DNA from: a virus
DNA: 64,000 bases
Reading direction: 5' to 3' (one strand)
IMG/VR virus record: IMGVR_UViG_3300032053_000032
Coordinates: 21,028-85,027 of that record
Part shown: piece after piece, positions 1 through 64,000 of the stretch
Position numbering within the stretch: position 1 is the stretch's first letter
Layout: the number at the start of each line of letters is the position of its first letter
Program-made: the position numbers and the translations under genes
The notes under the pieces: model-generated
What the model was told of the DNA's origin: nothing
Database searches by the model: none
What the model saw: only the letters and a program-made list of their open reading frames with translations

Positions 1-1581
1 ATGATCATGTACGGTACCGTCGACAACTGGTCGGTGGAGCATGACGAGAGCGGCAGCACGATCTCGATGGACGGCCGTGACCTGCGCGGGCTCCTGCTCG
101 ATGCTAAGGTCCCGATGCAGAAGATGGCGGACCTCCAGCTCGACAAGCCGATCGACGAGGTCGTGAAGGCGATCCTGCACACGCTGCCGTCCGAGGTAGA
201 CCTCAGCCTGTTCGTCATCTGCAACCAGGAGGAGTGGGGCGGCGTCATCCCGTCCCCGGTCGACAAGGACGGGCTCACGCGTGTCCGTCTCAAGGCGGAT
301 GGCGCCGGCACAGGGCAGTCGTCTGGCGCGGGCGCCGGGCAGGACAAGCTCTCGTACTGGGACATCATCACCAGGTACACCGGGCTCGTCGGCGCGGTCC
401 CGTACTTCCGCGGGCAGTACCTGTGGATCCGGCCGGCGCGCCGGCTGTACGACATGCTGGAAAACCCGAAGACGCGCACTCCGTTCGCGGACGGCGAGGC
501 GCGCACGGTCACCTCCGTCGGGAGCGATGGGGCTGCCATCGTCGAGAAGATCCGCATCCGCCGCCTGGTCTACGGGCGCAACATCTCCAAGCTCTCGTAC
601 GAGCGGAAGTTTGCGCAGGCATGCCCGATCGTCGAGGTCGTCTCGCTCGACGACTCGGTCCGCGGTGAGGGGAAGCTCCTGCTCGCGCAGTGGCCCCCGA
701 AGGGCTCGCTCGCGGCAATCCTCAAGGGCGACACGGACGAGACGTCCAACGCTGTGGCGGACCCGACCGGGGCGGCACCGAAGTCGAGCAGCAATACGGG
801 CGGCGCGAACCGCACGCGCATCAACGTTCCTGGGATCCGCTCGATGGCGCGCCTCACGGCCATCGCTCAGGACATCTACGAGGAGATCGGGCGCGGTGAG
901 ATGGGCGGCAACTGCTCCACGCGCGCGCTCACCTCGTTCGGCGGCGACTCGCTCGACCCGGACATGCTGCGGCTTCGCCCGTCCGACGGCGTGGAGTTCC
1001 TCGTCGACAAGCGTGCCCTAGCGTCCCGGCCACCTCTCGCTGCCGCCCAGCTCATCGAGAACACGCAGATGCCCTTTGAGGCGCTCGTGCAGAAGGTAGC
1101 CGGCACGCTCCAGGGCGGAAGGTCAGGCCAGAAGCCGGACACGAATCTCGCTCGCGTGCTTGTCGCGACCGCGCGCTCCGCGATCGTCGACAGCATGCGG
1201 TTCTTCCGTGTCTCCAACGTGAAGTACAACTGGGCGGCGTCGGTCGGACAGGGCGGTGGCGGTGGCGTGGACATCGCGTTCGACTTCCAGAACTACGTCG
1301 TTCCACGCCACAAAGCTTCGACAGCACCGGAACCAAAATACACGGCCAACGCGAAGGTCACGCCTGTGCAAATCCAGGGTGATATAAATTTCCTGCAACA
1401 ACTTGCTCAGCAGTTTGGAGTAGCCGCGTACAAGAAGGGCATCTCGCGCCCTGGTAGTGCGGAGGAGGGGCACGAGTTCGGTGTAGGCGACTCTGTTGAA
1501 GAAGGCATCCGCCTGAAAAAAGAGGCGCTTCAGGATACGGTATTCAACGCAAACGTGGGCATCGGGCGGGGGCTCAGGTAG
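1..1581 (+). CDS. Baseplate hub protein, Mu gpP (gp44) / gpD-like, 5' partial
   Basis: Likely central baseplate hub protein connecting tail tube and spike. The reading frame is open from base 1, and the N-terminal segment of about 100 residues usual for this family is missing, so the gene is probably truncated by the window edge. A motif typical of gp27/gpD hub domains, GRDLRGLLLD, lies near residue 25. A Gly-rich stretch (about residues 418-424) precedes a probable structural C-terminus. The next gene starts immediately after the stop and is spike-like, followed by W/gp25-like and J-like proteins, which is the standard baseplate order and the strongest support. Assigned by motif and synteny, not by alignment. 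Confidence 0.75.
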   Translation: MIMYGTVDNWSVEHDESGSTISMDGRDLRGLLLDAKVPMQKMADLQLDKPIDEVVKAILHTLPSEVDLSLFVICNQEEWGGVIPSPVDKDGLTRVRLKADGAGTGQSSGAGAGQDKLSYWDIITRYTGLVGAVPYFRGQYLWIRPARRLYDMLENPKTRTPFADGEARTVTSVGSDGAAIVEKIRIRRLVYGRNISKLSYERKFAQACPIVEVVSLDDSVRGEGKLLLAQWPPKGSLAAILKGDTDETSNAVADPTGAAPKSSSNTGGANRTRINVPGIRSMARLTAIAQDIYEEIGRGEMGGNCSTRALTSFGGDSLDPDMLRLRPSDGVEFLVDKRALASRPPLAAAQLIENTQMPFEALVQKVAGTLQGGRSGQKPDTNLARVLVATARSAIVDSMRFFRVSNVKYNWAASVGQGGGGGVDIAFDFQNYVVPRHKASTAPEPKYTANAKVTPVQIQGDINFLQQLAQQFGVAAYKKGISRPGSAEEGHEFGVGDSVEEGIRLKKEALQDTVFNANVGIGRGLR

Positions 1582-2238
1582 ATGCTGAGCAAGACGCGAG
1601 TCTCGAACACGATCGACACAGGCCGCCTGAGTCAGGCCGTGTCGCGCCCAGGCATTGACCCCCGCACGTGGGTTTGGCCGGCCATCGTCAAGAAGGTCAC
1701 CATCGACGCGGACCACGGTGTCTTCCTCGACGTGCTCCTGCTCCCAGATCAGCTCCCGGAGACAGCCCGCTACGCGCCCATCTACTCGGGCAGCGGGTTC
1801 GGGCTCTACTTCCCGATCGAGGTCGACGACGAGATCATCGTAATGGCTCCGCACGGGAACCCGGACGAGGGGCTCATCGCGATGCCCCGCCCGTGGTCGG
1901 GCGCCGACAAGCCGCCGGCCGAGATCTCCGGCAAGCCTGCTGACCTACTCCTGCTCGCCAAGGACGGCGCCACCGTGCGCGTGGCTGTCCAGGGTACGGG
2001 GAATATCGTGCTCGATCCGCGCGGGACCGGGAAGGTTCTCCTCGGTGGTGAAGCTGGAACCTCGCCCGTGTCCCGCGTCGGCGACTCGATCAAGATCCCT
2101 GGAGCTGGGCCGAATTTGCTCTCGCTTGGGCTTCAGGCGCAGCTTGACCTGCGCTACACCATCCTGAACCCAGCATCTGCACTTCTCGATATCTCGGGCA
2201 CGATCACGAGCGGGGCGTCTAAGGTGGAAGCCAAATGA
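1582..2238 (+). CDS. Baseplate spike / assembly protein V (Mu gp45-like)
   Basis: A 218-residue protein expected to form the membrane-piercing trimeric spike under the hub. The N-terminal half (about 35-120) has the OB-fold pattern of gpV/gp5 proteins, with a PIYSGSGFGLYFPIEVDDEI segment. The C-terminal half is rich in short Gly-Asp beta repeats (TGKVLLGGE near 150-160), as in spike beta-helices. Start ATG directly follows the upstream stop, and the end overlaps the next gene by ATGA. Family assignment is by pattern and gene order. Confidence 0.75.
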   Translation: MLSKTRVSNTIDTGRLSQAVSRPGIDPRTWVWPAIVKKVTIDADHGVFLDVLLLPDQLPETARYAPIYSGSGFGLYFPIEVDDEIIVMAPHGNPDEGLIAMPRPWSGADKPPAEISGKPADLLLLAKDGATVRVAVQGTGNIVLDPRGTGKVLLGGEAGTSPVSRVGDSIKIPGAGPNLLSLGLQAQLDLRYTILNPASALLDISGTITSGASKVEAK

Positions 2239-3050
2239 CCTGGGGCATCTTCAGTTGGGGCACGAGCCCATTCGGCGGCCCGCCCGTCGGCATCCACATC
2301 GCCTCGGCGGTCGCGACCAGCACGAACACCGTGCTCGTGTCGCTCACTGCGCCGCCTCTGGCTGCATCCGGCTTCCAGATCGGCGCGTCGCCGAACCCCA
2401 TGACGTGGACGCTCGTTCGCCTCGACAACGGTGCCACCCTGCCGGTCATGGCAGCCCGCCTCGTGGGGTCGATGCAGGTGGAGCTGTTCACGCTCACCCA
2501 GCTTGCTGATCAGCGCGTTCGTCACCGCGTTGGGAGCACAACCCTGCTCTCCGCAAGCGGCGCGATCATCACGCTACCCAACAGCGCGGACTTCGACGGC
2601 GTTATCCGCGCGGACGTCGAGACGAACGCCAGGAACGCCAAGCGCACGACCTCGCAGCGCGACCTCCACAACGTCCCCACCCCGACCAGCAACTCGGTTG
2701 GTGGCACGCTCAGGATCGGGCGCGACGGCGACTATGAGACGGAAGGCGGCACAGAGCTGCTACGGAAGCTGATCATCCGCCGGCTCGTCACCGCTCCTGG
2801 CGAGTTCTTCCACCTGCCGGATTACGGGCTCGGCATCAAAGTGAAGGAGGCCCCGCCGGGCGGGAGCATGACTCGCCTGAAGCAGGAGATCATACGGCAG
2901 GTCCAGCTCGAACCAGAGGTAGCCGAGGTCGGTGCGCAGGTCACGATGTCGTCGGACGGCCTGCTGTCCGTCCAGCTCCTCGTTCGCACCGTGAGGGGCG
3001 AATCCGTGGAAGTCTCGGTCAAGCAGGGCCAGAATGGGGTGCAATTCTAG
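2235..3050 (+). CDS. Baseplate wedge protein, gp25/gpW-like, with N-terminal extension
   Basis: The last about 100 residues match the gp25/gpW pattern: RRLVTAPGEFFHLPDYGLGI followed by a helix and a beta-rich end. These small proteins form the inner baseplate wedge and nucleate sheath assembly. At 271 residues it is about twice the usual family length. The first about 150 residues, starting TWGIFSWGTSPFGGPP, form a separate, probably beta-rich domain that I do not recognise. The start overlaps the spike gene by ATGA and the stop abuts the first J-like gene. Confidence 0.72.
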   Translation: MTWGIFSWGTSPFGGPPVGIHIASAVATSTNTVLVSLTAPPLAASGFQIGASPNPMTWTLVRLDNGATLPVMAARLVGSMQVELFTLTQLADQRVRHRVGSTTLLSASGAIITLPNSADFDGVIRADVETNARNAKRTTSQRDLHNVPTPTSNSVGGTLRIGRDGDYETEGGTELLRKLIIRRLVTAPGEFFHLPDYGLGIKVKEAPPGGSMTRLKQEIIRQVQLEPEVAEVGAQVTMSSDGLLSVQLLVRTVRGESVEVSVKQGQNGVQF

Positions 3051-4262
3051 ATGGGCTTCCCGACCAGGCAAGACTTCGTACGGATCTCCCGCGACGAGAT
3101 CCTGTCCCAGAACTCCGCGCTCGCGCTCGACGCCGTGGACCGCGACGGCGCCGACGCGAACGTCATCGTGGCCGCCATCTCCGCAGCGGCGGACGAGGTC
3201 ATCAACCAGCTCGCCGACGTCGAGGCCGGGCAGTTCCTCGACAGCGCGGAGGGAACCAAGCTCGACCGCTGGGTGTTCGACCGCTACCAGCTCGTCCGGA
3301 AGCCGCCCGCGCCGGCGTTCGGCTCGGTCGAGTTCAGGCTCGCGGCGGCCAACCCGGCAGCATTCACCATCCCTGTCAGCTTGGTCCTGTCCACCTCCGA
3401 CGGGCGCCAGTACGTCACGACCCAGGCCACCGTTTTCCCGCTCGCGTCGCTGGGCCCGATCGTCGCCCCCGTGCGGAGCGTCCTCGCCGGGCTGAAGCAG
3501 CAGGCGGCCGCCCTCGCCATCACGAGCATCGTGGGAACCATCTCCGGCTCTCCCGCTGGGATCACGCTGAAGAACAGCCTCGCTACGGCCGGCGCGGCGG
3601 ACGGCGAGAAGGACGCGGACCTGCGCGACCGCGCGCGGCGCTTCTTCACGACGGCAGAGAAGGGAACGCTCAAGGCGATCGAGGCTGGGGCGCTCGCGGT
3701 AGCCGGGGTGCGGCGCGCGACCGCGCTGGAGATCATCGACGTGTCTGGACGCCCCGCGCGCGTCGTCCAGCTCATCATCGCGGACGGCTTCACGGACGCG
3801 CTCGCCAACCTCGGAGCGAACCCCATCTCGTACCAGACGCAGAGCCAGCAGCTCGCGCTCACCGTCTTCAACTCGCTCTCGAACGTCCGGGCAGCGGGCA
3901 TCTACGTCCAGGTGCTCGTGGCGCAGATCATCCTCCAGCCGGTTCTGCTCAACCTGCACTTCCAAGCCGGCGTGAACGTGGACCTCGTCGCGAACACGAC
4001 GCGCTCCACGATCGTCGCCTTCGTGAACAACCTCGCGCCGGGTGCGACGCTCGACCCGGCCGACCTGCTCACCGCGATCAGTACGGTGCCTGGCCTCGAC
4101 ATCAAGGGCGACGAGATCCAGAGCCCACCCGGCACCGTTGACCCGACACCGCTCCAGGTGATCCGCACGATGCTCGCGCTCGTGTCTGCGTCCGTCTCCA
4201 GCGGTACCCAGATCGGACTCTCCGCGAACCCGGATGTCGCGTTCATCCTGGGGGCGACGTAG
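3051..4262 (+). CDS. Baseplate J-like wedge protein 1 (Mu gp47-like)
   Basis: A 403-residue protein with the baseplate J layout: a helical N-terminus (TRQDFVRISRDEIL), a central beta domain with the FRLAAANPAAFTIPVSLVLS pattern, and an EKDADLRDRARRFF motif near 180-200 corresponding to the DExYRxR signature of the family. J proteins bridge wedge and hub. The start ATG abuts the upstream stop. A second J-like protein follows directly. Confidence 0.8.
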   Translation: MGFPTRQDFVRISRDEILSQNSALALDAVDRDGADANVIVAAISAAADEVINQLADVEAGQFLDSAEGTKLDRWVFDRYQLVRKPPAPAFGSVEFRLAAANPAAFTIPVSLVLSTSDGRQYVTTQATVFPLASLGPIVAPVRSVLAGLKQQAAALAITSIVGTISGSPAGITLKNSLATAGAADGEKDADLRDRARRFFTTAEKGTLKAIEAGALAVAGVRRATALEIIDVSGRPARVVQLIIADGFTDALANLGANPISYQTQSQQLALTVFNSLSNVRAAGIYVQVLVAQIILQPVLLNLHFQAGVNVDLVANTTRSTIVAFVNNLAPGATLDPADLLTAISTVPGLDIKGDEIQSPPGTVDPTPLQVIRTMLALVSASVSSGTQIGLSANPDVAFILGAT

Positions 4263-4266
4263 GCGC

Positions 4267-5469
4267 GTGACCACCGACTTCCCCATCGGCGACTCGCCGT
4301 CCGACTGCTCGCCTCTCGCGCTGGCGCAGCAGGACTTCCTGGACCTGTTCGACCGCATCCTGCCCGAGAGCTACCTCGGGCCGATGAAGAACGGCGAGGG
4401 GCCGGGTTACGAGGTCTTCAAGGCGCTCGCGAAGGTATTCGCGCGGGCGTCCCTCGCGGTCGGACGTGCCGAATGCACGGCGCTCCTCCTCGCGGCCACC
4501 GGCCCGCGGTACTCGACCGGCGTCGTCGAGTTCTACCGATCCGTGACGACCGCCGGGAGCCTGGTCATCAAGGCCGGTACGATCGTCACCACGTCCAAGA
4601 GCGGCCGAGATTTCGCCGTGGTTGCGGACGTCACGATGGCTGGGCTCACCATCTCCGCGAACGTCCAGGCGCTCGTCGCGAGCTACCAGTGGGACGTGAC
4701 CGGGCAGGTGATCATCTCGCAGGGCGTCCTGCCAGGCGAGATTGACACCGTCAAGTTCCCGATCCAGTCCAGCCTCGCCCCGGCGCGCCTTGGCGACCCG
4801 TACGCCGACCCGACCGTGATGGTGCGGCAGTTCGCAACCTTCTCCGGAGGCTTACCAGCAGCGCTTGACCAGCTCGGGTCCGACCGCGGGATCGATCGCG
4901 TGCCAAGCGAGACGGACAGCCACTACCGGGCACGCGTCCGCTCGCTCCCGCAGGTCATCACGCCGGACGCGATCGAGAGGGTCCTCGTCGACCTGCTCAG
5001 CCCGCTCGGGATCGCGTTCGACCTCATCGAAACATGGGCGCCCGCGTACCAGACGTGCTGGTTCAGCGACAACTTCGACCCCTCTGCGATCCCGATCACC
5101 TCGGGCTTCGATTCCAACAACTTCTGCTGGAGCGACCCGCGCGCCGCATACCCGTTCCGCGGGCGCTGGCTCTCGCAGATCGACATGGCCGGCGCGTTCA
5201 TCGTGGTCCTGCCAAACCTCCCGGCGCTGCTCAACCAGGGGATGGCGTGGAACGACCCGGCGAACGATCTCGCCGCCCACACGGATACGCAGGGCTCGCG
5301 CGCGTACACCGTCTGGAATATGCCGGACAGCCCCGTCGCGGCGATGGTGCAGGGCGCGTGGAACGGCGACGACTACCAGAAATCGGCCTTCTACCTGAAG
5401 GTCATCGACATCCTGAACGCGATCAAGGCCGGCGGCGTGACGGTCGAGGTCGTGGTACAAGGGCAGTAG
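4267..5469 (+). CDS. Second baseplate J-like protein
   Basis: GTG at 4267 is preferred, 4 nt after the upstream stop; an in-frame ATG at 4234 would lie inside the previous gene. About 400 residues. It repeats J-like features: a beta-rich segment with AGSLVIKAGTIVTTSKSG, then FSGGLPAALDQLGSDRG and SETDSHYRARVRSLPQ, the family's Arg-rich signature. The C-terminal about 150 residues, with several Trp and Cys, differ from the first J-like protein. It may combine J-like and tail protein I (gp48-like) functions; no separate gpI gene is obvious. Confidence 0.6.
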   Translation: MTTDFPIGDSPSDCSPLALAQQDFLDLFDRILPESYLGPMKNGEGPGYEVFKALAKVFARASLAVGRAECTALLLAATGPRYSTGVVEFYRSVTTAGSLVIKAGTIVTTSKSGRDFAVVADVTMAGLTISANVQALVASYQWDVTGQVIISQGVLPGEIDTVKFPIQSSLAPARLGDPYADPTVMVRQFATFSGGLPAALDQLGSDRGIDRVPSETDSHYRARVRSLPQVITPDAIERVLVDLLSPLGIAFDLIETWAPAYQTCWFSDNFDPSAIPITSGFDSNNFCWSDPRAAYPFRGRWLSQIDMAGAFIVVLPNLPALLNQGMAWNDPANDLAAHTDTQGSRAYTVWNMPDSPVAAMVQGAWNGDDYQKSAFYLKVIDILNAIKAGGVTVEVVVQGQ

Positions 5470-5478
5470 GAGCACAAC

Positions 5479-6702
5479 GTGGCAGACGCACCGTGGGACC
5501 GCACTATCATTCAGGCGCTTGAGCGCCCGATCTGCGACGACATCGATCAGGCGCAGTCGCAGATGGACGGCGCGCTTCGTGAGGTGCTCGACCGGATGCT
5601 CCTCCAAAGGACGTCGATCGCAAACGACGTCGGAGCGTGGAACAACAACGCCGCGGTCTTCTTTGGTGACGGCTTCAAGGTCCGTCCGGTCGCGGCTGCC
5701 CTCCAAGTGTCCGTCACCGCCGGGCTCGGCGTCGTGGTCGACACGACCGACGTCCCGATCGCGATCGGCGCTGGCATTGCTGGTGCCGCGGTTCCTGGCC
5801 TCGACGACCGCTCGCGTCTGAAGCCGCTCCCGCTGGAAGCGAACGCTGTCTTCAACATCCCAGCTCCCCCCGGCGTCGGGCTTCAGCGCTTCGACATCAT
5901 CGAAGTGAAGCAGAGCCGCGTCATTACGAACGCGACCGCGCGCGCCGTCCTGAACACGGGCACAGGTATCTTCGCGCCGAACGTCGTGAACAAGACGCTG
6001 GAGTTCAAGCTCGACGGGCACGTGGGAACCGTCGTATCGCCGGCTGTGTCGGTTCAGTCGCTCGGCTACAAGCAGGGTGCGGCGGCGGCCGTGGCCGTAT
6101 CACCGGCCGTCTCGCCTGGCTACACGATCATCGCGCGCATCCTCGTCATAAACGGCGCTATCAACGTCGATAACGGCGTCATCCAGGACCTCAGGTCGCA
6201 GGCTGCATCTGGTGGGATGAGCCGTGTCGGGCTGCGCTTCACGATGCCGACGACGGGCGCTGCTGTGGTTCCCACGATCACCAACCTGATCGCCCCTGCA
6301 GGGGCGGTCGCGGTGGTGGTAGGGCAGGCGTCCGGCTTTGCCTCGAACGCGACCTCAGCTCAGGCCAACGTCTACATCATAGGCGCCGCCGTGGCGGGAG
6401 CGAACAACGCGATCACCGTGAACAGCGAGCACGTCAACACGCCAAACACCGTGTACGTATCGTCTTTCAACGTCTCTCCGCTCGGTGTTCTTGTACAGGG
6501 AATCACAGCCGCGGAGAAGGCAGAAATTGAGGGAGCCAACGCGAGCCCTGCTGGCCTCAAGGTCGCCGTGGGCCAACCGCGGCTGGCCTTCCGCGTGTTC
6601 TCGAACGCCCTCCTGAACGGTGGGTCCGTGCGCAGCATGGACGGGTCGCTCGGCGACCCGAACCCGATCCCGTACCACGTCCAGATCGTGGGCGAGAGGT
6701 AG
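5479..6702 (+). CDS. Baseplate- or fibre-associated structural protein
   Basis: A 407-residue protein starting at GTG 5479, preceded by TAGGAG. The N-terminus is helical (about 1-45), followed by Ala/Val/Gly-rich beta-like sequence typical of tail appendages. The placement between J-like wedge proteins and the fibre genes suggests a fibre connector or side appendage. No specific family is recognised. Confidence 0.5.
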   Translation: MADAPWDRTIIQALERPICDDIDQAQSQMDGALREVLDRMLLQRTSIANDVGAWNNNAAVFFGDGFKVRPVAAALQVSVTAGLGVVVDTTDVPIAIGAGIAGAAVPGLDDRSRLKPLPLEANAVFNIPAPPGVGLQRFDIIEVKQSRVITNATARAVLNTGTGIFAPNVVNKTLEFKLDGHVGTVVSPAVSVQSLGYKQGAAAAVAVSPAVSPGYTIIARILVINGAINVDNGVIQDLRSQAASGGMSRVGLRFTMPTTGAAVVPTITNLIAPAGAVAVVVGQASGFASNATSAQANVYIIGAAVAGANNAITVNSEHVNTPNTVYVSSFNVSPLGVLVQGITAAEKAEIEGANASPAGLKVAVGQPRLAFRVFSNALLNGGSVRSMDGSLGDPNPIPYHVQIVGER

Positions 6703-6705
6703 CCG

Positions 6706-8340
6706 ATGCCGGCAGCAGTCATCAAGATCAACGGCGTCGTCGGCTCCAACGATGACCTTCCGATCAATGTCCTCGTGCTACTGGATAACCAGAATGCTGG
6801 AGGTGAGATCACCTACCTCTGGAGTATCGTCGATCAGCCGCTCGGCGCCGCCGACGCGCTCTCCGCTACGAACATCCAGAACCCGACCTTCACCCCGAAG
6901 AAGGAGGGCACCTACCTCCTCAAGCTGGTGGTGAACCAGGCTCTTGTCTCCGAGGTCACAGACACCAAGATCGTCGGGATCCGCCAGGTCAAGAAGCCCG
7001 CTCTCCGTATTCCAGCTGCTGGGGAGACGCTAGAAGATGGAACGACAGGGTGGGCCCCAGCGGTTGACGCCTTCCTGCGCACGATCGACAGCGTCCAGGC
7101 AGATCCTGGAGTCCTCGTTGGCGTGAACGGCGGCGGAACCGCACTGGCAGCGGGCGTCGTCTACTGCGTCCGCCCGATCGGAATCACGAGCATCAAGCTC
7201 GGGCTCCCTGGCGAGGAGACGTTCGTCCCAACTTTCGCCATCGCTCTCGCGACACTGGCGCAGCAGTTCCTTGAAGGTCCGCTCTATGCCGCGGAAGGTG
7301 GTGTAGACGGCGCTCCGGCCGGCGCTGGCATCCTCATGCGCGTCCGCCGATTTGGGCGCATCGCGTTCCCGATCACGGCCTTGGCTGGAAGCGTGCTCGG
7401 CGACCCCGTGTTCCTACAGGACGACGGGACGATCAAGCCTGGCGTGGTCGGTACCACCTCACGCCGAGTTGGCACGGTGACCCGCGTCATCACGCCAACT
7501 ACCTACGCGGTCGACTTCGATGGATCCACGCTTCCAACGCGCTCGCAGATGGGGCCGCTCAAGTTCAGCGGGTCGTTCCCGACTGCCGATACCAACATCG
7601 GTGGGGACACCTTCCTCGCTGGAAACCTGGAAGTAGGACTGACCCTCGACGTTGCCGGTGCCGCCACGTTCGATGCCGGCCTGGCCGTTGTCGTCGGAGA
7701 CGCCACGTTCATCCAGGGAGCAACGCGCCAGAACGTCACCAAGAGCGGTGGCGGGCTCCTCGGACTGGAGACAGCGACTGCCGATCCGGTCAACATCGGG
7801 ACGAACTCCGTGGACCGCTGGCAGGTGAAGGCAACAGGCGAGCTGGCTAGCGTCGGCGGCAACCGCCAGATCCAGAACGTCCTCGACCCCATCGTAGCCC
7901 AAGATGCCGCAACCAAGAACTACGTCGACACGGTGTCCTCGAAGCTTAGGCAGACGCTAACGACAGAGATCACGGTCGACACGACAACGGCTAGCGCCGT
8001 TTTTGTAGCGTTTCTGTCGCAGGTGATCACGATTGCCGCCGGTTCCAAGGTGATGATCTGGTTCTCGTTTGGAGGATCTAACAGCACAAACAACAACGGT
8101 TTGGCATTTCGGATCCAGATCGATGGCGTGACGAAGCGCGGCACGGCTGCATCTACGATCTCCCCGGCCGGCGCCACCGAATCTGGTGGCATAGTTCAAG
8201 AGATTTCTGGCCTCGCTGTCGGTGTGCGAACTGTTACCGTTCAGTGGCGTGCGACCTCCGGCGGGACTGCTCAGGTTCGTCCAGTTACTGTTCCTGACTT
8301 TGAGCACGCCACCCTCGTCATTGCTGAAGTCACCGCGTAA
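6706..8340 (+). CDS. Tail fibre-like protein with N-terminal Ig/PKD-like domain
   Basis: A 544-residue protein. Residues about 5-90 resemble a PKD/Ig-like beta sandwich (EITYLWSIVDQP, then PTFTPKKEGTYLLKLVV). The middle, about 260-400, has the repetitive GNLEVGLTLDVAGAATFDAG style of fibre shafts, with the IQNVLDPIVAQDAATKNYVD segment often seen before fibre tips. The C-terminal about 140 residues are probably a beta-rich tip. Probably host recognition or fibre shaft; the receptor is unknown. Confidence 0.6.
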   Translation: MPAAVIKINGVVGSNDDLPINVLVLLDNQNAGGEITYLWSIVDQPLGAADALSATNIQNPTFTPKKEGTYLLKLVVNQALVSEVTDTKIVGIRQVKKPALRIPAAGETLEDGTTGWAPAVDAFLRTIDSVQADPGVLVGVNGGGTALAAGVVYCVRPIGITSIKLGLPGEETFVPTFAIALATLAQQFLEGPLYAAEGGVDGAPAGAGILMRVRRFGRIAFPITALAGSVLGDPVFLQDDGTIKPGVVGTTSRRVGTVTRVITPTTYAVDFDGSTLPTRSQMGPLKFSGSFPTADTNIGGDTFLAGNLEVGLTLDVAGAATFDAGLAVVVGDATFIQGATRQNVTKSGGGLLGLETATADPVNIGTNSVDRWQVKATGELASVGGNRQIQNVLDPIVAQDAATKNYVDTVSSKLRQTLTTEITVDTTTASAVFVAFLSQVITIAAGSKVMIWFSFGGSNSTNNNGLAFRIQIDGVTKRGTAASTISPAGATESGGIVQEISGLAVGVRTVTVQWRATSGGTAQVRPVTVPDFEHATLVIAEVTA

Positions 8341-8351
8341 GGAGTACAGGC

Positions 8352-9248
8352 ATGGGAGCTACTTTTCCGGCGGTCACGTACCGCTACAAGTACGTCGGGG
8401 ATCTCGGGAGCATCGTCACCGCCGCCGTCCCCAGCGCGCACCTTGTCTCCATCGACAGTGACTCGTATGTTGACGTTGCGGTACCCAAGCCGGACAAGGA
8501 CAAGCTCGACGCTGCCATGCAGCAACTCGGCTTCCTGTTTGACAGCGTCCTGCCGCCAGCGCCGCCAGACCTGAAAGCCACGATCGACGCGCCGAGCCCC
8601 GACATCTGGGCGTTCGGATCGGCCGATTCGGCCACGTCGATGCTCGCGTGGCCAGGTGCCGTTCCGACCAAGCTGGAGTGGCTGGAGAACGAGTCGCGCG
8701 GGCGCAAGGTCCTGGAGATCACGCACCTCGTCCCCACCGTCCTGTTCGGTGGCGTGCTCGCCTTCGCGCCAACGTCCCAGTGGGAGGGCGGTGACCTCGC
8801 GGAGCTGTCCCTGCTGCTCCCGGCAACGGTCGTCACGCCGAACGCCGGATCTGGCTCGTGCAAGCTCATCAACACAGGCAAGGGATTCAGCACCATCCTC
8901 CCCGCTGCCGGAGACGGTGACCACGACGTCGATCTCTCTACCGCGGTCCCGGTCCCTGTCGAGGAGGGCAAGATCGGCGAGTGGGCTGTGGACCAGGTGA
9001 CCGGGAACATCTCGTCAGCCCTTGGGAGCGGGAAGTACCACCTACTCGACACGACCATGGAGATCGCCGGCGTGCGCGTAGGCGGAATCCACCCGTCTGC
9101 TGGTGCCCAGCAGCAGTCCTACGTCATCTTCGCCTCGCTGGACACGCCAGTCAAGATCCACCCGAGCTGGAAAGTTCACTTCTCGGTCACCAAGAAGTCC
9201 GCAGGTCCCGGCACCGTCTCGGTGTGGGCCATCGCGACGAAGATCTGA
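8352..9248 (+). CDS. Structural protein of the tail appendage region, unknown family
   Basis: 298 residues; ATG preceded by AAGGAG. It starts with an aromatic-rich stretch (YRYKYVGDLG), has a Pro-rich linker near 75-80 (LPPAPPDL), and a beta-rich C-terminus without Cys clusters or membrane segments. The position inside the fibre cluster is the only functional clue. Confidence 0.5.
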   Translation: MGATFPAVTYRYKYVGDLGSIVTAAVPSAHLVSIDSDSYVDVAVPKPDKDKLDAAMQQLGFLFDSVLPPAPPDLKATIDAPSPDIWAFGSADSATSMLAWPGAVPTKLEWLENESRGRKVLEITHLVPTVLFGGVLAFAPTSQWEGGDLAELSLLLPATVVTPNAGSGSCKLINTGKGFSTILPAAGDGDHDVDLSTAVPVPVEEGKIGEWAVDQVTGNISSALGSGKYHLLDTTMEIAGVRVGGIHPSAGAQQQSYVIFASLDTPVKIHPSWKVHFSVTKKSAGPGTVSVWAIATKI

Positions 9249-9258
9249 GGAGGAGGTA

Positions 9259-9576
9259 ATGGTCGCTGGCGTCGTGATCCTCGTCGGGTTGCTCGCGGCG
9301 GCCGCCGTCGCGCTCGTCGTCATCGGCGCGTCGCAGCTCCAGGCGAAGCACGCGCTCGCCCAGAGCTTGAGCAACGCAGGCACCGTGGTGGTGATGGCGA
9401 TTCTCTTCCTGTTGGTGATCGGGATCGACGTCTGGCTCGCGCTCGACAAGAAGGTGGGAAACACCTACAGCGAGCGGATCCGCGCGTGGGGCAAGATCTG
9501 GCCTCCGTTCCGGCTGATCCTCTCCTTCGGGATGGGCGTGCTCGCCGGACACTGGTTCTGGGGCTCGGCGAAGTAG
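9259..9576 (+). CDS. Small membrane protein, three predicted TM segments (holin candidate)
   Basis: ATG 9259 is chosen because AGGAGG lies just upstream; an earlier in-frame ATG would overlap the previous gene. 105 residues with hydrophobic segments at about 3-25, 42-60 and 83-100. The size and topology fit a class I holin, but it sits among tail genes 8 kb from the endolysin, so another membrane role is possible. A second holin-like candidate lies next to the endolysin. Confidence 0.5.
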   Translation: MVAGVVILVGLLAAAAVALVVIGASQLQAKHALAQSLSNAGTVVVMAILFLLVIGIDVWLALDKKVGNTYSERIRAWGKIWPPFRLILSFGMGVLAGHWFWGSAK

Positions 9577-9641
9577 ATCTCGCGCACGCGGGAACCCTCG
9601 CGTGCTAGCCTTGTGGCTACACCTCACCAGGAGTAGTCGAC

Positions 9642-10244
9642 ATGGCCCGCAGCAAGCTCACGAACGTATCTCCAGGGCCGGTCACGGTCCCCCCTCCGTT
9701 CTCGCGCATCCTCGGCTCCGAGCGGTCGCTGATCATCGGCGCCAGTGCTGCGGACGTCTACGCTGCCTTCGATGGTGGCGCTGCCGCGGTCGCGGGGCTC
9801 CTGCTCGTCGAGGACACCGACCCGACCAGCCCGGCCGACATCGCCGCGCTACCCGATCAGAGCAAGACGGGGCAGGTCACCGTCACCGCGGCCACCTTCG
9901 GGAGCGGGCTCGGCGCGAACAAGTACGTCCCAGGTCCCGGCGTGAAGGCGTTCATGGTGCGCGCCCGCGTCGCGCTCCTCGGCACGGCCGGCGCGACCCT
10001 CGGCCAGGGAGGTGGGTTCGAGCTGATGGGCTCCTTCTCGGTGAACGCGGCCGGGGTGCTCCAGCAGGAGGGCACGACCACTGTCGTCCACTCCAAGGCT
10101 GACGCCGGGTTCAACGTCGCAACCGTCCCGACCTTCGACGCGACCACGCTCACCACGGCGCTCGACATCCTCTGCACCAACGGGGCAGCGGGCGAGACGA
10201 ACAAGTGGGCCGTCCTGCTTTCCATCTCGCCGATCTCGGCGTAA
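9642..10244 (+). CDS. Small appendage protein sharing the MAR...N-terminal motif of the spikes
   Basis: 200 residues, ATG after CCAGGAGTAG. The N-terminus (MARSKLTNVSPGPVTVPPPF) resembles the first 20-30 residues of the two spike proteins at 12701 and 15458, suggesting a shared docking element. The rest is Ala/Gly-rich beta-like sequence without a recognised family. The next gene has similar size and composition and may be a partner. Confidence 0.5.
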   Translation: MARSKLTNVSPGPVTVPPPFSRILGSERSLIIGASAADVYAAFDGGAAAVAGLLLVEDTDPTSPADIAALPDQSKTGQVTVTAATFGSGLGANKYVPGPGVKAFMVRARVALLGTAGATLGQGGGFELMGSFSVNAAGVLQQEGTTTVVHSKADAGFNVATVPTFDATTLTTALDILCTNGAAGETNKWAVLLSISPISA

Positions 10245-10254
10245 GGAGTCGACC

Positions 10255-10563
10255 ATGTTCGCGACGATGCAACTGATCGACGTCAGCGCCGTGCTGGCCT
10301 ACACGGCGAACCCGCAGTCGGACCTCTCCGACAAGCTCGGCGCGAGCGCGGTCCTCGACTACACGCTGATCGTCGAGAACGCCGCCGGTGATGCGGTCGT
10401 GAACTTCAGCGACGACGGCGTGCGCGACATCGGACAGCTCAACGCCGCCGGGCCGAACAAGGGACTCGGCTTCGTCGACGACATCAAGAGAGTCTGGCTC
10501 AAGAAGATGTCGGGCACGAACCCGATCAGCGTCCGCGTGATCGCCAAGCGGAGAGTCCAGTGA
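10255..10563 (+). CDS. Small hypothetical structural protein
   Basis: 102 residues, ATG after AAGGAG. The sequence is mixed alpha/beta with a basic C-terminus (RVIAKRRVQ). The stop overlaps the GTG of the collagen-like fibre gene by GTGA, suggesting translational coupling. No family recognised. Confidence 0.5.
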   Translation: MFATMQLIDVSAVLAYTANPQSDLSDKLGASAVLDYTLIVENAAGDAVVNFSDDGVRDIGQLNAAGPNKGLGFVDDIKRVWLKKMSGTNPISVRVIAKRRVQ

Positions 10564-11984
10564 ACTTCGTCTCCGGAACGCCTGGCCCCCCCGGACCACC
10601 CGGCGCGTCGGATGCCTCGATCCTGACGACCGGTGGGATGCTCTATGGATCAGCACCGTCTGTCGCAGCGAACCTGCCGATCGGCACCGGTGTGCTGTCC
10701 GTGTCTGGTGGACTGCCAGCCTGGAGCAACAACCCAACGCTGTCGATGCCCGCGCTCGCGGCAACTATCGTTGCCGGACTGACACTCCTCAACCCAACTG
10801 CTGCTATTTCTGGCACCCAGCAGAACAGCCCGGCTGTCGTCATGACAGGTCAAGGGTTTGGCACCGTTGGTGGGTCTAAGAGCGTCGCGTGGGCTATGTA
10901 TGTACAACCCACACAAGGAACCTCGCCAGACGGCACGCTGACGTACGCTTTCTCTCTAAATGGTGGCGCTTACGCTACTCGTCTAGCCCTGTTTGGGTCA
11001 GGGCTCATGTCGGTCGGGAACATCTCTTTCGACGGCGTGCCAGGCAACATCTCGACGAACAACATCTATCTGAATAGCTTCATAATCGCCGGGATCAGCC
11101 AACTCAACTTCCTGAGTAACCTTGGCGCGACAACTGGTTCTGGTCACGTCTTCACCAACGCGAACGTGATGGCTCCATCGACGAGTATCAACCAATCAGC
11201 GTTCGTGATTGGCGCTGACGGGGTTGGCGTTCCGCTCAGTTGGGCCCCGACGGGTGGTGCTCCGAACTTCGTTGGACTGCACGTGAACCCCGAGATCAAT
11301 GGGACGTCTACTGGCAAGGGTGTTGTCGCCGCGATTGTAGCCAAGACCGCCACGCTCGCGGGTGGCACGGTCATCGTTCTCGACGTCGGAACCTCTCCGA
11401 CCGACTACTTCGACGCCGGGTATGTCTCGCGACTTAAGGTTGACAAGCTTGGCACGACGAGCATCGCCACCAATACAACATCTGCGGTCGGGTACGCGCT
11501 GGGCATCACGCACTCAAACACCGGCGGTGCGCCAGCCCTCAACATCAACAACACGGTTGGTACGACTTCCATCGCCATCACGCCAGGCGGTGGGCGAGCC
11601 ATCGACATTCAGCAGAACAGCACCGCGGCGACCGGCATCAACATCCAGGACAACGCGAGCCCGAACGGCAACAACATGCTCACGCTCACACGCAGCGGAG
11701 CAACGTCCTCGGGCCACGTCATCAGCATCACCAACGCTGGTACGGGCGACGCGCTTCACGGCGTGGGTGCTCTCACCATCGATGGTACGACCACCCTCTC
11801 CATCGGGCCAGCTTCAGCTACCGATGTGAGTGTGAGCCGTGCTGCCGGTAAGATCGGCTTCTACGGTCATGCCACGGTGGCGCAACAGACCGTGCTCGGG
11901 AGCCGTGCAACTGGCGCTGCCTTGGCTGACTTTCTCACCAAGATGGCAAATACAGGGCTTATCGTCGACGGATCGACTGCTTAA
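10560..11984 (+). CDS. Fibre protein with collagen-like N-terminus and beta-helix-like body
   Basis: 474 residues from GTG 10560 (GTGA overlap). Residues 5-15 contain a short Gly-Pro-Pro collagen-like run (GTPGPPGPPGAS). From about 60 onward the protein is Asn/Thr/Gly-rich with repetitive hydrophobic spacing (for example TGINIQDNASPNGNNMLTLT), typical of phage fibre beta-helices. A probable trimeric adhesin or shaft. The end is followed closely by a small gene with its own GGAG. Confidence 0.6.
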   Translation: MNFVSGTPGPPGPPGASDASILTTGGMLYGSAPSVAANLPIGTGVLSVSGGLPAWSNNPTLSMPALAATIVAGLTLLNPTAAISGTQQNSPAVVMTGQGFGTVGGSKSVAWAMYVQPTQGTSPDGTLTYAFSLNGGAYATRLALFGSGLMSVGNISFDGVPGNISTNNIYLNSFIIAGISQLNFLSNLGATTGSGHVFTNANVMAPSTSINQSAFVIGADGVGVPLSWAPTGGAPNFVGLHVNPEINGTSTGKGVVAAIVAKTATLAGGTVIVLDVGTSPTDYFDAGYVSRLKVDKLGTTSIATNTTSAVGYALGITHSNTGGAPALNINNTVGTTSIAITPGGGRAIDIQQNSTAATGINIQDNASPNGNNMLTLTRSGATSSGHVISITNAGTGDALHGVGALTIDGTTTLSIGPASATDVSVSRAAGKIGFYGHATVAQQTVLGSRATGAALADFLTKMANTGLIVDGSTA

Positions 11985-11994
11985 GGAGCGCATT

Positions 11995-12249
11995 GTGCCC
12001 ATTTCTCAGCCCCCACTTGTACAACCAGATGTTCAGTCTGGGATGCTCAGCTTCTACCGAGACAACGACGGCGGCGACTGCACCTCCATGGCGCCGGGTG
12101 GCAACTGTAACGGTGTGCCCGGCCTCGATGCGGAGCTAGCCACGCTGGTCGCCGACGGTGACATCACCAGCCAGGAAGCAGTCACGCTCGTGAGTCTGCA
12201 CACCAAGGTGCGTACAGCGCTGAGGTTGCGCGCTGACCTTCAGCCGTAG
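11995..12249 (+). CDS. Small hypothetical protein
   Basis: 84 residues from GTG 11995, preceded by AAGGAG; longer in-frame starts would overlap the fibre gene. Contains two Cys in a DNDGGDCTSMAPGGNC segment and a helical C-terminus. It could be a fibre chaperone or accessory protein by position only. Confidence 0.45.
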   Translation: MPISQPPLVQPDVQSGMLSFYRDNDGGDCTSMAPGGNCNGVPGLDAELATLVADGDITSQEAVTLVSLHTKVRTALRLRADLQP

Positions 12250-12287
12250 TGGGCGCAAGCAGAATATTCAAGAGACACAGGAAGCCA

Positions 12288-12689
12288 ATGCAGATCTACA
12301 TCAAAGTTCCAGATCCGATCACCTTGCTCAACCTGGAGACGGGTGGGCCTATCCTCTCCGACGAGAAGAAGGAGACTCCCGAGGAGCCCTGGGACATCTC
12401 GCACTTCTTCGTGCGCTACATCTTCTCGGATCCGCTCGTCAGTGAGGGGCGCTCACCGCGCGCGGCGGGGCAGTTCATCACGCGTGTCCGGGCCGCGCTG
12501 AAGGCCATCAAGGATGGCGTCCTACTCCTCGACGAGCCGGACCGGCTTCTGGTCAAGCAGATCCTGAATCAGGAACGCCCGAAGGAGCTGGAGAAGAGGG
12601 TTGGCCCGATGCTCATCATGCACCCGATGATCACGAGTCAGCTCGAATCTTTCATCTGCGCGATCGAAGAGGGCACACCCTCTCCTTAG
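12288..12689 (+). CDS. Small hypothetical protein, possible tail accessory
   Basis: ATG 12288 (CAGGAAG upstream, 133 residues) is preferred over GTG 12249, which overlaps the previous stop but gives a basic, unlikely leader. Predicted mostly helical and charged, with the segment EEPWDISHFFVRYIFSDPLV. It precedes a spike gene with AGGAGG before it. No recognised domain. Confidence 0.45.
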   Translation: MQIYIKVPDPITLLNLETGGPILSDEKKETPEEPWDISHFFVRYIFSDPLVSEGRSPRAAGQFITRVRAALKAIKDGVLLLDEPDRLLVKQILNQERPKELEKRVGPMLIMHPMITSQLESFICAIEEGTPSP

Positions 12690-12700
12690 GAGGAGATCTT

Positions 12701-14344
12701 ATGGCCCGTTGCCGCGTCAGAAACCTTACCGGACTGCCCATCACGCTCCCCGCGCCGTACGGCAGGCTCCTTCACGCTGGTCAAGCTGTAGTTGTGGCTG
12801 ATTCGCGTGATATCGTCGTCGCAAAGCTAGGTGGTAACGCGGTCGTCTCCGGGCTGCTCGATATCCTCGACGTGGAAGACGGGCAGGTCTTCGACCTTCC
12901 GTCTGGTGGTACGGCTGGATTCTCATCAGCCTCTGTTGGAAAGTCGATCGACATCTATCTGAGCCCTCTCGGTTCGGCTCTTGGCAGCGGCACCAAGCTT
13001 TCCCCGATGTCCTCACCGGATGACGTGCTCGCGGTGTTTCCGGTATTCAGCTTCGGCAGCGGTCGGACGAAGGTCCATTATGCCGACTCGTTGGGCAGAT
13101 GGGACGACGACCTGAACTACGACGGCCTTGGTGGACAAGCGACGTACACCGCCTCGGCGCTCTGGGTATGGTCGAACGAAAGCCAGCGCACGGCGTACAT
13201 GCATCGCGGCCCGCAGATGGTGCGTGCCACTGTCGCTGGTGGGAACAACTTTATCGATGCTGCCAACGTCAAAACGCTCTCGACGCCTGCCGTCTCGGCG
13301 AAGACCAGGGTCACCCTGGGCACGAGTCCTGGATGGACGGTGAACGACCTTCAGAGGAAGTTCGCTCGGTTCGTCAACACCGTATCTGGAAAGCTCGTGA
13401 TCTGGGAGATGCCAATCACGACGAATACGGCGAATTCATTCGACATGGACAACACGTCCATCAACGCTGGACTCACGGCAGATCTTGCCAACATGACGAT
13501 CGAGATCGTTGTGCCTGGCGCGATTATCGCTGCTCCTGTTGGAGGTCAGATCACCCTCAAAGGCCTCGACTGTTCTCTGCACAGTTCGATCTTGGCAGAG
13601 GAGGGATGCGCCCTGGAGCGTCTCGCCTTCAATTCCTCCACGCAGGTCATGGACTCGGGGTGCGCAGTGGACCGCTGCACGTTCAACGCAAGCGGGCGCT
13701 TCGTCGGCTTCAACTGGGGCTTCGTCAACTGTATCTTCGGTGCTCGTCAGGCGTTTCTTGCTGGTGCAACTGGTCAAGGTGTAGCCATCGCAAGACCAGA
13801 CTCCACCACCAGCCCGGAAGTGCAGACCACGACCAGTTGTGTGGAGATCATCTCCTACGGGGCGGTATTTCTCGGTGGAAGTGCGTCTACCGCTGGCAAG
13901 GGCTCTCCGTTCGCCTATAAGGCGATGAGAAATTTCAGCATCTACAACGCCAATTCTAGCGTGATCGTCGCGTTCGCTAATTCGATCTGGCAGACCGACA
14001 ACGTCCACACGTATACGACCAGCGTGATCGCGATCCAGGGGTCTGGGAACACCGCCCAAACAGGGTTCCAGACGAACGACAATGGGATGATATTCTTCGA
14101 CTCGCCAGCTACCTTCCCGAACGAGATCAGCATCACGCCTTCCATCTCTGGATGGGCGTTCGTCACGCCGGAACTCGCCGCGACCCCGAACGGGATCGCT
14201 GCCGGCGTGGGGGTAGGGAACTTCGAGGAAGTGGCTGGCTACAACGGCTTCTACACCCACCGCCAGAGCGGAACGGCCACGGCACCTCTCGGCGGATCTG
14301 GCATCGTCGCCACCCACCAGCGTGGCTTCGGGCTGGGAAACTAG
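12701..14344 (+). CDS. Tail spike-like protein A (paralogue of the gene at 15458)
   Basis: 547 residues. Residues 1-60 (RVRNLTGLPITLPAPYG, then HAGQ) match the same region of the spike at 15458 closely, including an exact 21-nt DNA run within the first 60 bases. The centre has right-handed beta-helix character. Both paralogues share a C-terminal GNFEEV motif. Probably binds or degrades host surface glycans; no catalytic residues were identified. Strong AGGAGG before ATG. Confidence 0.65.
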   Translation: MARCRVRNLTGLPITLPAPYGRLLHAGQAVVVADSRDIVVAKLGGNAVVSGLLDILDVEDGQVFDLPSGGTAGFSSASVGKSIDIYLSPLGSALGSGTKLSPMSSPDDVLAVFPVFSFGSGRTKVHYADSLGRWDDDLNYDGLGGQATYTASALWVWSNESQRTAYMHRGPQMVRATVAGGNNFIDAANVKTLSTPAVSAKTRVTLGTSPGWTVNDLQRKFARFVNTVSGKLVIWEMPITTNTANSFDMDNTSINAGLTADLANMTIEIVVPGAIIAAPVGGQITLKGLDCSLHSSILAEEGCALERLAFNSSTQVMDSGCAVDRCTFNASGRFVGFNWGFVNCIFGARQAFLAGATGQGVAIARPDSTTSPEVQTTTSCVEIISYGAVFLGGSASTAGKGSPFAYKAMRNFSIYNANSSVIVAFANSIWQTDNVHTYTTSVIAIQGSGNTAQTGFQTNDNGMIFFDSPATFPNEISITPSISGWAFVTPELAATPNGIAAGVGVGNFEEVAGYNGFYTHRQSGTATAPLGGSGIVATHQRGFGLGN

Positions 14345-14352
14345 GAGATCAG

Positions 14353-14655
14353 ATGGAACTGCGAGAGTACAACACGTTCGATGTGGAGAAGTTCAAGCGC
14401 GAGTCGACAGACCTGCCACCGGCTATCGCGGCGCTGATCCCTCTGTACGAGCGGCACATTCAGATCCTGCCAGAGCATCACCGAGCGGTCGTGGAGGTCA
14501 GGCCGGGCTTCTGGGACGTCTCATGCGACGATTGCTGCATGGTCATCGAGCACTTCGCGCCATACGTGAAGGCGTCCGAGCCGGAGATCACGATCATCAT
14601 GCCAGCGCCAGAAGCCTCGCACGAAGCAGAGACGCCGGAACCAGAGGTAGCCTAG
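14353..14655 (+). CDS. Small acidic hypothetical protein
   Basis: 100 residues from ATG 14353 (GGAGATC upstream); the longer reading frame would overlap the spike gene. Contains a CDDCC cluster near residue 58 and an acidic Glu-rich tail. Probably an accessory protein of the spike genes. No known family. Confidence 0.45.
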   Translation: MELREYNTFDVEKFKRESTDLPPAIAALIPLYERHIQILPEHHRAVVEVRPGFWDVSCDDCCMVIEHFAPYVKASEPEITIIMPAPEASHEAETPEPEVA

Positions 14656-14658
14656 CCA

Positions 14659-15057
14659 GTGCAGGTTCTGCATCTTACCGGGATAGTTGAAGACGGGTCG
14701 AGGAGGTCTTCGACTATCCCAGCAGACATGCGCAAAGTTGTACATGCAACGCGCGGCGCGAGCTTGTCCATCTTTGTGCAGGTACTCCTGCCATCTGGCG
14801 CCGCACCTGATCAGGCTGGCGCAACGCTTGTCCTCTCCGTGCAGCGCGTACCTTGGCCGAATGCCCCAGCTATTCAGGTTGCCGGAGTACTACAGCCGGA
14901 CGGTACTTACCTCTGCGCGATCACGCCTGCCATGACGCGCGATCTGGCGGTAGGGCGCTACCTCTACGATGTCTGGTACCTTCAGGGAGCGGACCGCAAC
15001 CAGGTCGTTCCCGTCAGCGCGTTCTTTATCGCCCCGACCGTCACCCCCGTACCCTGA
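14659..15057 (+). CDS. Small beta-rich hypothetical protein
   Basis: 132 residues from GTG 14659, 3 nt after the previous stop. The sequence looks like a single Ig-like or beta-sandwich domain (SLSIFVQVLLPSG, then GTYLCAITPAMTRD and VGRYLYDVWYL). Such domains are common in tail proteins and serve in weak glycan binding. Assignment is tentative. Confidence 0.45.
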   Translation: MQVLHLTGIVEDGSRRSSTIPADMRKVVHATRGASLSIFVQVLLPSGAAPDQAGATLVLSVQRVPWPNAPAIQVAGVLQPDGTYLCAITPAMTRDLAVGRYLYDVWYLQGADRNQVVPVSAFFIAPTVTPVP

Positions 15058-15067
15058 AGGAGCCGGC

Positions 15068-15451
15068 ATGTCGATCACCGCAGGCGAGATGGCCGAGCTG
15101 TTCGTGGCTGGCGCCGCCGCCGCGGCGGCCTTTATCGGGATCGGGAAGATGATCTTTGGTGGTGAGAGCACCGCGAAAGCTCTTGCCGAACTGAAAACGG
15201 AGCGCACCGTCAAGGACGAGATCGCCAAGAAGGAGGTGCACGACACCATGGCAACTCACGAAAAGTCGGACGAAAAGTTCCACGCCGAGATCAACAAGAA
15301 GCTCGACGTCGTGATGGAGAAGCTCGACATCCTCCTCAACAAGCAGCACGAGGGTGATGTTCGGCTTGCTCGTGTCGAGACGGAGCTGGACATCAGGCGT
15401 CCGACGCCGATCGAGGGCGTTCCGGCTATCCGTGACGGCGGGAAAGGTTAG
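15068..15451 (+). CDS. Membrane-anchored coiled-coil protein (holin or spanin candidate)
   Basis: 127 residues; ATG 15068 after AAGGAG. One hydrophobic segment at about 12-30 (AGAAAAAAFIGIGKMIF) is followed by a long charged helix with heptad-like spacing (about 40-100). This N-in membrane anchor plus coiled coil resembles inner-membrane spanins and some holin-like proteins. It lies 2.4 kb before the endolysin, separated by a spike gene. Confidence 0.45.
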   Translation: MSITAGEMAELFVAGAAAAAAFIGIGKMIFGGESTAKALAELKTERTVKDEIAKKEVHDTMATHEKSDEKFHAEINKKLDVVMEKLDILLNKQHEGDVRLARVETELDIRRPTPIEGVPAIRDGGKG

Positions 15452-15457
15452 GCTACT

Positions 15458-17146
15458 ATGGCTCGTTGCCGTGTACGTAACATTACAGGACTGCCCATCA
15501 CGCTCCCCTCTCCGTATGGAATGTTGCTACATGCTGGGCAAGCGATCATCATCGCAGATCAGTCTGCGACGGTTATTTCCAAGATCGGTGGTGCGCTCGC
15601 GGTAGCTGGATTACTGGATATCGCAGATGTTGAAAATGGGCAGCTATTCGACGTAGCCTCTATCGGCGTGCTTCAGGGAACGCCTGCGGTTGGCATCCCA
15701 CCGATCGACGTCTTTATCTCGGCTGCGACTGGAAGTGATACCAACCCCGGAACGCAACTGGCTCCATTTGCCACGATCGACCACTTCTACGCGACCTACC
15801 CGTCTATGTTTTTCGGCGGCGGTCAGATCAACTTGTGGATCGCCGACTCAGAAGGCAACTTCTCCAGCTCGCCGGTGTATAGCCAGACCGCAAAACAGCA
15901 GGTTCATATATGCCAGGCCGTCCTAGTCAAGAACATGGGGGCTGGGATATTCGACCCCAGCCCCTCCATCTGCTACCGCGGCCCGCACATGGTCTTGGCG
16001 ACGCTCACCACGGGGTCACCAGCCGGGGCCGTGATCTCGTCCACCTCCATCCCCGCCCTGACAAAGAAGACGCGCGTCACGTTCACCCCGGACCCTGGGT
16101 GGACGGCGAACGAGTTCAAGCCGGCCAGAGACTCGGGCTCGCAAAAGTTCGCCCGGTTTCGCAACGGCACCAACCTCGTCGTTTACGAGGCGCCGATCAG
16201 CTCGAACACCTCCAACACGCTGGACATCGACTTCGACGACCTGAAGGCTGTCCTCGACCCGCTCATCGGTGCTGTATCAACCGAGATCGTTGTTCCAGGT
16301 GCGCTCATTCAGGGAGTCCCGAATGCAGGCAACGTCTGCAATATCATTGGTGACGTCGCTGGTGGGCGCACGTGGCCTGGATTTGCTGGCGTGAGCACTT
16401 TTGAACGCCTTGCATTCAACGTCGGCACCGTCTCTGCCGGGGCTACCTTCGACCGCTGCGTGCTGACAGGTGGAAATCCGCACACCGGAAATCGCGAGAC
16501 GCTGGCGTGCTGGGGCATCGGGGTATCTTTCGTCAACTCGTCTTGTACATTCGGGATGAACTTCCTCGGTAAGACGAGCCTGTACTACGCGATCCCACGC
16601 CCAGACTCCGCGCTGAGCCCCGCTAACCAGCCGACTACCACGGCGCTCGCGATGGAGCTGATTCTCCATAACATGGGGCTCAACATCGGGCTGGACCCGA
16701 ATGGATCTGTCATCGGCGGGCAGTACAAGGCATGGCGCAACATCTCCGTCTACCAGTGGAGCGCAACTAACTTTAACGTCGGAAACACCGATGGTGGGAT
16801 CGTTGTTTCAGGGCCTGGATCTTCGTTTCAGTCACGGCTCACCACAGCGGCGGGTATAAAAGTCGCGATTCAGGGTACGTCGAGTATCGGTGTGTACGGA
16901 CTCTGGGCAAAAGGTGGTGCTCTCATCTCTATCGACAGCCCGAACGCTAACGCTGGTTTGATCACCATCGCTGGGACCAGCGGTGCACTGGCAGTCGATA
17001 CAGGCGCACCTGTCGCTTACGGCGTGGCGGCTGGAAACTTCGAGGAAGTCATTGGCTGGAACGGTAACTTCACTCGAATGTTGGAAGGGACCGCGACACA
17101 TCCTACTGGAACACCATCTCGGATTTCAACGCTCGCTTTGCAATAG
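15458..17146 (+). CDS. Tail spike-like protein B (paralogue of the gene at 12701)
   Basis: 562 residues. N-terminal 60 residues match the spike at 12701 (RVRNITGLPITLPSPYG). Central domains differ more, while the C-terminal GNFEEV motif is kept. Probably an alternative receptor-binding spike using the same docking head. It begins 6 nt after the previous stop. Confidence 0.65.
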   Translation: MARCRVRNITGLPITLPSPYGMLLHAGQAIIIADQSATVISKIGGALAVAGLLDIADVENGQLFDVASIGVLQGTPAVGIPPIDVFISAATGSDTNPGTQLAPFATIDHFYATYPSMFFGGGQINLWIADSEGNFSSSPVYSQTAKQQVHICQAVLVKNMGAGIFDPSPSICYRGPHMVLATLTTGSPAGAVISSTSIPALTKKTRVTFTPDPGWTANEFKPARDSGSQKFARFRNGTNLVVYEAPISSNTSNTLDIDFDDLKAVLDPLIGAVSTEIVVPGALIQGVPNAGNVCNIIGDVAGGRTWPGFAGVSTFERLAFNVGTVSAGATFDRCVLTGGNPHTGNRETLACWGIGVSFVNSSCTFGMNFLGKTSLYYAIPRPDSALSPANQPTTTALAMELILHNMGLNIGLDPNGSVIGGQYKAWRNISVYQWSATNFNVGNTDGGIVVSGPGSSFQSRLTTAAGIKVAIQGTSSIGVYGLWAKGGALISIDSPNANAGLITIAGTSGALAVDTGAPVAYGVAAGNFEEVIGWNGNFTRMLEGTATHPTGTPSRISTLALQ

Positions 17147-17164
17147 CATGCTACCCTCACGGGC

Positions 17165-17635
17165 ATGGGTATCCTCACCGTGAGCACCGTCTGTGGCACC
17201 ATCCTGGTCATTCTCGGCCTCATCTACAAGTTCCTCGCCCCGCTCGTCAAGAGCCCGGTCATCGCCGGGATCCTGTCACGCGCGAAGGATGAGGTTTTCG
17301 CCGCTGTTCACGAGGTGGATGCTGGGTACGTTGACGCGATCAAGCTCGCTTCCGCCGACGGCACCCTGACTGCGGCCGAGAAGGCTGTTGCAAAGGACAA
17401 GGCCATCGCCATCGCCAAGAGCAACATCGGCATGAAGGGCCTCGCGACGCTGAGCAGGATCGCCGGGATCGAGTCGGTTGAGAAGTGGATCGCCTCGTGG
17501 ATCGAGCGCGGCGTGAGCACAAAGCGCCTCACCGAGCAGCACGCGGACGCAGCAACGCTGGCTGCTTCTGCTGTCGCCGGGGGTGACGCGACCGTCCCTT
17601 TCGTCAAGCCCGCGCCGAACAACTCGCCGCGGTAG
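17165..17635 (+). CDS. Holin-like membrane protein with alternative -1 extension
   Basis: 156 residues; one hydrophobic segment at about 6-30 (TILVILGLIYKFLAPLV) followed by amphipathic helices with a DGTLTAAEKAVAKDKAIAIA stretch resembling LLH-type phage holins. Position directly before the endolysin supports a lysis role. The 3' part contains the heptamer C CCT TTC in the canonical -1 slippery arrangement at 17593-17599, and the -1 frame is then open to 17892. No SD-like sequence is clear before the ATG. Confidence 0.55.
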   Translation: MGILTVSTVCGTILVILGLIYKFLAPLVKSPVIAGILSRAKDEVFAAVHEVDAGYVDAIKLASADGTLTAAEKAVAKDKAIAIAKSNIGMKGLATLSRIAGIESVEKWIASWIERGVSTKRLTEQHADAATLAASAVAGGDATVPFVKPAPNNSPR

Positions 17636-17892
17636 TTGCGGCGCAGTCGGTTGTCGCGGGGCAGCGGCTCGACCACGTCGACTCGCTTCGGGTAGGGGAA
17701 GGCCATCTCGACCTGAGCGCCTTCGCTCACGGGGACGGGATCGGTGGCACCTCGGGCGTCTCGCTCGACTATGAGCACCGCGCGACGGCTGGGCTGTCCA
17801 TGTTCGGCACCGGGTGGGCCGGTGCAAGCTACGGTGCGGGCGGGTTTGCCCCGGCGTACGGCGCGCAGGTCGGTCTTCGTCTCAAATTCTAG
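17587..17892 (+). CDS. Open -1 frame after the holin-like gene, outer-membrane-like C-terminus
   Basis: Between the holin-like stop (17635) and the endolysin there are 257 bases without a normally startable gene. The frame ending at TAG 17890-17892 is open from 17587, has high GC at third positions and reads SVVAGQRLDHVDSLRVGEGH, then GVSLDYEH, and ends GAQVGLRLKF. The alternating pattern and terminal Phe resemble a beta-barrel closing strand. It lacks ATG, GTG or TTG near its beginning; only ATG 17799 is available. Expression could be by -1 frameshift from the upstream gene, or a base may be missing from the sequence. Confidence 0.4.
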   Translation, partial: RDRPFRQARAEQLAAVVAAQSVVAGQRLDHVDSLRVGEGHLDLSAFAHGDGIGGTSGVSLDYEHRATAGLSMFGTGWAGASYGAGGFAPAYGAQVGLRLKF

Positions 17893-17901
17893 GAGGACGT
17901 C

Positions 17902-18780
17902 ATGGGCTTGATGATCGGCGGGCACGAAGAGGAGATCCAGGGCGTCGTCATCAACTCGTGGATCAAGCACCCGGAGCTTCGCCTGGACGGCGGGGACCGA
18001 CGCCCGCGCGACCCAGCGCGAGCCCACGCCTGGCCCGTCCGCAGCATCGTCATCCACACCGTTTACGGCGACGAGCCGATCGTGCTCCTCAAGGGCAAGG
18101 GACCAGACGGTGGCGAGCCCGCCGCGTGGATCAAAGACCAGCGCGGCGACAAGACCCACGCTGGCGAGCACATGCTAGTCGGGTTTGACGGCGCGGTCGC
18201 CTGCACCTGTGACCTCCTAGGCGAGGCGAGCTACCACGCGGAGAGCATCAACGAGCTGTCGATCGGCATCGAGATCTGCACCCAGCGCGCACGGGACGTG
18301 ACAACCGGCCAACCAGTCTTCTACATGTGGCAGGCTTCGCTCGACGCCACCCTGGCAATCTGCGACTACCTGACCGCGCTCCCGCGGGCATCCGCCGGGC
18401 ACGGGCTGATCTCCGTCGCGCGCCAATACCACTCCCCGTTCCGTAACGGGTCACCCGTGCCGAGGTTCGCAGCGGGCGGATCCGACTGGACGGGCATCCT
18501 CGGACACCGCGACCAGACCTCCAAGAGAGGAGCTGGTGACCCCGGCCACCACGTCTTCGACGTGCTAGCTGCGCGCGGCTACGAGGCGTTCGACGTCATG
18601 GATGATGCTGACAAGACGGTGTGGAAGGTCCGCCAGGCGTACCTGAACGGGAAGTACGGCTCCCACCTCACCGTCGACGGCGTGCCGGGACCTGGGACGC
18701 GGGCGGTGCTGGAGCAGGCGGGGTACCGCGGGGGGCTGTGGCAGTTCCCTCCCAGCGCGACCCCGCTCCCAACGGCATGA
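17902..18780 (+). CDS. Endolysin: N-acetylmuramoyl-L-alanine amidase with peptidoglycan-binding end
   Basis: Cleaves the bond between N-acetylmuramic acid and L-alanine in peptidoglycan at the end of infection. 292 residues. The amidase_2 fold shows zinc-ligand candidates His52 (SIVIHT) and His202 (GHRDQTSKRG), with DPGHHVFD at 213-220. Residues about 233-275 (VRQAYLNGKY, then VDGVPGPGTRAVLEQAGY) match a PG_binding_1-type repeat. AGGAGG precedes ATG. There is no signal peptide, so a holin should be needed. The 3' end overlaps a converging gene by 113 bp. Confidence 0.85.
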   Translation: MGLMIGGHEEEIQGVVINSWIKHPELRLDGGDRRPRDPARAHAWPVRSIVIHTVYGDEPIVLLKGKGPDGGEPAAWIKDQRGDKTHAGEHMLVGFDGAVACTCDLLGEASYHAESINELSIGIEICTQRARDVTTGQPVFYMWQASLDATLAICDYLTALPRASAGHGLISVARQYHSPFRNGSPVPRFAAGGSDWTGILGHRDQTSKRGAGDPGHHVFDVLAARGYEAFDVMDDADKTVWKVRQAYLNGKYGSHLTVDGVPGPGTRAVLEQAGYRGGLWQFPPSATPLPTA

Positions 18781-19411
18781 TCTCCAGTCTGTAGATCGCG
18801 CGCGCGGCTCCCTTCGTTTCGACCATCTCCTCCGATACCCTTCCCGTCACGATCAGCTCCTGAAGCGCACGCCGTACGGTGCGGTAAGCCATTGAGGTTT
18901 GGGTGCAAAGCTGATCGCTCGTCGCGCTGTCATCTCGCAGAGCTTGGATCACAGCGGTCTGCGACGCGGTTGCTCCATCGAGAAACAGACAGCGATCACA
19001 AGCGCGCGCGTCCTCGTGCTTCTTCTCGCCGCACGGGCAACACCGCAGCTTGCTAAGCCGACTCGTCTCTCGCATCCTGGCGGCCTTTACCGGATCACGC
19101 CGACGCTCTCGCTGTCTTGCGTTGTCCTCTTCACGAAACTTCGGATCTGAACGTCGACGCTTACCAGCCGCGCGCTGAAGCTCCTGCCATCGCTCGCGGT
19201 TCGAGTCGATCCAGCGGCGTCCGTTTGCCTTGTGGCGCTCCTTGTTGGCCTCGTACCAAGCGCGCCCTTGCGCCTTTAGGCAGTCCAAGCAGGTGTGTCG
19301 CAGGCGAATCTTGCCGCGCTGGAAGTATTCCAGGAAGAAATCCGACGTGAACGGCTTGGTTTTCTTGCAGAGGTTGCAGCGGAGTTTCTCGGGAGGAACG
19401 CGCACACGCAC
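18668..19411 (-). CDS. Zinc-finger plus winged-helix DNA-binding protein
   Basis: 247 residues from GTG at 19411, preceded by GGAG. N-terminal CNLCKK and a second Cys pair (CLDC) suggest an HNH-like zinc ribbon, followed by a very basic helical stretch. A second Cys group (CCPCGEKK, CDRC) precedes a winged-helix segment at about 155-210 (SATSDQLCTQTSMAYRTVRR). Possible repressor or homing-type DNA binder. The Pro/Arg-rich tail is encoded opposite the endolysin 3' end. The upstream gene's stop lies just before the start, so they are probably co-transcribed. Confidence 0.6.
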   Translation of the reverse strand: MRVRVPPEKLRCNLCKKTKPFTSDFFLEYFQRGKIRLRHTCLDCLKAQGRAWYEANKERHKANGRRWIDSNRERWQELQRAAGKRRRSDPKFREEDNARQRERRRDPVKAARMRETSRLSKLRCCPCGEKKHEDARACDRCLFLDGATASQTAVIQALRDDSATSDQLCTQTSMAYRTVRRALQELIVTGRVSEEMVETKGAARAIYRLEIMPLGAGSRWEGTATAPRGTPPAPAPPASQVPARRRR

Positions 19412-19416
19412 ACGCG

Positions 19417-20001
19417 CTACTCCGGTTCCTTCGGGCAGAACGTATCGAGGAGCCAGCGGCCCACGAGGTCGAGGACACTGTGGGCGATTGGATACTTTTC
19501 GTCACCCGTGAACCCGGACGGCTCGAACTTCATCGCCTTCCACTTCGAGGCGATAGCATAGCACGGCGTTCCATACTGCCAGGCGACGGAGGCAGCCATC
19601 GCAGCGCCATCGAACGCGCCGGAAGCGAGCGACCCGGACTTGCCGACTCTGATGAAGATCTCCCCTGGGCGCCCGTCTTCGTAAAGCCCGATGGTCACGT
19701 AGATCTTGACCACCCCGCTCGGGTTGTCTTCCGACGGGGCAGCTTGAATCCGAAACGCGCGCGTCGGTCCCTTACGCGTGTCGCTCAGGCGCTGGCGCTG
19801 GACCACGCGCGGGGGTGGATCTGCTGGTGCGCCAGCAGGAAGCGTTGAGGTGAACGCGTTGGGATCGTGCGACACCAACTCCTGCTTGAGGTCAAACGCG
19901 ATCTGCTCGCGTGGGGGCAGCACGAGCACGGTAGGTCCGTGACGACCGCTCTTGGATTCGAGAGGCTTCAGCTTTTGTGGCTTCTTGGGTTTGTTGCTCA
20001 C
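19417..20001 (-). CDS. Stand-alone TSCPD-domain protein (NrdJ C-terminal type)
   Basis: About 194 residues from GTG 20001, which overlaps the previous stop as GTGA; the ATG at 20022 lies inside that gene. The C-terminal half matches the TSCPD domain known from B12-dependent ribonucleotide reductases: DGRPGEIFIRVGKSGSLASG, then AWQYGTPCYAIASKW and KFEPSGFTGDEKYPIAHSVL. In NrdJ this domain is C-terminal and thought to bind nucleic acid or metal. No reductase is encoded nearby, so here it may be a free DNA-binding or regulatory module. Confidence 0.65.
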   Translation of the reverse strand: MSNKPKKPQKLKPLESKSGRHGPTVLVLPPREQIAFDLKQELVSHDPNAFTSTLPAGAPADPPPRVVQRQRLSDTRKGPTRAFRIQAAPSEDNPSGVVKIYVTIGLYEDGRPGEIFIRVGKSGSLASGAFDGAAMAASVAWQYGTPCYAIASKWKAMKFEPSGFTGDEKYPIAHSVLDLVGRWLLDTFCPKEPE

Positions 20002-20441
20002 TTGACCTCGATGATGGACCACCCACCGCCGTCCTTCTTGGCGACGCGGGTGACCTGGAAAAATCGGTACGGGTGCAGCTCGGCAGCGACCTTGATCTTG
20101 ACCCGGCCGGTTGGCTCCATGAAGCCCTTTACCTCGTGGAACTCTATCGAGCCATCGAGAAGAAGCACCCTGAAGTCCGGAACGTAGTACGTCATGTCCG
20201 CCAGGCGCAACTTTTCGGGCTCGAAGTCCCAGCGCACGACGTCCGGCGGGCTGCTATCAGACCACGGTGAGATGCGCCGGAGTTCCAGCACACGCGCGTA
20301 CGCGGCCTCCATCGCGTTCATCGCTCCTGGCTTGCGTCCCTTAGCGTGCCAGCGCCCCCTCACGGTCTTCGCCGTGGTCACGACGACTCCGGGCACCGGG
20401 TTGGGCAGGACGACCTTGGCGGGCTTCCTGGCGCGTGCCAT
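19998..20441 (-). CDS. DUF1064-type PD-(D/E)XK nuclease-like protein
   Basis: 147 residues. YYVPDFRVLLLDGSIEFHEV followed by KG gives the PD-x(n)-ExK active-site pattern of the restriction-endonuclease fold, as in phage DUF1064 proteins, which are thought to act as resolvase-like nucleases on branched DNA. A basic N-terminus (ARARKPAKVV) fits DNA binding. Overlaps its downstream neighbour by GTGA. Confidence 0.65.
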   Translation of the reverse strand: MARARKPAKVVLPNPVPGVVVTTAKTVRGRWHAKGRKPGAMNAMEAAYARVLELRRISPWSDSSPPDVVRWDFEPEKLRLADMTYYVPDFRVLLLDGSIEFHEVKGFMEPTGRVKIKVAAELHPYRFFQVTRVAKKDGGGWSIIEVK

Positions 20442-20740
20442 CAGTTTCCGTCGCTGTGATCAATGATATCGTACTTGTTGCAGGTCACGCGCAGGAAGTC
20501 CTGCCACGCTGTGGCGATGTCCGCGGCTAGCTCGCAGTCCGTGAGCAGGTGCTCCGGATCTCGGCAGAACTCGACGTGGTGAAGCATCTCCCCCTGCACC
20601 AAGGCCACCGCGATGAAGCCGTCGTCCATCGAAGAGAACATCCTCTTGATGACCTGGAGGAGCATGCGGATCTTGGGATGCACCGCGTCAGCCTGCGCCA
20701 TGACCTGCTCGACCGCGCTGCGTCTCTGAGCGTCCGTCAT
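20441..20740 (-). CDS. Small helical hypothetical protein
   Basis: 99 residues, mostly helical and acidic, with single Cys residues (EFCRDPEH, TDCELA). Start ATG overlaps the stop of a 37-residue membrane peptide by ATGA, and its stop meets the nuclease start, so this looks like one operon. No recognised family. Confidence 0.5.
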   Translation of the reverse strand: MTDAQRRSAVEQVMAQADAVHPKIRMLLQVIKRMFSSMDDGFIAVALVQGEMLHHVEFCRDPEHLLTDCELAADIATAWQDFLRVTCNKYDIIDHSDGN

Positions 20741-20850
20741 CGTAAGAACTCCTCGATTGAGGGGCTTACCGTCGCTGTGATCACAGCTAGCACCAGCACT
20801 ACCACCACGATGAACAACGTGGCGAGAACTTCATCCCTTCGCGACCTCAC
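20737..20850 (-). CDS. 37-residue single-TM protein
   Basis: Start GTG 20850 with AGGAGG 7 nt upstream; an in-frame ATG two codons earlier is too close to that site. The peptide has a basic start (RSRRDE), then about 20 hydrophobic residues (LATLFIVVVVLVLAVITATV) and a short polar tail. The stop overlaps the next ATG (ATGA). Small phage membrane proteins of this kind often block superinfection or modulate host envelopes, but nothing here proves it. Confidence 0.5.
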   Translation of the reverse strand: MRSRRDEVLATLFIVVVVLVLAVITATVSPSIEEFLR

Positions 20851-20888
20851 GAGCATACCTCCTGGCTTGGGCGACGCAGGAGATGTTG

Positions 20889-21044
20889 CTACGTGTCGTT
20901 GGGCAACTCAAGTGCGTGAGCAAGTTTGTGCAGAGCGTGGAGCGCGCGCTCCACGAAGGATGCGTTCCTTCGCTTTTCATGCGCCTTTTGCCAGTCCGAG
21001 GTACGCTTCTTGCGCGCTTTGGCGCGCTTCGACCACTTGCTCAT
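20889..21044 (-). CDS. Small basic hypothetical protein
   Basis: 51 residues from ATG 21044, which overlaps the VWA gene stop (ATGA). Very Lys/Arg-rich first half (SKWSKRAKARKKR), then a helix (SFVERALHALHKLAHALEL). Possibly a nucleic-acid-binding peptide. Function unknown. Confidence 0.45.
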   Translation of the reverse strand: MSKWSKRAKARKKRTSDWQKAHEKRRNASFVERALHALHKLAHALELPNDT

Positions 21045-22417
21045 CCGTCGTTCGTCTCGTCGATGGAGATAAACTTTCCCCACTCGCACGGGTGCTGCTG
21101 ATACGGGCCGACCAAGAGCCAGATGACGGAGGCCCACGGCGGTGGCTCGGCGGGTGCTGGACCCTGCCCATCGGTCACGATGATGATCACGTCTGGCCGC
21201 GGATTCTCGGTATCATCGGGCGGCAACCCAGCCAGGTACTCGAAGACGGGGCAGAAGTCCGTCCCGCCACCACCCTTGAGCTGCGCGGCAGCTTCCTGCC
21301 AGGAAGCCGCGCGTACCGCGGTGTGAACCGTGGCGTCGCAGGTCAGGAATGCCACGGACGCGTTCAGCACGGCGAGCACCCCCGACGCTTCCGCCATCGC
21401 GCGGTTCAGCTCGGCAACGCCCATCGACCCAGACGTGTCGACCACGAACGCAACGTTCGGCACGAACTCGTAGAAGCCGGCGAGGCGAGGCTTCCCTGGT
21501 CCGAAACCGAGCCCTGCCTGGCGCACCGACGTGCGCCGGTAGGTGTAGTCCACCACCCCTGCACGCTGCACGAGCCCGCGGATCGAGTGAGCCAGCTCCT
21601 GCTCCCAGGAGATCTTGGGTGGCTTCAACTCAGCGTCCGCCCACCGCTGAAGTCCTGCCGGAACGTCTCCGCGACCCTTGCTGGCTTCCTCGCGGATCGC
21701 TTCGGCTGTCTCGCGGCGGATCCGGCGGATCTCGGGTTCTGACTTCCCTACCTGACGGCCAGTCGAGTCCTTGGCGTCCTCATCCGGCTCGCCAGGCACC
21801 GCCTGCCCACCGCCGGACCCGCACCACCCGGTTCCCGCGCCGGGCTTGGCGCCCATCTCAGCGGCCTTCTCACCAGCCTTCTGAGCTTCCCCCTTTTCCC
21901 GCCCAGAGCCATTCCCAGACTGGTCTGGAGTTGACCCCCTGCCGAGCGCGGCCAGGCGGTTGTAGTAGTCCTCCGCGATGGATCCGGGCTTGAAGCCGAG
22001 CGTCTGAGGGAGCACCGGCGGGCTGGCCTTGGGCGCGCGGAACTCGCGGTCCTTGGCGTCTGGACCGTAATCGCCGGGCTGCTCGGGCTTGATGAGCACC
22101 AGGTCGTCGTTGATCTCCATGTCGTGCGCGATGTTCCAGAGGCGGTGTTCCCCGGCGTGCTTCTCGCAGCGGGTGAACGACTCGCGGAGCGGATGCATGA
22201 CCTCGTGGCAGAGAACCCAGGCGATCTCGCCCACGGTCCACCTCTCGATGGCCACCGGATCGTAGAGCGCGACCATTCGCGGCGTGATCCCGATGGTGCC
22301 CAGTTCCGGCTGCTCCCGGAACACCATCGAGTTGAGCGCGCGCCGGAAGTAGGGCAGCTTCTGCTTGGCGATGTGCCGGCCGGCCATCAGCTTCGCACGC
22401 GGGGTGAGGGTGGGCAT
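21041..22417 (-). CDS. DUF2201-like metallopeptidase with C-terminal VWA domain
   Basis: 458 residues. N-terminal zinc-type motif HEVMH at 71-75 inside a helical metallopeptidase-like domain. A long Gly/Glu-rich linker (about 165-230) leads to a VWA domain with an intact MIDAS motif DTSGSMG at 327-333 and a TDG at about 414-416. The neighbouring gene upstream encodes a MoxR-type AAA ATPase; such pairs act as chaperones or metal-insertion and remodelling machines in bacteria. Here the pair is separated only by a 48-residue peptide gene. Confidence 0.75.
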   Translation of the reverse strand: MPTLTPRAKLMAGRHIAKQKLPYFRRALNSMVFREQPELGTIGITPRMVALYDPVAIERWTVGEIAWVLCHEVMHPLRESFTRCEKHAGEHRLWNIAHDMEINDDLVLIKPEQPGDYGPDAKDREFRAPKASPPVLPQTLGFKPGSIAEDYYNRLAALGRGSTPDQSGNGSGREKGEAQKAGEKAAEMGAKPGAGTGWCGSGGGQAVPGEPDEDAKDSTGRQVGKSEPEIRRIRRETAEAIREEASKGRGDVPAGLQRWADAELKPPKISWEQELAHSIRGLVQRAGVVDYTYRRTSVRQAGLGFGPGKPRLAGFYEFVPNVAFVVDTSGSMGVAELNRAMAEASGVLAVLNASVAFLTCDATVHTAVRAASWQEAAAQLKGGGGTDFCPVFEYLAGLPPDDTENPRPDVIIIVTDGQGPAPAEPPPWASVIWLLVGPYQQHPCEWGKFISIDETNDG

Positions 22418-22421
22418 CGGG

Positions 22422-22568
22422 CTACTCCTTGCCGTACACGACGGCGGCCTTGAATGCGTAGAAGAACTCGGTATCGGTCCCTTCGGTCACCTCGGCGCGT
22501 ACCTGCTCGATGGTGAAACCGTAGGCGAGAAGGTTAGCGATCCGGCGGATGGTCGAGTTCGTTTCCAT
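22422..22568 (-). CDS. 48-residue peptide from a leaderless-type promoter
   Basis: ATG 22568 is 7 nt after a promoter -10 (CATACT), so mRNA would begin at or next to the start codon. The peptide begins METNS, the same five residues and 15 bases as the unrelated peptide gene at 29746. Mixed helical sequence (IRRIANLLAYGFTIEQVRAE). It leads the VWA gene and may couple to it. Confidence 0.5.
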   Translation of the reverse strand: METNSTIRRIANLLAYGFTIEQVRAEVTEGTDTEFFYAFKAAVVYGKE

Positions 22569-22604
22569 GAGAAGCAGTATGCTCGCTTTCCGCGTTGTAT
22601 GCAA
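22569..22604 (-). promoter_or_regulatory. Promoter cassette: up-type A with down-type alpha
   Basis: On the minus strand: TTGCAT, a 17-nt spacer containing GGAAAGCG, then CATACT and 7 nt (GCTTCTC) to the ATG. The upstream block at 22600-22616 is shared with the promoter at 24217, and the downstream block is shared with the promoter at 29710. Confidence 0.65.
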
Positions 22605-22628
22605 CAACTATTTTGCGGAAAGCGACGA

Positions 22629-23849
22629 TTAGCGACGTGACCGAGGCTGGAGGCCGGTCGCCTTGACGAACGGCTGCATCTTGGCGAGCACCGGCCGGGC
22701 TTCCGGGATTTGCGACAGCTCGCTATCGATGAGCGTTCCCATCGGGCGGATGCAGAGGTCAGCCATCTCGCCGACCACCTCCCCGAGGATGCCCCAGAGG
22801 ACCGTCGCGCGCGCCTTCCGCTTGTCGAGCTTCCGGTCTTCGAGGATGGTGGCGCACGCGTTGAGCGTGACCTCGGTGCGGTCGATGCGGTCCGGGTCGT
22901 GCGACCACTTCGTCACGCGGTCCATGACGTCGAGCGGGTTCGGCAGGTCGACCTTTTCGCGGTACTCGAACAGCTCCGAAGCTGCGCCGGCCCCCACAAA
23001 CGACGCAACGAACTCCTCCGCATCGCCGACTTCGAGCCCGTTCACCTCACCGGAGGACAGCGCGCGGGCTGCATTCTCCCAGGAGCGCGGAGAGCACCAC
23101 GCGCGGCCGGCCTTCCCGTCTCCGAGCTTGGGCACCTTCAGGAGCGCGTCGGGCACGGCCTTGATGTAGCCGGCGACCACCGCGCGCGCCTTCGCCCACG
23201 GGCTGCCCCAGTTCTCCATCACCCGAGCTTCTTCAGAAGCTGCCGATCCAAGCACGACTTCGGTGTGACGGTCGGCACCGGACCCGAGGAGCCAGGACGT
23301 CCACTCGCCGACGTCCGGCCGGTTGTCCTGAAGCCAGGGCAGGTGCCCCATGCGGTTCGCGACCGGGGCAGGCAGCTCGCTTCCACCCGCGGACAGCTCC
23401 GGCGGGTTGGCTGCTCCGAAGATGCGGACGCGCCGCCCGAGGAAGTGCGCGCCGATCCGCTTCTCGTGGATGAGCCCCATCAGCGCGGGACGAAGCGCAG
23501 CGGGCGCCGTGTTCGTCTCGTCCACGAAGACGATGCCCACCGGAACTCCCTGGGCATCAAGCAGGTTGTCGGTCCACTCCGGGGGTGGGTAGGTGAGGAT
23601 CATGCGGTCCACGATCTTGCCGTCCGGGTACTTGAACGGGCGGATCTCGGGCACCGGCGTCACGCCGAATGCGCCCTCCTGGCGCTCACCTGGCGACAGC
23701 ACCTCGACGTACAGCCCAGTCTCCCGGCCGAGCTGGAGGATCGCTTCGGTCTTCCCGACACCGGGAACGTCCCAGAGCAGCATGGGAAGGCCCCAGCCGC
23801 GGCTGGTGGGCGTGAAGAGTGCGGCGCGGAGAATATCGAGGCGGCTCAT
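22629..23849 (-). CDS. MoxR-type AAA+ ATPase
   Basis: 406 residues from ATG 23849 with CAGGAG upstream; longer frames run through a structured intergenic element. Walker A DVPGVGKT at 27-34, Walker B IVFVDE at 106-111, and a sensor-like GAANPP. MoxR ATPases remodel partner complexes together with VWA proteins, and the VWA metallopeptidase is the next large gene. The N-terminus lacks any extra domain. Target unknown; possibly host takeover or virion maturation. Confidence 0.8.
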   Translation of the reverse strand: MSRLDILRAALFTPTSRGWGLPMLLWDVPGVGKTEAILQLGRETGLYVEVLSPGERQEGAFGVTPVPEIRPFKYPDGKIVDRMILTYPPPEWTDNLLDAQGVPVGIVFVDETNTAPAALRPALMGLIHEKRIGAHFLGRRVRIFGAANPPELSAGGSELPAPVANRMGHLPWLQDNRPDVGEWTSWLLGSGADRHTEVVLGSAASEEARVMENWGSPWAKARAVVAGYIKAVPDALLKVPKLGDGKAGRAWCSPRSWENAARALSSGEVNGLEVGDAEEFVASFVGAGAASELFEYREKVDLPNPLDVMDRVTKWSHDPDRIDRTEVTLNACATILEDRKLDKRKARATVLWGILGEVVGEMADLCIRPMGTLIDSELSQIPEARPVLAKMQPFVKATGLQPRSRR

Positions 23850-23887
23850 GTAATTGGCTCCTGGTAGAGGTCTTGGGCAAAGCGTCC

Positions 23888-24001
23888 CGCTCGTGCCCGG
23901 CGCAACGTGGTCCTGGTGTTCTGGAAGGCTTTTGTATCGCCTTGCCGAACCTGGGCCTCCGTTACGGGCCGAGGTGGGAGCCGTTGCGCCGGGCACGAGC
24001 G
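23888..24001. other. 114-nt element with perfect 20-bp inverted ends and two inner hairpins
   Basis: Bases 23888-23907 and 23982-24001 are exact reverse complements (20/20). Inside, 23925-23943 forms AAGGC/GCCTT with a 9-nt loop, and 23950-23974 forms a GGCC/GGCC hairpin extended by CCT/AGG. The whole folds as a closed multibranch structure on either strand. It sits between a zinc peptide gene and the MoxR gene on the minus strand. It could be a structured RNA in the operon leader or a tiny MITE-like inverted-repeat element; no clear target duplication is seen. Confidence 0.55.
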
Positions 24002-24021
24002 AGGCGTTCCGCGCCAGTCTG

Positions 24022-24216
24022 TTACTCCTCGTCGATGCAGGCGAGGCAGGTCGCTCGGTGAGCGCGGACGGTGTCCGCGACGCACGCGGGGCACATCGGC
24101 GCTTCGCACCGGGGGCAGTACATGCCGCCGGAGTCATCTCCGCAGCCCGTGCAGATCTCCGGGTTGGTGTTTTCGTCAGTGCGGTCGTACTCCATCGCGT
24201 TCGTCTGATTGCTCAT
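24022..24216 (-). CDS. Small zinc-binding protein
   Basis: 64 residues from ATG 24216, 7 nt downstream of a promoter -10. Four Cys pairs (CTGC, CPRC, CPAC, CLAC) suggest a cross-braced or double zinc-ribbon fold. Such small zinc proteins often mediate protein or nucleic-acid contacts. It is followed by the inverted-repeat element and the MoxR gene. Confidence 0.55.
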   Translation of the reverse strand: MSNQTNAMEYDRTDENTNPEICTGCGDDSGGMYCPRCEAPMCPACVADTVRAHRATCLACIDEE

Positions 24217-24252
24217 GTTTCTTACTATGCTCGCTTTCCTCGGTTTGTGCAA
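24217..24252 (-). promoter_or_regulatory. Promoter cassette: up-type A with down-type beta
   Basis: Minus strand TTGCAC, 17 nt with GGAAAGCG, CATAGT, then AAGAAAC and ATG. The upstream block 24248-24264 matches the one at 22600-22616 in 16 of 17 bases, and the downstream block matches that of the promoter at 26718. Confidence 0.65.
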
Positions 24253-24297
24253 GAACTATTTTGCAGCTCAGCGTTTTATTTCAAGTGCCGTCGGTGA

Positions 24298-24537
24298 CTA
24301 CTCGTGGCTGGTGTCGCCGTCGTCCTTGTGGTGCTCGCAGCTCGCGCACCAGACGATGCCCTCCAAGGTCCGCTTGAGGGACAGGCTGACGCACTCGGGG
24401 CACAGCACGTGCCCACACCCGACGCAAACCTTCGCTCCAGGCGTGAGCACGTAGCCGAGATCTTCCACGAACTCGACCACGGAAGTCCCGCAGGACTCGT
24501 CGAGCGGTGCGCCAGGGCAGTTGGAGTTCGAGGCCAC
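24298..24537 (-). CDS. Small zinc-binding protein
   Basis: 79 residues from GTG 24537. CVGC and CPEC followed by CASC with a nearby His pair suggest one or two zinc sites. Acidic, His-containing tail (CEHHKDDGDTSHE). Function unknown; it belongs to the run of small Cys-rich proteins in this operon. Confidence 0.5.
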   Translation of the reverse strand: MASNSNCPGAPLDESCGTSVVEFVEDLGYVLTPGAKVCVGCGHVLCPECVSLSLKRTLEGIVWCASCEHHKDDGDTSHE

Positions 24538-24574
24538 TAGTACTCGCCCTTGGCATCAAAGTGCGCGTCATCAC

Positions 24575-24781
24575 TCACTTCTTCTCCGTTAGCGTGATCG
24601 TCAGATTGTGTGCAGTGTCCTTGGACAAGACATCAATTGCCCATGAAGTCGTCAGGGACTTATCTGCAATCGAAGGGTGATGTGCTCTGACCCAAGCGTG
24701 GATGGCTTCAACAATCTCACTCGAATCGAGTATGACCTTCACAGGCAACTCCTCTGGCATTTCCCGATACGGGTTTGTCAT
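24575..24781 (-). CDS. Small hypothetical protein
   Basis: 68 residues, ATG 24781 preceded by TGAGGT. Alpha/beta composition with VKVILDSSEIVEAIHAWVRA and a beta-like end (NLTITLTEKK). The stop of the 37-residue gene upstream lies within its ribosome binding region, so translation may be coupled. Confidence 0.45.
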   Translation of the reverse strand: MTNPYREMPEELPVKVILDSSEIVEAIHAWVRAHHPSIADKSLTTSWAIDVLSKDTAHNLTITLTEKK

Positions 24782-24788
24782 AAATACC

Positions 24789-24902
24789 TCACAGGCGGCT
24801 CGTCGTGAGAATCGAACTCACGTAATTCCCAGAGTCTGATGTCCAACGGAGTTCGCCGTGCGTCGCGATCTCGTTAGCTACCTTCCTTAACCAGTTCGGC
24901 AT
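24789..24902 (-). CDS. 37-residue hypothetical peptide
   Basis: ATG 24902 to TGA at 24789-24791; starts MPNWLRKVANEIATHGELRW. The DNA looks at first like a tRNA T-arm but no matching acceptor stem exists, while the reading frame is clean and its stop forms part of the next gene's SD (TGAGGT). No strong SD of its own. Confidence 0.4.
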   Translation of the reverse strand: MPNWLRKVANEIATHGELRWTSDSGNYVSSILTTSRL

Positions 24903-24935
24903 ACTGCAAGCGTGGGAGGTGCCGTAACAACTAGG

Positions 24936-25619
24936 TTAAACGCCGCGCTTTTTCAGCACACCGACGTGTTTAGCCACGCCGGCAGCACCCGAGATCGCGA
25001 ACAGCACCTCCATGTCCGCCTCCAGATCTGCCAGTCGCTGGCCGCCCGCGTCGAAGACGGCCTGGATCCGGTTCAAAGTCTCGCGCCGAACGACCACAGC
25101 CAGCGTCATGTCCGACGCGATCTGCACCGCCCAGCGAGGCGCGTAGGTGCCGGCCGGGCGGACGTACACCTCCATCTGCCGCGGCCCATGGATCGCTGCT
25201 TGGCGCTGTTTCCGAAGCGGCGGGTAGACGACGCCCGCCATCCCGTGGCCGTCGATCTGAACATAGCGCCGAACCTCGTAGCTAGTCTCGATCCGGTCGA
25301 CGTTGCTTCGCTGGATCGAAGCCGTCCCGTTACCCGCTGACACGAGTCCAGCCACGGCCATCTCCTTGCGCACCCGTTCCTGCCCAGACTTCATCTGCCG
25401 ACGCTGGCAGTGGCCCTCGACGACGTCTGACCCCTGGTGGCGGTAGAGATCCCGCGTTGCGCCACCGCACCATGGGCACTTCACCACGCCTTCCAAGCGG
25501 GATCTCTCGGCTTTAGCCGCGCGAGCGACCGCGACGCGCTCGACCATCGCGTCTCGCTTCTGGAGCAAGTTGTCGATGGACACCGACGGGACCAGCGACT
25601 CGTTCACGGGAGTAGTCAT
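24936..25619 (-). CDS. Hypothetical protein with N-terminal Cys/His zinc motif
   Basis: 227 residues from ATG 25619, which overlaps the previous stop by one base; longer frames run into the upstream gene. A zinc-like group CPWCGGATRDLYRH with a further HC follows a helical N-terminus. The central part is beta-rich (VRRYVQIDGHGMAGVVYPPL). It ends with a Gly/Ala helix and KKRGV. No known family; co-transcribed with the cyclotransferase-like gene. Confidence 0.5.
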   Translation of the reverse strand: MTTPVNESLVPSVSIDNLLQKRDAMVERVAVARAAKAERSRLEGVVKCPWCGGATRDLYRHQGSDVVEGHCQRRQMKSGQERVRKEMAVAGLVSAGNGTASIQRSNVDRIETSYEVRRYVQIDGHGMAGVVYPPLRKQRQAAIHGPRQMEVYVRPAGTYAPRWAVQIASDMTLAVVVRRETLNRIQAVFDAGGQRLADLEADMEVLFAISGAAGVAKHVGVLKKRGV

Positions 25620-26245
25620 CAGCGGGCCTTCCTGCGCGCTTTCGTGATCATGAGATCGGACGGCACGCTGCGCACGGGGTTGAGGTAGTTCGTCTCGCGC
25701 GCCAGCGCCTCGCCGCGGTGGCCTGCCCAGGTGTCCGCCCACGAGGCCAGCATCGAGGCGCGGGTGGCGGCTGCTTGCTTGTCGGCGTGCATCTGGCGCG
25801 CGGCCGACTGGCGGATCGCATCGTCGAGAGGAGCAAGCGCCCACCCCATCGCGAGGTAAGCGCGGGCGATCTGTCGAAGGTAGCCGTTCGTCGGCGCGCC
25901 GTAGGCGAAGGGCGTCACCTGCCGGTAGACGTGCGCCTTGACGGCCTTCCCGCTCGGAACGAACACCGGGAACACGTCACGTGCGTACGTCCACGGCGCA
26001 CCTTCGTAGCCGTCTAGCTTGGCAAGGTCTGCGCTGCTGACTTCCCACACGAGCCCGCGCACGACGTCGTTGCGGCTGGCTGCCTCCACCGTGGCAACCG
26101 TCGAGCCCCAGCTGCGCGAGTAGCCGGCGAACAGAAGCCGCTGCCCGCGCAGCTCGGCTGGAGCCACGAGGTCGGAGGATGGGCAGCGGTGCGCCATCTG
26201 CGCTGCGTCCATGTTCGACCCGAACGCGAAGACGAGCTGGCTCAC
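25619..26245 (-). CDS. Gamma-glutamyl cyclotransferase-like protein 1 (AIG2/GGCT fold)
   Basis: 208 residues. FAFGSNMDAAQM at 6-17 is the conserved substrate-binding loop of GGCT enzymes, and DGYEGAPWTY has Glu81 in the catalytic position. GGCTs release 5-oxoproline from gamma-glutamyl amides. The C-terminal about 60 residues are a basic extension. Together with a second GGCT and an amidoligase 1.3-3 kb upstream it suggests making and breaking of amide or gamma-glutamyl linkages. Confidence 0.75.
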   Translation of the reverse strand: MSQLVFAFGSNMDAAQMAHRCPSSDLVAPAELRGQRLLFAGYSRSWGSTVATVEAASRNDVVRGLVWEVSSADLAKLDGYEGAPWTYARDVFPVFVPSGKAVKAHVYRQVTPFAYGAPTNGYLRQIARAYLAMGWALAPLDDAIRQSAARQMHADKQAAATRASMLASWADTWAGHRGEALARETNYLNPVRSVPSDLMITKARRKAR

Positions 26246-26433
26246 GTGCTACCTCCTGCGAACGCGGATGGGATCCCGCTGGCCACCCGATCGCGATCAA
26301 GCTCGATTAGGCGCACCAGGTCGAGCTGTTCGACGAACACCCAACGATAGCCGCGGCCGGCCGCGTCCTTGTCGAGCGACTTCAGGAACGCCCATGTGAG
26401 CGGGTAGAAGTGCATGATCTTCATGTTGCTCAT
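26242..26433 (-). CDS. Small hypothetical protein
   Basis: 63 residues from ATG 26433 (overlaps the previous stop as ATGA). Starts SNMKIMHFYPLTWAFLKSLD and ends in a short acidic/Gly tail. Predicted alpha/beta. Unknown function. Confidence 0.5.
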   Translation of the reverse strand: MSNMKIMHFYPLTWAFLKSLDKDAAGRGYRWVFVEQLDLVRLIELDRDRVASGIPSAFAGGST

Positions 26434-26717
26434 CGACCCACCCGACGGATCGGCCGAGCGTTGAGCTGCGCAACGATGAACTGCGCGAGCGCGACCCACT
26501 CGCCAGGGGTAGGTGCCCAGAGGCGCTGCCCTTCGTTGCCGCAGCAGCCATCGGCGCAGCGGTCATCGAAGATGTTGACCAGCACGTCGACTTCGACGCG
26601 GAACGCCTTGGCCGTCATCAGCGACGCCTTCTGAGCCGCAGTCCACTGGATGCGGAGGACGTTGGCAGGCTGAAGGCTGAGGACTCGGCCGGCCGCTTGA
26701 ATTTGCGTTTTGCTCAT
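26430..26717 (-). CDS. Small hypothetical protein from a leaderless-type promoter
   Basis: 95 residues from ATG 26717, 7 nt after CATAGT. Two Cys in the CADGCC cluster near residue 58. Predicted alpha/beta with a Trp-containing helix (TPGEWVALAQFIVAQL). First gene of a short minus-strand group that ends with GGCT 1 and the zinc-motif protein. Confidence 0.5.
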   Translation of the reverse strand: MSKTQIQAAGRVLSLQPANVLRIQWTAAQKASLMTAKAFRVEVDVLVNIFDDRCADGCCGNEGQRLWAPTPGEWVALAQFIVAQLNARPIRRVGR

Positions 26718-26775
26718 GTTTCTTACTATGGGCGCTTTCCGCGTTGTATGCAAGGGGCAAAATGCGATTTCTTCG
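26718..26775 (-). promoter_or_regulatory. Promoter cassette: up-type B with down-type beta
   Basis: Minus strand TTGCAT (26748-26753), 17-nt spacer with GGAAAGCG, CATAGT (26725-26730), 7 nt, ATG. A 27-nt upstream block (26749-26775) is identical to the block at 29688-29714 before the plus-strand promoter. The downstream block equals that of the promoter at 24217. Confidence 0.65.
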
Positions 26776-26808
26776 GAAATCGTACAAGCTACCGTAACTG
26801 CTAGCGTG

Positions 26809-27093
26809 CTAGGCGACCTCTTCCACGAGCTTCGCGCTGATCAACGAAGCGATGATGCGCTGACAGAGCACGTCCATCGCGGTCACGGCTCCCACCTTGC
26901 CGGCCGGTGTCTCGTCGGTGCGCTCCGACGACACGTCGATCAGAAGCCCGGTCTGCTGCATCACCCGATGAAGCAACGTGACGACATACTCGCCCAGCGT
27001 CTCACCAGGTGAGAAGTCCATCGCGCGCAGCGACTCGATGATCTGGCGCGCAGTCCCCTGGTGCAGTCGTCCGTCCGGCATCTTGATCCGCAT
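26809..27093 (-). CDS. Small hypothetical protein
   Basis: 94 residues, ATG 27093 with AGGGAGGA upstream. Predicted mostly helical (LGEYVVTLLHRVMQQTGLLI) with no Cys cluster except one. Immediately downstream of GGCT 2, with 2 nt between them, so probably a functional partner. No family recognised. Confidence 0.5.
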   Translation of the reverse strand: MRIKMPDGRLHQGTARQIIESLRAMDFSPGETLGEYVVTLLHRVMQQTGLLIDVSSERTDETPAGKVGAVTAMDVLCQRIIASLISAKLVEEVA

Positions 27094-27095
27094 GG

Positions 27096-27494
27096 CTAGT
27101 CCTCCCTGGTGTAGTCGATCGCGTTGTAGTGACTGGCGACGCCGTCGAGCCAGTCTCCCGTCGGAATCTCGATGTTGCTCCACTTCCGATCGTGGCTCAT
27201 CACGTACCCGAGGACGGTGGAGCCGTCCAGCAGGTGAATCAACTGACGGTGGTACAGGCTAGGAGCACCTTCCAGGCGATCGAGGCGCGCCAGGGTCTTG
27301 TCGTCCACCTGGTAGACTTCCCCGACGATGGGCACCCCGCGCCACGTCCAGGTGATGCAAGGGTACCCACCGAGGTGCCACATCTGCCAGGTGGGCTCCG
27401 TGCGCGCGTGACGCAAGAAGGTAGCGCCGGCCAGGTGGTAGTGGTTTCCCTGACCAGAGCGGAGCGTGCCGTACACAAAGACTTCGGTGAGCAT
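27096..27494 (-). CDS. Gamma-glutamyl cyclotransferase-like protein 2 (AIG2/GGCT fold)
   Basis: 132 residues, close to the typical GGCT length. VFVYGTLRSGQGNHY at 5-19 is the substrate loop, and LDRLEGAPSLYHR provides catalytic Glu75. Only 23 bp separate it from the amidoligase gene, so the two are likely co-expressed. In known comparative analyses amidoligases of this type are often encoded with GGCT-like enzymes, which would remove or recycle the ligated group. Confidence 0.8.
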   Translation of the reverse strand: MLTEVFVYGTLRSGQGNHYHLAGATFLRHARTEPTWQMWHLGGYPCITWTWRGVPIVGEVYQVDDKTLARLDRLEGAPSLYHRQLIHLLDGSTVLGYVMSHDRKWSNIEIPTGDWLDGVASHYNAIDYTRED

Positions 27495-27517
27495 CGCGAT
27501 CTCCTGTCTTGGGCGGG

Positions 27518-28486
27518 TTAGCTGTTGTCGTCCGACGAGGCGGCCGCGATGACCGCTGCGGTGGCAAGCTGGAAGGACACGGAACCGCTGGAGGCCGCAG
27601 TGGCGACGGGCGCCGCGGTAAAGGCCGCCATCAGGTGGGTGCGCACGGTGCTGAACTCCTCACCCTTGCTGAAGCCGAGCTTGCTGACCAGGTACGTCAT
27701 GCCCGCGCGGTCCGCCGTGATGGGCGTCGAGAGGGGGATGGAGGTCTTCCAGGTCTTGCAGCGAGCGACCATCGCGAGGCAGAGCTGGATGTACGCCTTG
27801 ACTTTGCCAGCGTGAAGGGTCGAGTTGAAGAGGCGGAACTCCACGGTGCCCTTGGTCCAGACCGCGTGAAGGTTCAGGGCCTGGTAGCGGCTGCCATCGT
27901 AGTGCGTGGGGTAGTTCTCGACACGGCCGTACCAGGCGCGTGAGAGGCCGCGCGAATCCTTGGCGATGGTAGCGCGCTCCGAAGCAGGAGCGCGGCGCAG
28001 ACGCTCGCAGAGGGTCTTGCCAAGCTTCTTGCAGTACTGTTCGCGACGGGGAAGGACCGCGAGCGACGTGAAGAGCAGATCCTGGTAGTAGTGCATGAGC
28101 GACGCGAGGTTGATGGTGTTCTGCGCCGTGAGCGACTCGGCGCCGACATGGACGTGGATGCCACACGACTCGTCAACCTGCGCGCCGCAAGCGCGAACGG
28201 CGCGAACAACCGCCTGAACCGTGTCGAGGTCGCTGTACACGAGGATGGGCGAGACGACTTCCGCGCCACCGTTACAGGGAAGCGACCCGTCGCGCATCGA
28301 CTTCCAGACGCGCCCGTCGGTGGCAGTAACGATCCAGGTATCGTAGCTATCGTGCGTGTGGGTGACGACGCCACCGACGACCGACTGAACGGCCTCTGCA
28401 ACAACCTGGCGGCTCTTGCCGAACGTTTCGACTTCGAGGCCAAAGCGGAAAGACTTCATCGACTCGGTCTGGTTCGCGGTGGTCAT
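27518..28486 (-). CDS. Amidoligase (COOH-NH2 ligase, glutamine-synthetase-like fold)
   Basis: 322 residues. Signature elements of the putative amidoligase family: FGLEVE at 15-20, CGIHVHV near 108, and GTVEFRLFNSTL in the C-terminal half. Such enzymes ligate carboxyl and amino groups to make peptide-like tags or metabolites. Two GGCT-like genes follow in the same operon. ATG is 7 nt from TATAGT, a leaderless layout. The Ala/Ser-rich C-terminal tail is not part of the fold. Confidence 0.8.
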   Translation of the reverse strand: MTTANQTESMKSFRFGLEVETFGKSRQVVAEAVQSVVGGVVTHTHDSYDTWIVTATDGRVWKSMRDGSLPCNGGAEVVSPILVYSDLDTVQAVVRAVRACGAQVDESCGIHVHVGAESLTAQNTINLASLMHYYQDLLFTSLAVLPRREQYCKKLGKTLCERLRRAPASERATIAKDSRGLSRAWYGRVENYPTHYDGSRYQALNLHAVWTKGTVEFRLFNSTLHAGKVKAYIQLCLAMVARCKTWKTSIPLSTPITADRAGMTYLVSKLGFSKGEEFSTVRTHLMAAFTAAPVATAASSGSVSFQLATAAVIAAASSDDNS

Positions 28487-28522
28487 GAGAGGTACTATAT
28501 GCGTATTCTGTGCCAGTCGCGG
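28487..28522 (-). promoter_or_regulatory. Promoter of the amidoligase operon
   Basis: TATAGT at 28494-28499 on the minus strand is 7 nt from the ATG. The -35 position is weak, but TGGCACAGAATACGCATA lies just upstream and is repeated in almost the same form before the divergent gene at 28929. An AAACCGC element precedes both copies. It may be an activator-dependent promoter; the TGGCAC-N5-nnGCA spacing also resembles sigma-54 sites. Confidence 0.5.
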
Positions 28523-28762
28523 TTTCTGCGGTCGCTTACGTGGTTTCGCACACTTAGCCGAATGACGTGCCCAAGCGAGTGCCGCAAATTGTCTCTAAGA
28601 GTTACGCCTACTTACGTGCAAATAGCTGAAATTGCAGGTAACGCGGAGACTGCAATTAGTGCATAGCTTGCCGTAAATTGTCACTTCGCGCTGAGCGAGC
28701 AAACGTATCCTTTATACGCGGTTTCTGCGGAACACGCGTACCCGGCTTTTGCGCTCGTAAGC

Positions 28763-28783
28763 GGCTAGTTTGACTAGCCTTTT
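28763..28783 (+). terminator. Small hairpin with T run
   Basis: GGCTAG, 5-nt loop, CTAGCC, then TTTT. The stem is only 6 bp, so this is a weak intrinsic terminator candidate, perhaps insulating the two divergent operons. Confidence 0.4.
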
Positions 28784-28834
28784 GCTACCAGAAGCACCCC
28801 AGTGACTTCACCTACCTGTGACGCCAACGGCACA

Positions 28835-28852
28835 CGGTCAACATGTTGACCG
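28835..28852. promoter_or_regulatory. 18-bp perfect palindrome, operator candidate
   Basis: CGGTCAACATGTTGACCG is a perfect dyad about 75 bp upstream of the gene at 28929. Such a site would suit a dimeric HTH regulator. No second copy was found in this window. Confidence 0.5.
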
Positions 28853-28883
28853 GCTAGGTAAGTATGAGGAATGACATAGCTGG

Positions 28884-28928
28884 CACGGGCAAACCGCCTA
28901 TGGCACAGAAAACGCATAGAGAGAAGAT
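28884..28928 (+). promoter_or_regulatory. Promoter of the plus-strand early block
   Basis: AAACCGC, 3 nt, then TGGCACAGAAAACGCATA, matching the amidoligase promoter element on the other strand in 17 of 18 bases. CATAGA is 8 nt from ATG 28929; GAGAGAAG may also serve as a ribosome site. Confidence 0.5.
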
Positions 28929-29459
28929 ATGTCAAACACCGGTTACGAGAACGCACCCCAGACGCTCCTCCTCGCTACGAACTGCGCTGCGTGCAATCGC
29001 CCGCTCTGCGACAGCGTCTCGGTGAACGCCGGCATCGGTCCCGAGTGCCGCAAGAAGTACGGTTACAACGATGACGCGACGCCCGAAGCGCGTGCTGAAG
29101 CGAACCAGATCGTCTGGTCCATCGCGGTCGCGGGCTCGACCGTCTCCAGCGTCGAGGCCGCGTGCCGTCTCGCTGAGCTGGGGTTTGGCAAGCTCGCGCG
29201 CAAGATCATCGAGCGCACCGCCGACATCGTCATCGAGCTGTCGAGCTGCGGCACCCTCTACATGGTGACCACGCCCTACAACGAGGCGGCCACCAGCGAC
29301 TTCCGCAACATCCCCGGCCGCCGCTGGCTGAAGGCGCTCAAGGAGAACCACATCCCCGTCACCTCGCGCCGCCAGCTCTGGAACGCGCTCTGCGCCCACT
29401 TCACCGGGATGATCGGCTGCGGTCCGTCGGGCGCTTTTGTAGTTCAGGCGGTGCGCTAG
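28929..29459 (+). CDS. DUF6011-like zinc-motif protein
   Basis: 176 residues. Residues about 19-45 (CAACNRPLCDSVSV, then GIGPECRKKYGY) form the CxxC...C signature often seen in phage proteins near helicases and in DUF6011 proteins. The remainder is helical, with a C-terminal GMIGCGPSGAF. Probably nucleic-acid binding; unproven. Confidence 0.6.
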   Translation: MSNTGYENAPQTLLLATNCAACNRPLCDSVSVNAGIGPECRKKYGYNDDATPEARAEANQIVWSIAVAGSTVSSVEAACRLAELGFGKLARKIIERTADIVIELSSCGTLYMVTTPYNEAATSDFRNIPGRRWLKALKENHIPVTSRRQLWNALCAHFTGMIGCGPSGAFVVQAVR

Positions 29460-29686
29460 TGGGCGCTGTCGACTTCATGTCGCAGCAGGGGCTGTTCCGC
29501 GAGCACGACGTCATCCTCGTCCTGGCGACGCCGCGCACCGTCTGCGGACGTCTCACGCCGGCCATCTGGCAGATCCAGCAACAGAGCCAGAACCGTCGCT
29601 GTCGGCGGTGCTACCCCAACGAGGTAGCCGCGCGGAGCGCCGAGCACGCCATGAGCACGCGCGTCACCGACGGGCAGAAAAAATAA
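29459..29686 (+). CDS. Small hypothetical protein
   Basis: 75 residues from GTG 29459 (1-nt overlap with the previous stop); ATG 29477 is an alternative. Contains a CRRC pair. Downstream sequence holds a leaderless-type promoter. Weakly supported function. Confidence 0.45.
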   Translation: MGAVDFMSQQGLFREHDVILVLATPRTVCGRLTPAIWQIQQQSQNRRCRRCYPNEVAARSAEHAMSTRVTDGQKK

Positions 29687-29687
29687 A

Positions 29688-29745
29688 CGAAGAAATCGCA
29701 TTTTGCCCCTTGCACAAACTGAAGAAAGCGAGCATACTGCTTCTC
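29688..29745 (+). promoter_or_regulatory. Promoter cassette: up-type B with down-type alpha
   Basis: TTGCAC (29710-29715), 17 nt with AGAAAGCG, CATACT (29733-29738), GCTTCTC, ATG. The upstream 27 nt are identical to those of the promoter at 26718, and 29724-29761 is identical to the minus-strand segment 22553-22590. Confidence 0.65.
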
Positions 29746-29877
29746 ATGGAAACGAACTCGAAGAAGACGACGCTCAAGTTCAAGGTGGTCTGCATGGAGT
29801 GCGGGCGCAAGTTCAGCACATCCTCGACGCTTCCGAGCTGCTCCAAGTGTGGCTCATCCGACATCGAGGTTGCGTAG
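29746..29877 (+). CDS. 43-residue zinc-ribbon peptide
   Basis: Starts METNSKK and carries CMECGRKF and CSKCGSSD, a minimal zinc ribbon. ATG 29746 lies 7 nt after the -10. Zinc-ribbon peptides of this kind resemble regulators of nucleic-acid-binding complexes. The next gene starts directly at its stop. Confidence 0.55.
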   Translation: METNSKKTTLKFKVVCMECGRKFSTSSTLPSCSKCGSSDIEVA

Positions 29878-30651
29878 ATGGCGCGCATGGCCCGCGCAAG
29901 CCGCAAGCCCTTCCCGACGGAAACGGCTCTCCTGCCGTTCCTGGCCATTCAGGTCTTGCACTCGGTTTTCTTCCCCGAATGGCGGCATCTTCGAGCGTGG
30001 GACCTCTGGATCGCCGCTACTTCCGAACAAGTCTATGGCGGCTTCAGCACGCCGCTCGCCCGCTTCGGGGAAGCTCTCGCGTGGGCAGGAGCTGCCGCGG
30101 TCGCCCAGGACATCGTGGGGCGTTGCAGTGTGCGCGCTGAAGTGCGGATCGAAGCGGGCATTCAGGTGGACGCTTCACCGTGGGAGCTGGCGCAGCTTCA
30201 GGCGATGTCGACCGGCATCGTGCGCAAGGACCAACTCAACCCGGTTGCCGCGCTGTACGCCAAGTATCGCGCCGAGAAGTCGCAGAACATCGCGGTGCTC
30301 AAGAACGAGCACTTCGGCGCCATCGGTGACCGCGTGTCCGTCAAGCTCCGCGTCGAGATGGTCAAGGAGCTGGAGCCGAGCACCCAGTATAACGTCGCGT
30401 ACGCGTCACGAAACACCCGTAACAATCTGCGCACGCTCCTCCGCTTCGTGGACGACGCCGGCCGCGTGTTCGTCTGGTTCGCGTCGCACGCTGCAAACGA
30501 TGTATTCGCGCAGCACGGCGCCGACGGCCTGAAGCCCGTGAAGCCCGGTTCCACCTACAACGTGGTGGGTACAGTCCTCAAGCAGGACGAGTTCCGCGGG
30601 CAGAAGTCCACGATGCTCAGCCGCTGTGTCTTGACGGCGTTCGCCGAATAG
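29878..30651 (+). CDS. Hypothetical protein
   Basis: 257 residues, ATG directly after the previous stop; an in-frame ATG follows at codon 4. The N-terminal half is helical (WDLWIAATSEQVYGGF); the C-terminal about 80 residues look beta-rich with an OB-like pattern (LRTLLRFVDDAGRVFVWFAS, then GSTYNVVGTVLKQDEFRG), which suggests nucleic-acid binding. Not recognised. Confidence 0.5.
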   Translation: MARMARASRKPFPTETALLPFLAIQVLHSVFFPEWRHLRAWDLWIAATSEQVYGGFSTPLARFGEALAWAGAAAVAQDIVGRCSVRAEVRIEAGIQVDASPWELAQLQAMSTGIVRKDQLNPVAALYAKYRAEKSQNIAVLKNEHFGAIGDRVSVKLRVEMVKELEPSTQYNVAYASRNTRNNLRTLLRFVDDAGRVFVWFASHAANDVFAQHGADGLKPVKPGSTYNVVGTVLKQDEFRGQKSTMLSRCVLTAFAE

Positions 30652-30673
30652 TTCACAAACTGCAAAAAGAACC

Positions 30674-30703
30674 TTGACACAAACTACACAATTCGCGTAA
30701 AGT
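30674..30703 (+). promoter_or_regulatory. Sigma-70-like promoter
   Basis: TTGACA at 30674-30679 and TAAAGT at 30698-30703, 18-bp spacer. Leader about 45 nt with CAGGAG before ATG 30750. It lacks the GAAAGCG spacer element of the leaderless family. Confidence 0.55.
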
Positions 30704-30749
30704 ACCTCAGTACCGTAAAGCACTTCACCCGCACAGGAGACACCACGCC

Positions 30750-31328
30750 ATGACGACCAAGACGCCTGCCACCAACCATCCGATCGGAGCCCGTCGCAAG
30801 CCACGCTCCAGCACCCCGGCTACCCCTGCTGCTCCCTCGCCAGCGGTTATTGCAGCGCAGCCGGCGACTTCGGCAGCGGAAGCTGCCGCCACCCCGGCCG
30901 TGCCCAAGCGGTCGCGCACCAGCGAGATCGCTTCGTGGGCCAACCGTCAGCACGACATTGCCAAGAAGCTGATCGGGCGCGTCGAGCGGTACGACAACGC
31001 TCACGCGGTGGCTGCTGCCACACTGCTCACCGAAGCGTCGCGCCTCCTTCACGAGGCCAGCATCGCTCTCGCGCAGGTGCCGGCAGACGCGGTTGCGCGG
31101 CGTGGGCGCCGCAGCGGCAAGGCTGAGATCAAGGTGGGGGACGTCTGCGGGATCACCTCAAAGTTCCTCGACGAGTACACCGACCTGCTCGCGGACGGAG
31201 ACATCGACGGACCGATGACGGTCCTCAAGACCGGCGTGAAGACCGTCAGCGTGCAGACCGCGAGCGGCGAGAAGCTGCCCATGGTCCCGCGAAAGCACCT
31301 CGTCCTCTGCAAGCCCAAGGCTGCGTGA
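30750..31328 (+). CDS. Hypothetical protein with Ala/Pro-rich N-terminus
   Basis: 192 residues. Residues 1-55 are low-complexity Ala/Pro/Thr with basic patches. Residues about 60-110 form an amphipathic helix pair, and the C-terminal about 70 residues (VGDVCGITSKFLDEYTDLLA, then VSVQTASGEKLPMVPRKHLV) look like a small beta barrel. Possible nucleoid or DNA-binding protein. Unknown family. Confidence 0.5.
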   Translation: MTTKTPATNHPIGARRKPRSSTPATPAAPSPAVIAAQPATSAAEAAATPAVPKRSRTSEIASWANRQHDIAKKLIGRVERYDNAHAVAAATLLTEASRLLHEASIALAQVPADAVARRGRRSGKAEIKVGDVCGITSKFLDEYTDLLADGDIDGPMTVLKTGVKTVSVQTASGEKLPMVPRKHLVLCKPKAA

Positions 31329-32188
31329 TGGGCCTCGCAAACGGGCAGAACGCGCTCGGGGTGGTCGTCGTTCCGGGCAACGAGTGGCTGGTCGCTGGGG
31401 CGCTTGTTCTCTGGAGGCTCTCCGGCGTCACCGATGATGATCAGCTTGGCGCGGCGTGGTCGCGCGCAGGGCTCGACCGCGCGATGCTTCCCAAGGAGAC
31501 GTCGCTCAAGGACGCGATGAGGATCGCGGTGCAGAAGCAGGTGGCGAAGCACCGGCTCGTGCGACGAACGTCGACGGGCTGGCAGATCGTGGACGAACGC
31601 GAGCTGGCCTCCTCCGACGATCTGGAGTGGACGCCTACCTGCAAGGTGAAGCTGGACAAGGTCGGCCGGCTCGACATCAGGCCCGCCGATCACGCGCTCG
31701 CGCCGGCCATCCGCGCCGCGTACGACCTTGCGCAGGAGACGCTCTCGACCAACCGCACGTCATCGTGGCTCGTCTCGCTCGTGCATCACTGCCGCGGCGT
31801 TTCGATCACCCGTGAAGGCGGGATGTACTTCATCCCGAACGCGCTCCTCCCGGTCTGGCGGACGATGACCGGGGCGATCCGAGAAGCGACAATGCACAGC
31901 ACCTACGAGATCCCGGCCATGACGGCTGACGACGTCGTTCGCCTCGTGCTTGACGCCGTCGTCGATGAAGCCACGAAGCTCACGACCATCATCGAGACGG
32001 AACTGGACACCGGCGATCTCGGCCGTGATGCGCTCGCCACCCGTTACGACAAGATCGTGGCGGTCTGCGCCAAGGCAGAGACGTACGAAGCTCTGCTCGA
32101 CAACCGGCTCGACAAGATCCGCGAACGGCTGATCACGCTCCAGGCTTCCATCACGGAAGCCGCTCTCGCGAAAGGGGACGACCAATGA
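31328..32188 (+). CDS. Hypothetical helical protein
   Basis: 286 residues from ATG 31328, which overlaps the previous stop; GTG 31325 is one codon earlier. N-terminal region with WLVAGALVLWRLSGV, then long charged helices (about 200-280) that may form a coiled coil. Resembles large uncharacterised proteins common in phage early regions. Overlaps the sigma-like gene by ATGA. Confidence 0.45.
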   Translation: MGLANGQNALGVVVVPGNEWLVAGALVLWRLSGVTDDDQLGAAWSRAGLDRAMLPKETSLKDAMRIAVQKQVAKHRLVRRTSTGWQIVDERELASSDDLEWTPTCKVKLDKVGRLDIRPADHALAPAIRAAYDLAQETLSTNRTSSWLVSLVHHCRGVSITREGGMYFIPNALLPVWRTMTGAIREATMHSTYEIPAMTADDVVRLVLDAVVDEATKLTTIIETELDTGDLGRDALATRYDKIVAVCAKAETYEALLDNRLDKIRERLITLQASITEAALAKGDDQ

Positions 32189-32799
32189 TCGAGGTGGACG
32201 TCAAGACGATCGGCAAGGTCGCCAAGACGGTAGCGCGCAAGTACGCGCGCAGGTGCTGGTGGGCGGACAAGGAAGACCTGGAGCAGGAGGCGCTCCTCAC
32301 GATCCTCCAGTGCCGCTACACCTTCAAGCAGGACGTCCACCGCCAGCCGCACGAAGTCGGCGACCGCGGCGTGCCATTCGAGAAGTACGCCGCCCGCGCG
32401 GCCATGCTCGCGCTGCGGGTCTACCTTCTGCGCGAGTCGGCGCCCGTGTCGGCGCGTGGCAACAACGGCGCGATGGGGGTGCTCGCCGGCATCTTCCGTG
32501 CGCCAACGTCCAGCCTCGACCACACGCCTCACGAGGCATGTCTTCAGGATCAGGAAGTCCTTCACCAGCTCTGGCTCTCCAAGGTGCGCGCTGTGGTGGC
32601 GCGCCTCCTTGACGAGATGGACGCTACCGCGACGGGTGCAGCCTTCCTCGCTGAACCCGTACTCTTGCACGACGCGCGGCCGTACGAGGTAGCGCGGCGC
32701 ACCGGCGTGCCTGTCAAGCGGGTCTACCGCGCGGTGCAGCAGTTCAAGGCGTTCGCGGTGGCTGACCCGGAGCTGCACACGCTCTGGAAGGCCAGGTAG
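32185..32799 (+). CDS. Divergent sigma-70-family-like factor
   Basis: 204 residues. WWADKEDLEQEALLTILQCR near 25-45 has the region 2 pattern (DLxQE), and PYEVARRTGVPVKRVYRAVQ near 165-185 looks like a region 4 helix-turn-helix. Between them is an unusual Ala/Arg-rich stretch. It could direct host RNA polymerase to phage promoters such as the GAAAGCG family. The sigma assignment is by pattern and needs profile confirmation. Confidence 0.55.
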   Translation: MIEVDVKTIGKVAKTVARKYARRCWWADKEDLEQEALLTILQCRYTFKQDVHRQPHEVGDRGVPFEKYAARAAMLALRVYLLRESAPVSARGNNGAMGVLAGIFRAPTSSLDHTPHEACLQDQEVLHQLWLSKVRAVVARLLDEMDATATGAAFLAEPVLLHDARPYEVARRTGVPVKRVYRAVQQFKAFAVADPELHTLWKAR

Positions 32800-32828
32800 C
32801 TAGTCAAGCGCCGCGTGCAAGATTCAAG

Positions 32829-32857
32829 TTGACGCTTTCGCGGAAAGCGCGCATATT
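32829..32857 (+). promoter_or_regulatory. Promoter with GGAAAGCG spacer and normal leader
   Basis: TTGACG, 17 nt including CGGAAAGCG, CATATT. It belongs to the same promoter family but is followed by a 24-nt leader with AGGAG before ATG 32882. Confidence 0.6.
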
Positions 32858-32881
32858 ACAGGACACGCATAGGAGAATCGC

Positions 32882-33109
32882 ATGGGGACACAGGCCGAGA
32901 AGATGATTGCAGACGGGTACATGCCAGCGCCGGAAGTCGCGCGACTGGTCGGGAGGGACATCTCCAGCGTGTACCGCTGGATCACGAACAAGCACATCGA
33001 GGCAGAGCGCGTGGGGCGCGCCTGGTACATCAAGCGCACGTCGCTCGTCACGTACCTCGGGGAACCGGCCGCGCGCCGCTTCGGGATCGTGCTGGATAGC
33101 GAGGCGTGA
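32882..33109 (+). CDS. Helix-turn-helix excisionase/MerR-type regulator
   Basis: 75 residues. MPAPEVARLVGRDISSVYRW followed by a wing (AERVGRAWYIKRTSL) matches the HTH_17/excisionase-like DNA-binding fold. ATG has AGGAG at good distance. Possible repressor or transcription factor for the neighbouring promoters. Confidence 0.65.
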   Translation: MGTQAEKMIADGYMPAPEVARLVGRDISSVYRWITNKHIEAERVGRAWYIKRTSLVTYLGEPAARRFGIVLDSEA

Positions 33110-33302
33110 CTTTCAAGCAGTTCAAGATCTTCGTCTTTGCCGCTATCGGTGAGGCGAGTGGCTCGATGAGCTTGAACTTGCCGTCCTTACAACCGGACGC
33201 GACGCTACCGAGGAATTTACCGAGGACGATTTCACGGCGATGCGGGAAGCACTGGCCGATGCTCTGGCCGATGCTCTCACTGAGGAACCTGCTGGATATT
33301 GA
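33106..33302 (+). CDS. Small gene with apparent -1 frame shift
   Basis: GTG 33106 overlaps the HTH stop (GTGA) and reads TFKQFKIFVFAAIGE with good codon usage. After about 33151 the coding signal moves to the -1 frame, reading WLDELELAVLTTGR, then TEEFTEDDFTAMREALADAL and ending EEPAGY at TGA 33300-33302. The helicase SD follows that stop. The -1 frame has no start codon of its own. The unshifted frame would run to 33324 with implausible sequence. Confidence 0.4.
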
Positions 33303-33314
33303 AGGGGGCTTGAC

Positions 33315-34823
33315 GTGCATCTAGAAATCGGGAATCTGAACACGCGCGCGGTCACGGCGACGGAGGATGAATCCCGGTTTCTGCGGGAGATCCTCGCGTT
33401 CAAGGATGAGGCGGCGCAGTGGAAACGTGGCGGCGGGCGGTACGCCAAGACCGACGACAAGATCCGCCTGTTCAACCTCATGAACTCCAGCTTCCCTACG
33501 GGCTACCTGTCCATCGTCGTTCGGATGGCGCGGGAGGCTGGCTACCCGGTAGCGTGGACCGATACCCGCAAGACGCCGGACGCGGTGCGCCTTGCAGAGC
33601 AAACCGGGTTCGTACCGGACCTCGCGTGGCTCCGAGACTACCAGCTCGAAGCGGTGAAGGCTGCGCTCCGGCGCAAGCGCGGGATCATCTGGGCGCCGAC
33701 TGGAAGTGGAAAGACCGAGATCATGATCGGCATCGTGAAGGCGCTGCCTTGCAGGTGGGTAGTGCTCGTCCATCGCGGAACGCTCATGGACCAGGCAGCG
33801 GAGCGTTACGAGAAACGCACCGGCAAGAAGGCAGGCCGAATCGCGGGTGGCATCTGGGACGTGCAGGACTTCACCGTGGCAACCTTCCAGACCCTGGCGA
33901 AGAACGCAGGGAAGCCTGAAGCGCAACGGCTGTTCGCGGAGACTGAAGGCCTTCAGGTTGACGAGGCACACACGCTACCAGCGGGAAGCTTCTACACCGT
34001 GGCCACCCGGTTCCATCAGGCGCACTACAGGTTCGGGCTCTCGGCGACGCCGCTCGCGCGCGGCGACCAGAAGTCCATCTTCACTGTAGCGGCGACGGGT
34101 CCTGTGATCTACCGGATTCAGGCCGAGACGCTGGTTCAGGCCGGTGTCATCGCCAGACCGGAGATCACCTTCCACCCGGTAGCTCAGACCGTCGAGAAGC
34201 CTACCTGGCAGGGCGTCTACGGCGACGGCGTGGTGCGCTCGGCCTACCGGAACCGCAACATCGCGGAGGCCGCCAAGCGCGCTGCGAAGCCGTGCCTGGT
34301 CTTCGTGAAGGAGATCAAGCACGGCAAGGCCCTGTCAGATCTCCTCATCGACGCCGGCCTGGAAGTCGAGTTCGTCTGGGGTACCGACTCCATCGAGGAG
34401 CGGAAGGCCGCCATCACCAGGCTGGAGCGGGGTGACACGGAGGTGCTCATCGCCTCGACGGTGTTTCAGGAAGGCGTAGACATGCCGTCGATCGCGTCGG
34501 TCGTGGTCGGATCGGGCGGACGCTCCGTCATCGCGGCGCTTCAGCGCATCGGCCGCGGGATGCGCATTCACAAGGAGACGGGCAAGACCACGTTTCAGGT
34601 CTGGGACTTCGCCGACCGCGGGAACAAGTGGCTGGAGCGTCACTCGAAGCAGCGGATGGCCGCGTACTCGGGGGAAGGCTTCGCCGTGGCGGTGAAGGAC
34701 TCGCCGCTCGTGGCTCCCTCGAAGCAGATGCTGAACGCGGAGGTCAAGCTCAAGGGAGCGCGGGCGCGCGCGGACGAAGCGCGAGCTGCCGCCGCAGAGC
34801 TGGCGATCAAGAAGGTCGGCTGA
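33315..34823 (+). CDS. Superfamily 2 DNA helicase, UvsW-like
   Basis: 502 residues from GTG 33315 (GAAGGGGG upstream). Motif I APTGSGKT near 127, motif II DEAH near 215, motif III SATP near 243 and motif VI QRIGRGMR near 410; an N-terminal about 100-residue domain precedes the helicase core, as in T4 UvsW. UvsW unwinds R-loops and branches and helps switch to recombination-dependent replication, which fits the UvsX/UvsY/gp46-47-like genes further on. The C-terminus is a charged coil. Confidence 0.8.
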   Translation: MHLEIGNLNTRAVTATEDESRFLREILAFKDEAAQWKRGGGRYAKTDDKIRLFNLMNSSFPTGYLSIVVRMAREAGYPVAWTDTRKTPDAVRLAEQTGFVPDLAWLRDYQLEAVKAALRRKRGIIWAPTGSGKTEIMIGIVKALPCRWVVLVHRGTLMDQAAERYEKRTGKKAGRIAGGIWDVQDFTVATFQTLAKNAGKPEAQRLFAETEGLQVDEAHTLPAGSFYTVATRFHQAHYRFGLSATPLARGDQKSIFTVAATGPVIYRIQAETLVQAGVIARPEITFHPVAQTVEKPTWQGVYGDGVVRSAYRNRNIAEAAKRAAKPCLVFVKEIKHGKALSDLLIDAGLEVEFVWGTDSIEERKAAITRLERGDTEVLIASTVFQEGVDMPSIASVVVGSGGRSVIAALQRIGRGMRIHKETGKTTFQVWDFADRGNKWLERHSKQRMAAYSGEGFAVAVKDSPLVAPSKQMLNAEVKLKGARARADEARAAAAELAIKKVG

Positions 34824-35182
34824 TGCAGAAGCCTGGCGGTAGGGTCGCGTGGGACGACGAAGGGCTCATCCGACTGATGATCGTGACCGCGGGGGAAGCG
34901 GGCACCGGAACGGTTATCCTCGATCACGTCGAGACGGGATGGCATGGCTGCCTGCACATACGGGACGTGAACAGCCAGTGGTTGACACCTCTCGATGATG
35001 AGGCCGCTGCGGTGCTCTCAGAGGCTGCACTCGGTGCCCGGCTAGGGACGCTCGCCTCAACACGGACGACCTCGTCCAGCCGGGCGCGATCAGCCCTACA
35101 CGGGCACGAGCCCGGCTCCTGGGGTGAAGGGGGCGCACACGGGTCGCAAGCGGGCCAAGCTCGTCCTCCCAGAAGAAAATAG
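34823..35182 (+). CDS. Small hypothetical protein
   Basis: 119 residues from ATG 34823 (overlap TGATG with the helicase stop). The first 75 residues look alpha/beta (LIRLMIVTAGEAGTGTVILD); the last 40 are Ser/Arg/Gly-rich and low in complexity, so the true end is uncertain. No recognised domain. Confidence 0.45.
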   Translation: MQKPGGRVAWDDEGLIRLMIVTAGEAGTGTVILDHVETGWHGCLHIRDVNSQWLTPLDDEAAAVLSEAALGARLGTLASTRTTSSSRARSALHGHEPGSWGEGGAHGSQAGQARPPRRK

Positions 35183-35211
35183 TTGCCACGGATGCCCAAG
35201 ACCGCGTACGG

Positions 35212-35365
35212 TTTCCTAGTCGACCTGCCGGTTGACCACTAGGAATGATGAGGTTCGTCGACAGAGAAAACGGGTTGGTTGATTACGACCTCTAGCACAC
35301 CTCTCTAGAGCAAACGTGCCCTGCCCGCCGGCAGCTCTGTCGACGTACCTCTTCATTCCTAGTGG
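35212..35365. repeat. Nested inverted repeats before the initiator gene
   Basis: 35236-35266 and 35335-35365 are inverted repeats with 29 of 31 bases complementary, separated by 68 nt. An extra copy of the end motif (TTCCTAGT at 35212-35219) can pair with 35238-35245 instead, giving two competing hairpins. Fills most of a 213-bp gap with no gene. Could be an attenuator, an origin element or a protein-binding array. Confidence 0.6.
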
Positions 35366-35395
35366 CCCGCGCACCCCTTTTGCGTAGAGGTCATC

Positions 35396-36790
35396 GTGAT
35401 CGCTATCCGTCGTGATCTTCGGAACCCTGATACGGTCAGTGGTTCCGCCGTCGTCGAGGAGGCCCTCCTCCTCAAGAAGCTCGGGGGAAAAGCCTACAAT
35501 ATCTGGCGGTTCCTGATCGAGCACCGCAACCCGGAGACGGGTATCTCGCACGTCACCCGCGCAACTCTCGGGAGCGACCGCGTGCAGGTCGGGGGCATCA
35601 AGGACCGCGACGTCGAGTCCAAGATGAAACGCCTCTGCAAGGCAGGGCTGGTGTCCAACATCGGCTGGCGCGCGCTGAAGGTGCCGTGCAAGAAGCGCGG
35701 AGATAGCGGAGTTGTCGTATTCGACACGAAGCTCGTCTACTGCCGCGTGGTCACGGGAGCACGCGCGCAGGGGTCAACGACGTCCCAGTGCCTGGTCAGC
35801 TACCGCACGAAGGCGTGGCTTTCGGGGGCTGCCGGATGGGGTGGGAAGCGCGCTGGGGCTGGTCGCAAGAAGCAGCCGAAAACACCCCCAAAAGTAGCAG
35901 ATAACGCCGCGGAATCGTTCGGCCCTGGAAACTTGGTTTTGAATCAAGAGGGGGCATCAGGGGGGGTTTCGGGCGAATCAAGTACCGTTATCTATCCGGA
36001 TCCGGTCCGGAATCCGGATCCGGAAATCTTAAGAAAGATGGCCGGCGAAAAGCCGCCGGCAATTCTTTCAAATTTTCTTCCGGAGCTAGATCAGCTCACG
36101 ACCTCCGGATCCGGTCCACCGCGGAAACCGCTTCCTCTCGAAGAACCCGCCTACCCCGGTTCCGCTGTCGTGAAGACCGCTATCATTCCGCACCCGCGCG
36201 CGCTTTCCGCCGAAACCTCTGATGCGGACGCGGTCCAGTTGTGCCTCAAGCTGTTCCGCGCCGCAGCGTTCATCCGCTTCGGGGTGCGCAGCTACCTGTA
36301 CGCCCGCACACGAGACATCACGACGGTCAAGGACTGGAAGAAGTTCAAGGCGTGCGTCACAAAGATGCGCGAGCACGACATCGCTCCGGCAACGTGGATC
36401 ATGTGGTCCTTCGACGCGTGGTGCTCCTTCGGCGGCCACGAGAAGACGCCGCCGATCACGTGGGTGTTTTCCGCCAACCGTGTCGACCTGCGGCACGGCT
36501 GGTTCAACTCCGAGGAACACAGCTATCAGGCGCACACGATCCAGCACGGACCGATAGCGAAAGACCTCCTGCGGCGGTGGTCGCGCATGCGCCAGACGCT
36601 GTGCATGGTCGCGCTAGCCGAGAGCCGAAATCACGATCTCGGGTTCAACTCCGACGACGTGATCCGCCTCTACTTCCCTGGCACTACCTACGCCGACATG
36701 GTGCGCGCTACCAGACGGGAGGCGCTCGACATCACGACCGACATCGCCAACCGAATCAAGGCCGGCGAGTGGGTCTGGGGTGGGTGGTAG
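35396..36790 (+). CDS. Winged-helix replication initiator candidate
   Basis: 464 residues from GTG 35396, TAGAGG upstream. N-terminal about 110 residues look like a winged helix (KKLGGKAYNIWRFLIEHRN, then MKRLCKAGLVSNIGW), followed by a Gly/Arg/Lys linker (GWGGKRAGAGRKKQ). The middle (about 165-260) is polar and low in structure and contains the iterated DNA sites described at 35994. The C-terminal 170 residues are a conserved-looking helical domain. Position before helicase and primase, and the iterons inside, resemble lambda O. Initiation role is inferred. Confidence 0.5.
   Translation: MIAIRRDLRNPDTVSGSAVVEEALLLKKLGGKAYNIWRFLIEHRNPETGISHVTRATLGSDRVQVGGIKDRDVESKMKRLCKAGLVSNIGWRALKVPCKKRGDSGVVVFDTKLVYCRVVTGARAQGSTTSQCLVSYRTKAWLSGAAGWGGKRAGAGRKKQPKTPPKVADNAAESFGPGNLVLNQEGASGGVSGESSTVIYPDPVRNPDPEILRKMAGEKPPAILSNFLPELDQLTTSGSGPPRKPLPLEEPAYPGSAVVKTAIIPHPRALSAETSDADAVQLCLKLFRAAAFIRFGVRSYLYARTRDITTVKDWKKFKACVTKMREHDIAPATWIMWSFDAWCSFGGHEKTPPITWVFSANRVDLRHGWFNSEEHSYQAHTIQHGPIAKDLLRRWSRMRQTLCMVALAESRNHDLGFNSDDVIRLYFPGTTYADMVRATRREALDITTDIANRIKAGEWVWGGW
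35994..36115. repeat. Iteron-like repeats and AT-rich stretch: candidate replication origin
   Basis: Three copies of TCCGGATCCGG (within 35994-36006, 36012-36024 and 36103-36115) with half-sites between. Copy 2 is followed by AT-rich DNA, 36024-36080, including AAATCTTAAG and AATTCTTTCAAATTTTC. Repeats plus an AT-rich melting region inside an initiator gene mirror the lambda O/ori layout. Confidence 0.5.
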
Positions 36791-38188
36791 ATGGCCGCCA
36801 AGAAGCCATCCGTCACGGTCGATCCGTACGGCATGAACGCGATGTTCGAGCGCGCCGCCGTCACCCTCGCTTGTACGAACACCCGCTTCTTTGGGGTGGT
36901 CGGCCGGCACCTCGAACCGGCCGCGCTGGGTTCCCCTGCGGCTCGTGACGCGCTCCTCGCGGCGCAAGCCATCGGCGCCGAAACCGGCAACGGTCCGGGC
37001 TCAGGGATGCTCGTGGTTCAGCGGCTGAGCCGCTGGATGCAGGAGGGCAAGGTCGCGCTGGAGCAGATCCTCGCGGTGTCCCAGATGCTCGACGACGCCG
37101 AGGATGCGGGCCTACCTCCAGAAACTGGCGTCGCCTCCGAGCTGGTCCCGATGCTCCAGCGACGGAAGCAGCAGGACGTTCTCCGCGAGATGATGCAGGA
37201 GTACGCCAACCGCGGTGACTTCGCGAAGGTCGCGCAGCTCCTCGCGGACTGCCAGCGTCTCGGGAAGGAGAACAGCGACGCCGGCACGAGGTTCACCACG
37301 TCGCTCGGGTTCCTCGACGACCTGAAGACGGCGGACAAGTTCATCATGGGAGTCGTCGGCCTCGACGACGCGCTCGACGGCGGGCTCTGGCGTGGTGGGC
37401 TCGGCTGCGTTGTTGGCTCTACCGGCGCAGGCAAGAGCATGTTCCTGTCGCACGCCGCCGCTCAAGCGATGGTCACCGGGTACAACGTCGCGTACGCGAC
37501 GCTGGAGCTATCGATCCCGCTCGTGCGTGTACGCCTCGCGGCGAACATCAGCGGGATCCCGATCAGCTCCATCCTGAGCGACAAGACGTCGCGCGACGTC
37601 GCGGAGTCGCGGTTGACCGCGCTCGAGACGTGCTTCGGGATGCTGCATATCCAGCACTTCACCCCGATGCTCGCCACCGTCGATGACATCAAGGCGTGGA
37701 TTGACACGTGCGAGAAGACGAGCGAGCGCAAGGTTGACCTGGTCTGCATCGACTACGCGGACAAGCTCACGGCGACCGTCGGCAAGGATGCCACCGAGTA
37801 CCGCACCATGCGGACCGTCTACGAAGGGCTGCGCGCATTCGCCGACGAGAAGAAGCACTGGTGCTGGACCGCCGCGCAGATGAAGGGCAAGAAGGACAAG
37901 AAGAAGCACACCGCTGACGCTGACGACGCTGCCGACTCCATGCACAAGGGGCGCATCGCGGACATCCTCCTCACGGCCAATACCCGCGGCGACCACGGTG
38001 AGGAGATCTTGTGGAACGTGGCCAAGAACCGCGAAGGGCGCTCGAACGTCGTCTGGGGTCCGGCTCCGCACCAGTTCGAGATCGGCCGCATCGCGGACAC
38101 CGAGCGCGTTCACGACATCGCCAGCCTGTTCATGGACCTCGCTGCCGAGACTAAACTGCGGGGCAATTCCCCAAGTCAACCGTCGTGA
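36791..38188 (+). CDS. DnaB-like replicative helicase
   Basis: 465 residues. Unwinds DNA ahead of the fork. RecA-type core with Walker A GSTGAGKS near 209 and Walker B VDLVCIDYAD near 318, plus a C-terminal KNREGRS element typical of DnaB. The N-terminal about 180 residues are helical and would bind primase. The primase gene overlaps its stop (GTGA), supporting a helicase-primase pair. Confidence 0.85.
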   Translation: MAAKKPSVTVDPYGMNAMFERAAVTLACTNTRFFGVVGRHLEPAALGSPAARDALLAAQAIGAETGNGPGSGMLVVQRLSRWMQEGKVALEQILAVSQMLDDAEDAGLPPETGVASELVPMLQRRKQQDVLREMMQEYANRGDFAKVAQLLADCQRLGKENSDAGTRFTTSLGFLDDLKTADKFIMGVVGLDDALDGGLWRGGLGCVVGSTGAGKSMFLSHAAAQAMVTGYNVAYATLELSIPLVRVRLAANISGIPISSILSDKTSRDVAESRLTALETCFGMLHIQHFTPMLATVDDIKAWIDTCEKTSERKVDLVCIDYADKLTATVGKDATEYRTMRTVYEGLRAFADEKKHWCWTAAQMKGKKDKKKHTADADDAADSMHKGRIADILLTANTRGDHGEEILWNVAKNREGRSNVVWGPAPHQFEIGRIADTERVHDIASLFMDLAAETKLRGNSPSQPS

Positions 38189-39045
38189 ACCATCACGAAG
38201 AGAACCGCCTCGCTGCCGACTCAGCGCGCGCTGCCAGGCACGCGTCGTCTGGGTGGTGGCGCGCCATCTGCCAGATCTGCCCGGTCAAGCTCGGAACGCC
38301 CGATCGGCGCGGGGGCTTCGCCGTGTTCGTTTCGACCGGCGCGTTTCACTGCTTCAGGTGCGGGACAAGCGGTCGGCTCCGCGACTGGGAAGCCAGGGAG
38401 GAAGTCGAACCTGAAGCAGCCGAGGTCGAGGCGATGGCACCGCCAGACGGCTTCTTCGAGCTGCTTGACCCGTCCATGCGCAGGTCTAAATCAGCAGAGG
38501 CGCCACGCGGGTACCTGCTCGGTCGCGGTGTAGGTCCCGAGCTGTGGGCTGCAGCGCGCATCGGCGCGTGCATGTCCGGGAAGCACTTCGGCCGCGTGAT
38601 CGTGCCCATCCTCGCGGACGATCAAGAGACGTGGCTGGGATGGGTAGGACGGGCCTGGGTACCCCGCTGCGAGCTGCCCTACCGCTACCCCGCTGGGATG
38701 GGTAGGAGGGGTCTGCTGTACAACCACGCGGCCCTGGCAGTAGAAACTGACGTTCCCGCGATCGTGGTAGAGGGCGTGATGGACGCGCTTGCGGTCTGGC
38801 CTCATGGCGTAGCGGTGCTCGGCAAGCCGTCCGAACCGCAGATCATCGCGCTCGCCGCGGCGCGCCGTCCGGTCGCAGTCGTGATGGACGGCGACGCCTG
38901 GGAAGAGGGCTGGGTACTCGGGCTGCGCTTGCGCCTCGAAGGCGCTCGGGCGGGCTCTGTCAAACTGCCACCGAAGCTCGACCCCGATCAGGTACCCCTT
39001 GACTGGCTGATGGCGGAAGCCGATCGGTGCATCGACACGCCGTGA
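38185..39045 (+). CDS. DnaG-type primase
   Basis: 286 residues from GTG 38185. N-terminal zinc-binding Cys29/Cys32 and Cys56/Cys59 (CFRC), then a Toprim domain with VVEGVMDAL (Glu near 195) and the VMDGDA aspartates near 232-236. Synthesises RNA primers with the DnaB-like helicase encoded just upstream. Short compared with bacterial DnaG, like many phage primases. Confidence 0.8.
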   Translation: MNHHEENRLAADSARAARHASSGWWRAICQICPVKLGTPDRRGGFAVFVSTGAFHCFRCGTSGRLRDWEAREEVEPEAAEVEAMAPPDGFFELLDPSMRRSKSAEAPRGYLLGRGVGPELWAAARIGACMSGKHFGRVIVPILADDQETWLGWVGRAWVPRCELPYRYPAGMGRRGLLYNHAALAVETDVPAIVVEGVMDALAVWPHGVAVLGKPSEPQIIALAAARRPVAVVMDGDAWEEGWVLGLRLRLEGARAGSVKLPPKLDPDQVPLDWLMAEADRCIDTP

Positions 39046-39259
39046 GCGGAAATCCTTCCGACTCGCCCAAGGCGGACAAGAACGGCGTCGTCCTCGCGGT
39101 AGGGGACGACGTGTTCTGGCACGAGCGACGGATGCCCATCACCAAGTTTGATGGGCAGTTTCCACACCTGATTCAGGTACAAGACCCTGGTGGCCTAGGC
39201 GCCGGAAACGACATCAACGCCGGCAGCACCCGTCACCTTCGCGCAGATGAGGTTGAAAA
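39042..39259 (+). CDS. Small hypothetical protein without its own stop before the next gene
   Basis: GTG 39042 overlaps the primase stop. It reads NGVVLAVGDDVFWHERRMPI, then FPHLIQVQDPGG and HLRADEVEK with good coding character up to about 39258. After the A5 run at 39256-39260 its frame stays open but becomes Ser/Pro/Lys-rich noise and finally enters the gene at 39495 in frame. The -1 frame from here is the 72-residue gene at 39260. Either a stop is missing, or one protein is made through a shift at the A run. Confidence 0.4.
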
Positions 39260-39478
39260 ATGGCACGAGTCGATGACACCGTTACTTTCCCGGACGCCCG
39301 TCTCCTCCGGGAAACGGAAAAAGCAATTCTTGTCGAAATCGACGAGGTTGAGTACTGGGTCCCCAAGTCCCAAGTTGATTCCGCCACCCGCATCCACGCT
39401 GCCGGTGACGAAGGAGAACTCGTCGTCTCTGCTTGGTGGGTCGACAAGCAGGATGGCCTCAAAGCACCAACCAGCTAG
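39260..39478 (+). CDS. Small hypothetical protein (possibly fused to the preceding one)
   Basis: 72 residues from ATG 39260, with GAGG 8 nt upstream. ARVDDTVTFPDARLLRETEK, then VEYWVPKSQVDSATRI, probably a small beta barrel. The region directly upstream in the -1 relation is coding too, so it may be the C-terminal half of a larger protein. Confidence 0.5.
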   Translation: MARVDDTVTFPDARLLRETEKAILVEIDEVEYWVPKSQVDSATRIHAAGDEGELVVSAWWVDKQDGLKAPTS

Positions 39479-39494
39479 CTACAGGAGATTCAAC

Positions 39495-40175
39495 ATGATT
39501 CGCATCACGTCTTTCAAGGCAGAGGCCGTAGTCCTCGACGCCGTCCGGCAGGTAGCGTTCGACGACAACGCGCTGCTTATCGAGCACCTCACCCTCAACG
39601 AGGCGCACACCATCCTTCAGATGCTTGGGGGGATGCGCGCGATTGAGCAGGCCCCGGCGCTGCTTCCTGGATTCACCCCGTCGCTTGTGCCAGCCGAACC
39701 GACGGCAGTTCAGCAGGTCATCGTCAGGGCCGCTGCTCCTGCTCCGACGAACGGCCACGCCGCTCCAGCTACACCCGCTCCGGCTACCGCAGCTCCGGCT
39801 CAAGCGCGCCGCCGTACGGCTCACGTGGGAACCGGAGACTCGGCGGTCCCGGCTCAGCCTGCGCCTCCAGCGCCACAGCCTGCCCAGGAAGCGCCCGGTC
39901 CGAAGCCACCGGCTGACCCGGTACCCGTCAACGCGCCGATCGCCGCCAAGGGCGTAGCGGACATCCCGCTCGCGGTCCTCAACGCACCGAAGCTCCGCGA
40001 CGTGCTGGTCTACCTCTCCGAGAGCGGCCTCAAGAGCGCGGACGACCTCGTCAAGAAGTGCATGGAGTTCCAGCCGCACGTCGCCTGCCTCACCAGGATC
40101 GCCAACCTGGAGGACCGCGTCCGCCGCGCCCTCGAAGTCATGGGGCTGGAAACTGGCAGCCCGGCCGCGGCGTGA
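39495..40175 (+). CDS. Hypothetical protein with Pro/Ala linker
   Basis: 226 residues, ATG 39495 after CAGGAG. N-terminal about 60 residues alpha/beta (IRITSFKAEAVVLDAVRQVA), a Pro/Ala-rich linker (about 75-145), and a helical C-terminal domain (LAVLNAPKLRDVLVYLSESG, then FQPHVACLTRIANL). Two-domain architecture with flexible linker, in a replication operon. Unknown role. Confidence 0.5.
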   Translation: MIRITSFKAEAVVLDAVRQVAFDDNALLIEHLTLNEAHTILQMLGGMRAIEQAPALLPGFTPSLVPAEPTAVQQVIVRAAAPAPTNGHAAPATPAPATAAPAQARRRTAHVGTGDSAVPAQPAPPAPQPAQEAPGPKPPADPVPVNAPIAAKGVADIPLAVLNAPKLRDVLVYLSESGLKSADDLVKKCMEFQPHVACLTRIANLEDRVRRALEVMGLETGSPAAA

Positions 40176-40408
40176 TCCCGCCATCCGAGATAGTCAACCA
40201 CCCTCAGCACTACGGGGGTGACACCACCTACGAAGCGATCAAGGTGATCGAGGCGTGGGGGCTAGGGTTCTGTCTCGGCAACGTCGTAAAATACATCGCC
40301 CGCGCGGAGCACAAGGGTGCCCCGATCGACGATCTTGAGAAGGCTCGCTGGTATCTCGATCGCGAAATAGCACGACGTCGGCGTGAGAAAGAAGTGCAGC
40401 GTAAGTGA
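40172..40408 (+). CDS. DUF3310 protein
   Basis: 78 residues from GTG 40172 (GTGA overlap). The pattern VNHPQHYGGDTTYEAIKVIE, then GFCLGNVVKYIARAEHKG and DLEKARWYLDREI is the DUF3310 signature, a small nucleotide-metabolism-associated family frequent in phages. It sits just before the DNA polymerase and its stop overlaps that start. Confidence 0.8.
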   Translation: MIPPSEIVNHPQHYGGDTTYEAIKVIEAWGLGFCLGNVVKYIARAEHKGAPIDDLEKARWYLDREIARRRREKEVQRK

Positions 40409-43116
40409 CAGCTACCCTCCCGCTCTACGCCGCCGCGGTACCGCCACGTCTTCGGGTTGAGACTGAAGAACCCCGTAACGTGGATGCGAACTGCGATCGG
40501 TGTCCGCTGTCCGCTGGCAAGCTCCGCTCTCGATGCATGCCAGCGGATGGCCGAGCGGGCGGGCTCTACGTCATCGGAGACTTCCCGAATCAGAACGATG
40601 TCGCGGCCGGCCGGCCCTTTTCAGGTGGAACCGGCAGGCTCATCCGTCCTGCCGTGACCAAGCTGTGGAAGGGTGACGTCGCCTTCGACTCCGCGCTCAG
40701 ATGCGCCCCAGGCCGTACGGGCATCGAGGAGTCGATGGTGGACGCCTGCCGTGGGTACCTCGCTGGAGTGCTTCGCCAGGTACGCCCGCAGCGCATACTC
40801 GCGCTCGGCGGATGGGCGGCGATGGCGGTCCTTGGTCGATCCCCGGCCCCGTTCTCTACCCGGCGTGCGTTCTCCTGGCTGTTCTCCGACGGGCAAGATC
40901 CGGTGCCCGTGTTCATGATGATGGGGCCTGGGTACGGCACGAGGAACCGCTTCGTTCAGAAGTGGTGGAACGACGACCTCGCGTGGGCGCTCACCGCGGA
41001 GCCACCGTTTCCGCCAGTCTGGCAAGACGGAGAGATCCGTCTCGTAACGACGTTAGCCGAAGCAGAGGAGGCAGTCACCTCGCTACGCGCCGCGCCGTGG
41101 TTCGCGTTCGACGCCGAGACTTCTGGCAGGATGTTCGAGGACGAGTTCACCGTCCTATCTGTCGCTGCTACCACGAAGGGATCCGATGTAGCGTGGTTCT
41201 GGGATGCAGTCGCTCTAGCTGATCCGGCCATCGTCTCGGTGTTCAAGCTCCTGATGGAAGACCACACGGTCAAGAAGGTCGGCCAGAACATCAAGTACGA
41301 CATGCTCGCGCTCCGACGTGGGCTAGGTATCGTGCTCCGCGGCTTTCACGGAGACACACGCTTGTGGCGGAAGCTCGAAGATCCGGACGCTGCCGGCGAC
41401 CTCGCGACCCTGAACGAGCTGGTTGGGATGGGTGGTCACAAGGACGAAGCCGAGGAGTACCTCGCGAAGTCGCGCCGTGCTCTAGCCAAGGCGCACCGTG
41501 GCTACAAGAAGAACCCCGACGAGCTATCGTTACTTGCTGTAGATCTGATCAACCGCGCACAGGTGCCACTCGTCGACTACCGGAACGGGACGACCATCCC
41601 GCGTGAAGGGATCATCGATCCAGCGATAGAGACGGCCGTACGTCTAGGCGCCGACCCGCTCAAGTACATCTACGCCTTGCTCCCGTACGACATCATCGCC
41701 CGCTACAATGCACGCGACTCCATCGCGACGGCACGTCTTGGCGAACTGCTAGAAGACCGCATCTCGAAAGAGCCAGATCTGCAACGCACCTGGGACACGC
41801 TGATCAAGCCGGCCACGGATGCAGTCGCGCTCGTCGAGTACACCGGTATCGCCGTGGACGTCCCTGCCATCGAAGCCTTCCGCGATCACCTCGCGTTGCA
41901 GCTCTTGGACGTCACCTCGCGGCTCGACAAGTACGGCACGTTCAACCCAGCTTCCGTGCCGCAGGTACGCAAGCTGCTGTTCGAGACGCTGCATCTGACG
42001 CCACCTAAGACTACAGATTCTGGGCTGGCCTCGACGGACAACGAGTCCCTGGAGTCGATCCAGCATCAGCATCCAGTAGTCGGCGACCTCATCGCGTACC
42101 GCAAGATCACGAAGCTCAAGGGTACGTACGCGGACGGGATGCTTGAGCACGTCACGTCGGATCACCGGATCCACCCTACGCTGAACCTGGACGGCGCTCG
42201 AAGTGGTCGCCTATCGTGTTCAGATCCAAACCTGCAGAACGTGCCTCGTGGCGAGTCCATCGAGGGTGCGATGGCGCGCAACTGCTTCGTTGCGCCGCTC
42301 GGTTCGACCCTGCTCCAGGCCGACTACAGCCAGCTTGAAATCCGCATCGCTGCCATGCTTTCCGGTGACGAGGTGATGATCGAGATCTTGAGGTCCGGGC
42401 ACGACTTCCATCAGCGCACCGCGGAGTTCATCGCGCCGATCGTGTGGGGCATCAAGGCGCATCAGGTCACGAAGAAGCACCGCTCCGCAGCAAAGGCGTT
42501 CGTCTTCGGCGTCCTCTACGGCATGTCGGACGCCGGTGTGGCTTCTCGCGCGGGCTGCTCTCTGGAAGAGGCCGGGAAGATCCGTGAAGCGATTCTTGGC
42601 CGGTTCCGCAAGCTGGCGAAATACTGCCAGGAGCAGCTCGCCTACGCCCGCAAGCATGGGTTTGCCTGGACGTGGTGGGACGGCCATCAAGCGCGCCGCC
42701 GCCCGCTCTGGCATATCGGCGACTCGGATGCAGATGGTGCTCTCCGGTCGGTAGCTGAACACAGCTCGTGGAACACACCCATCCAGGGAACCGCATCCGA
42801 CTTCTGCCTCGCGTCGCTGATCGCTGTTCAACAGTGGATCGAGGAGGACGTCGTGCCGGCCAAGCTCGTGCTTACCGTTCACGACTCGCTGATGCTTGAG
42901 GTAGTCGACTCGGCGCTACCCGAGGTAGCCTTTCAGCTTCGCCGGATCATGACGAGCTGGAACTCTCTCGGCGTTCCCATCACGGTGGACCTGGAATCAG
43001 GACGCGCGTGGGGCTCGATGCAGCCGTTCGCGACGCCGCCAGGCTGGGATGGCTCAGCTGAAGCACTTCACGCATGGCAGGTCGAGGAGAAGCTGGCGGG
43101 GCATGGAAAGTCCTGA
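40405..43116 (+). CDS. DNA polymerase I (family A) with N-terminal uracil-DNA-glycosylase-like domain
   Basis: 903 residues from GTG 40405. Residues about 25-200 resemble family 4/5 uracil-DNA glycosylases (CDRCPLSAGKLRSRC, then GDFPNQNDVAAGRPFSGGTG). Residues about 230-470 carry the 3'-5' exonuclease motifs FAFDAETSG, VGQNIKYDML and YNARDS. The polymerase part has motif A ADYSQLEIR near 639, motif B RSAAKAFVFGVLYG near 692 (Phe at the 762-equivalent) and motif C VHDS near 828, where Ser replaces the usual Glu. A glycosylase-like domain fused to PolA is known from SPO1-type phages. Confidence 0.85.
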   Translation: MTATLPLYAAAVPPRLRVETEEPRNVDANCDRCPLSAGKLRSRCMPADGRAGGLYVIGDFPNQNDVAAGRPFSGGTGRLIRPAVTKLWKGDVAFDSALRCAPGRTGIEESMVDACRGYLAGVLRQVRPQRILALGGWAAMAVLGRSPAPFSTRRAFSWLFSDGQDPVPVFMMMGPGYGTRNRFVQKWWNDDLAWALTAEPPFPPVWQDGEIRLVTTLAEAEEAVTSLRAAPWFAFDAETSGRMFEDEFTVLSVAATTKGSDVAWFWDAVALADPAIVSVFKLLMEDHTVKKVGQNIKYDMLALRRGLGIVLRGFHGDTRLWRKLEDPDAAGDLATLNELVGMGGHKDEAEEYLAKSRRALAKAHRGYKKNPDELSLLAVDLINRAQVPLVDYRNGTTIPREGIIDPAIETAVRLGADPLKYIYALLPYDIIARYNARDSIATARLGELLEDRISKEPDLQRTWDTLIKPATDAVALVEYTGIAVDVPAIEAFRDHLALQLLDVTSRLDKYGTFNPASVPQVRKLLFETLHLTPPKTTDSGLASTDNESLESIQHQHPVVGDLIAYRKITKLKGTYADGMLEHVTSDHRIHPTLNLDGARSGRLSCSDPNLQNVPRGESIEGAMARNCFVAPLGSTLLQADYSQLEIRIAAMLSGDEVMIEILRSGHDFHQRTAEFIAPIVWGIKAHQVTKKHRSAAKAFVFGVLYGMSDAGVASRAGCSLEEAGKIREAILGRFRKLAKYCQEQLAYARKHGFAWTWWDGHQARRRPLWHIGDSDADGALRSVAEHSSWNTPIQGTASDFCLASLIAVQQWIEEDVVPAKLVLTVHDSLMLEVVDSALPEVAFQLRRIMTSWNSLGVPITVDLESGRAWGSMQPFATPPGWDGSAEALHAWQVEEKLAGHGKS

Positions 43117-43141
43117 TGCACGCCCAAGCCAAGGAGGACAC

Positions 43142-43627
43142 GTGACCAAGCTGCTTCACGACATCGAGATCGACAACTACCTCGCCGACTGCGTTCAGAT
43201 CCTGCCAGAGGCTCTGAACGAGGAGTTCGTGCGCGTCGGTGCCGATCTCGCATACTGGAACGAGCAGTTCAGCCGCGCTAGCCGACGGTTCCTGCACACC
43301 AAGATGGCTCTGGAGCAGACCGAGGCCCGCCTCTCGATTCAGATCCGGGAGGCGCTCAACGGTGGGGGCGCTCGTGTAACTGAGGCGATGATCGTCTCTC
43401 GTGTCATCACCGACGACGTCTACACGGAGGTGCGCCTTGGCCACGTTGAAGCAGAAGCTGAGAAGGTGCGCCTCTACGGCGTCCTCGATGCCATCCGCAC
43501 CAAGCGCGACATGCTAGTTTCCATCGGCGCTCAGATGCGCGCCGAGATGAACGCCGACCCGACGATCAAGAACCACGCGCGCAACAAGAGGGAGATGGAC
43601 GCCGCCAACAACGACACGAAGTGGTAA
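43142..43627 (+). CDS. UvsY-like recombination mediator candidate
   Basis: 161 residues from GTG 43142 (AAGGAGG upstream). A helical protein with the layout of UvsY-type mediators: LADCVQILPEALNEEFVRVG, a charged middle, and KVRLYGVLDAIRTKRDMLVS near 118-137. UvsY loads UvsX on gp32-coated ssDNA; both partners are the next two genes. Similarity is by pattern and context, not alignment. Confidence 0.55.
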   Translation: MTKLLHDIEIDNYLADCVQILPEALNEEFVRVGADLAYWNEQFSRASRRFLHTKMALEQTEARLSIQIREALNGGGARVTEAMIVSRVITDDVYTEVRLGHVEAEAEKVRLYGVLDAIRTKRDMLVSIGAQMRAEMNADPTIKNHARNKREMDAANNDTKW

Positions 43628-43685
43628 ATTCACCCGCACGTAAAACGTTCAACTACAGAAAACAACAAGGGAAAGAGAGCAATTC

Positions 43686-44504
43686 ATGAGCAACTTGGTA
43701 GAGCACGGAGTTTGGGGCGCGGACGATGCAGAAGCGGACGAGGAGCAGCTCCAGCAGGGCAAGAGCAGCTTCTTCAAGTTCAAGGTCGGCAACAACTACC
43801 TGCGCTTCTTCCCGCCGCTCGCGGGGCGCAAGAGCCCGTTCCGCGTCGTCATGGAGCACTACCTCAAGATTCCTGGCGGCAAGGTCCTGTCCTTCGCCTG
43901 TCCTCGCTACGAGCAGAAGCTCCGGTGTCCGGTGTGTGACAAGGCCGACACGCTGGCGCGCACCGGCAACCCGCGTGATCGTGATGCCGCGTTCGAGCTG
44001 TACCCGAACAAGCGCATCTACTGCAACATCGTGAACCTGGAGGAGCCAGAGAAGGGCGTCCAGATCGTTGCCATCGGCAAGAAGATCTTCGAGAAGCTGA
44101 TCGCCATCCGCAAGAACGAGGACGTCGGCGGGAACTTCACCGACCCGCAGATCGGCTTCCCGATCCTGATCACCCGCGTTGGCACTTCGATGAACGACAC
44201 CAAGTACGACGCCTACGCGATCGTCAAGAAGGCTGGTCCGATCGCTGACATGTCGTGGCTGGAGCAGCTCAACGACCTCGAACGCTTCGCGCGCACCAAG
44301 ACGTACGAGGAGATCGTGGCCGGCTGGACCGGAGACATGCCAGCCATGCCCGCCGCGCCACCATCCCGTCAGATGTCGGCACCGCGTCCCGCGACTGGTT
44401 CTGGAGCGAACGGCAAGCCGCCGATCGAGGCCCGTACGTCTACCAAGCCCACGCACGAGCCTGACTTCTCCGAGATCGACGACAGCGACAAGTTGCCTTA
44501 CTAG
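43686..44504 (+). CDS. Single-stranded DNA-binding protein, gp32-like
   Basis: 272 residues. Basic OB-fold-like core starting KSSFFKFKVGNNYLRFFPPL, a zinc-type Cys group (CPRYEQKLRCPVC) as in T4 gp32, and an acidic C-terminal tail (FSEIDDSDKLPY) used for partner contacts. Pro/Ser-rich linker at about 220-250. GGGAAAGAGAG precedes the ATG. Lies between UvsY-like and UvsX-like genes. Confidence 0.8.
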   Translation: MSNLVEHGVWGADDAEADEEQLQQGKSSFFKFKVGNNYLRFFPPLAGRKSPFRVVMEHYLKIPGGKVLSFACPRYEQKLRCPVCDKADTLARTGNPRDRDAAFELYPNKRIYCNIVNLEEPEKGVQIVAIGKKIFEKLIAIRKNEDVGGNFTDPQIGFPILITRVGTSMNDTKYDAYAIVKKAGPIADMSWLEQLNDLERFARTKTYEEIVAGWTGDMPAMPAAPPSRQMSAPRPATGSGANGKPPIEARTSTKPTHEPDFSEIDDSDKLPY

Positions 44505-44605
44505 TTCGTCTGGCCGAGAAAGCGCGGATGGGGCTCGTCTTAACGGTCTTCTTGACGTCGACGATGCATTCGGCCCGCGACGGAGGATAGCCGGTAACAA
44601 ACCTG

Positions 44606-44679
44606 GGCTTGCGGGGGATCTTCTAGAGAGTCCCGAATGGTTAATTCCGTCGGCGCAGGTTCGACACCTGCGGCAAGCC
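44606..44679 (+). tRNA. tRNA-like element, Asn-like, probably degenerate
   Basis: 74 nt with a perfect 7-bp acceptor pairing (GGCTTGC with GCAAGCC) and a strong T-arm (GCAGG, TTCGACA, CCTGC). The possible anticodon arm (CCGAA TGGTTAA TTCCG) would give GTT (Asn) but has a C-C mismatch and G instead of U33; the D-arm is unusual. It ends 4 nt before the uvsX-like ATG, which has no SD, so it could also act as a leader structure. Confidence 0.3.
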
Positions 44680-44683
44680 GCCC

Positions 44684-45706
44684 ATGAGCACGACACGCAA
44701 AAAGGCCGACTACGTTGAGAAGGTTGCCGAGACGCTGCGCGCCAAGTTCGGCAGCAAGGCGGTGACCCGTCTTGGAACGGACGATGCCAAGTCAGAGGTG
44801 ACGGAGGTCATCCCAACAGGGATCGCTCCGCTCGACCATTACCTGTTCGCCTGTGGTGGTCTTCCAGTCGGACGCATGATCGAGGTCTTCAGCGATGAAG
44901 GTGGTGGCAAGTCCGCGTTCCTGCTTCACTGCCTTGCCAAGACGCAGGAGGTGGGTGGGCTCGCTGTCCTCGCCGAAACGGAGCACGCCTTCCGCAAGGA
45001 GCGCGCGGAAACGTACGGTGTCGTTACCCCCGACCTGCTCCTCGGCGACGACCTGGGCTATATGGAGAACGTCCTGCTCTGGCTGGAGACGGCCATCAAG
45101 ACCATCCCAGCCAACGTAGGGCCTGTCCTCGTCTCGTGGGATTCCCTGGCCTCTACACCGACCAAGCGTGAGGTAGAGGAGGGCCTTGACGGAGGAGCCA
45201 CCATCGGCGAGCGCGCGCGGCTCCTGTCCAACGCGATGCGCGTCATCATGCCGCTCATCGCGCGGAAGCGCGTCCACTTCCTGATCGTGAACCAGACCCG
45301 CATGAAGATCGGCGTCATGTTCGGCCCGAACACCACGACGCCCGGCGGCGCCGCCGTGAAGTTCCACGCCTCGATGCGGATCCAGTTGTTCACTGGGAAG
45401 TCGACCAAGGACGGTCGCGAGCACGCCGGCAAGCAGGTAACGTTCCTCGCGCTCAAGACCCGCTTCAGCCCTCCATGGCGCAAGGTTCAGGCGCACCTCG
45501 ACTTCACCAACGGCTGGGACGCCGACAGGACGTTGCTGAACTTTGCCAAGGACAAGAAGCTCATCCCAGCGCGGTCGCGCTCTGTGCCGGATGCCCTCGC
45601 CGCTTGTCAGGCAGCGAAGTGGTCCTTCGTAGACACGGAGGAAACTGTCGGGGATCCTCCAAGTCAGGACGACGACCCCGTGGAAGCTGACGAAGGAGGT
45701 CCGTAG
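44684..45706 (+). CDS. RecA/UvsX-type recombinase
   Basis: 340 residues. Strand-exchange ATPase with a Walker A region SDEGGGKSA near 69-77, where the first glycine of the usual motif is Ser, and an ETEHAF element. LLVSWDSLA-type Walker B follows. The acidic tail (DDDPVEADEGG) resembles other recombinases. No SD before ATG; the tRNA-like element abuts it. Works with the UvsY-like and gp32-like proteins. Confidence 0.8.
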   Translation: MSTTRKKADYVEKVAETLRAKFGSKAVTRLGTDDAKSEVTEVIPTGIAPLDHYLFACGGLPVGRMIEVFSDEGGGKSAFLLHCLAKTQEVGGLAVLAETEHAFRKERAETYGVVTPDLLLGDDLGYMENVLLWLETAIKTIPANVGPVLVSWDSLASTPTKREVEEGLDGGATIGERARLLSNAMRVIMPLIARKRVHFLIVNQTRMKIGVMFGPNTTTPGGAAVKFHASMRIQLFTGKSTKDGREHAGKQVTFLALKTRFSPPWRKVQAHLDFTNGWDADRTLLNFAKDKKLIPARSRSVPDALAACQAAKWSFVDTEETVGDPPSQDDDPVEADEGGP

Positions 45707-46825
45707 GTGCTGCGACTCGCGCTCATCGCAGACTGTCACGTTGGGAACCATGCGAGGTTCGGTGGTCCCATTACCGCTGGGCTCAACCTCCGCTGCCGCA
45801 TAATCTTGGACTCGATCAGGAAGGCTGCCTGGCTCGCAGCCGATACCCGCAGCGAGCTAGTCATCCTCGGCGACCTGTTCGACACGGTTACCCCGACGCC
45901 GCAGATCGTCGCTGCTGTCGGAGACGCTCTTACCCGCGTGAGTCACGTTCACATGCTCGTCGGGAACCACGATCAAGTGAGCTTGCTGAACGGGGATCAT
46001 GCTCTCGGACCGCTGAGCAAGATGCCCAACGTGACCGTGTACCAGTCTCCCGACATCATGTACGCCGGCACCGAGGAGGTCTGGTTCGTCCCATTCCGAC
46101 CCGGTGACGCCCGTGCCTGGCTCCCTGGTGTTCTCGCCGACCTAGAGGCTGCCGCCGATCTGGTTCATCGGGGCGTTGACGCTCACCGGCTGGAGGGTCG
46201 CATCCTCGCGCTGCACCTCGGGCTCGAACGCGCTGAGATCGCGCCCTTCATGAAGGGCCATTACGACGCCATCCCGATTGGCCAGCTCGACGAGCTGTGC
46301 AAGCAGTTTAGTATCACGCACGTGTTCGCCGGCAACTGGCATTCTCGATGGGAGGGTCGAGGCCCGAAGTCCCGTGCATACCTGATGCAGGTGGGCACGC
46401 TAGCGCCGACCGGGTGGGATAATCTAGGCGCGCGCAACTACGGTACCGTCGCGCTATTCAGCCAGGGCGATGTCGAGATAGAGGAGGTTGTCGGACCACG
46501 CTTCCTCACCGTGAAGTCCGACGATGACCTAGCTGCCGCTTTCCTCCTGCGCGAGCAGCATCACGTCTTCGTGCGCGAGTTCGTAGCCGACGGCAGGTTT
46601 CCCTGCCCTGCTGATGAAGCCAAGAAGTTCGCTGGCTACGAAGTCGCGCGGGACAAGCAAGAGACGACCATCGCCGTGCGCACCGCTGCAACCGTCGCCC
46701 GATCCGCATCTACGATGGACGAGGCGCTCGTCGGGTTCATCGCGGAGATGGGCCTGGAGGACGGCATCGATCGCTCCGCTGTACTGGCGCAAGCCAAGCT
46801 GTACCTCGCCAAGGAGACGTCGTGA
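45707..46825 (+). CDS. SbcD/gp47-like nuclease subunit
   Basis: 372 residues from GTG 45707, directly after the recombinase stop. Metallophosphoesterase motifs ADCHVGNH at 8-15, GDLFD near 54-58, GNHDQ near 85-89, LHLGL and GNWHS. Partner of the SbcC-like ATPase encoded 1.5 kb downstream; together they resect DNA ends for recombination. Contains the 41-bp segment 46108-46148 that is duplicated at 59600-59640. Confidence 0.85.
   Translation: MLRLALIADCHVGNHARFGGPITAGLNLRCRIILDSIRKAAWLAADTRSELVILGDLFDTVTPTPQIVAAVGDALTRVSHVHMLVGNHDQVSLLNGDHALGPLSKMPNVTVYQSPDIMYAGTEEVWFVPFRPGDARAWLPGVLADLEAAADLVHRGVDAHRLEGRILALHLGLERAEIAPFMKGHYDAIPIGQLDELCKQFSITHVFAGNWHSRWEGRGPKSRAYLMQVGTLAPTGWDNLGARNYGTVALFSQGDVEIEEVVGPRFLTVKSDDDLAAAFLLREQHHVFVREFVADGRFPCPADEAKKFAGYEVARDKQETTIAVRTAATVARSASTMDEALVGFIAEMGLEDGIDRSAVLAQAKLYLAKETS
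46108..46148. repeat. 41-bp exact repeat, copy 1
   Basis: Identical to 59600-59640, 13.5 kb away, and read in the same codon frame in both genes (RAWLPGVLADLE). Lies within the SbcD-like gene. Confidence 0.85.
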
Positions 46826-47502
46826 TCCTCTCCGACTCGTCGATCAAGGCCGCCCGTGCACGGGGCGAGATCGTCATCACCCCGTGGGATCTAGATGCGC
46901 TCGGTCCCAACTCCTACGATGTCCACCTCGGCCCTGAGGTGCTCGTGCAGCGCCGCTACCTCGCGAACGGCTACGGAGGACATGACCTTCGCCCTCTCGA
47001 TGCCGCGGTGGAGTTCCCGCTGCTGAACCAGGACTACGTGCCGATCCCGCCGGAGGGACTGGTACTCAGCCCGGCGTGGCTCTACCTCGCCTCGACGCTG
47101 GAGTACACCGAGTCAAACGCGTACGTCCCGGTGCTCGATGGCAAGTCCAGCGTCGGGCGCCTCGGCGTGCGGATCCACGCGACCGCTGGCCGCGGTGATG
47201 TTGGGTTCAAGGGGCACTGGACGATGGAGATCGATGTCGTCCAGCCCGTGCGCCTCTACGCCGGGATGCCCATCGGCCAGCTCACCTTTCACCTCGTCCA
47301 CGGCGAGATCGAAAACCGCTACGATAAGCGCCCTACCTCCAAGTATGGTGGGACGACGAACTCGCGCCCGCAGGCGAGCAAGATGTTCAAGAACTTCCCG
47401 CTGCCGCTGCGCTGTCAGGTCTGCGGCGCCGTCGTGCGGGAGGGGCTCGTCGTGTGCAGCGGGCTCTCGCCGTGCCTATCGACCTACACTGCACGACGAT
47501 GA
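46822..47502 (+). CDS. dCTP deaminase / dUTPase-like protein with Cys-rich tail
   Basis: 226 residues from GTG 46822 (GTGA overlap). Dcd motifs: NSYDVHLGPEVLV near 30-42, DGKSSVGRLGVRIHATAG near 107-124 and GFKGHWTMEIDVV, keeping the catalytic Glu. Converts dCTP toward dUMP, altering nucleotide pools. The last about 30 residues add CQVCGAVV and further Cys, which is unusual for the family and suggests a zinc site. Confidence 0.75.
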   Translation: MILSDSSIKAARARGEIVITPWDLDALGPNSYDVHLGPEVLVQRRYLANGYGGHDLRPLDAAVEFPLLNQDYVPIPPEGLVLSPAWLYLASTLEYTESNAYVPVLDGKSSVGRLGVRIHATAGRGDVGFKGHWTMEIDVVQPVRLYAGMPIGQLTFHLVHGEIENRYDKRPTSKYGGTTNSRPQASKMFKNFPLPLRCQVCGAVVREGLVVCSGLSPCLSTYTARR

Positions 47503-48347
47503 CCGCCGCACCGATTGTGAAGTGGGTCGGAGGGAAGACGAGCACGGCTCAGGCTCTCGCGCGGGTGGTTGTCAGCCGACGACCCGCGCAGCGGGGTGGG
47601 CGATACATTGAACCGTTCCTGGGAGGGGCTTCCGTCGCGCTTGCTGTAGAGTCGCGCACCGGCGTTCCGCTGCTGCTGAGCGACCTATGCAGCCCGCTCA
47701 TCGCGACCTACCAGGCTGTGCGGGCTCAGCCTGAGAAGGTTCACGCTGAGTTGACTGGCCTCTACGATGAGGTGGGCACGGACGCTGAGGCCTACGCTGA
47801 GGTGCGAGGGTATGCACCAGCCACGTTCACTATGATCGCCGCCCGGTTCCTGTACCTCAACGCTCTCTGCTTCAACGGGCTATACCGTGAGAACTCCGAC
47901 GGTGACTTCAACGTCCCGTTCGGGAAGCGGGTGAACCCGTCTCCTCGCAAACTAGAGGAGCTAGTCGCGTGGGCAGACGCGATGAAGACAGCCGAAATTT
48001 TTCTCAGTGGATTCAGGAAAGCAGTAGCTGCCGCCGCTAGCGGTGACTTCGTATTCGCTGACCCGCCATACCACGGCACCTTCTCCAACTACCTCGCGGA
48101 TGGGTTTACCGATGCTGATCACGTGGACCTGTCGACCTCCTTGCAGCAGGCGTACGAACGTGGTGCCGACGTCATCGTTACGAACGCGGATACCCCGTTC
48201 ATCCGAGATATCTACCGCTGGGCTGAAATTCGCATGTCCGATGAGCGGCGCAGCGTGAATCGCGACGGAGCTGGGCGAGGACTGGCCCCGTGTCTCCTGA
48301 TCGCCTCGTCTGAAGATCTCTTCCCGGACGCCCAAGTCATCTCCTGA
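47499..48347 (+). CDS. Dam-type adenine-N6 DNA methyltransferase
   Basis: 282 residues from ATG 47499 (ATGA overlap). SAM motif KWVGGKTS near 8-15 and catalytic DPPY near 188-191, with YIEPFLGGASVAL near 36-48. Methylates adenine, probably in GATC-like sites; may protect from restriction or regulate packaging. Both flanking genes overlap it. Confidence 0.85.
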   Translation: MTAAPIVKWVGGKTSTAQALARVVVSRRPAQRGGRYIEPFLGGASVALAVESRTGVPLLLSDLCSPLIATYQAVRAQPEKVHAELTGLYDEVGTDAEAYAEVRGYAPATFTMIAARFLYLNALCFNGLYRENSDGDFNVPFGKRVNPSPRKLEELVAWADAMKTAEIFLSGFRKAVAAAASGDFVFADPPYHGTFSNYLADGFTDADHVDLSTSLQQAYERGADVIVTNADTPFIRDIYRWAEIRMSDERRSVNRDGAGRGLAPCLLIASSEDLFPDAQVIS

Positions 48348-49969
48348 TGCACGTCCAACAGCTCAAGATCAGCGACTTCATGTCTCACGATGCGAGCGTG
48401 ATCAACTTCCCGTCGTCTGGGATCGTCGTCGTCACAGGCGAAAATGGCGCTGGGAAGTCGTCCATCATTGAAGCCACTGCCGTGGGCCTGTGGGGGCGCT
48501 CGCTTCGCGGCACGAATCCCTGGCGCAAAGAAGCTGCTGGGCAGGTGCTCGTCACGACGGACAAGCTCGTGGTCTACCGGAACCGTTCTGCTTCGCGCAC
48601 CTCGATGCACTGGCGCCTGGCGACCGAAGTCGACGGGGTGTCGTTCGAGTCGACCACCAAGGCGCAGGCAGCCCTGGAAGATCACGTTGGCACGTTCGAC
48701 GTTTGGCGCCGGACTCACTGCTTTTCGGCTTCCGATGCCAGCCACTTCACGATGGCCACGGACGGTGAGCGCAAGCGGCTGCTAGAGTCGATTCTCGGAA
48801 TCGACAGGTTCGACGCTGCTCTTAACCTCTGCCGGTTGGACATACGGAGCGCGCAGGTAGCCGCTTCAGGCGCCCGAGAGGAGCAGGCCAAGTACATCGA
48901 GCGCGTCGCCCGCTACGAAAAGCAGATCGCCGATCTCAACGTTGCTGCTCCCAAAGCGTCGACCGCGGATCCTGCTGATCTTGAGAGAAAGATGGCGACG
49001 CTCATCAAGCTGGAAGTTGGATGCCGTGCTGACATTGCTGCCGCGAACGCGCTCCTCGCTGCGATGGCGCGCGTGACCGGGCAGATCGAGGAGCGGCTCC
49101 GGGTAGCGCGTCTGCGCGGCAAGGCACCCACGGTTTGCAGCTCGTGCGGGCAGAAGCTACCGGCCCACAAGCTTCACGACTACGCCGCCGAGACGTCAGC
49201 CCTCATCGCAGAACTGGACGCGCTCACGGTGGATCAAGCTGAAGAGGCTGCTGGTCTTCACGCGTCCTGCTCTGAACTAAGCGATGAACTAGCTAGCATC
49301 AGGACGCGCTATCAAGGTGTAAGCACCAAGCTACAGGAGGCCCGTGTTGTCGCCGAACGGCTAGCTACGTACGACCAGCTTCGCGGACTGGCTCAGGTAG
49401 GGCTCACGGCCGCGCAGGATGCCCTCCAGCAAGCTGCGAGCAAGATCACCGCGGCGAACTCCAAGCTCGCGCTGCTTGACGCCGTAGCGACCGTGTTGGG
49501 ACTTCGTGGTGTTCGCGCTCATGTGCTCGGGCGGGCGCTCTCGGGCATCGAGACGTGCGCCAACTCCTGGCTAGGGCGCATCGCTGGTCCCGACCTGCAG
49601 CTCACGCTGAAGTCCTACGTTGAGAAGAAGTCCGGCGGCGTGTCGGACGCGCTCGGTCTGGAGATCCGCGGCGCGGGCGGCGGGGAAGGGTACCGTGCAG
49701 CATCCGGTGGTGAGCGCCGCCGCATCGACATCGCTCTCCTGCTCGCGCTCGCTGAAGTCTCACAGCAAGCCTTCGGGCAGGATCCAGGCACGCTGTTCTT
49801 CGATGAGGTCTTCGACGCGCTTGACGCCGATGGGGTAGAAGCCGTATCCGTCGCGCTTGGTGAGCTAGCAGAGGACCGCGTCGTGGTAATCGTGAGCCAC
49901 TCGTCGGAGCTTGTCGCGCGGCTTCCTGCTACGTTGCGCCTGCACGTTTCCCACGGAAAGGTTTCCTGA
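48347..49969 (+). CDS. SbcC/gp46-like SMC-type ATPase
   Basis: 540 residues. Walker A GENGAGKSS near 30, zinc hook CSSC near 264, ABC signature SGGERRRIDIALLLALA near 450 and Walker B LFFDEVFDALD near 483. The coiled-coil arms are short, as in gp46. Acts with the SbcD-like subunit. Overlaps its neighbours on both sides. Confidence 0.85.
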   Translation: MHVQQLKISDFMSHDASVINFPSSGIVVVTGENGAGKSSIIEATAVGLWGRSLRGTNPWRKEAAGQVLVTTDKLVVYRNRSASRTSMHWRLATEVDGVSFESTTKAQAALEDHVGTFDVWRRTHCFSASDASHFTMATDGERKRLLESILGIDRFDAALNLCRLDIRSAQVAASGAREEQAKYIERVARYEKQIADLNVAAPKASTADPADLERKMATLIKLEVGCRADIAAANALLAAMARVTGQIEERLRVARLRGKAPTVCSSCGQKLPAHKLHDYAAETSALIAELDALTVDQAEEAAGLHASCSELSDELASIRTRYQGVSTKLQEARVVAERLATYDQLRGLAQVGLTAAQDALQQAASKITAANSKLALLDAVATVLGLRGVRAHVLGRALSGIETCANSWLGRIAGPDLQLTLKSYVEKKSGGVSDALGLEIRGAGGGEGYRAASGGERRRIDIALLLALAEVSQQAFGQDPGTLFFDEVFDALDADGVEAVSVALGELAEDRVVVIVSHSSELVARLPATLRLHVSHGKVS

Positions 49970-50541
49970 TGGACGCCAAGATCACTTCGCCGAATCCGCT
50001 ATCTGCTCCTGTTCACCCGCTCGACTCTCTCAAGTGGGTAGACCCGACCACGCTGCACGCGAATGGCTGGAATCCGAATCGCGTATTCGGCCCCGAGTTT
50101 GAGCTGCTGAAGCTCTCAATCCTTGAAGATGGGTGGACGCAGCCCGTAGTCGCTCGCCCAGATGGCACCATCATCGACGGCTTTCACCGCTGGACCTTGT
50201 CCCTGAAGGATGAAGACGTCCGCCGCGTATCTGGCGGCCTTGTCCCGGTGGTCTTCACGCGTTCGACCGACGCCGCTGCACAGATGATGTCGACCGTGCG
50301 GCACAACCGCGCGCGCGGACAGCACGGGATTCTGGCGATGGGTGAGATCGTCCGCACGATCCGCGCGGAGGGCGTATCCGACGAGGAGATCTGCCGCCGC
50401 CTCGGGATGGAGATCGAGGAGCTGGACCGTCTCGGCGAGACGCGCTCGATGGCAGAGCGGCACGGTCAGGACTCGTTCGGGAAGGGATGGGTCCCGGTTC
50501 CAGAAGCTGGCGGGCTCTCCAAGAAAAAGAAGAAGTCCTAG
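49969..50541 (+). CDS. ParB/IbrB-like protein 1
   Basis: 190 residues. ParB nuclease-type domain with GPEFELLKLSILEDGWTQPV, then DGTIIDGFHRWTLSL and VRHNRARGQHG. Lys-rich end (LSKKKKKS). Paired with a converging IbrA-like PAPS reductase whose stop it overlaps by 4 bp, as in IbrAB gene pairs. Confidence 0.75.
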   Translation: MDAKITSPNPLSAPVHPLDSLKWVDPTTLHANGWNPNRVFGPEFELLKLSILEDGWTQPVVARPDGTIIDGFHRWTLSLKDEDVRRVSGGLVPVVFTRSTDAAAQMMSTVRHNRARGQHGILAMGEIVRTIRAEGVSDEEICRRLGMEIEELDRLGETRSMAERHGQDSFGKGWVPVPEAGGLSKKKKKS

Positions 50542-51734
50542 CTGTCGTCCTCTTCGAGCATCCCCTGATCGTTTGCGATCAGCTCAACTGGAATCGCCGC
50601 CATCGCTGCGTACTGCATGCGTCCCTTGAAATCCCCCTTCATCACGACCTTGAGCAGGTACTTCCAGTACGAGTCGATTACTGGCTTGTTGCCGGTCTTC
50701 TTGTTCCAGTACCTGAGCGACCACCGTACGCATTCAGCGATGCGCGGACGGTCGGCCGGCATCCACTTTAGGATCTCCTCGCGAACGCGCTCCTCCCACG
50801 TCTGTCCAGGCGCAGGACCAGGGATGTCCGCAGCGCTCGCTCCATACAGAGGCGACCTGCTGTACTTCGCCGCTGTGCGGGCACCTGGTACCCTACCGAT
50901 GCACTTCTCCCACAGCTCTGGCCAGCAGAGCGCCCAGTACCAGAGGCCGCGTGACGGCTCCTCGCCGAACGGCGGTGCGCACCGCTGCGAAGCCATGGGA
51001 ACCCCAACTGCCGAGAGGAGTTCGTACGTCTTGTTGGTATCCCAGCCGAACTTGGCCGGCGCTGTCCAGACGTCCTCGGTCTTCCAGTCATAGATGGGCT
51101 TCGCCTTGTAGATCCCGTTACCGTCGGCGAAGTTGTCCACGTGGATGTAATTGTCCTCGGTCCGCCCGATGACCGAGTGATACCTCAGCATGGACTCTTG
51201 AGCGCGCACGCCGTTCAACTGGCAAACCGTTCCCCACTCGCGGGGGTAGATGAACTCGTTACACTTCGGCATCGAGCGCCGTTCCCAGCGTGGGAGCATG
51301 TCAGCCGTGATCGCCCCTTCGGGCAGAGCGCGTACCCAGATCTTCTCGTCTTCGGGTGCCCACGGTGACCACCACGGCTGACGCTCGGAGCAGGAGTTCC
51401 TGTGCATCACGGGTAGGCACAGCCACCGGAGGTTCACGCCGTCCATCTGCCGGACGCGCTCGACGTACTCCACGGTTTGCAGGCTGATGCACTCCTCGTC
51501 GAAGAACGCTACGTCGATCGGGAGCTTGCCCTTCTGACGCGCAACATCGAGTGCAACCTGCAGGACCACGGTCGAGTCCTTGCCACCAGAGAACGCCACC
51601 GAGATACGGTCGAACCTGTCGACCAGCTTGGCAACGCGCTCGCACGACATGTCGTACACGTTCTCGGTGGAGAACTCGCGCCGCACCTTTGGTAGATAGC
51701 CTTCCTTGGCAAACTCGCGGCGTACCTTGCTCAC
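50538..51734 (-). CDS. IbrA-like PAPS-reductase-family protein (DUF3440 type)
   Basis: 398 residues, start ATG 51734. PP-loop SGGKDS at 49-54 marks the adenylating ATP-pyrophosphatase fold shared with PAPS reductase and DndC. The length fits DUF3440/IbrA proteins. The N-terminus repeats KVRREF twice (3-8 and 16-21). Convergent to ParB-like 1 and downstream of PAPSR 2, a cupin and ParB-like 2, all on the minus strand. Reaction in phages unknown; sulfur or nucleotide chemistry is likely. Confidence 0.75.
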   Translation of the reverse strand: MSKVRREFAKEGYLPKVRREFSTENVYDMSCERVAKLVDRFDRISVAFSGGKDSTVVLQVALDVARQKGKLPIDVAFFDEECISLQTVEYVERVRQMDGVNLRWLCLPVMHRNSCSERQPWWSPWAPEDEKIWVRALPEGAITADMLPRWERRSMPKCNEFIYPREWGTVCQLNGVRAQESMLRYHSVIGRTEDNYIHVDNFADGNGIYKAKPIYDWKTEDVWTAPAKFGWDTNKTYELLSAVGVPMASQRCAPPFGEEPSRGLWYWALCWPELWEKCIGRVPGARTAAKYSRSPLYGASAADIPGPAPGQTWEERVREEILKWMPADRPRIAECVRWSLRYWNKKTGNKPVIDSYWKYLLKVVMKGDFKGRMQYAAMAAIPVELIANDQGMLEEDDS

Positions 51735-52570
51735 TTGGGTGTCAACCCACGTCCCGAGCCAACGATCTTGCTGCGTCTCTCCGGAGAGAGCGAGAGGATC
51801 TCCTCGATCTGCGCGCTGTACTTCGTGAGGATCGACGGCTCAAGGCGCATCGTGTCTTCTCGGGAGGCGAGAGGCCATGCCACACCTCCGAGCTTGAAGC
51901 CACCCTCGATGGCGTAGAAGGCCGGTAGCTTCAGATCGTGCTTGGCCATGTACGCGAATACCGCCTCGTGCGGCCAATCGTAGATCGGATTGACGACGGT
52001 GTAGCCATCCTTGCTGCGGTTGAAACCCTCGCCGTTTCCGACGTGATTCCCGTCGATAGTGCGTCGTCCAAGCAAGACCGCATCGAGGTTGTACTTCTTA
52101 AAGAAGAGGCGCTGCGCTCGCCAGTTCATGCTCATGCCGGTCGTGCTGTCCTTGGAGAAGCTCTTTTCCCGGCCTACACGTCCAGGCCAGAAGGCCGTGG
52201 GGTTCTTGCGGAGCCAATCCCAGCTCAGCCCTCGGTCCGTGCGGATCACTCCAGGTGGCGTGTGCTTCGCCAGGAAGTCGACGAACGTCGTGAACTCGAA
52301 CGTTGGCTCAACAACGATGATGAAGCCGTCCCGGATGCCAAGCTGAGCGAGCGCCAGGTGGTACAGAACTTGTGAGTCCTTACCCCCAGACCAGCCAACG
52401 AACAGTCGCGGCCCGATGTCCTTCTGCGCCTTTTCGATCCGCCGGACCGCTCGCCCTACGAACTCGTCCAGCTCCTCTTCGGAGATGTAGTCGAACGGGT
52501 TGGCCTGCACGATGCGCCACGCGCTGTCCGGGATGTTCTTGCTGTGCTTGACCCCGAGGATCGTGTGCAT
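51731..52570 (-). CDS. PAPS-reductase-family protein 2
   Basis: 279 residues from ATG 52570, 2 nt after the cupin stop. SGGKDSQVLYHLAL at 61-74 is the PP-loop; IVVEPTFEFTTFVDFLAK and LGRRTIDGN follow as in the family. Shorter than PAPSR 1 and clearly diverged. Overlaps PAPSR 1 start by ATGA. Confidence 0.75.
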   Translation of the reverse strand: MHTILGVKHSKNIPDSAWRIVQANPFDYISEEELDEFVGRAVRRIEKAQKDIGPRLFVGWSGGKDSQVLYHLALAQLGIRDGFIIVVEPTFEFTTFVDFLAKHTPPGVIRTDRGLSWDWLRKNPTAFWPGRVGREKSFSKDSTTGMSMNWRAQRLFFKKYNLDAVLLGRRTIDGNHVGNGEGFNRSKDGYTVVNPIYDWPHEAVFAYMAKHDLKLPAFYAIEGGFKLGGVAWPLASREDTMRLEPSILTKYSAQIEEILSLSPERRSKIVGSGRGLTPK

Positions 52571-52572
52571 AA

Positions 52573-53289
52573 TTACGCGCCTTCGTGCTTGGTCGAGTCC
52601 GCGTTGATGTACGTGCGGTTCTTCATCGGGTGCATCGTGTCCGACGGTCCCCAGTCCGAGTCCGGATGGAATGCGATGATGTCCATGTCCTCGTCGGACT
52701 CCGTCGTTCGGAAGGAGTGCATCTCCTGAGCATCGAGCGCGAAGATGCAGCCTGGCGACAGCGCGTGCTCCCACATGTCACTCCTGCCGATCCTGTTCGG
52801 ACCGAAGGCGATCCCGTGACCGCGCGCCACGACGCCGAGTCGGATCGACGGGTGCGTGTGCTGCGACTGCTTGATCCCCGGAGGGAAGTGCAGGTAGTTC
52901 AGAACCGGGTCGCCAAGGCGCGCCGGGTAGGCCAGCATCGAGTCGGAGCAGCCGTCGATGTAGCTGAGGCGCCCCTGCTTCTCCGTGCCGCCCATCGAGA
53001 GCTGCGCGCGATGCCCGTAGCGGTAGAACACCACGACCTTCCCATCGGCGTCTGGGGTGAGTATCCACTCACCTGGTATCGCGAAGAAGCTGCCCTCCTT
53101 GAGGGTTGCCAAGATCCCGGGCGCGCTGACTTCGGCGTATCCGGAGAGCACATAGCCGTAAGAGGTCCCGGTCCGCTCGCCGACTTCCTGACCTACCCCG
53201 GTCGGCCCGTACACGACCAGCTTGGACGGGTACATGGTTTCGCTGAAGTCGAACTGGTCGCCGTGCTTCGGTTCCTTGATGAGCTTCAT
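52573..53289 (-). CDS. Cupin-fold protein
   Basis: 238 residues. Beta-rich with the cupin motif HTHPSIRLGVVARGHGIAFG near 144-163 and a first half that may be a second cupin (SYGYVLSGYAEVSAPGILAT). Cupins bind metals for diverse chemistry. Its location between ParB-like 2 and PAPSR 2 suggests it belongs to the same pathway. Confidence 0.65.
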   Translation of the reverse strand: MKLIKEPKHGDQFDFSETMYPSKLVVYGPTGVGQEVGERTGTSYGYVLSGYAEVSAPGILATLKEGSFFAIPGEWILTPDADGKVVVFYRYGHRAQLSMGGTEKQGRLSYIDGCSDSMLAYPARLGDPVLNYLHFPPGIKQSQHTHPSIRLGVVARGHGIAFGPNRIGRSDMWEHALSPGCIFALDAQEMHSFRTTESDEDMDIIAFHPDSDWGPSDTMHPMKNRTYINADSTKHEGA

Positions 53290-53298
53290 CGTCGTCTC

Positions 53299-54006
53299 CT
53301 ACTCCGCTTGAGTGTCCGTGAACGTCTCGCAGATGCGCGCCAAGGCATCTGCGGTTGTGCCGCCGTCCTTCTTCTTCGACTGCTTCAGCGCCGCCAGCAC
53401 CGTGAGGTTCTGCTCCTTGGTGAGCGACACCGAGAAGTTGAGGAACTCCGAAGGAGGCAGGGCTGCCGCGGGGCCATGACCTGTCTCGTTCGTACCACCT
53501 GGTGGGGGTGCTGTCATGTCATCGAGGAAGGACGTCCCAGCCGCAGCGAGCTGTTCGATCTCGACCGACGTGAATCCTGTGGTCTTGACGATCCAGTCAG
53601 CCGTCGCCTTGGACGGATCCTGCGCCATCATCTCGTCGATGTACGCGGTCAGCCCGGCGTAGTCCCAGTCTGCGGAGATGCGGTTGAGCGCGAGCACCAG
53701 CGCCTTCGCTTGGGTGTCGTCGGTAACATCCACGATCACGACGTGAACCTTGGCCGCGCCGCTCGTCTTCAGCTCGTCGTACCTGTGATGGCCGTTCAGG
53801 ATCTCGTAACGGCCCTTGGTCTTCCCCTCCCGGACGATGATCGGCTCGACCACGCCGAACTCGTGAAGCGAGCTGTGCAGAACCGCCTTCATCCCTGCCT
53901 GCATCACGCGAGGGTTGCCCGCGGCGAACCCATCGATCTTATCGAGAGGCACCTCCGCGAGCTTCTTGATCCTGGAAACAGGGGCGCTTAGCGTCGTGGT
54001 TGTCAT
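53299..54006 (-). CDS. ParB-like protein 2
   Basis: 235 residues from ATG 54006, 7 nt below a promoter-like -10. ParB-type domain: VPLDKIDGFAAGNPR, then EFGVVEPIIVREGK, GRYEILNGHHRYDELKTSG and ALNRISADWDYAGL. Pro/Gly linker near 165-185, then a Lys-rich helix. First gene of a four-gene minus-strand unit. Confidence 0.75.
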   Translation of the reverse strand: MTTTTLSAPVSRIKKLAEVPLDKIDGFAAGNPRVMQAGMKAVLHSSLHEFGVVEPIIVREGKTKGRYEILNGHHRYDELKTSGAAKVHVVIVDVTDDTQAKALVLALNRISADWDYAGLTAYIDEMMAQDPSKATADWIVKTTGFTSVEIEQLAAAGTSFLDDMTAPPPGGTNETGHGPAAALPPSEFLNFSVSLTKEQNLTVLAALKQSKKKDGGTTADALARICETFTDTQAE

Positions 54007-54042
54007 CGAGGACAGTCTGCCTGGGATGCGCAAAAAGGACAA
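54007..54042 (-). promoter_or_regulatory. Leaderless-type promoter of the ParB/PAPSR operon
   Basis: TTGTCC, 17 nt, CAGACT, 7 nt, ATG on the minus strand. It has the geometry of the 22-30 kb cassettes but not the GAAAGCG spacer, so it is a looser match. Confidence 0.4.
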
Positions 54043-54130
54043 GCTGCTTAAGGCGCAGCAAGAAATCCCAAGTTAGGGCTACACTCCCGATGATGTCGGG
54101 AAAGGTGGACAGCAAGAAGGTGCGTGCACT

Positions 54131-54487
54131 TTGTGGCGGGTGACCAAAGTAGATGAACAGCTAGAGCACGGACTTCCATTCGCGTTCCGCCTTACATCAG
54201 GCGAGCTAGGCACCCAGAGCCTGCGCATCACGCACTTCCCTCGTCATGGAAGTCGTGCCTTCCTACGTCTGACGTATCCGCGCGACTTGATAGCTACAGA
54301 GCAGAGGTTCCTGTGTATGATTGACGAGTTAGCGCCTGTTCATGAAAGCTGCATCATCGGCTATGCGTTCCTCTCCGAGCTGGCCCTTGCTGATACAGAT
54401 CCCGGTGTAGCCCTCCTACACCGCTTCCAGCACGAAGCCTGCTTCGTGTGCTGTCCCTTCCTTGACCAGAATGTGCAGGCCAAGTAG
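54131..54487 (+). CDS. Small hypothetical protein upstream of terminase
   Basis: 118 residues if TTG 54131 is used, 115 from GTG 54140; neither has a strong SD. Beta-rich (LPFAFRLTSGELGTQSLRIT) with Cys near the end (EACFVCCPFLD). The small terminase candidate follows 16 bp later. Confidence 0.4.
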   Translation: MWRVTKVDEQLEHGLPFAFRLTSGELGTQSLRITHFPRHGSRAFLRLTYPRDLIATEQRFLCMIDELAPVHESCIIGYAFLSELALADTDPGVALLHRFQHEACFVCCPFLDQNVQAK

Positions 54488-54503
54488 GATTGACCACATT
54501 CTC

Positions 54504-55259
54504 ATGACTTCAGCGCGCCGCAGTTACATTCACGTTGACAAGGCTGTCTACGAAAAGATCCTCGCCATGTCTCGGGCCGGGGCACCTGCCGTCACCATCT
54601 CGAAGGAACTCAACCTCGCGCGCGGTACGGTAGCCAAGGCGATGAACACCGGATGGCCCCTCCGCGGCTTCCCGTCCATCAAGGACGTCCTCGCTGGAGA
54701 CAAGCAGGCGGCCCGCGCTGCGGAGCGTGTAGCGAGCGAGCAAGATGCCGTAAGAAGCCTGGAAGAACGCGACCTTGCGCGTAAGCAGGCGGTCGACACT
54801 ATGCTCGCCGAACTGCGGATGATGGGTATCGCCCGGAACGGTGTGACCGGCGTCCTCGCCATCGCCGCCGAGCTGGTACCCGCGATGGTCATCGTAGGGC
54901 GCGGGCTCTCCGACCTGATCAAGCGCAAGATGGCCGACGGTGAGATCGACATCGACGAAGGGCTCCGCATCCTCGGGCGAATGAGCTACATGATCCGCCA
55001 GGGCGTCGGCGCAGCCAGCGATCTCATCTCGTCCGAGCGCGAACGTCAGACCACGCCGGATGGCGCTCCGCAGGCGGACACCGTCGAGGACATGACCGAT
55101 GAGCAGGCCCTCGCGCAGCTCGAACAAGTCCGCGAGATGCTCGACGTCACGCACGCCCGTGGCTTCATCGTCATCGAGGGTGGAAAGTCACGCGTTGGCG
55201 ACGGAGAAGGCACCCCAGTTCAGCCGATCCAACCAGGTACGCCACCGTCGGTCGCATGA
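54504..55259 (+). CDS. Terminase small subunit candidate
   Basis: 251 residues from ATG 54504 (AGGAT upstream). N-terminal helix-turn-helix (VTISKELNLARGTVAKAMN near 30-48) and a long helical middle suited to oligomerisation; the C-terminus is Pro/Gly-rich. It overlaps the large terminase by ATGA. Would recognise the packaging start site. Assigned mainly by HTH plus position. Confidence 0.6.
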   Translation: MTSARRSYIHVDKAVYEKILAMSRAGAPAVTISKELNLARGTVAKAMNTGWPLRGFPSIKDVLAGDKQAARAAERVASEQDAVRSLEERDLARKQAVDTMLAELRMMGIARNGVTGVLAIAAELVPAMVIVGRGLSDLIKRKMADGEIDIDEGLRILGRMSYMIRQGVGAASDLISSERERQTTPDGAPQADTVEDMTDEQALAQLEQVREMLDVTHARGFIVIEGGKSRVGDGEGTPVQPIQPGTPPSVA

Positions 55260-56722
55260 CCGCCCCTGCCTCGCTTCGTAGCCTGAACCACAAGTCCTTC
55301 CGCGCGCAGGTCGCGCTCGCGCGCCGTCATGTCGAGTACTTCCTGCCGCTCGTGATGCGGGACGAAGAGACTGGCTTGCCGATCCAGCTCGCCCCTGTTC
55401 ACCGCGCGTGGCACGAGCTGGCCACCCACTACAACCGCCTGGTCATTTGGGCGCACGTTGAGGCCGGGAAAAGCCAGCAGTTATCCATAGGTAGGGTACT
55501 TTGGGCGCTAGGCAAGAACCCGTCGCTGCGCGTCGCGATCGTCTCGAACACCTACGGGCAGGCTGAGAAGGTCGTCCGCACCATCGCGCGCTACATCGCG
55601 AAGTCCCCCGAGTTCGCTGCCGTGTTCCCGAAGTGCCGTCCTGGACTGCCGTGGTCCTCGAACATGCTTACCGTTACGCGGCCTGGCTACCCGAAGGAGC
55701 CCAGCGTTCAAGCTTTCGGCGTCCACGGCAACGTCACCGGCGCGCGCATCGACATGCTCGTGGTCGACGACATCCTCGACCCGGAGAACACCCGCAGCGT
55801 CAAGCAGCGCGATGAGGTCTGGAGCTGGTATAATGCCGCGCTCGTCGGACGCCTCACCGCCAACGCCCGTGTCATCGTCGTTGGTACCGCATACCACCCA
55901 GAGGACTTCCTGCACCGCTTCGCCAAGCAGGTGATCCAGCTCAACGGACCGGAAGCTGCTGCGCGCTTCCCCGTCATCAACGACGACGGAACCCCTCGCT
56001 GGTCGAATCGCTGGCCGCTCTCGCGCATCAACGCCAAGGCAGCTGAGCTAGGCCCGCTAGAGTTCGCCCGGCAGATGCTCTGCAAGGCGCGCGACGACGC
56101 GGAGTCCCGGTTCAAGCGCGAGTGGATCGACGTCTGCCTCGCGAACGGGAACGGCAGTAACATGTCGTATGCACTAGAGAAAGTACCGCCCGGCTACCGC
56201 ACGATCACCGGCGTCGACCTCGCGATTCAGAAGTCTGACGCCGCCGACCGCACCGCCCTGGTTACGATCGCTGTCGGGCCTGATGGGACACGCAACGTTC
56301 TCGCGGTCGAGTCCGGGAAGTGGTCCGGCCCCGAGATCATCGCCAAGATCGTGCAGACTCACGAACGCTATCATAGCGTGGTCATTATCGAAAACAACGC
56401 CGCGCAGGACTACCTGCTCCAGTTCACGCGAGCGCAGAGCGCCGTTCCGATCAAGCCTTTCACAACCGGGCGGAACAAGGCGCACCCCGAGTTTGGTGTA
56501 GAGAGTATCGCCGCCGAGATGGCCAACGGGAAGTGGAGCATCCCAAATATGAACGGGCAGGCGCACCCGGAGATCCTCGCTTGGATCGACGAGATGATGT
56601 TTTATTCACCTTTGACTCATACAGGTGATAGACTGATGGCATCATGGTTCGCACGAGAAGGGATCCGAATGATAATGCACGGGAAAGTTCAATCTGCTCC
56701 AGTGAGCTTCTCCCGACGGTAG
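55256..56722 (+). CDS. Terminase large subunit
   Basis: 488 residues. DNA-packaging ATPase and nuclease. Walker A-like AHVEAGKSQQ near 67-76 (atypical), Walker B MLVVDDILD near 166-174, motif GTAYHPED, and the RNaseH-like nuclease with GVDLAIQKSDAADRTALV near 319-336 and a later acidic residue group (VVIIENNAAQ). Cuts concatemers and pumps DNA through the portal encoded 3 kb downstream. Confidence 0.85.
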   Translation: MTAPASLRSLNHKSFRAQVALARRHVEYFLPLVMRDEETGLPIQLAPVHRAWHELATHYNRLVIWAHVEAGKSQQLSIGRVLWALGKNPSLRVAIVSNTYGQAEKVVRTIARYIAKSPEFAAVFPKCRPGLPWSSNMLTVTRPGYPKEPSVQAFGVHGNVTGARIDMLVVDDILDPENTRSVKQRDEVWSWYNAALVGRLTANARVIVVGTAYHPEDFLHRFAKQVIQLNGPEAAARFPVINDDGTPRWSNRWPLSRINAKAAELGPLEFARQMLCKARDDAESRFKREWIDVCLANGNGSNMSYALEKVPPGYRTITGVDLAIQKSDAADRTALVTIAVGPDGTRNVLAVESGKWSGPEIIAKIVQTHERYHSVVIIENNAAQDYLLQFTRAQSAVPIKPFTTGRNKAHPEFGVESIAAEMANGKWSIPNMNGQAHPEILAWIDEMMFYSPLTHTGDRLMASWFAREGIRMIMHGKVQSAPVSFSRR

Positions 56723-56892
56723 AGTGGCGTGTTGTAGTACGGGTGTGCTACCAGATCATGAGGCGAGTGCACTGTAGGTAGGCGCGAGACGAGCCCCCGT
56801 CATGTAGTGAGACGGGACGTAGTTTCGTAAGACCTTCCAACCCGGGTTCCTCGAAAAGTCTAGGCTCTGCCTGGACCTATCTCTTCAAGGTG
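56723..56892. other. Gene-free stretch after terminase
   Basis: About 170 bp with no convincing ORF. A small hairpin (CCCGTC/GACGGG) is present; a terminator follows. Nothing further is recognised. Confidence 0.4.
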
Positions 56893-56931
56893 AGCCACCC
56901 GAGCCAAAACAGGCCCGGGTGGCTTTGCTTT
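56893..56931 (+). terminator. Strong intrinsic terminator after terminase
   Basis: AGCCACCCG-AGCC, loop AAAACA, GGC-CGGGTGGCT with one mismatch, followed by TTTGCTTT. A 12-13-bp GC-rich stem plus T-rich tail is a good Rho-independent terminator. A GTG ORF starting inside it is rejected. Confidence 0.75.
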
Positions 56932-56952
56932 ATGCGAGCGAGGAGCGAGGAC

Positions 56953-57123
56953 ATGGAGTTTCAGCGAGCAGCATAGCAGCAAGTGTGCGTAACTACTCGG
57001 CGAAAATCGCGCCATTTGAAACGTCGCTGGCTACGGTGTTCACCGGCTTACTATCCGCGATGTCAAAAAGCGCTGGTCCTGGGCGCATATTTGATCGCAA
57101 CGCCCAAGCCCTTTATCGTGCCG
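56953..57123 (+). pseudogene. Frame-scrambled stretch upstream of a Cys-rich gene
   Basis: ATG 56953 has a good SD (GGAGCGAGGAC) but stops after seven codons. Coding-like segments then lie in three frames in order: NYSAKIAPFE, GYGVHRLTIRDVKKRW, and LIATPKPFIVPM leading into the gene at 57124. Each step is a -1 shift. This may be a decayed gene or lost bases. Confidence 0.25.
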
Positions 57124-57402
57124 ATGATCTGGGACAACGCGACGGAAGCTGAGCACGCTCTCGGCAACCCCGGACCGCCACGGTGCTACGAGTGCCAGGA
57201 GCTGCTCGTCCGAGCCCGCGGGCTAGCCATGAACGACTGTGGCGAGTGCGAGTCCTGCGCGCAGATGTTCTCGCCGGGTTTGCTCATCTGCCGGAACGCC
57301 GAGTGCTCCGTCGGTGGACCAGCTCTCCGCGGGCTTCCAGAGAACGCCTGGCTGGAAGAGAACGGAACGCGTCGGAACTGGCCTTGCTTAACGGCGCCAT
57401 GA
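57124..57402 (+). CDS. Cys-rich small protein
   Basis: 92 residues from ATG 57124. Cys pairs CYEC, CGEC with ESC and CRNAEC suggest zinc binding. Its N-terminus may be longer (open frame continues upstream; see the preceding stretch). First of several small Cys-rich proteins between terminase and portal. Confidence 0.45.
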   Translation: MIWDNATEAEHALGNPGPPRCYECQELLVRARGLAMNDCGECESCAQMFSPGLLICRNAECSVGGPALRGLPENAWLEENGTRRNWPCLTAP

Positions 57403-57545
57403 CGGCGCCCGTATCGTGCGTCTCGCTGTCCGGCGTCCTCACTTCGCGTCTGAACCAGTCGAGCAGTTGCGTACAAGGCCGAGCGCGCGAACGCCCTACG
57501 AATGCCGACAGTCGGCTTGCAGATCGCAGCGGTCTTACGCCATGA
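57399..57545 (+). CDS. Short ORF of uncertain coding status
   Basis: 48 residues from ATG 57399, ATGA overlap upstream and downstream, the only reason to list it. The product is Ser/Arg-rich. Alternative frames in the same stretch look equally or more protein-like (VAYKAERANALRMPTVGLQI), so this may be a shadow. Confidence 0.3.
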   Translation: MTAPVSCVSLSGVLTSRLNQSSSCVQGRARERPTNADSRLADRSGLTP

Positions 57546-57913
57546 AGGATGGCGTGCTCTCCGTGAAGGACGCTGACCTGCTCCGAACGATCATGGAGTG
57601 GGCGCGCAGCCTGCCAACATCGAACCTTCAAGATTCGCTAGAATCTGTTGGCGCGACACCGCATAGCGGCGTGCTTCCGCAGCTGTACGAGTACGAGTAC
57701 ATCAAGATCGCGCGCCTGATGCTCCTCGGGCAGGGCGCTCGTGACTGCGACGTCGACACCATCGCGAAGGTAGTTGAGGTCGCGGAAGCTGCTCTTGCTG
57801 AGCACGCGCTCCGCGGTCACGGACAGCCCGGACAACCGCCGCACGCACGACCCCTCGACTGGGGTAGCGAGATGCAAGATAAGGCTGGATTCCTACTATG
57901 GCCAAAAACGTAA
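57542..57913 (+). CDS. Small hypothetical protein
   Basis: 123 residues from ATG 57542. Helical (KDADLLRTIMEWARSLPTSN, then DTIAKVVEVAEAALAEHALR). The tail is Gly/His/Pro-rich. Overlaps the next gene by 16 bp. Confidence 0.5.
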   Translation: MKDGVLSVKDADLLRTIMEWARSLPTSNLQDSLESVGATPHSGVLPQLYEYEYIKIARLMLLGQGARDCDVDTIAKVVEVAEAALAEHALRGHGQPGQPPHARPLDWGSEMQDKAGFLLWPKT

Positions 57914-58113
57914 GTAAATCCGTGCCTATGTGCGGTCTTCCGGGTTCGACGTGCATGGAGATAGCGAGTGTCTCCTGCACCCGCTGTTCGGCGTACGTCT
58001 GCACCCGCCACAGCACTCAAGTTCGGTGGGGCTTGCAGATCGGCCCCGTGATCCGGATCGTGAACATGTGCTGGGACTGCGCGGACAGCGTTTCAGACAC
58101 CGGAGGCGAGTAG
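57898..58113 (+). CDS. Cys-rich small protein
   Basis: 71 residues from ATG 57898. CGLPGSTC, CTRC, CTRH and CWDC give enough ligands for two zinc ions. The next gene starts directly at its stop. Confidence 0.5.
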   Translation: MAKNVSKSVPMCGLPGSTCMEIASVSCTRCSAYVCTRHSTQVRWGLQIGPVIRIVNMCWDCADSVSDTGGE

Positions 58114-58314
58114 ATGGACATCGGACCGCGTGAACCTGGAACCCGACCGCGCACGAACGACGAAGCCTGGGAGTTCGTCGACATCGTGCTAGACGACCTC
58201 ATCCCGTGGGTGCGCTCGCGCATCAAGCACGTCCGCGACTCGATAGGCACGGAGGCACGACGTGAGGAGATGGTTCTGACGTCCGTGCTGAATATGCTCG
58301 GGTTTAAGCCATGA
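58114..58314 (+). CDS. Small hypothetical protein
   Basis: 66 residues, helical and charged (DEAWEFVDIVLDDLIPWVRS). Starts directly after the previous stop and overlaps the next gene by ATGA. No recognised family. Confidence 0.5.
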   Translation: MDIGPREPGTRPRTNDEAWEFVDIVLDDLIPWVRSRIKHVRDSIGTEARREEMVLTSVLNMLGFKP

Positions 58315-58613
58315 CCCGTGTGAGCCAGCTCCCCGAGCGTCTACCCATCACCGAGCCCTGTACCTGTGACCTCTGCCAGCAGCATCGGATGCTCCCTGGC
58401 AGCGCCGTCCGCTACGGATACCCCCTGTCAGGGAGCAGCGGGTATCCGTTCTCTTTCGAGGTCAAGCCGGAGAAGACCACCCCAGGCCGCCTGTCCTGGG
58501 CCTGGTGGCGTTCCGGCAGCCGCCGCGCCCGCGGGTTCCCTTCCGCTTGCGCGGCCCACAGGGACGCTCTGGCAGCGGTAACAGCCCTCCTAGCGCCCAA
58601 GACCCGCCCGTGA
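58311..58613 (+). CDS. Small basic hypothetical protein with Cys motif
   Basis: 100 residues. CTCDLCQQH near 17-25 and a later CAAH could bind zinc. A 9-bp perfect inverted repeat (CGGATACCC at 58415, GGGTATCCG at 58440) lies inside the gene. ATGA overlap upstream. Confidence 0.45.
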   Translation: MTRVSQLPERLPITEPCTCDLCQQHRMLPGSAVRYGYPLSGSSGYPFSFEVKPEKTTPGRLSWAWWRSGSRRARGFPSACAAHRDALAAVTALLAPKTRP

Positions 58614-58791
58614 GCGAACTTCACCGAGAAGTGGAGAAGCCGCGCCGACTCGCCAAGAGCTAGCAGCTCAGGCCGTAGAAGCGGCCCTTCGTGACCCGGA
58701 ACGTGAAGAATGGGCAGGTCATGAGTCGCACCGAGAAAACCATCGGATTGTGGCCCTCGGATTCATGCCGATCGGCGGTTTTCGTAGGTAG
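58610..58791 (+). CDS. Small gene with apparent -1 frame shift
   Basis: GTG 58610 overlaps the previous stop (GTGA) and reads SELHREVEKPRRLAKS to TAG 58661. The -1 frame then looks strongly coding (ELAAQAVEAALRDPEREEWA, then HRIVALGFMPIGGFRR) to TAG 58789-58791 but has no start codon of its own. The two parts together would give a helical protein of about 60 residues. Confidence 0.35.
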
Positions 58792-58839
58792 AAATAGGCT
58801 GCTTTGTACAGTCCAGCGAAACTTTGAACAGGAGACACC

Positions 58840-59493
58840 ATGGAGCCCTGCGAAACGTGCGGTTCTACCCCAGCAAACCCGTCAGTTCGCTACTGCGCCG
58901 ACTGCACGGATCCTCACGACAGGAGGTGGTGCAAGCAAGCCAACCCGCTGACCAACCCGCTGACCCCTACCGACTACTTTCACCGCGAGTTCCCGCGTCA
59001 CGGAACGCTCGTACGACCCGGAGACGCGCGTCCGGCTCCGTGGATGCCAAAGGACGGTAACGGCTACAATCGCCCCAAGTACTGCACGGACGTGTGGGCG
59101 CTGCTTCAGTACGACTTGCTGGGGCTTGATCTGTCTTCCGGCATCGCCGAGCCCTGCGAGTCCTTGGCGTTATCCGGGTGGCTCTCGCGAGAGCACAGGA
59201 ATTTACCGAAAGGCGGGCGAGGGAACTTGTGGGAGTTCCGCGGAAAGAAGTCGAACGCCATCTTCGTGCCCGGCTGGATTCACCTCTGCGTGGTTAAGCT
59301 TCCAAACCGCTATGAGGCCGCGCTCGCTATCTGGCTCGCGATGAACGTGCTCACGCCGCTTCAGATCTTCTTCGCGGTGCAGGACAACGACCGGAACGGG
59401 TTCGTGCAGTTCATGCGCGAGACGGGCTACGATCCCGAGCACGAGATGTTCGCCCTCGAAGCCGAGGCAGCTATGCGTGGTCACGCCGGATGA
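58840..59493 (+). CDS. Hypothetical protein with N-terminal zinc motif
   Basis: 217 residues, ATG after CAGGAG. N-terminal CETCGS and CADC form a zinc ribbon; the rest is an alpha/beta domain (ALAIWLAMNVLTPLQIFFAV) with YCTDVWALLQYDLLG. Largest gene in the terminase-portal gap. An overlapping ORF at 58691-58951 is rejected. Confidence 0.5.
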   Translation: MEPCETCGSTPANPSVRYCADCTDPHDRRWCKQANPLTNPLTPTDYFHREFPRHGTLVRPGDARPAPWMPKDGNGYNRPKYCTDVWALLQYDLLGLDLSSGIAEPCESLALSGWLSREHRNLPKGGRGNLWEFRGKKSNAIFVPGWIHLCVVKLPNRYEAALAIWLAMNVLTPLQIFFAVQDNDRNGFVQFMRETGYDPEHEMFALEAEAAMRGHAG

Positions 59494-59804
59494 CCTGCTC
59501 CTCCTGCATAAGGAAGCTGCGTGAAAGGCGGGCAAGGCGCGGCCTGGATACATGCGCTATCTGCCAAAATAGGGCAGCGCATCAAGCCGAACGTGCACTC
59601 GCCCGTGCCTGGCTCCCTGGTGTTCTCGCCGACCTAGAGGACGAAGCTCAACGCAAACCTACTGCCCAGCAAGAAGTAGGAAGTGCTATCTTGACTTCAT
59701 GCCAGTGGCTGGTGACGCCTTCCGAAACATCACGAACGCTATGCCGCCGGGCACGGGCGGACGTCTTCGGCGTCTCGGCTTATCGCCGCGCGCTCAGCGC
59801 CTGA
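59490..59804 (+). CDS. Cys-rich protein carrying the duplicated segment
   Basis: 104 residues from ATG 59490 (ATGA overlap). CSSC and CAIC near the N-terminus, then RAWLPGVLADLE encoded by the 41-bp repeat shared with the SbcD-like gene. The last 35 residues overlap the portal start in another frame and look less coding, so the true end may differ. Confidence 0.45.
   Translation: MTCSSCIRKLRERRARRGLDTCAICQNRAAHQAERALARAWLPGVLADLEDEAQRKPTAQQEVGSAILTSCQWLVTPSETSRTLCRRARADVFGVSAYRRALSA
59600..59640. repeat. 41-bp exact repeat, copy 2
   Basis: Identical to 46108-46148 and in the same codon register; probably copied by recombination between the two loci. Confidence 0.85.
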
Positions 59805-61321
59805 ACGAGCTTTGGGCGCGCTACAAGACGCAGCAGTACGACGTCCGCCTGGCCGACTGGGACGGTAGCCAGCGGCCGACGAGTGTTGAGCGGGAGATCA
59901 TCTCCAGCCAGGGCTTCATCCCGCCGGGCTTCTACGATGCTGGTGGGCAGATGGACAGCCTGCCCATCAAGTTCCGCCGGCCCTCTACACCGTACCACCT
60001 CGCCAAGGTGATCGTGGACCGCTTTACCGGGCTCCTGTTCACGGAGTCCAGGCACCCGCGGATCCGCTGTCCAGGTGACAGCGATACCGAGGACTACGTG
60101 GCTGGTATCGCTGACGTGACCCGGCTCTGGGCGCGCTGCATCGAGGCCCGGCAGTTCGGCGGCGCTACGGGCTCCGCGTGCATGTCCTTCATGTTCGACG
60201 AAGGGCGCCCAGTCATCGAGGTTCACGATCCGCGCTGGACGACCCCTAAGTTCGTCTCGCGCACGAACAAGAAGCTCACAGCCATCGAGGAGAGGTATCA
60301 GTACCCGGAGGAGGTCTTCAACCCGAAGACCGAGCGATACGAGGAGATCGCATTCTGGTACCGGCGCACCATCGACATCCGCAAGGACGTCTTGTTCAAG
60401 CCCGTGCCGGTGGGCAGCGGTGACGAACCAGACTGGGATAACCTCATCGAACGCGAGGTCGAGCATGGGCACGGCTTCTGCCCCGTGATCTGGGTGCAGA
60501 ACCTCCCCGTGAAGGGCGAGGTTGACGGGGAAGGTGACTGCTCCGGCATCTTCGACCTCTGCGACGCGATCGACATGCTCCTATCCGCAGGGAACCAGGG
60601 CACGATCCTGAACTGCGATCCAACGCCAGTGCTCTCGACCGACAAGGAAGACTGGCCGGTGCTCCGCAAGGGTTCCGCGAACGCCGTCAAGCTGGAGAAG
60701 GGCGGGGGCTTTTCCTACGCCGAGATCACCGGAGCTGGCCCGAAGGCCGCGCTGGAGATGGCCGACAAGCTGCGCTCGCTCGCGCTCGAAGTCGCGCAGT
60801 GTACGTTGGAGCATCCTGATGTCGCGAACCGGACCGCGACCGAGGTCGAGCGCAGCACCGAGAGCATGAACAGCAAGGGCGACATCCTACGCGAGCAGTA
60901 CGGACAGCACGCCGTGCTCCCCCTGCTGGAGATGATCATCGCCGCGGCTCGGAAGCTTGGAACGCCGCGCGCCGTCAATGGTGAGGTTACCCGCTCGACC
61001 ATCTCGATCCCGCCGCGCGTCATCGAGGACGAAACCGGGAACGTAACCGTAGTGGAGCGCAAGCTCGGCCCCGGCGCACCGCTGCAACTCCTCTGGTCTG
61101 GCTACGCCAAGCCCTCTATCAAGGACGCGAGCGACGCCGCTACCGCCGCCTCGACCGCGAAGGCCGCCGGGCTCATCGACTCCGAGAGCGCCAGCCAGTA
61201 CGTCGCGCCGTACTTCAACGTCGAAAACCCTCGCGCGATGATCGCGAAAGCGAAGGAAGAGGCAGCCTCCGAACAGGAAGCCGTCCAGTCCTCGCTGATG
61301 CAAGCAAACCGCAGCGGATAG
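59699..61321 (+). CDS. Portal protein
   Basis: 540 residues from ATG 59699; a second in-frame ATG lies at 59741. Forms the dodecameric DNA gate of the head. Portal-like features: KVIVDRFTGLLFTESRHPRI near 90-110, the middle EREVEHGHGFCPVIWVQNLP, the helical ADKLRSLALEVAQCTLEHPD with NRTATEVERSTESMNSKGDI, and an Ala-rich C-terminal helix. Follows terminase, as expected. Confidence 0.8.
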   Translation: MPVAGDAFRNITNAMPPGTGGRLRRLGLSPRAQRLNELWARYKTQQYDVRLADWDGSQRPTSVEREIISSQGFIPPGFYDAGGQMDSLPIKFRRPSTPYHLAKVIVDRFTGLLFTESRHPRIRCPGDSDTEDYVAGIADVTRLWARCIEARQFGGATGSACMSFMFDEGRPVIEVHDPRWTTPKFVSRTNKKLTAIEERYQYPEEVFNPKTERYEEIAFWYRRTIDIRKDVLFKPVPVGSGDEPDWDNLIEREVEHGHGFCPVIWVQNLPVKGEVDGEGDCSGIFDLCDAIDMLLSAGNQGTILNCDPTPVLSTDKEDWPVLRKGSANAVKLEKGGGFSYAEITGAGPKAALEMADKLRSLALEVAQCTLEHPDVANRTATEVERSTESMNSKGDILREQYGQHAVLPLLEMIIAAARKLGTPRAVNGEVTRSTISIPPRVIEDETGNVTVVERKLGPGAPLQLLWSGYAKPSIKDASDAATAASTAKAAGLIDSESASQYVAPYFNVENPRAMIAKAKEEAASEQEAVQSSLMQANRSG

Positions 61322-61335
61322 CCCAAGCCTCGATC

Positions 61336-61545
61336 ATGGCCACCTGCTTCTGCTCCAGACTTCATCCATGTCAATGCCGAGCGGCGCTACGCTGTGAAGT
61401 GCAGGTCTGGAAGCGCCAGCACGGCTACGTGGCCAACTGGCGCGTCATCCGCGACGTGGCGCTGTTCTTCGCGGTGTTCGGCGGGCTGTTCATCTACCCG
61501 ATCGTGCGGTCGCTCATCGAGATCGCCATGTTTGGGCGTAAGTAA
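61336..61545 (+). CDS. Small Cys-rich single-TM protein
   Basis: 69 residues from ATG 61336. CFCSRLHPCQC at the N-terminus, then a hydrophobic segment at about 40-60 (DVALFFAVFGGLFIYPIV). No SD; the GTG at 61399 is an alternative start that keeps the membrane part. Confidence 0.4.
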   Translation: MATCFCSRLHPCQCRAALRCEVQVWKRQHGYVANWRVIRDVALFFAVFGGLFIYPIVRSLIEIAMFGRK

Positions 61546-61555
61546 AGGTGCGGCC

Positions 61556-61664
61556 ATGAGCGACGACGTTGGCGACGGAGATCGCGGCGGCGTGCCGGGC
61601 GGAGAGGGCGCCGGTGCCGATCTGGCCCGACGCCATCCACGGGCTGGTGGAGGTGACCCGATGA
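61556..61664 (+). CDS. Small gene with apparent -1 frame shift
   Basis: ATG 61556 with AAAGGTG upstream reads SDDV, then the coding signal moves to the -1 frame (ATEIAAACRAERAPVPIWPD, ending HGLVEVTR) with TGA 61662-61664 overlapping the next ATG. TTG 61569 is the only start in that frame. In the ATG frame there is no stop and the reading would run into the next gene. Confidence 0.35.
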
Positions 61665-62026
61665 AACGTCCGAGCTACCGTGATGCGGTCTTCCTGCTCG
61701 CGTTCAACGACGATGAGGCGGAGACGGACCCGGAGATCATAAAGAGCAGCGTGGCGCTGGGGATCGTGGCGACCATGTTCGGCGTCGAGGTCGACAAGCT
61801 CGCCCACGACGTCCTCAGGCTGCGCGAGGCGAACCAGGGCCGGTGCGCGACGTGCGGCCGGCCCTGCCCGCTGCGAACCTTTCCGCGGTCGCTGTGCGAC
61901 GTCTGCGAGGCGAAGCGGTCCGATCCCGGTCCGTGCTCGTCGTGCGATGGCACGGGCCGACGTCCGTTCCCGGGGACCGAAGGCGGCATCCTGTGCCGCG
62001 ACTGTGACGGGGTCGGCACCCGATGA
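61661..62026 (+). CDS. Zinc-finger protein
   Basis: 121 residues from ATG 61661 with GGAGGTG upstream; longer frames (from 61556) are rejected. CATCGRPC, CDVC, CSSCDGTG and CRDCDGVG resemble DnaJ-type zinc repeats. Helical N-terminal half. Probably protein- or nucleic-acid-binding. Confidence 0.5.
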   Translation: MKRPSYRDAVFLLAFNDDEAETDPEIIKSSVALGIVATMFGVEVDKLAHDVLRLREANQGRCATCGRPCPLRTFPRSLCDVCEAKRSDPGPCSSCDGTGRRPFPGTEGGILCRDCDGVGTR

Positions 62027-62292
62027 TCGCGCCCAGGTTCACGGACGGGGAGCTGGGCACCATTCGCTCCCTGTGCAGTATCCACGTCGACACCGACGAT
62101 GCAAGCAATCGCACGGTGGCGGTGCTCAAGCGAGTGATCGCCAAGATCGACGCCTCGCGCGACCGTCCGCCCTGCAAGGAGTGCGGGCAGCCGATGCTCC
62201 CGCGCGACGTGGCCAAGCTGCCCGGCGAGTACGAGCACGCGAACGGATGTTCACAGGGCAGGGCACCAGGTTCGACCCGGGTGCGCCGATGA
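62023..62292 (+). CDS. Small zinc-motif protein
   Basis: 89 residues, ATGA overlap upstream. CKECGQPM and a later HANGC suggest one zinc site. Helical N-terminus. Unknown family. Confidence 0.45.
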   Translation: MIAPRFTDGELGTIRSLCSIHVDTDDASNRTVAVLKRVIAKIDASRDRPPCKECGQPMLPRDVAKLPGEYEHANGCSQGRAPGSTRVRR

Positions 62293-62501
62293 GCCTCCTC
62301 GAGCTGGTCGGGCTCGGGATCGGGCTGCCCGTCTCCCTCTTCGCTGCTCTCGTGCTCGGCGGTACTCACTGCCCTGTTGGGGATGGCGAAAGCTATGTCA
62401 GGCAAGGGATCCCGCGACTGGCCGCCGAAGGCGCCATGGAAGCGAAGCAGCCGGTCAGTGAATGGGCCGGCAACGCGCTCAGCCTGCGCGGTCGGAACTG
62501 A
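62289..62501 (+). CDS. Small membrane protein
   Basis: 70 residues from ATG 62289 (ATGA overlap). Hydrophobic segment at 2-25 (SLLELVGLGIGLPVSLFAAL) then a polar tail. Could be a secreted or anchored small protein. Confidence 0.4.
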   Translation: MSLLELVGLGIGLPVSLFAALVLGGTHCPVGDGESYVRQGIPRLAAEGAMEAKQPVSEWAGNALSLRGRN

Positions 62502-62584
62502 TGCACCGCTTCGAGTCGCTCGCATGGGAGATCGCCGTCACGCTGTTGTGGCTCTCGGGCCCCGCCGGGGTGTACCTGCGATGA
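62501..62584 (+). CDS. 27-residue peptide, possible TM
   Basis: ATG 62501 overlaps the previous stop; reads MHRFESLAWEIAVTLLWLSG and ends GVYLR. Its stop overlaps the next ATG (ATGA). Hydrophobic centre suggests a membrane peptide. Confidence 0.3.
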   Translation: MHRFESLAWEIAVTLLWLSGPAGVYLR

Positions 62585-62664
62585 CGCGCGCAGCAGACCT
62601 CTTCGCGGCCGTCGCCGCCGTCGACGTCATCGACTGCCGGTGTCCTGCGTCGGTGCGGCCGTGA
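62581..62664 (+). CDS. 27-residue peptide
   Basis: ATG 62581 overlaps the previous stop as ATGA; reads TRAADLFAAVAAVDVIDCRC. Part of a run of very small overlapping ORFs leading to the HAD-M14 gene. Confidence 0.3.
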   Translation: MTRAADLFAAVAAVDVIDCRCPASVRP

Positions 62665-62673
62665 CGCACCCGG

Positions 62674-62751
62674 GTGGCCGTGCTGAACACGTCACTCGGC
62701 GCGTTCTGCTTTCCGCCAGACGACAACACGCCGGATCGGGGGCCGCAGTGA
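62674..62751 (+). CDS. 25-residue peptide
   Basis: GTG 62674 (or 62680) to TGA 62751; reads VLNTSLGAFCFPPDDNTPDR. Its stop forms GTGA with the next possible start. Weak support. Confidence 0.2.
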   Translation: MAVLNTSLGAFCFPPDDNTPDRGPQ

Positions 62752-62807
62752 ACCCGCAAATCCGCCACGCGCAGCGCGCCTGCGAGGCGGCCAAGGCCAG
62801 GCAGTGA
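62748..62807 (+). CDS. 19-residue peptide ORF
   Basis: GTG 62748 to TGA 62807, overlapping the previous and next genes by GTGA; reads NPQIRHAQRACEAAKARQ. May be only a translational bridge to the large gene that follows. Confidence 0.2.
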   Translation: MNPQIRHAQRACEAAKARQ

Positions 62808-64000
62808 GAATCGCAATCGACTTTGACGGAACCATCGTTGACGACTCCCACGCGTACGACGACACGAGCACGCCGCTCGTCTTCAACCACGGTGCCCGAG
62901 AAGCGCTCTACTCCCTGAAGCGCGCTGGGCACTGGCTGATGCTCTGGTCTGGCCGGTCTACCGTAGGCTCGCAGATGCTGTCGTCCACCCTGAACAAGGC
63001 GCGCCTCAAGCAGATGCTGGAGTTCGTCGCGCGTGAGCTGCCAACCGTATTCGACGCCGTAGATGATGGGCACTCCGGGAAGCCGAGTGTCGACCTCTTC
63101 ATCGATGACAAGGCGATCCGCTTCGGTGCCGACATGGGCGGGGTAGGTTGGAAGCGCATCGCGGGCGCGTTTGGGCAAGCCCCCGAGAGTCAGCCAGGTC
63201 GTGTCGGCCCGAGCTGGAAAGAGATGAGCCTGGAGTGGTCCCGCGAGGTGCGGCAGCACGGCGTGAGCGAGGTGAAGTCGTTTGGCTCCATCACCGATAT
63301 CGGGAAGACCAAGGCCGGGCGGGTTATCAGGATCATGACCAGCGGATCGCGCGACTGCATCATCATCGCTGGGCAGCACGGTGAGGAGCCTGCTGGCGTG
63401 ATCGCGCTCTACAAGCACGCTCAGGAGATCTTCGACTTCGCGGCGAAGCTCGACGTGCGGCTCATCGTCTACCCGTGCGTGAACCCAGAAGGGTACGACC
63501 GCGGGCAGCGCCACAATATGGCGAACGAGCAGCCGACCAACAGCTTCTTGGAGTACCGGCTCGCTGGCGCGAAGCACTGGGTTGGCGAGGTCCCACCCGG
63601 TAAGGTCGCGCAGGGCGTCCGCGACTTCTCAAACCCTACATCCAAGGAAACGCGCTACCTGAGCGAGGACCTGCACCGTCTTGGCCTGACGAAGGGCTTC
63701 ACGGTCCTCGACATGCACGAGGACTCGATGGTCCCGGCTGGCGGCGCGTTCGCCTACGTGTTCGGTGAGCGCGAGAAGTACGCCGCCGTGATGCAGCGCA
63801 GCGGCGCGATCCCGCTCGCGAACACGAAGCTCAAGAACGACTCCTGGACCGACCTACACACCGACCTCTGGACAGACGAGCACGGACTCGTCGAGTTCAT
63901 GGACGGCACGGTCACCGACTACCTCTGGCGCCGTAGCGCGGGGATGTCGGCGTGTCTGGAGTGCTCAACGAAGGACCTGCCGTCTGCGGTAGGAATCGCG
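62804..64000 (+). CDS. HAD-type phosphatase fused to M14-like zinc carboxypeptidase (3' partial)
   Basis: GTG 62804 (GTGA overlap) and open to the window end, at least 399 residues. Residues 1-125 are HAD-like: IAIDFDGTIVDDSH with the nucleophile Asp, MLWSGRST and the DLFIDDKA acidic pair. From about 155 on the protein matches the M14/succinylglutamate-desuccinylase fold: AGQHGEEPAG with zinc His and Glu near 192-195, NPEGYDRGQRHN, DMHED with the third ligand, and CLECSTKDLP with a catalytic Glu. Substrate unknown. It lies after the portal, where a head protease is often found, but it is not of the usual prohead protease type. Confidence 0.7.
   Translation, partial: MRIAIDFDGTIVDDSHAYDDTSTPLVFNHGAREALYSLKRAGHWLMLWSGRSTVGSQMLSSTLNKARLKQMLEFVARELPTVFDAVDDGHSGKPSVDLFIDDKAIRFGADMGGVGWKRIAGAFGQAPESQPGRVGPSWKEMSLEWSREVRQHGVSEVKSFGSITDIGKTKAGRVIRIMTSGSRDCIIIAGQHGEEPAGVIALYKHAQEIFDFAAKLDVRLIVYPCVNPEGYDRGQRHNMANEQPTNSFLEYRLAGAKHWVGEVPPGKVAQGVRDFSNPTSKETRYLSEDLHRLGLTKGFTVLDMHEDSMVPAGGAFAYVFGEREKYAAVMQRSGAIPLANTKLKNDSWTDLHTDLWTDEHGLVEFMDGTVTDYLWRRSAGMSACLECSTKDLPSAVGIA

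Follow-up and report, generated by a model that had tools for sequence, protein, structure and literature searches.

Four sites in a phage genome, S1 to S4, share one promoter-like motif with fixed spacing and long identical blocks, and the blocks form a pure three-part mosaic. We consider it probable that S1 to S4 are leaderless sigma70-type promoters that were copied from a common cassette and then recombined within the stretches they share. The source is a contractile-tailed phage (contractile-tail genes are found in the genome), and most likely its cassettes were copied and recombined within a variable region of small genes. Coordinates refer to the window, the whole 64,000-nt stretch analyzed here (positions 21,028 to 85,027 of the IMG/VR record IMGVR_UViG_3300032053_000032).

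Four copies of a candidate promoter cassette

The sites are S1 (TTGCAT-17-CATACT-7-ATG; 22566..22604, minus strand), S2 (TTGCAC-17-CATAGT-7-ATG; 24214..24252, minus), S3 (TTGCAT-17-CATAGT-7-ATG; 26715..26753, minus) and S4 (TTGCAC-17-CATACT-7-ATG; 29710..29748, plus). An earlier, sequence-only reading had claimed four promoters with TTGCA(C/T), a 17-nt spacer with GAAAGCG, CATA(C/G)T and 7 nt to the ATG, and all four are present where it placed them. TTGCA-N(16-18)-CATANT-N(4-12)-ATG matches four times in the window against 0.01 expected, a count that none of 100 shuffles reached. The same reading had proposed a motif search over the complete phage genome; in the whole 85,027-nt record, TTGCA-N(16-18)-CATANT returned exactly these four sites and no other, and a backward-read control returned one. 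The hexamers fit the Escherichia coli consensus poorly, and a simple promoter scan lists none of the four. Readings as sigma54 promoters (TTGCA as the -12) or ECF promoters were weighed by eye only and set aside. Two MAG contigs labelled proteobacterial (genome_contigs) match the terminase, at 39% and 27% identity, which is too distant to name a host.

Each site precedes a short ORF. Behind S1, between AAA ATPase and VWA genes, is a 48-aa ORF (22422..22568, minus) whose first codons, METNS, recur in the S4 ORF. A 64-aa Cys-rich ORF (24022..24216, minus) with a B-box zinc finger match below the Pfam cut-off lies behind S2 and is followed by an AAA-like gene (22629-23849), and the 95-aa ORF behind S3 (26430..26717, minus) has no assigned function. 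The ORF behind S4 (43 aa; 29746..29877, plus) is zinc-ribbon-like, with Pfam matches below the cut-off, and is the first gene of a rightward gene run. Third-position GC of 0.78-0.87 in these ORFs fits coding ORFs. When 21 ORFs starting at 22365-33048 were compared with 16 related contigs, 18 had no counterpart at E 1e-4, the 21 being a mechanical pick that includes antisense ORFs and misses a sigma gene described below; two proteins used as scan queries, P0001 and P0002, found no relatives in viral_contigs.

Three blocks, three pairings

The combinations reported earlier, A-alpha at S1, A-beta at S2, B-beta at S3 and B-alpha at S4, are correct. Missed at that time was a third block, the -35/spacer, which groups S1 with S3 (middle 1) and S2 with S4 (middle 2), and the mosaic is stronger than first reported. 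Read in order, the upstream block, the -35/spacer block and the block from the -10 to the first codons each give a different pairing of the sites, with all three possible splits present, and hence no tree fits any two blocks. From -50 to +12, with singleton columns excluded, 24 columns divide the sites into two pairs, and they run unmixed as eight of type a, four of type b and twelve of type c. None of 200,000 shuffles equalled this order, and order is all that the shuffle test shows, because copying as a block makes adjacent columns depend on one another. The count leaves out informative columns at -60, -59 and about +37, all of type b and beyond the visible similarity.

The longest in-register identity, between S1 and S4, spans 38 nt and includes the ATG and the METNS codons, which agrees with the earlier claim that block alpha carries the first codons of two peptides. 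Identities of 27 nt (S3-S4) and 21 nt (S1-S3 and S2-S3) also exceed the maximum of 15 nt among 79,800 control pairs of ATG-anchored stretches; those of S1-S2 (14 nt) and S2-S4 (13 nt) are not above the controls. The sequence upstream of S1, CGCTTTCCGCAAAATAGTTG (22605..22624, minus), holds block A, GCAAAATAGTT, as at S2, and CGCTTTCCGC there repeats, in inverted orientation, GCGGAAAGCG of the S1 spacer. Block B upstream of S4, CGAAGAAATCGCATTTTGCCCC (29688..29709, plus), is an exact copy of that at S3. A small inverted repeat, CGATTTC-CGAA-GAAATCG, lies upstream of S3 (26765..26782, minus), where a 36-nt stretch has a folding energy of -7.2 kcal/mol; S4 retains half of the repeat. This weak hairpin, found at S3 alone among the four sites, is not listed by a terminator scan.

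The blocks had been taken earlier as modules exchanged by recombination. Module-like copying on both strands, first codons included, stands; recombination as its agent is what we infer, from exchange seen within one genome only, since no close relative shares the blocks. We hypothesize an ancestral cassette made up of an upstream A/T tract, the -35, GAAAGCG, the -10, a 7-nt start region and the ATG, with block alpha extending over the next four codons. Copies of it would have reached several positions, on one strand or the other, and would then have recombined in the stretches common to all (TTGCA and GAAAGCG..CATA), where crossing-over or conversion could join promoters to new genes in the small-gene region. 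The four short ORFs each head a gene run. Reciprocal crossing-over of opposite-strand copies, or across needed genes, is impossible without inversion or loss.

A distant relative with similar cassettes

The search of related phages for the same blocks, also suggested by the sequence-only reading, found no close relative but did find one distant genome with a like architecture and mixed combinations, G007, whose terminase is 51% identical. Its four cassettes, TTGCA(C/A)-16-TAGNNT-7-ATG, resemble S1 to S4 in geometry and differ in sequence, and three of them stand behind strong terminator hairpins. Cassettes 2 and 3 have exactly the same terminator, and cassettes 1 and 2 exactly the same -10-to-ATG block; the direct repeats CGCTAG-N3-CGCTAG, exact in three of the four, occupy the place of GAAAGCG. 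A loosened G007 pattern matched in G007 only (n = 4), and when 16 related contigs were scanned for a -10 lying 6-8 nt ahead of the start, this one alone showed a like set.

Elsewhere, the exact cassette pattern had no match in viral_contigs, and blastn of the cassettes against phages gave short matches only (E of 0.7 or more). Sites of the S1-S4 type occur in none of 35 related records (35 of 44 related loci scanned), a scan that demands YATANT and is blind to the TAG form of G007, and in none of three sigma-bearing related records. A search of 17 contigs, G006 and G012 being covered in part only, for the generic sigma70 consensus followed within 4-10 nt by a start codon found no site in 16 of them; the one occurrence, in G010, is unrelated. 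TTGCA-N(16-19)-YANNNT-N(3-20)-[AG]TG has 19 matches in the window and related loci, 10 of them at a distance of 7 nt (four own, three in G007, three scattered). One of the three scattered matches, at L001 5890 in the phage's own record, has TACCAT and no GAAAGCG.

In another relative, G035, the AAA and VWA genes nearly touch, 4 nt apart, and here a promoter-plus-ORF module, S1 and its ORF, fills a 211-nt gap between them. The module could also be ancestral and lost in G035.

Tentatively, phages of this group may disperse promoter, start codon and first codons together, with sub-blocks recombining independently, so that capture would supply an ORF at once with expression, a place to start and a new N-terminus. 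The copies would be the regulon of a phage sigma or helix-turn-helix (HTH) factor, and the design would recur with different letters in the distant relative. We regard this wider picture as possible and somewhat doubtful.

Candidate regulators

One gene of the operon behind S4 codes for a divergent phage sigma70-family protein with regions 2 and 4 (32185..32799, plus), new here and overlooked in the earlier reading. The assignment rests on relatives: of five family members, four match Sigma70_r2 (best E 1.1e-7), two match Sigma70_r4_2 (best 0.011) and three match the sigma factor PHROG_1740 (best 8.6e-7), whereas the protein alone stays below the Pfam cut-off (16.1 versus 24 bits), has Sigma70_r4_2 at no listed E and retrieves nothing relevant in a PDB sequence search. 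PDB matches of the family profile are weak (best sigma E 0.018) and mixed with unrelated chains. Folding from the single sequence was poor (pLDDT 50.5); with five sequences pLDDT rose to 71.7, with a pTM of 0.42. Model residues about 1-86 match sigma2 domains (rmsd 1.6-2.1 over 67-73 residues) in 5 of the 50 matches listed, at a Z of about 9 that can occur by chance in helical folds. In Foldseek no match had an E under 0.001, and TM-scores were low; among the matches listed, most are RNA polymerase or sigma entries.

Downstream lies a gene for a 75-aa HTH_17 (excisionase/MerR-like) protein (32882..33109, plus), which precedes a helicase gene, as in G035 and G034. Upstream of it is a fifth promoter-like site, TTGACG-17-CATATT (32829..32857, plus), with GAAAGCG in the spacer as part of a palindrome, CGCTTTC-GCG-GAAAGCG. 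Its -10 is 24 nt from the ATG with a Shine-Dalgarno (SD) sequence, AGGAG, between them, and it is therefore not leaderless; that the GAAAGCG-N2-CATANT box also marks a leadered promoter had been missed. The earlier reading had named 28487, 32829 and 54007 as related sites without some parts, and all do lack parts. The first, TATAGT-7-ATG at the start of an amidoligase gene (28484..28499, minus), has neither TTGCA nor GAAAGCG; 32829, however, is leadered, and the last (TTGTCC-17-CAGACT-7-ATG at 54006, minus) is a weak match.

The sigma-like and HTH genes are nearby candidate regulators of S1 to S4. The cassettes may be read by the phage sigma factor, with S1 to S4 and the HTH promoter as one timed regulon and GAAAGCG-N2-CATANT as an extended -10. 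Expression of the sigma gene would then begin from a promoter of host type, e.g., TTGACA-18-TAAAGT at 30674 (plus). The domain, PHROG_1740 and sigma2 matches above are consistent with this, as is the host-type consensus fit, poor for S1 to S4 and 10/12 for 30674. The string GAAAGCGNNCATANT occurs five times in the record, always at promoter-like sites, where the frequencies of its two halves predict 0.003, but four of the five are copies and the enrichment is not independent. In addition, relatives with a sigma homologue (G035; the records of L083-L085) lack such sites, the sigma gene is itself downstream of S4, sites like 30674 are no commoner than chance allows (a simple consensus scan of the region found 3, with 1.4 expected), and the structure match can come by chance. 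We find this regulon plausible and lean against it.

The HTH_17 protein is a candidate ligand of GAAAGCG, and the spacer box could be its operator, repressing or timing its own promoter and S1 to S4. The perfect palindrome in the spacer region of the promoter of the HTH gene itself, the inverted copy upstream of S1, the conserved position before the helicase and the G007 repeats at the same place speak for such an operator. However, the spacers of S2, S3 and S4 hold a single half-site, and the record has 15 perfect 7-3-7 palindromes, so that the dyad alone is not rare. An operator role is conceivable, but we would not call it likely.

Leaderless geometry

Judged by sequence, S1 to S4 are most likely leaderless sigma70-type promoters, with transcription predicted to start at the ATG or one base before it and to give leaderless mRNAs. 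The -35/-10 spacing is 17 nt and the -10 to ATG distance 7 nt in four of four. Across 1,185 ATG codons that open at least 30 codons, genes and non-genes alike, YATANT stands exactly 7 nt before the ATG in five cases, four of them the S1-S4 copies, and nine times in all at 44 other distances (0-1 each). A looser -10 scan of the record gave 16 matches at 7 nt and 1-9 at each of 30 other distances, many of the matches lying in unlikely reading frames. SD pairing before the four ATGs is weak (-3.8, -3.8, -1.4 and -3.8 kcal/mol) against a median of -6.6 kcal/mol in 33 other hand-picked genes, 10 of which likewise have no good SD. The leaderless start claimed earlier is thus upheld in its geometry and weak SD pairing, from which we infer promoter activity and the initiation itself.

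The transcripts could instead be leadered. TTGCA/CATANT would then act as operators or as start-associated sequences, and the true 5' ends would lie farther upstream. Start-associated sequences with no assigned function are described for cluster K mycobacteriophages in the available text of PMC3203893, and TTGAAA-18-AATAGT (24284-24255, minus) lies just upstream of S2, partly inside block A. The 17-nt hexamer spacing and fixed 7 nt to the ATG, however, are what a leaderless promoter needs, and SD pairing is weak; we judge leadered transcripts unlikely. The site at 24284-24255, which the simple promoter scan does pick up, would, if used, give the S2 gene a leader. Convergence of separate promoters without copying, with selection favouring a common sigma, a common operator and leaderless starts rich in A, would account for the shared boxes as just the likely functional ones and for the A-rich codons after the ATG, but it is very improbable, as the 38- and 27-nt identities span non-consensus and synonymous positions and lie far above any control pair.

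Relation to known systems

Our analysis suggests that the leaderless cassettes look like a variant of a known phage trick, the shuffling of small genes between repeated promoters. In T4-type phages, promoter-early stem-loop (PeSL) cassettes, repeated promoter(-terminator) motifs, are credited with gene shuffling between relatives, according to the available part of PMC4503421; the sources, Arbiol 2010 and Comeau 2014, appear in the reference lists of PMC4177764, PMC5348500 and PMC5931544. Like PeSL, S1 to S4 are a repeated promoter among small variable genes, and G007 has terminator-plus-promoter cassettes. Unlike PeSL, the cassettes of this phage have no clear terminator (only the weak hairpin at S3), look leaderless, carry the ATG and first codons and form an internal three-block mosaic. 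Since a leaderless promoter needs nothing between the -10 and the ATG, one short repeat can carry the starts of both transcription and translation and act as a recombination site. If true, this shows how phages equip new small ORFs with a working start. A literature search, with most subscription papers outside its reach, found no shuffled leaderless cassettes and nothing on a phage-encoded sigma factor combined with leaderless transcription.

The repeated promoters of PAK_P1-like phages are also near identical, clustered in a variable, probably early myophage region and built on a 17-nt spacer. As far as the accessible text goes, they differ in being TTGACA-N17-TAgAAT and in lying within intergenic repeats whose flanks are strongly conserved, with no fixed 7 nt to the ATG and no block swapping described. 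Bacterial genes of Deinococcus-Thermus resemble S1 to S4 in -10 placement: a -10 some 6-7 bp ahead of the ORF directs leaderless expression, strengthened by a well-placed -35, with no cassette copying described in the portion available (PMC12340547). This likeness says nothing about the host phylum. Phage transcripts are often leaderless (PMC5312081, available in part). In cluster O mycobacteriophages, leaderless SigA promoters are predicted to initiate transcription at the first nucleotide of the start codon; in the accessible part of PMC4351075 they are not presented as copies of one cassette, and the repeated element of these phages is a 17-bp palindrome distinct from the promoters. The cluster K elements (SAS/ESAS), repeats associated with start codons and in some cases preceded by inverted repeats, are suggested by their authors as possible targets of homologous recombination; in the portion of PMC3203893 at hand they are linked to translation starts, whereas the S1-S4 element is a pair of promoter-like hexamers.

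Mosaic structure of the four promoter-like sites

The window covers positions 21028-85027 of a viral record that is 85,027 nt long. PHROG matches to a tail sheath, a baseplate wedge, a large terminase and a portal indicate that the virus is a contractile-tailed phage. A sequence-only reading had taken four of its promoter-like sites for leaderless cassettes that were mixed and matched by recombination on both strands. The sites themselves, S1 (22604−), S2 (24252−), S3 (26753−) and S4 (29710+), were confirmed: the pattern TTGCA-N(16-18)-CATANT-N(4-12)-ATG matches these four in the window, against 0.01 expected, and its promoter part (up to CATANT) has no other match in the 85,027-nt record. In each of the four the spacer is 17 nt long and the ATG follows the −10 after 7 nt.

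When S1 to S4 are aligned on the ATG, all have TTGCA, GAAAGCG, CATA.T and ATG in common, and the columns between these boxes sort into three pure blocks. The upstream block (8 columns) unites S1 with S2 and S3 with S4; the middle block, from the −35 into the spacer (4 columns), unites S1 with S3 and S2 with S4; and the downstream block, from the −10 into the codons (12 columns), unites S1 with S4 and S2 with S3. These are all three possible splits of four sequences; hence, a tree fitting one block contradicts the other two. The longest exact runs are 38 nt for S1-S4 (through METNS, the first codons of both ORFs), 27 nt for S3-S4 and 21 nt each for S1-S3 and S2-S3. In 79,800 control pairs, drawn from stretches of the same record that were anchored on an ATG, the maximum was 15 nt. 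The longest S1-S2 (14 nt) and S2-S4 (13 nt) runs fall within the core that nearly all sites share and do not exceed these controls. Identity is weaker in two of the block halves: S1 and S2 agree upstream over a run of 11 nt, and S2 and S4 have two mismatches in the middle block. The simplest account would be that a cassette was copied and that the copies then recombined at the boxes common to all four.

Leaderless geometry

Of 1,185 ATG codons with an open frame of 30 codons or more, whether genes or not, five have YATANT at a distance of exactly 7 nt, and each of the remaining 44 distances has one case or none. Four of these five starts belong to the copies S1 to S4 and one to the amidoligase gene at 28486. 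Shine-Dalgarno pairing is weak at the four sites (−1.4 to −3.8 kcal/mol; median of 33 other hand-picked genes, −6.6, with 23 of the 33 reaching −4). A −10 motif that lies 6-7 bp ahead of the ORF is reported to drive leaderless expression in Deinococcus (PMC12340547), and some promoters of cluster O mycobacteriophages are described as predicted leaderless (PMC4351075). The geometry of S1 to S4 fits such a start; however, a promoter-like TTGAAA-18-AATAGT just upstream of S2 counts against it there. The observation stands and is extended. The earlier interpretation is partly supported, and the leaderless start is a prediction.

A ParB_N-domain gene (53299-54006, −) has TTGTCC-17-CAGACT-7-ATG at its start, possibly another leaderless start. 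Elsewhere in the phage's own record (L001 5890-5926, +), TTGCA-18-TACCAT-7-ATG without GAAAGCG precedes an 82-codon ORF and may be due to chance or be a further such start.

Similar cassettes in other phages

Among 16 related contigs examined, a like set was found only in G007 (IMG/VR 3300042691_048840), a distant relative whose terminase is 51% identical, and a scan of viral contigs with the G007 motif found none besides G007. Its four predicted leaderless-promoter cassettes (L073 16580-18574) lie between small genes in the last 2 kb of the contig and read TTGCA(C/A)-16-TAG(T/A/C)(A/G)T-7-ATG, the spacer being one base shorter than in S1 to S4. Next to the −10, where the window phage has GAAAGCG, the spacer carries CGCTAG-N3-CGCTAG (exact in three of four). 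Terminator hairpins of 16 bp with T-rich tails precede the last three cassettes; cassette 1 has none. Cassettes 2 and 3 share an identical terminator and differ in the start region, while 1 and 2 are identical from spacer end to ATG; here too there is mix and match. The 8.5 kb around S1 to S4 had no megablast match among 50,697 phage records.

S1 to S4 would act like the promoter-terminator cassettes to which gene shuffling in T4-type phages is attributed (PMC4503421), and like the promoters that PAK_P1-like phages carry in repeated form (PMC4309531). They differ from both systems, as described there, in a cassette that includes the predicted leaderless start and first codons.

Genes behind the cassettes

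Leftward genes lie behind S1, S2 and S3 and rightward genes behind S4 (starts 29746, 29878, 30750, 31325 and 32185, +), and we infer that the sites drive whole gene runs. S1 to S4 each precede a short first ORF, of 48, 64, 95 and 43 aa, respectively. Two of these are rich in Cys or resemble zinc ribbons; their Pfam matches do not reach the cut-off. An AAA-like ATPase gene and a VWA gene are separated by 211 nt that contain S1 and its ORF; in the related contig G035 (IMG/VR 3300012964_000002) the two genes are 4 nt apart, so this promoter-plus-ORF module was gained in the window phage or lost in the relative. In G034, another related contig, inspection of the gap by eye showed a hairpin and no promoter of the S1 kind.

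An imperfect 36-nt inverted repeat (23872-24017; 81% complementary, 74 nt apart) separates the S2 ORF from the AAA-like gene. A gamma-glutamyl cyclotransferase-like gene (PHROG_2520) adjoins the amidoligase gene (Amidoligase_2) at 27096-28486 (−); between them, the two products could form gamma-glutamyl bonds and remove them again. The divergent 442-nt intergenic region at 28487-28928 carries CCGCAGAAACCGCG twice (GAAACCG at 28526− and 28725−), a terminator-like hairpin (28763-28779) and, by eye, the palindrome GTCAACATGTTGAC near 28838.

Candidate regulators

The last S4 gene listed (32185-32799, +) encodes a divergent phage sigma70-family protein of 204 aa, as judged by profile matches of its small family; homologues are present in G035 and on three further contigs (L083, L084 and L085). 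Alone, the protein matches Sigma70_r2 below the Pfam cut-off (E 0.0098); across the family, Sigma70_r2 is matched by four of five members (best 1.1e-7), PHROG_1740 by three (best 8.6e-7) and Sigma70_r4_2 by two (best 0.011). Residues about 1-86 of a model built from the five sequences (pLDDT 71.7) superpose on sigma2 domains at 1.6-2.1 Å over 67-73 residues with Z about 9, a value that helical folds can reach by chance; these are 5 among the 50 structure matches listed, and longer alignments have rmsd near 15-18.

The next promoter-like site after this gene, TTGACG-17-CATATT (32829, +), contains CGCTTTC-GCG-GAAAGCG and lies 24 nt from its ATG, with AGGAG in between; the gene it serves codes for a protein of the HTH_17 type (E 2.2e-9). 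Across the record, GAAAGCG-N2-CATANT is found at S1 to S4 and this site only, five occurrences against 0.003 expected, although four of these are copies. The GAAAGCG box may serve the phage sigma as an extended −10 or the HTH protein as an operator.

The window also holds an exact 41-nt direct repeat (46108-46148 and 59600-59640, 13.5 kb apart) and an exact 22-nt inverted repeat (4779-4800 and 52906-52927, 48 kb apart).

What the first reader, a model, noticed from the sequence alone, without database searches (positions are those of the whole stretch)
49969..54006. Doubled ParB/PAPS-reductase (IbrAB-like) locus with a cupin
Two ParB-like proteins flank two PP-loop PAPS-reductase-like proteins and a cupin; the outer pair is convergent. 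IbrA/IbrB-type pairs are known in prophages, but a double set with a cupin is striking. Proximity to a Dam methylase and similarity of the PP-loop family to DndC suggest DNA or nucleotide modification, sulfur chemistry or counter-defence.
Basis: partly seen in the sequence, partly recalled or inferred. Interest (0 to 1): 0.68.

Follow-up and report, generated by a model that had tools for sequence, protein, structure and literature searches.

The report
Phage DNA-hypermodification cassette with bicupin
A phage carries a conserved set of five genes (two different ParB-like proteins, two ATP-using 'PAPS-reductase-like' enzymes and a metal-binding cupin) that probably adds an unknown chemical group to its DNA; genes usually labelled 'sulfur metabolism' in phages may really be DNA-disguise enzymes.

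Summary
The five genes are real and at the stated places. They are not a doubled IbrAB set: ParB1 and ParB2 belong to different families, as do PapA and PapB. In about 60 other loci, nearly all viral, the same genes run ParB2-bicupin-(PapB)-PapA-ParB1 on one strand, often just before the terminase; the window differs by a local inversion. The best lead to function comes from cultured Bclasvirinae mycobacteriophages. There, the slot between a ParB2-family gene 1 and a conserved terminase holds a dPreQ0 cassette (Rosebush type; others measured the modified DNA), an amino acid:DNA-transferase cassette, or PapA-ParB1. I therefore read the locus as a DNA-hypermodification cassette. Sulfur chemistry is disfavoured: window PapB has no cysteine, no family member has the PAPS-reductase ECGIH motif, and PapA lacks a conserved three-cysteine cluster. 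The bicupin family usually sits beside a PP-loop ATPase gene. Some other PapA loci have an ectoine-synthase-type cupin instead, once with CmoA-like and C5-methylase genes. My model is activation or ligation by PapA and tailoring by the cupin. The base, the product and any counter-defence effect are unknown. No bicupin match was found in 50,697 GenBank phage records.

The parts
49969..50541 (+). ParB1: IbrB-type ParB/sulfiredoxin-fold protein (PHROG 2159), with conserved DGFHR and TxxHNRARGxH motifs
   Evidence: present beside PapA in all 24 bicupin-free PapA loci and 57 of 62 bicupin loci; overlaps SbcC by 1 bp and PapA by 4 bp
50538..51734 (-). PapA: IbrA-type PP-loop ATP pyrophosphatase (PAPS_reduct + DUF3440), SGGKDS motif, no PAPS-reductase catalytic Cys motif
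   Evidence: AlphaFold model mean pLDDT 88.7, nearest folds CysH, FAD synthase, CysD, LarE
51731..52570 (-). PapB: second PP-loop protein (PAPS_reduct), SGGKDS motif, no cysteine residue; optional in the family
   Evidence: in 11 of 62 bicupin loci
52573..53289 (-). bicupin: two-domain cupin with conserved HxH (144, 146), H191, R150, C114, H208 and H220
   Evidence: (116 sequences); AlphaFold model mean pLDDT 94.4; nearest solved folds are bicupins of varied function, TM about 0.5-0.6
53299..54006 (-). ParB2: ParB protein similar to PHROG 620/723, to the ParB domain of phage ParB-methyltransferase fusions (PHROG 498), and to gp1 of mycobacteriophage modification cassettes

Best explanation
The locus is a phage DNA-hypermodification cassette. 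Inferred mechanism: PapA (with PapB where present) uses its SGGKDS PP-loop to activate a substrate by adenylation and joins a group to a DNA base or its precursor nucleotide, as an AMP-forming ligase rather than a sulfur reductase. The bicupin, a metal-site enzyme, then tailors the product by an isomerase, cyclase or oxygenase step. ParB2 and ParB1 bind NTP and/or DNA and couple or regulate installation, like DpdB and DndB. The likely benefit is protection from host nucleases. Shown here: gene content, conserved order, intact motifs, loss of the sulfur-chemistry motifs, and occupation of a proven modification slot in related phages. Inferred: target base, reaction order, product and benefit.
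For: Slot replacement. In Faze9 (species Rosebushvirus rosebush) the order is ParB gp1-DpdA-QueC-QueD-QueE-FolE-TerL, and Rosebush DNA has dPreQ0 at about 28% of G (PMC6884629). In Gadjet the same slot is ParB gp1-gp2-gp3-PapA-ParB1-TerL. In VioletZ it is ParB gp1-Tet/JBP-like (below cut-off)-ADDT (above cut-off)-adk-TerL. TerL of Faze9 and Gadjet are 60% identical and their gp1 48%. The ParB2 profile matches all three gp1 (6e-17 to 1e-14, against 3e-6 for Gadjet's ParB1). OSmaximus and Imvubu show neither a ParB nor a cassette at that slot. DpdB is a ParB-like ATPase of the dPreQ0 system (PMC12839542). An asparagine-synthetase homologue (CmoY) ligates glycine to carboxymethylcytosine in phage DNA, with ParB-domain genes in many such contigs (PMC12783734). 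One PapA locus (L017, and its near copy L018) holds CmoA-like and C5-methylase genes near PapA-EctC-ParB1. PapA and ParB1 match 215 and 221 GenBank phages with the same leading host counts.
Against: I found no paper in which nucleosides of a PapA-ParB1 phage were measured. A pre-terminase slot can also be a hotspot for unrelated accessory genes. The window record lacks an obvious enzyme that makes a reactive handle on the base: no C5 methylase, CmoA or thymidylate synthase match. Relatives of the bicupin also occur in bacterial contigs beside AsnB without ParB genes, so the enzyme pair is not restricted to phage DNA work. IbrAB was originally described as a transcription co-activator.
Confidence: 0.6

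Rival explanations
1. IbrAB-type gene regulator: PapA-ParB1 act as transcription co-activators of phage genes, and ParB2 and the cupin are ligand-sensing accessories.
For: E. coli IbrAB was described as an activator of prophage eib genes (Sandt 2002, cited in PMC10434257). The Escherichia phage PhiR5_2 pair lies next to antirepressor genes. DndB, another ParB-like protein, was described as an ATP-dependent repressor (PMC12704722). Cupins can be sensor domains (general knowledge).
Against: PapA and PapB keep an intact PP-loop motif and the bicupin an intact metal site over large divergence, which suggests catalysis. No phage-integrase match in this record. The module occupies the slot of base-modification cassettes. 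Regulation could be a by-product of DNA modification.
Confidence: 0.13
2. Phosphorothioate-like or other sulfur modification of DNA, with PapA as a DndC-like sulfurtransferase and a ParB in the role of DndB.
For: PapA shows weak matches to DndC (2e-4; 2.5e-6) and to BrxP. ParB plus PAPS-reductase-like gene content resembles DndB/DndC.
Against: DndC has a three-cysteine 4Fe-4S centre and a further cysteine dyad (PMC10853773). PapA has one Cys column above 90% and the next at 67%; window PapB has no Cys. I noticed no DndD or DndE analogue beside the module (not searched with profiles). No cysteine desulfurase family match in the record, although hosts can supply it.
Confidence: 0.1
3. Modification of a protein, peptide or small molecule (virion protein or host metabolite) by a PP-loop ligase plus cupin, with the ParBs as DNA-linked regulators.
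For: The bicupin also pairs with AsnB in 35 bacterial loci and with an AsnB/QueC-like PP-loop family in 22 viral and 11 bacterial loci, mostly without ParB. Some bacterial neighbours (c10) appear to end in (F/Y)G, which may mark a C-terminal peptide substrate (read by eye).
Against: In the PapA branch two ParB families are conserved, many loci lie by the terminase, and the slot is shared with DNA-modification cassettes.
Confidence: 0.13
4. Auxiliary metabolic gene for sulfate assimilation (true PAPS reductase).
For: This is the usual annotation, for example in PMC6145125 and PMC10434257.
Against: The ECG(I/L)H catalytic-cysteine motif is absent in 99 of 99 PapA and 14 of 14 PapB. NCBIfam PAPS-reductase models score far below cut-off (for example 21.9 against 154 bits).
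Confidence: 0.02

Closest known systems
IbrA/IbrB pair (DUF3440 PP-loop protein + ParB)
   Same: PapA and ParB1 profiles match the annotated IbrA and IbrB of Escherichia phage PhiR5_2 (E 5.5e-116 and 1.1e-69)
   Different: Adds ParB2, the bicupin and PapB; often by the terminase; I found no established biochemistry for IbrAB itself
dPreQ0 (DpdA/DpdB/Que) cassette of Rosebush-type mycobacteriophages
   Same: Same genomic slot as PapA-ParB1 in related phages, first gene a ParB matching the ParB2 profile, one PP-loop enzyme (QueC)
   Different: No DpdA or Que enzymes in the window's module; the PP-loop proteins are PAPS-reductase-like, not QueC; a cupin is added
CmoA-CmoX-CmoY carboxymethylcytosine/glycine system (phage S-B43)
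   Same: ATP-dependent asparagine-synthetase homologue working with other base-modifying genes, ParB-domain genes often nearby; PapA-EctC-ParB1 shares a locus with CmoA-like and C5-methylase genes in L017
   Different: No CmoA or C5 methylase match in this record; PapA is not AsnB-like
Dnd phosphorothioation (DndB/DndC)
   Same: ParB-like plus PAPS-reductase-like proteins
   Different: No conserved cysteine cluster, no DndA-family match; DndD and DndE not noticed but not searched with profiles

Membership tests
IbrAB pair | IbrA-type DUF3440/PAPS_reduct protein beside an IbrB-type ParB | tested here: met
   PF11922 above cut-off; PapA and ParB1 profiles match annotated IbrA/IbrB of PhiR5_2
IbrAB pair | Activates transcription of prophage genes | not testable with these tools
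   needs experiment
True PAPS reductase (CysH) | Catalytic ECG(I/L)H cysteine motif | tested here: not met
   0 of 99 PapA, 0 of 14 PapB
DndC / phosphorothioation | Three-cysteine 4Fe-4S centre plus cysteine dyad | tested here: not met
   single Cys column above 90% in PapA; window PapB has no Cys
DndC / phosphorothioation | DndA/IscS-type cysteine desulfurase in the same record | tested here: not met
   PF00266 no match; the host could supply it
dPreQ0/Dpd cassette | DpdA transglycosylase and Que enzymes in the module | tested here: not met
   none of the five proteins is of these families; the rest of the 85 kb record was not searched for TGT or QueC
dPreQ0/Dpd cassette | ParB-family partner | tested here: met
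   ParB2 profile matches Faze9 gp1; both hit PHROG 723
CmoA/CmoX/CmoY | CmoA and C5-methylase in the record | tested here: not met
   TIGR00740 and PF00145 no match in the record
Phage DNA-hypermodification cassette (general) | Modified nucleoside in virion DNA dependent on the genes | not testable with these tools
   needs LC-MS/MS
Metal-binding cupin enzyme | Conserved His metal ligands in a double-stranded beta-helix | tested here: met
   H144, H146 and H191 conserved in 99-100% of 116 sequences; bicupin fold model. Metal and activity not tested

The most novel reading that the evidence does not exclude
A sulfur-free DNA-hypermodification pathway in which a PAPS-reductase-like PP-loop enzyme acts as an AMP-forming ligase on a DNA base and a cupin, either a bicupin or an ectoine-synthase-type cupin, cyclises or rearranges the adduct. 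Many viral 'cysH' and 'ectoine synthase' auxiliary metabolic genes would then be DNA-modification genes.
Probability: 0.33. Interest if true: 0.85.

Novelty: new variant of a known kind. Interest (0 to 1): 0.62.

Why it matters
PAPS-reductase-like (cysH) genes are often reported as sulfur-metabolism genes in viruses, and I found no biochemical role for IbrAB. If the slot replacement reflects function, hundreds of phage genomes carry an unrecognised base-modification pathway, testable in already isolated laboratory phages of Mycobacterium smegmatis and Arthrobacter. It also points to a bicupin family that pairs with three kinds of PP-loop ATPase and whose chemistry is open.

Tried and rejected
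Sulfate assimilation and phosphorothioation: catalytic cysteines absent. Duplicated IbrAB: families differ. Methyltransferase as a standard partner: the RHph_I4 'DNA methyltransferase' matches only ParB_N in Pfam; Laroye gp8 has no Pfam hit and its PHROG label is not independent evidence. CmoX/CmoA near the AsnB-like/bicupin loci: a motif scan found no C5 methylase there. Bicupin relatives in named phages: none at E 0.001-0.01 with three queries; the BFVD structure search gave no good match. Relatives of PapB and of the bicupin with single sequences in viral contigs: none; the alignment query worked. Exclusion between EctC and bicupin: 9 of 24 loci against 0 of 62, but only 4 of 15 against 0 of 31 groups after 85% clustering (P 0.008) and not significant at 60% clustering, so it is suggestive only; the P value of 5.5e-7 printed for raw loci used 10 instead of 9 and ignores relatedness, so I do not rely on it. 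The Tet_JBP search of the record is uninformative because its controls were silent.

Full report
OBSERVATION. ParB1 is on the + strand and follows SbcC with a 1-bp overlap; PapA, PapB, bicupin and ParB2 form a tight minus-strand run that converges on ParB1. ParB1 (best PHROG 2159) and ParB2 (best PHROG 620, then 498 and 723) are different families, and PapA (DUF3440 + PAPS_reduct) differs from PapB (PAPS_reduct only). So this is not a duplicated IbrAB set.

CONSERVATION. PapA found 30 viral loci. An alignment of the cupins found 445 viral and 152 bacterial-genome relatives, of which 80 each were kept. Of 62 loci with both bicupin and PapA, 58 have ParB2, 57 ParB1, 11 PapB and 5 a separate class-II glutamine amidotransferase; 43 are exactly ParB2-bicupin-PapA-ParB1 on one strand; 37 have a detected terminase within 8 kb. 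These loci are related to each other: 31 groups at 85% PapA identity, 27 with ParB2 and 29 with ParB1. L100 has the same wider layout as the window (polymerase, SSB, RecA, SbcD, SbcC, module, TerS, TerL) but with the whole module on the + strand, so the window carries a local inversion. The closest bicupin, L032 (58% identical), sits in a ParB-bicupin-PapB-amidotransferase-PapA-ParB1-TerL run. Three bicupin queries matched nothing among 50,697 GenBank phage records, which may explain why I found no description of the module. PapA and ParB1 match 215 and 221 of those records, with equal counts for the commonest hosts.

FUNCTION BY POSITION. In Bclasvirinae mycobacteriophages the genome start before TerL is a swap site. 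Faze9, of the same species as Rosebush, carries ParB-DpdA-QueC-QueD-QueE-FolE-TerL, and Rosebush DNA was shown to carry dPreQ0 at about 28% of G (PMC6884629). Gadjet carries ParB-gp2-gp3-PapA-ParB1-TerL. VioletZ carries ParB-(Tet/JBP-like, below cut-off)-ADDT-adk-TerL. OSmaximus and Imvubu have neither the ParB nor a cassette there. The terminases of Faze9 and Gadjet are 60% identical and their first ParB genes 48%. The three first ParB genes match the ParB2 profile at 6e-17 to 1e-14, better than Gadjet's ParB1 at 3e-6. Only the first 5-9 kb of each genome was read. Laroye (ParB2-PapA-ParB1-gp8-TerS-TerL), Pioen (ParB2-PapA-ParB1) and RHph_I4 show that the two-ParB frame around PapA exists in cultured phages without the bicupin.

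CHEMISTRY. PapA and PapB keep SGGKDS (93 of 99 and 12 of 14). None has ECG(I/L)H. Window PapB has no cysteine; PapA has one cysteine column at 94% and the next at 67%. This argues against PAPS reduction and DndC-type thiolation (DndC features from PMC10853773). The PapA model (pLDDT 88.7) is nearest to CysH, FAD synthase, CysD and LarE. The bicupin model (pLDDT 94.4) is nearest to bicupins of varied function at TM about 0.5-0.6, so fold does not name the reaction. The family keeps H144, H146, R150, H191, C114, H208 and H220 at 99-100% across phage and bacterial members.

PARTNERS. In viral loci the bicupin lies beside PapA (57) or an AsnB/QueC-like PP-loop family, c7 (22), with 7 unassigned; in bacterial-genome loci beside AsnB (35), c7 (11), PapA (5), or none of these (29). 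The c7 assignment rests on its SGGIDST motif and weak QueC and TilS matches. In some PapA loci without the bicupin, an ectoine-synthase-type cupin (PF06339, 2.9e-35 to 2e-40 in L015 and L017, 5.5e-32 in L020) is next to ParB1, and in phage Gaia (1.3e-32) it is fused to it. In L017 (near copy L018) CmoA-like (TIGR00740 3e-24, below cut-off) and C5-methylase genes lie within about 4 kb of PapA-EctC-ParB1. CmoA, CmoX and CmoY make glycyl-carboxymethylcytosine in DNA, CmoY being an asparagine-synthetase homologue (PMC12783734). This is the basis for proposing that PapA is an AMP-forming ligase and the cupin a tailoring enzyme. It is inference: the window record has no C5 methylase, CmoA, thymidylate synthase or amidotransferase match, so the handle on the base, if any, is unknown.

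VERDICT. A DNA-hypermodification cassette of a new make-up is the best-supported reading (0.6). Regulation, protein or metabolite modification, and phosphorothioation remain open at about 0.1 each. Nothing here shows a modified base.

Noticed in passing
window 27518-28486 (-): Amidoligase_2 protein (PF12224, E 3.9e-52) encoded in a phage genome; role unknown.
   Followed up: no
L131:5401-6432, L145, L134, L162, L163 (cluster c10): Bacterial AsnB-bicupin loci include a ~330-aa protein with a weak TOPRIM match whose copies appear to end in (F/Y)G, perhaps a C-terminal modification site.
   Followed up: partly
L087, L094, L083, L110 (cluster c7): Phage loci with one to three PP-loop (SGGIDST...GEHxDQLFGSD) genes beside the bicupin and no ParB; no Pfam family found for the copy tested.
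   Followed up: partly
L015:10686-11093, L017:9317-9700, L020:6371-6736, L028:9302-9691; Gaia gp104 (L193:6308-7207): Ectoine-synthase-family cupins next to or fused with IbrB-type ParB in phages; probably not ectoine synthesis.
   Followed up: partly
L017:10232-10630, L028:10207-10620, L016:7177-7581: Small (~135 aa) related 'KWE' proteins near PapA/ParB1; the L017 copy has no Pfam or NCBIfam match.
   Followed up: no
L004:7322-8011 (-), L032:4723-5880, L034:13171-14082 (-), L005:10684-11526, L169:2079-2765: Stand-alone class-II glutamine amidotransferase-like genes inside or beside the PapA-bicupin module.
   Followed up: partly
VioletZ gp1-gp3 (L197:1-2826): Coopervirus pre-terminase cassette ParB2-Tet/JBP-like-ADDT, annotated hypothetical; a probable base-modification cassette.
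   Followed up: partly
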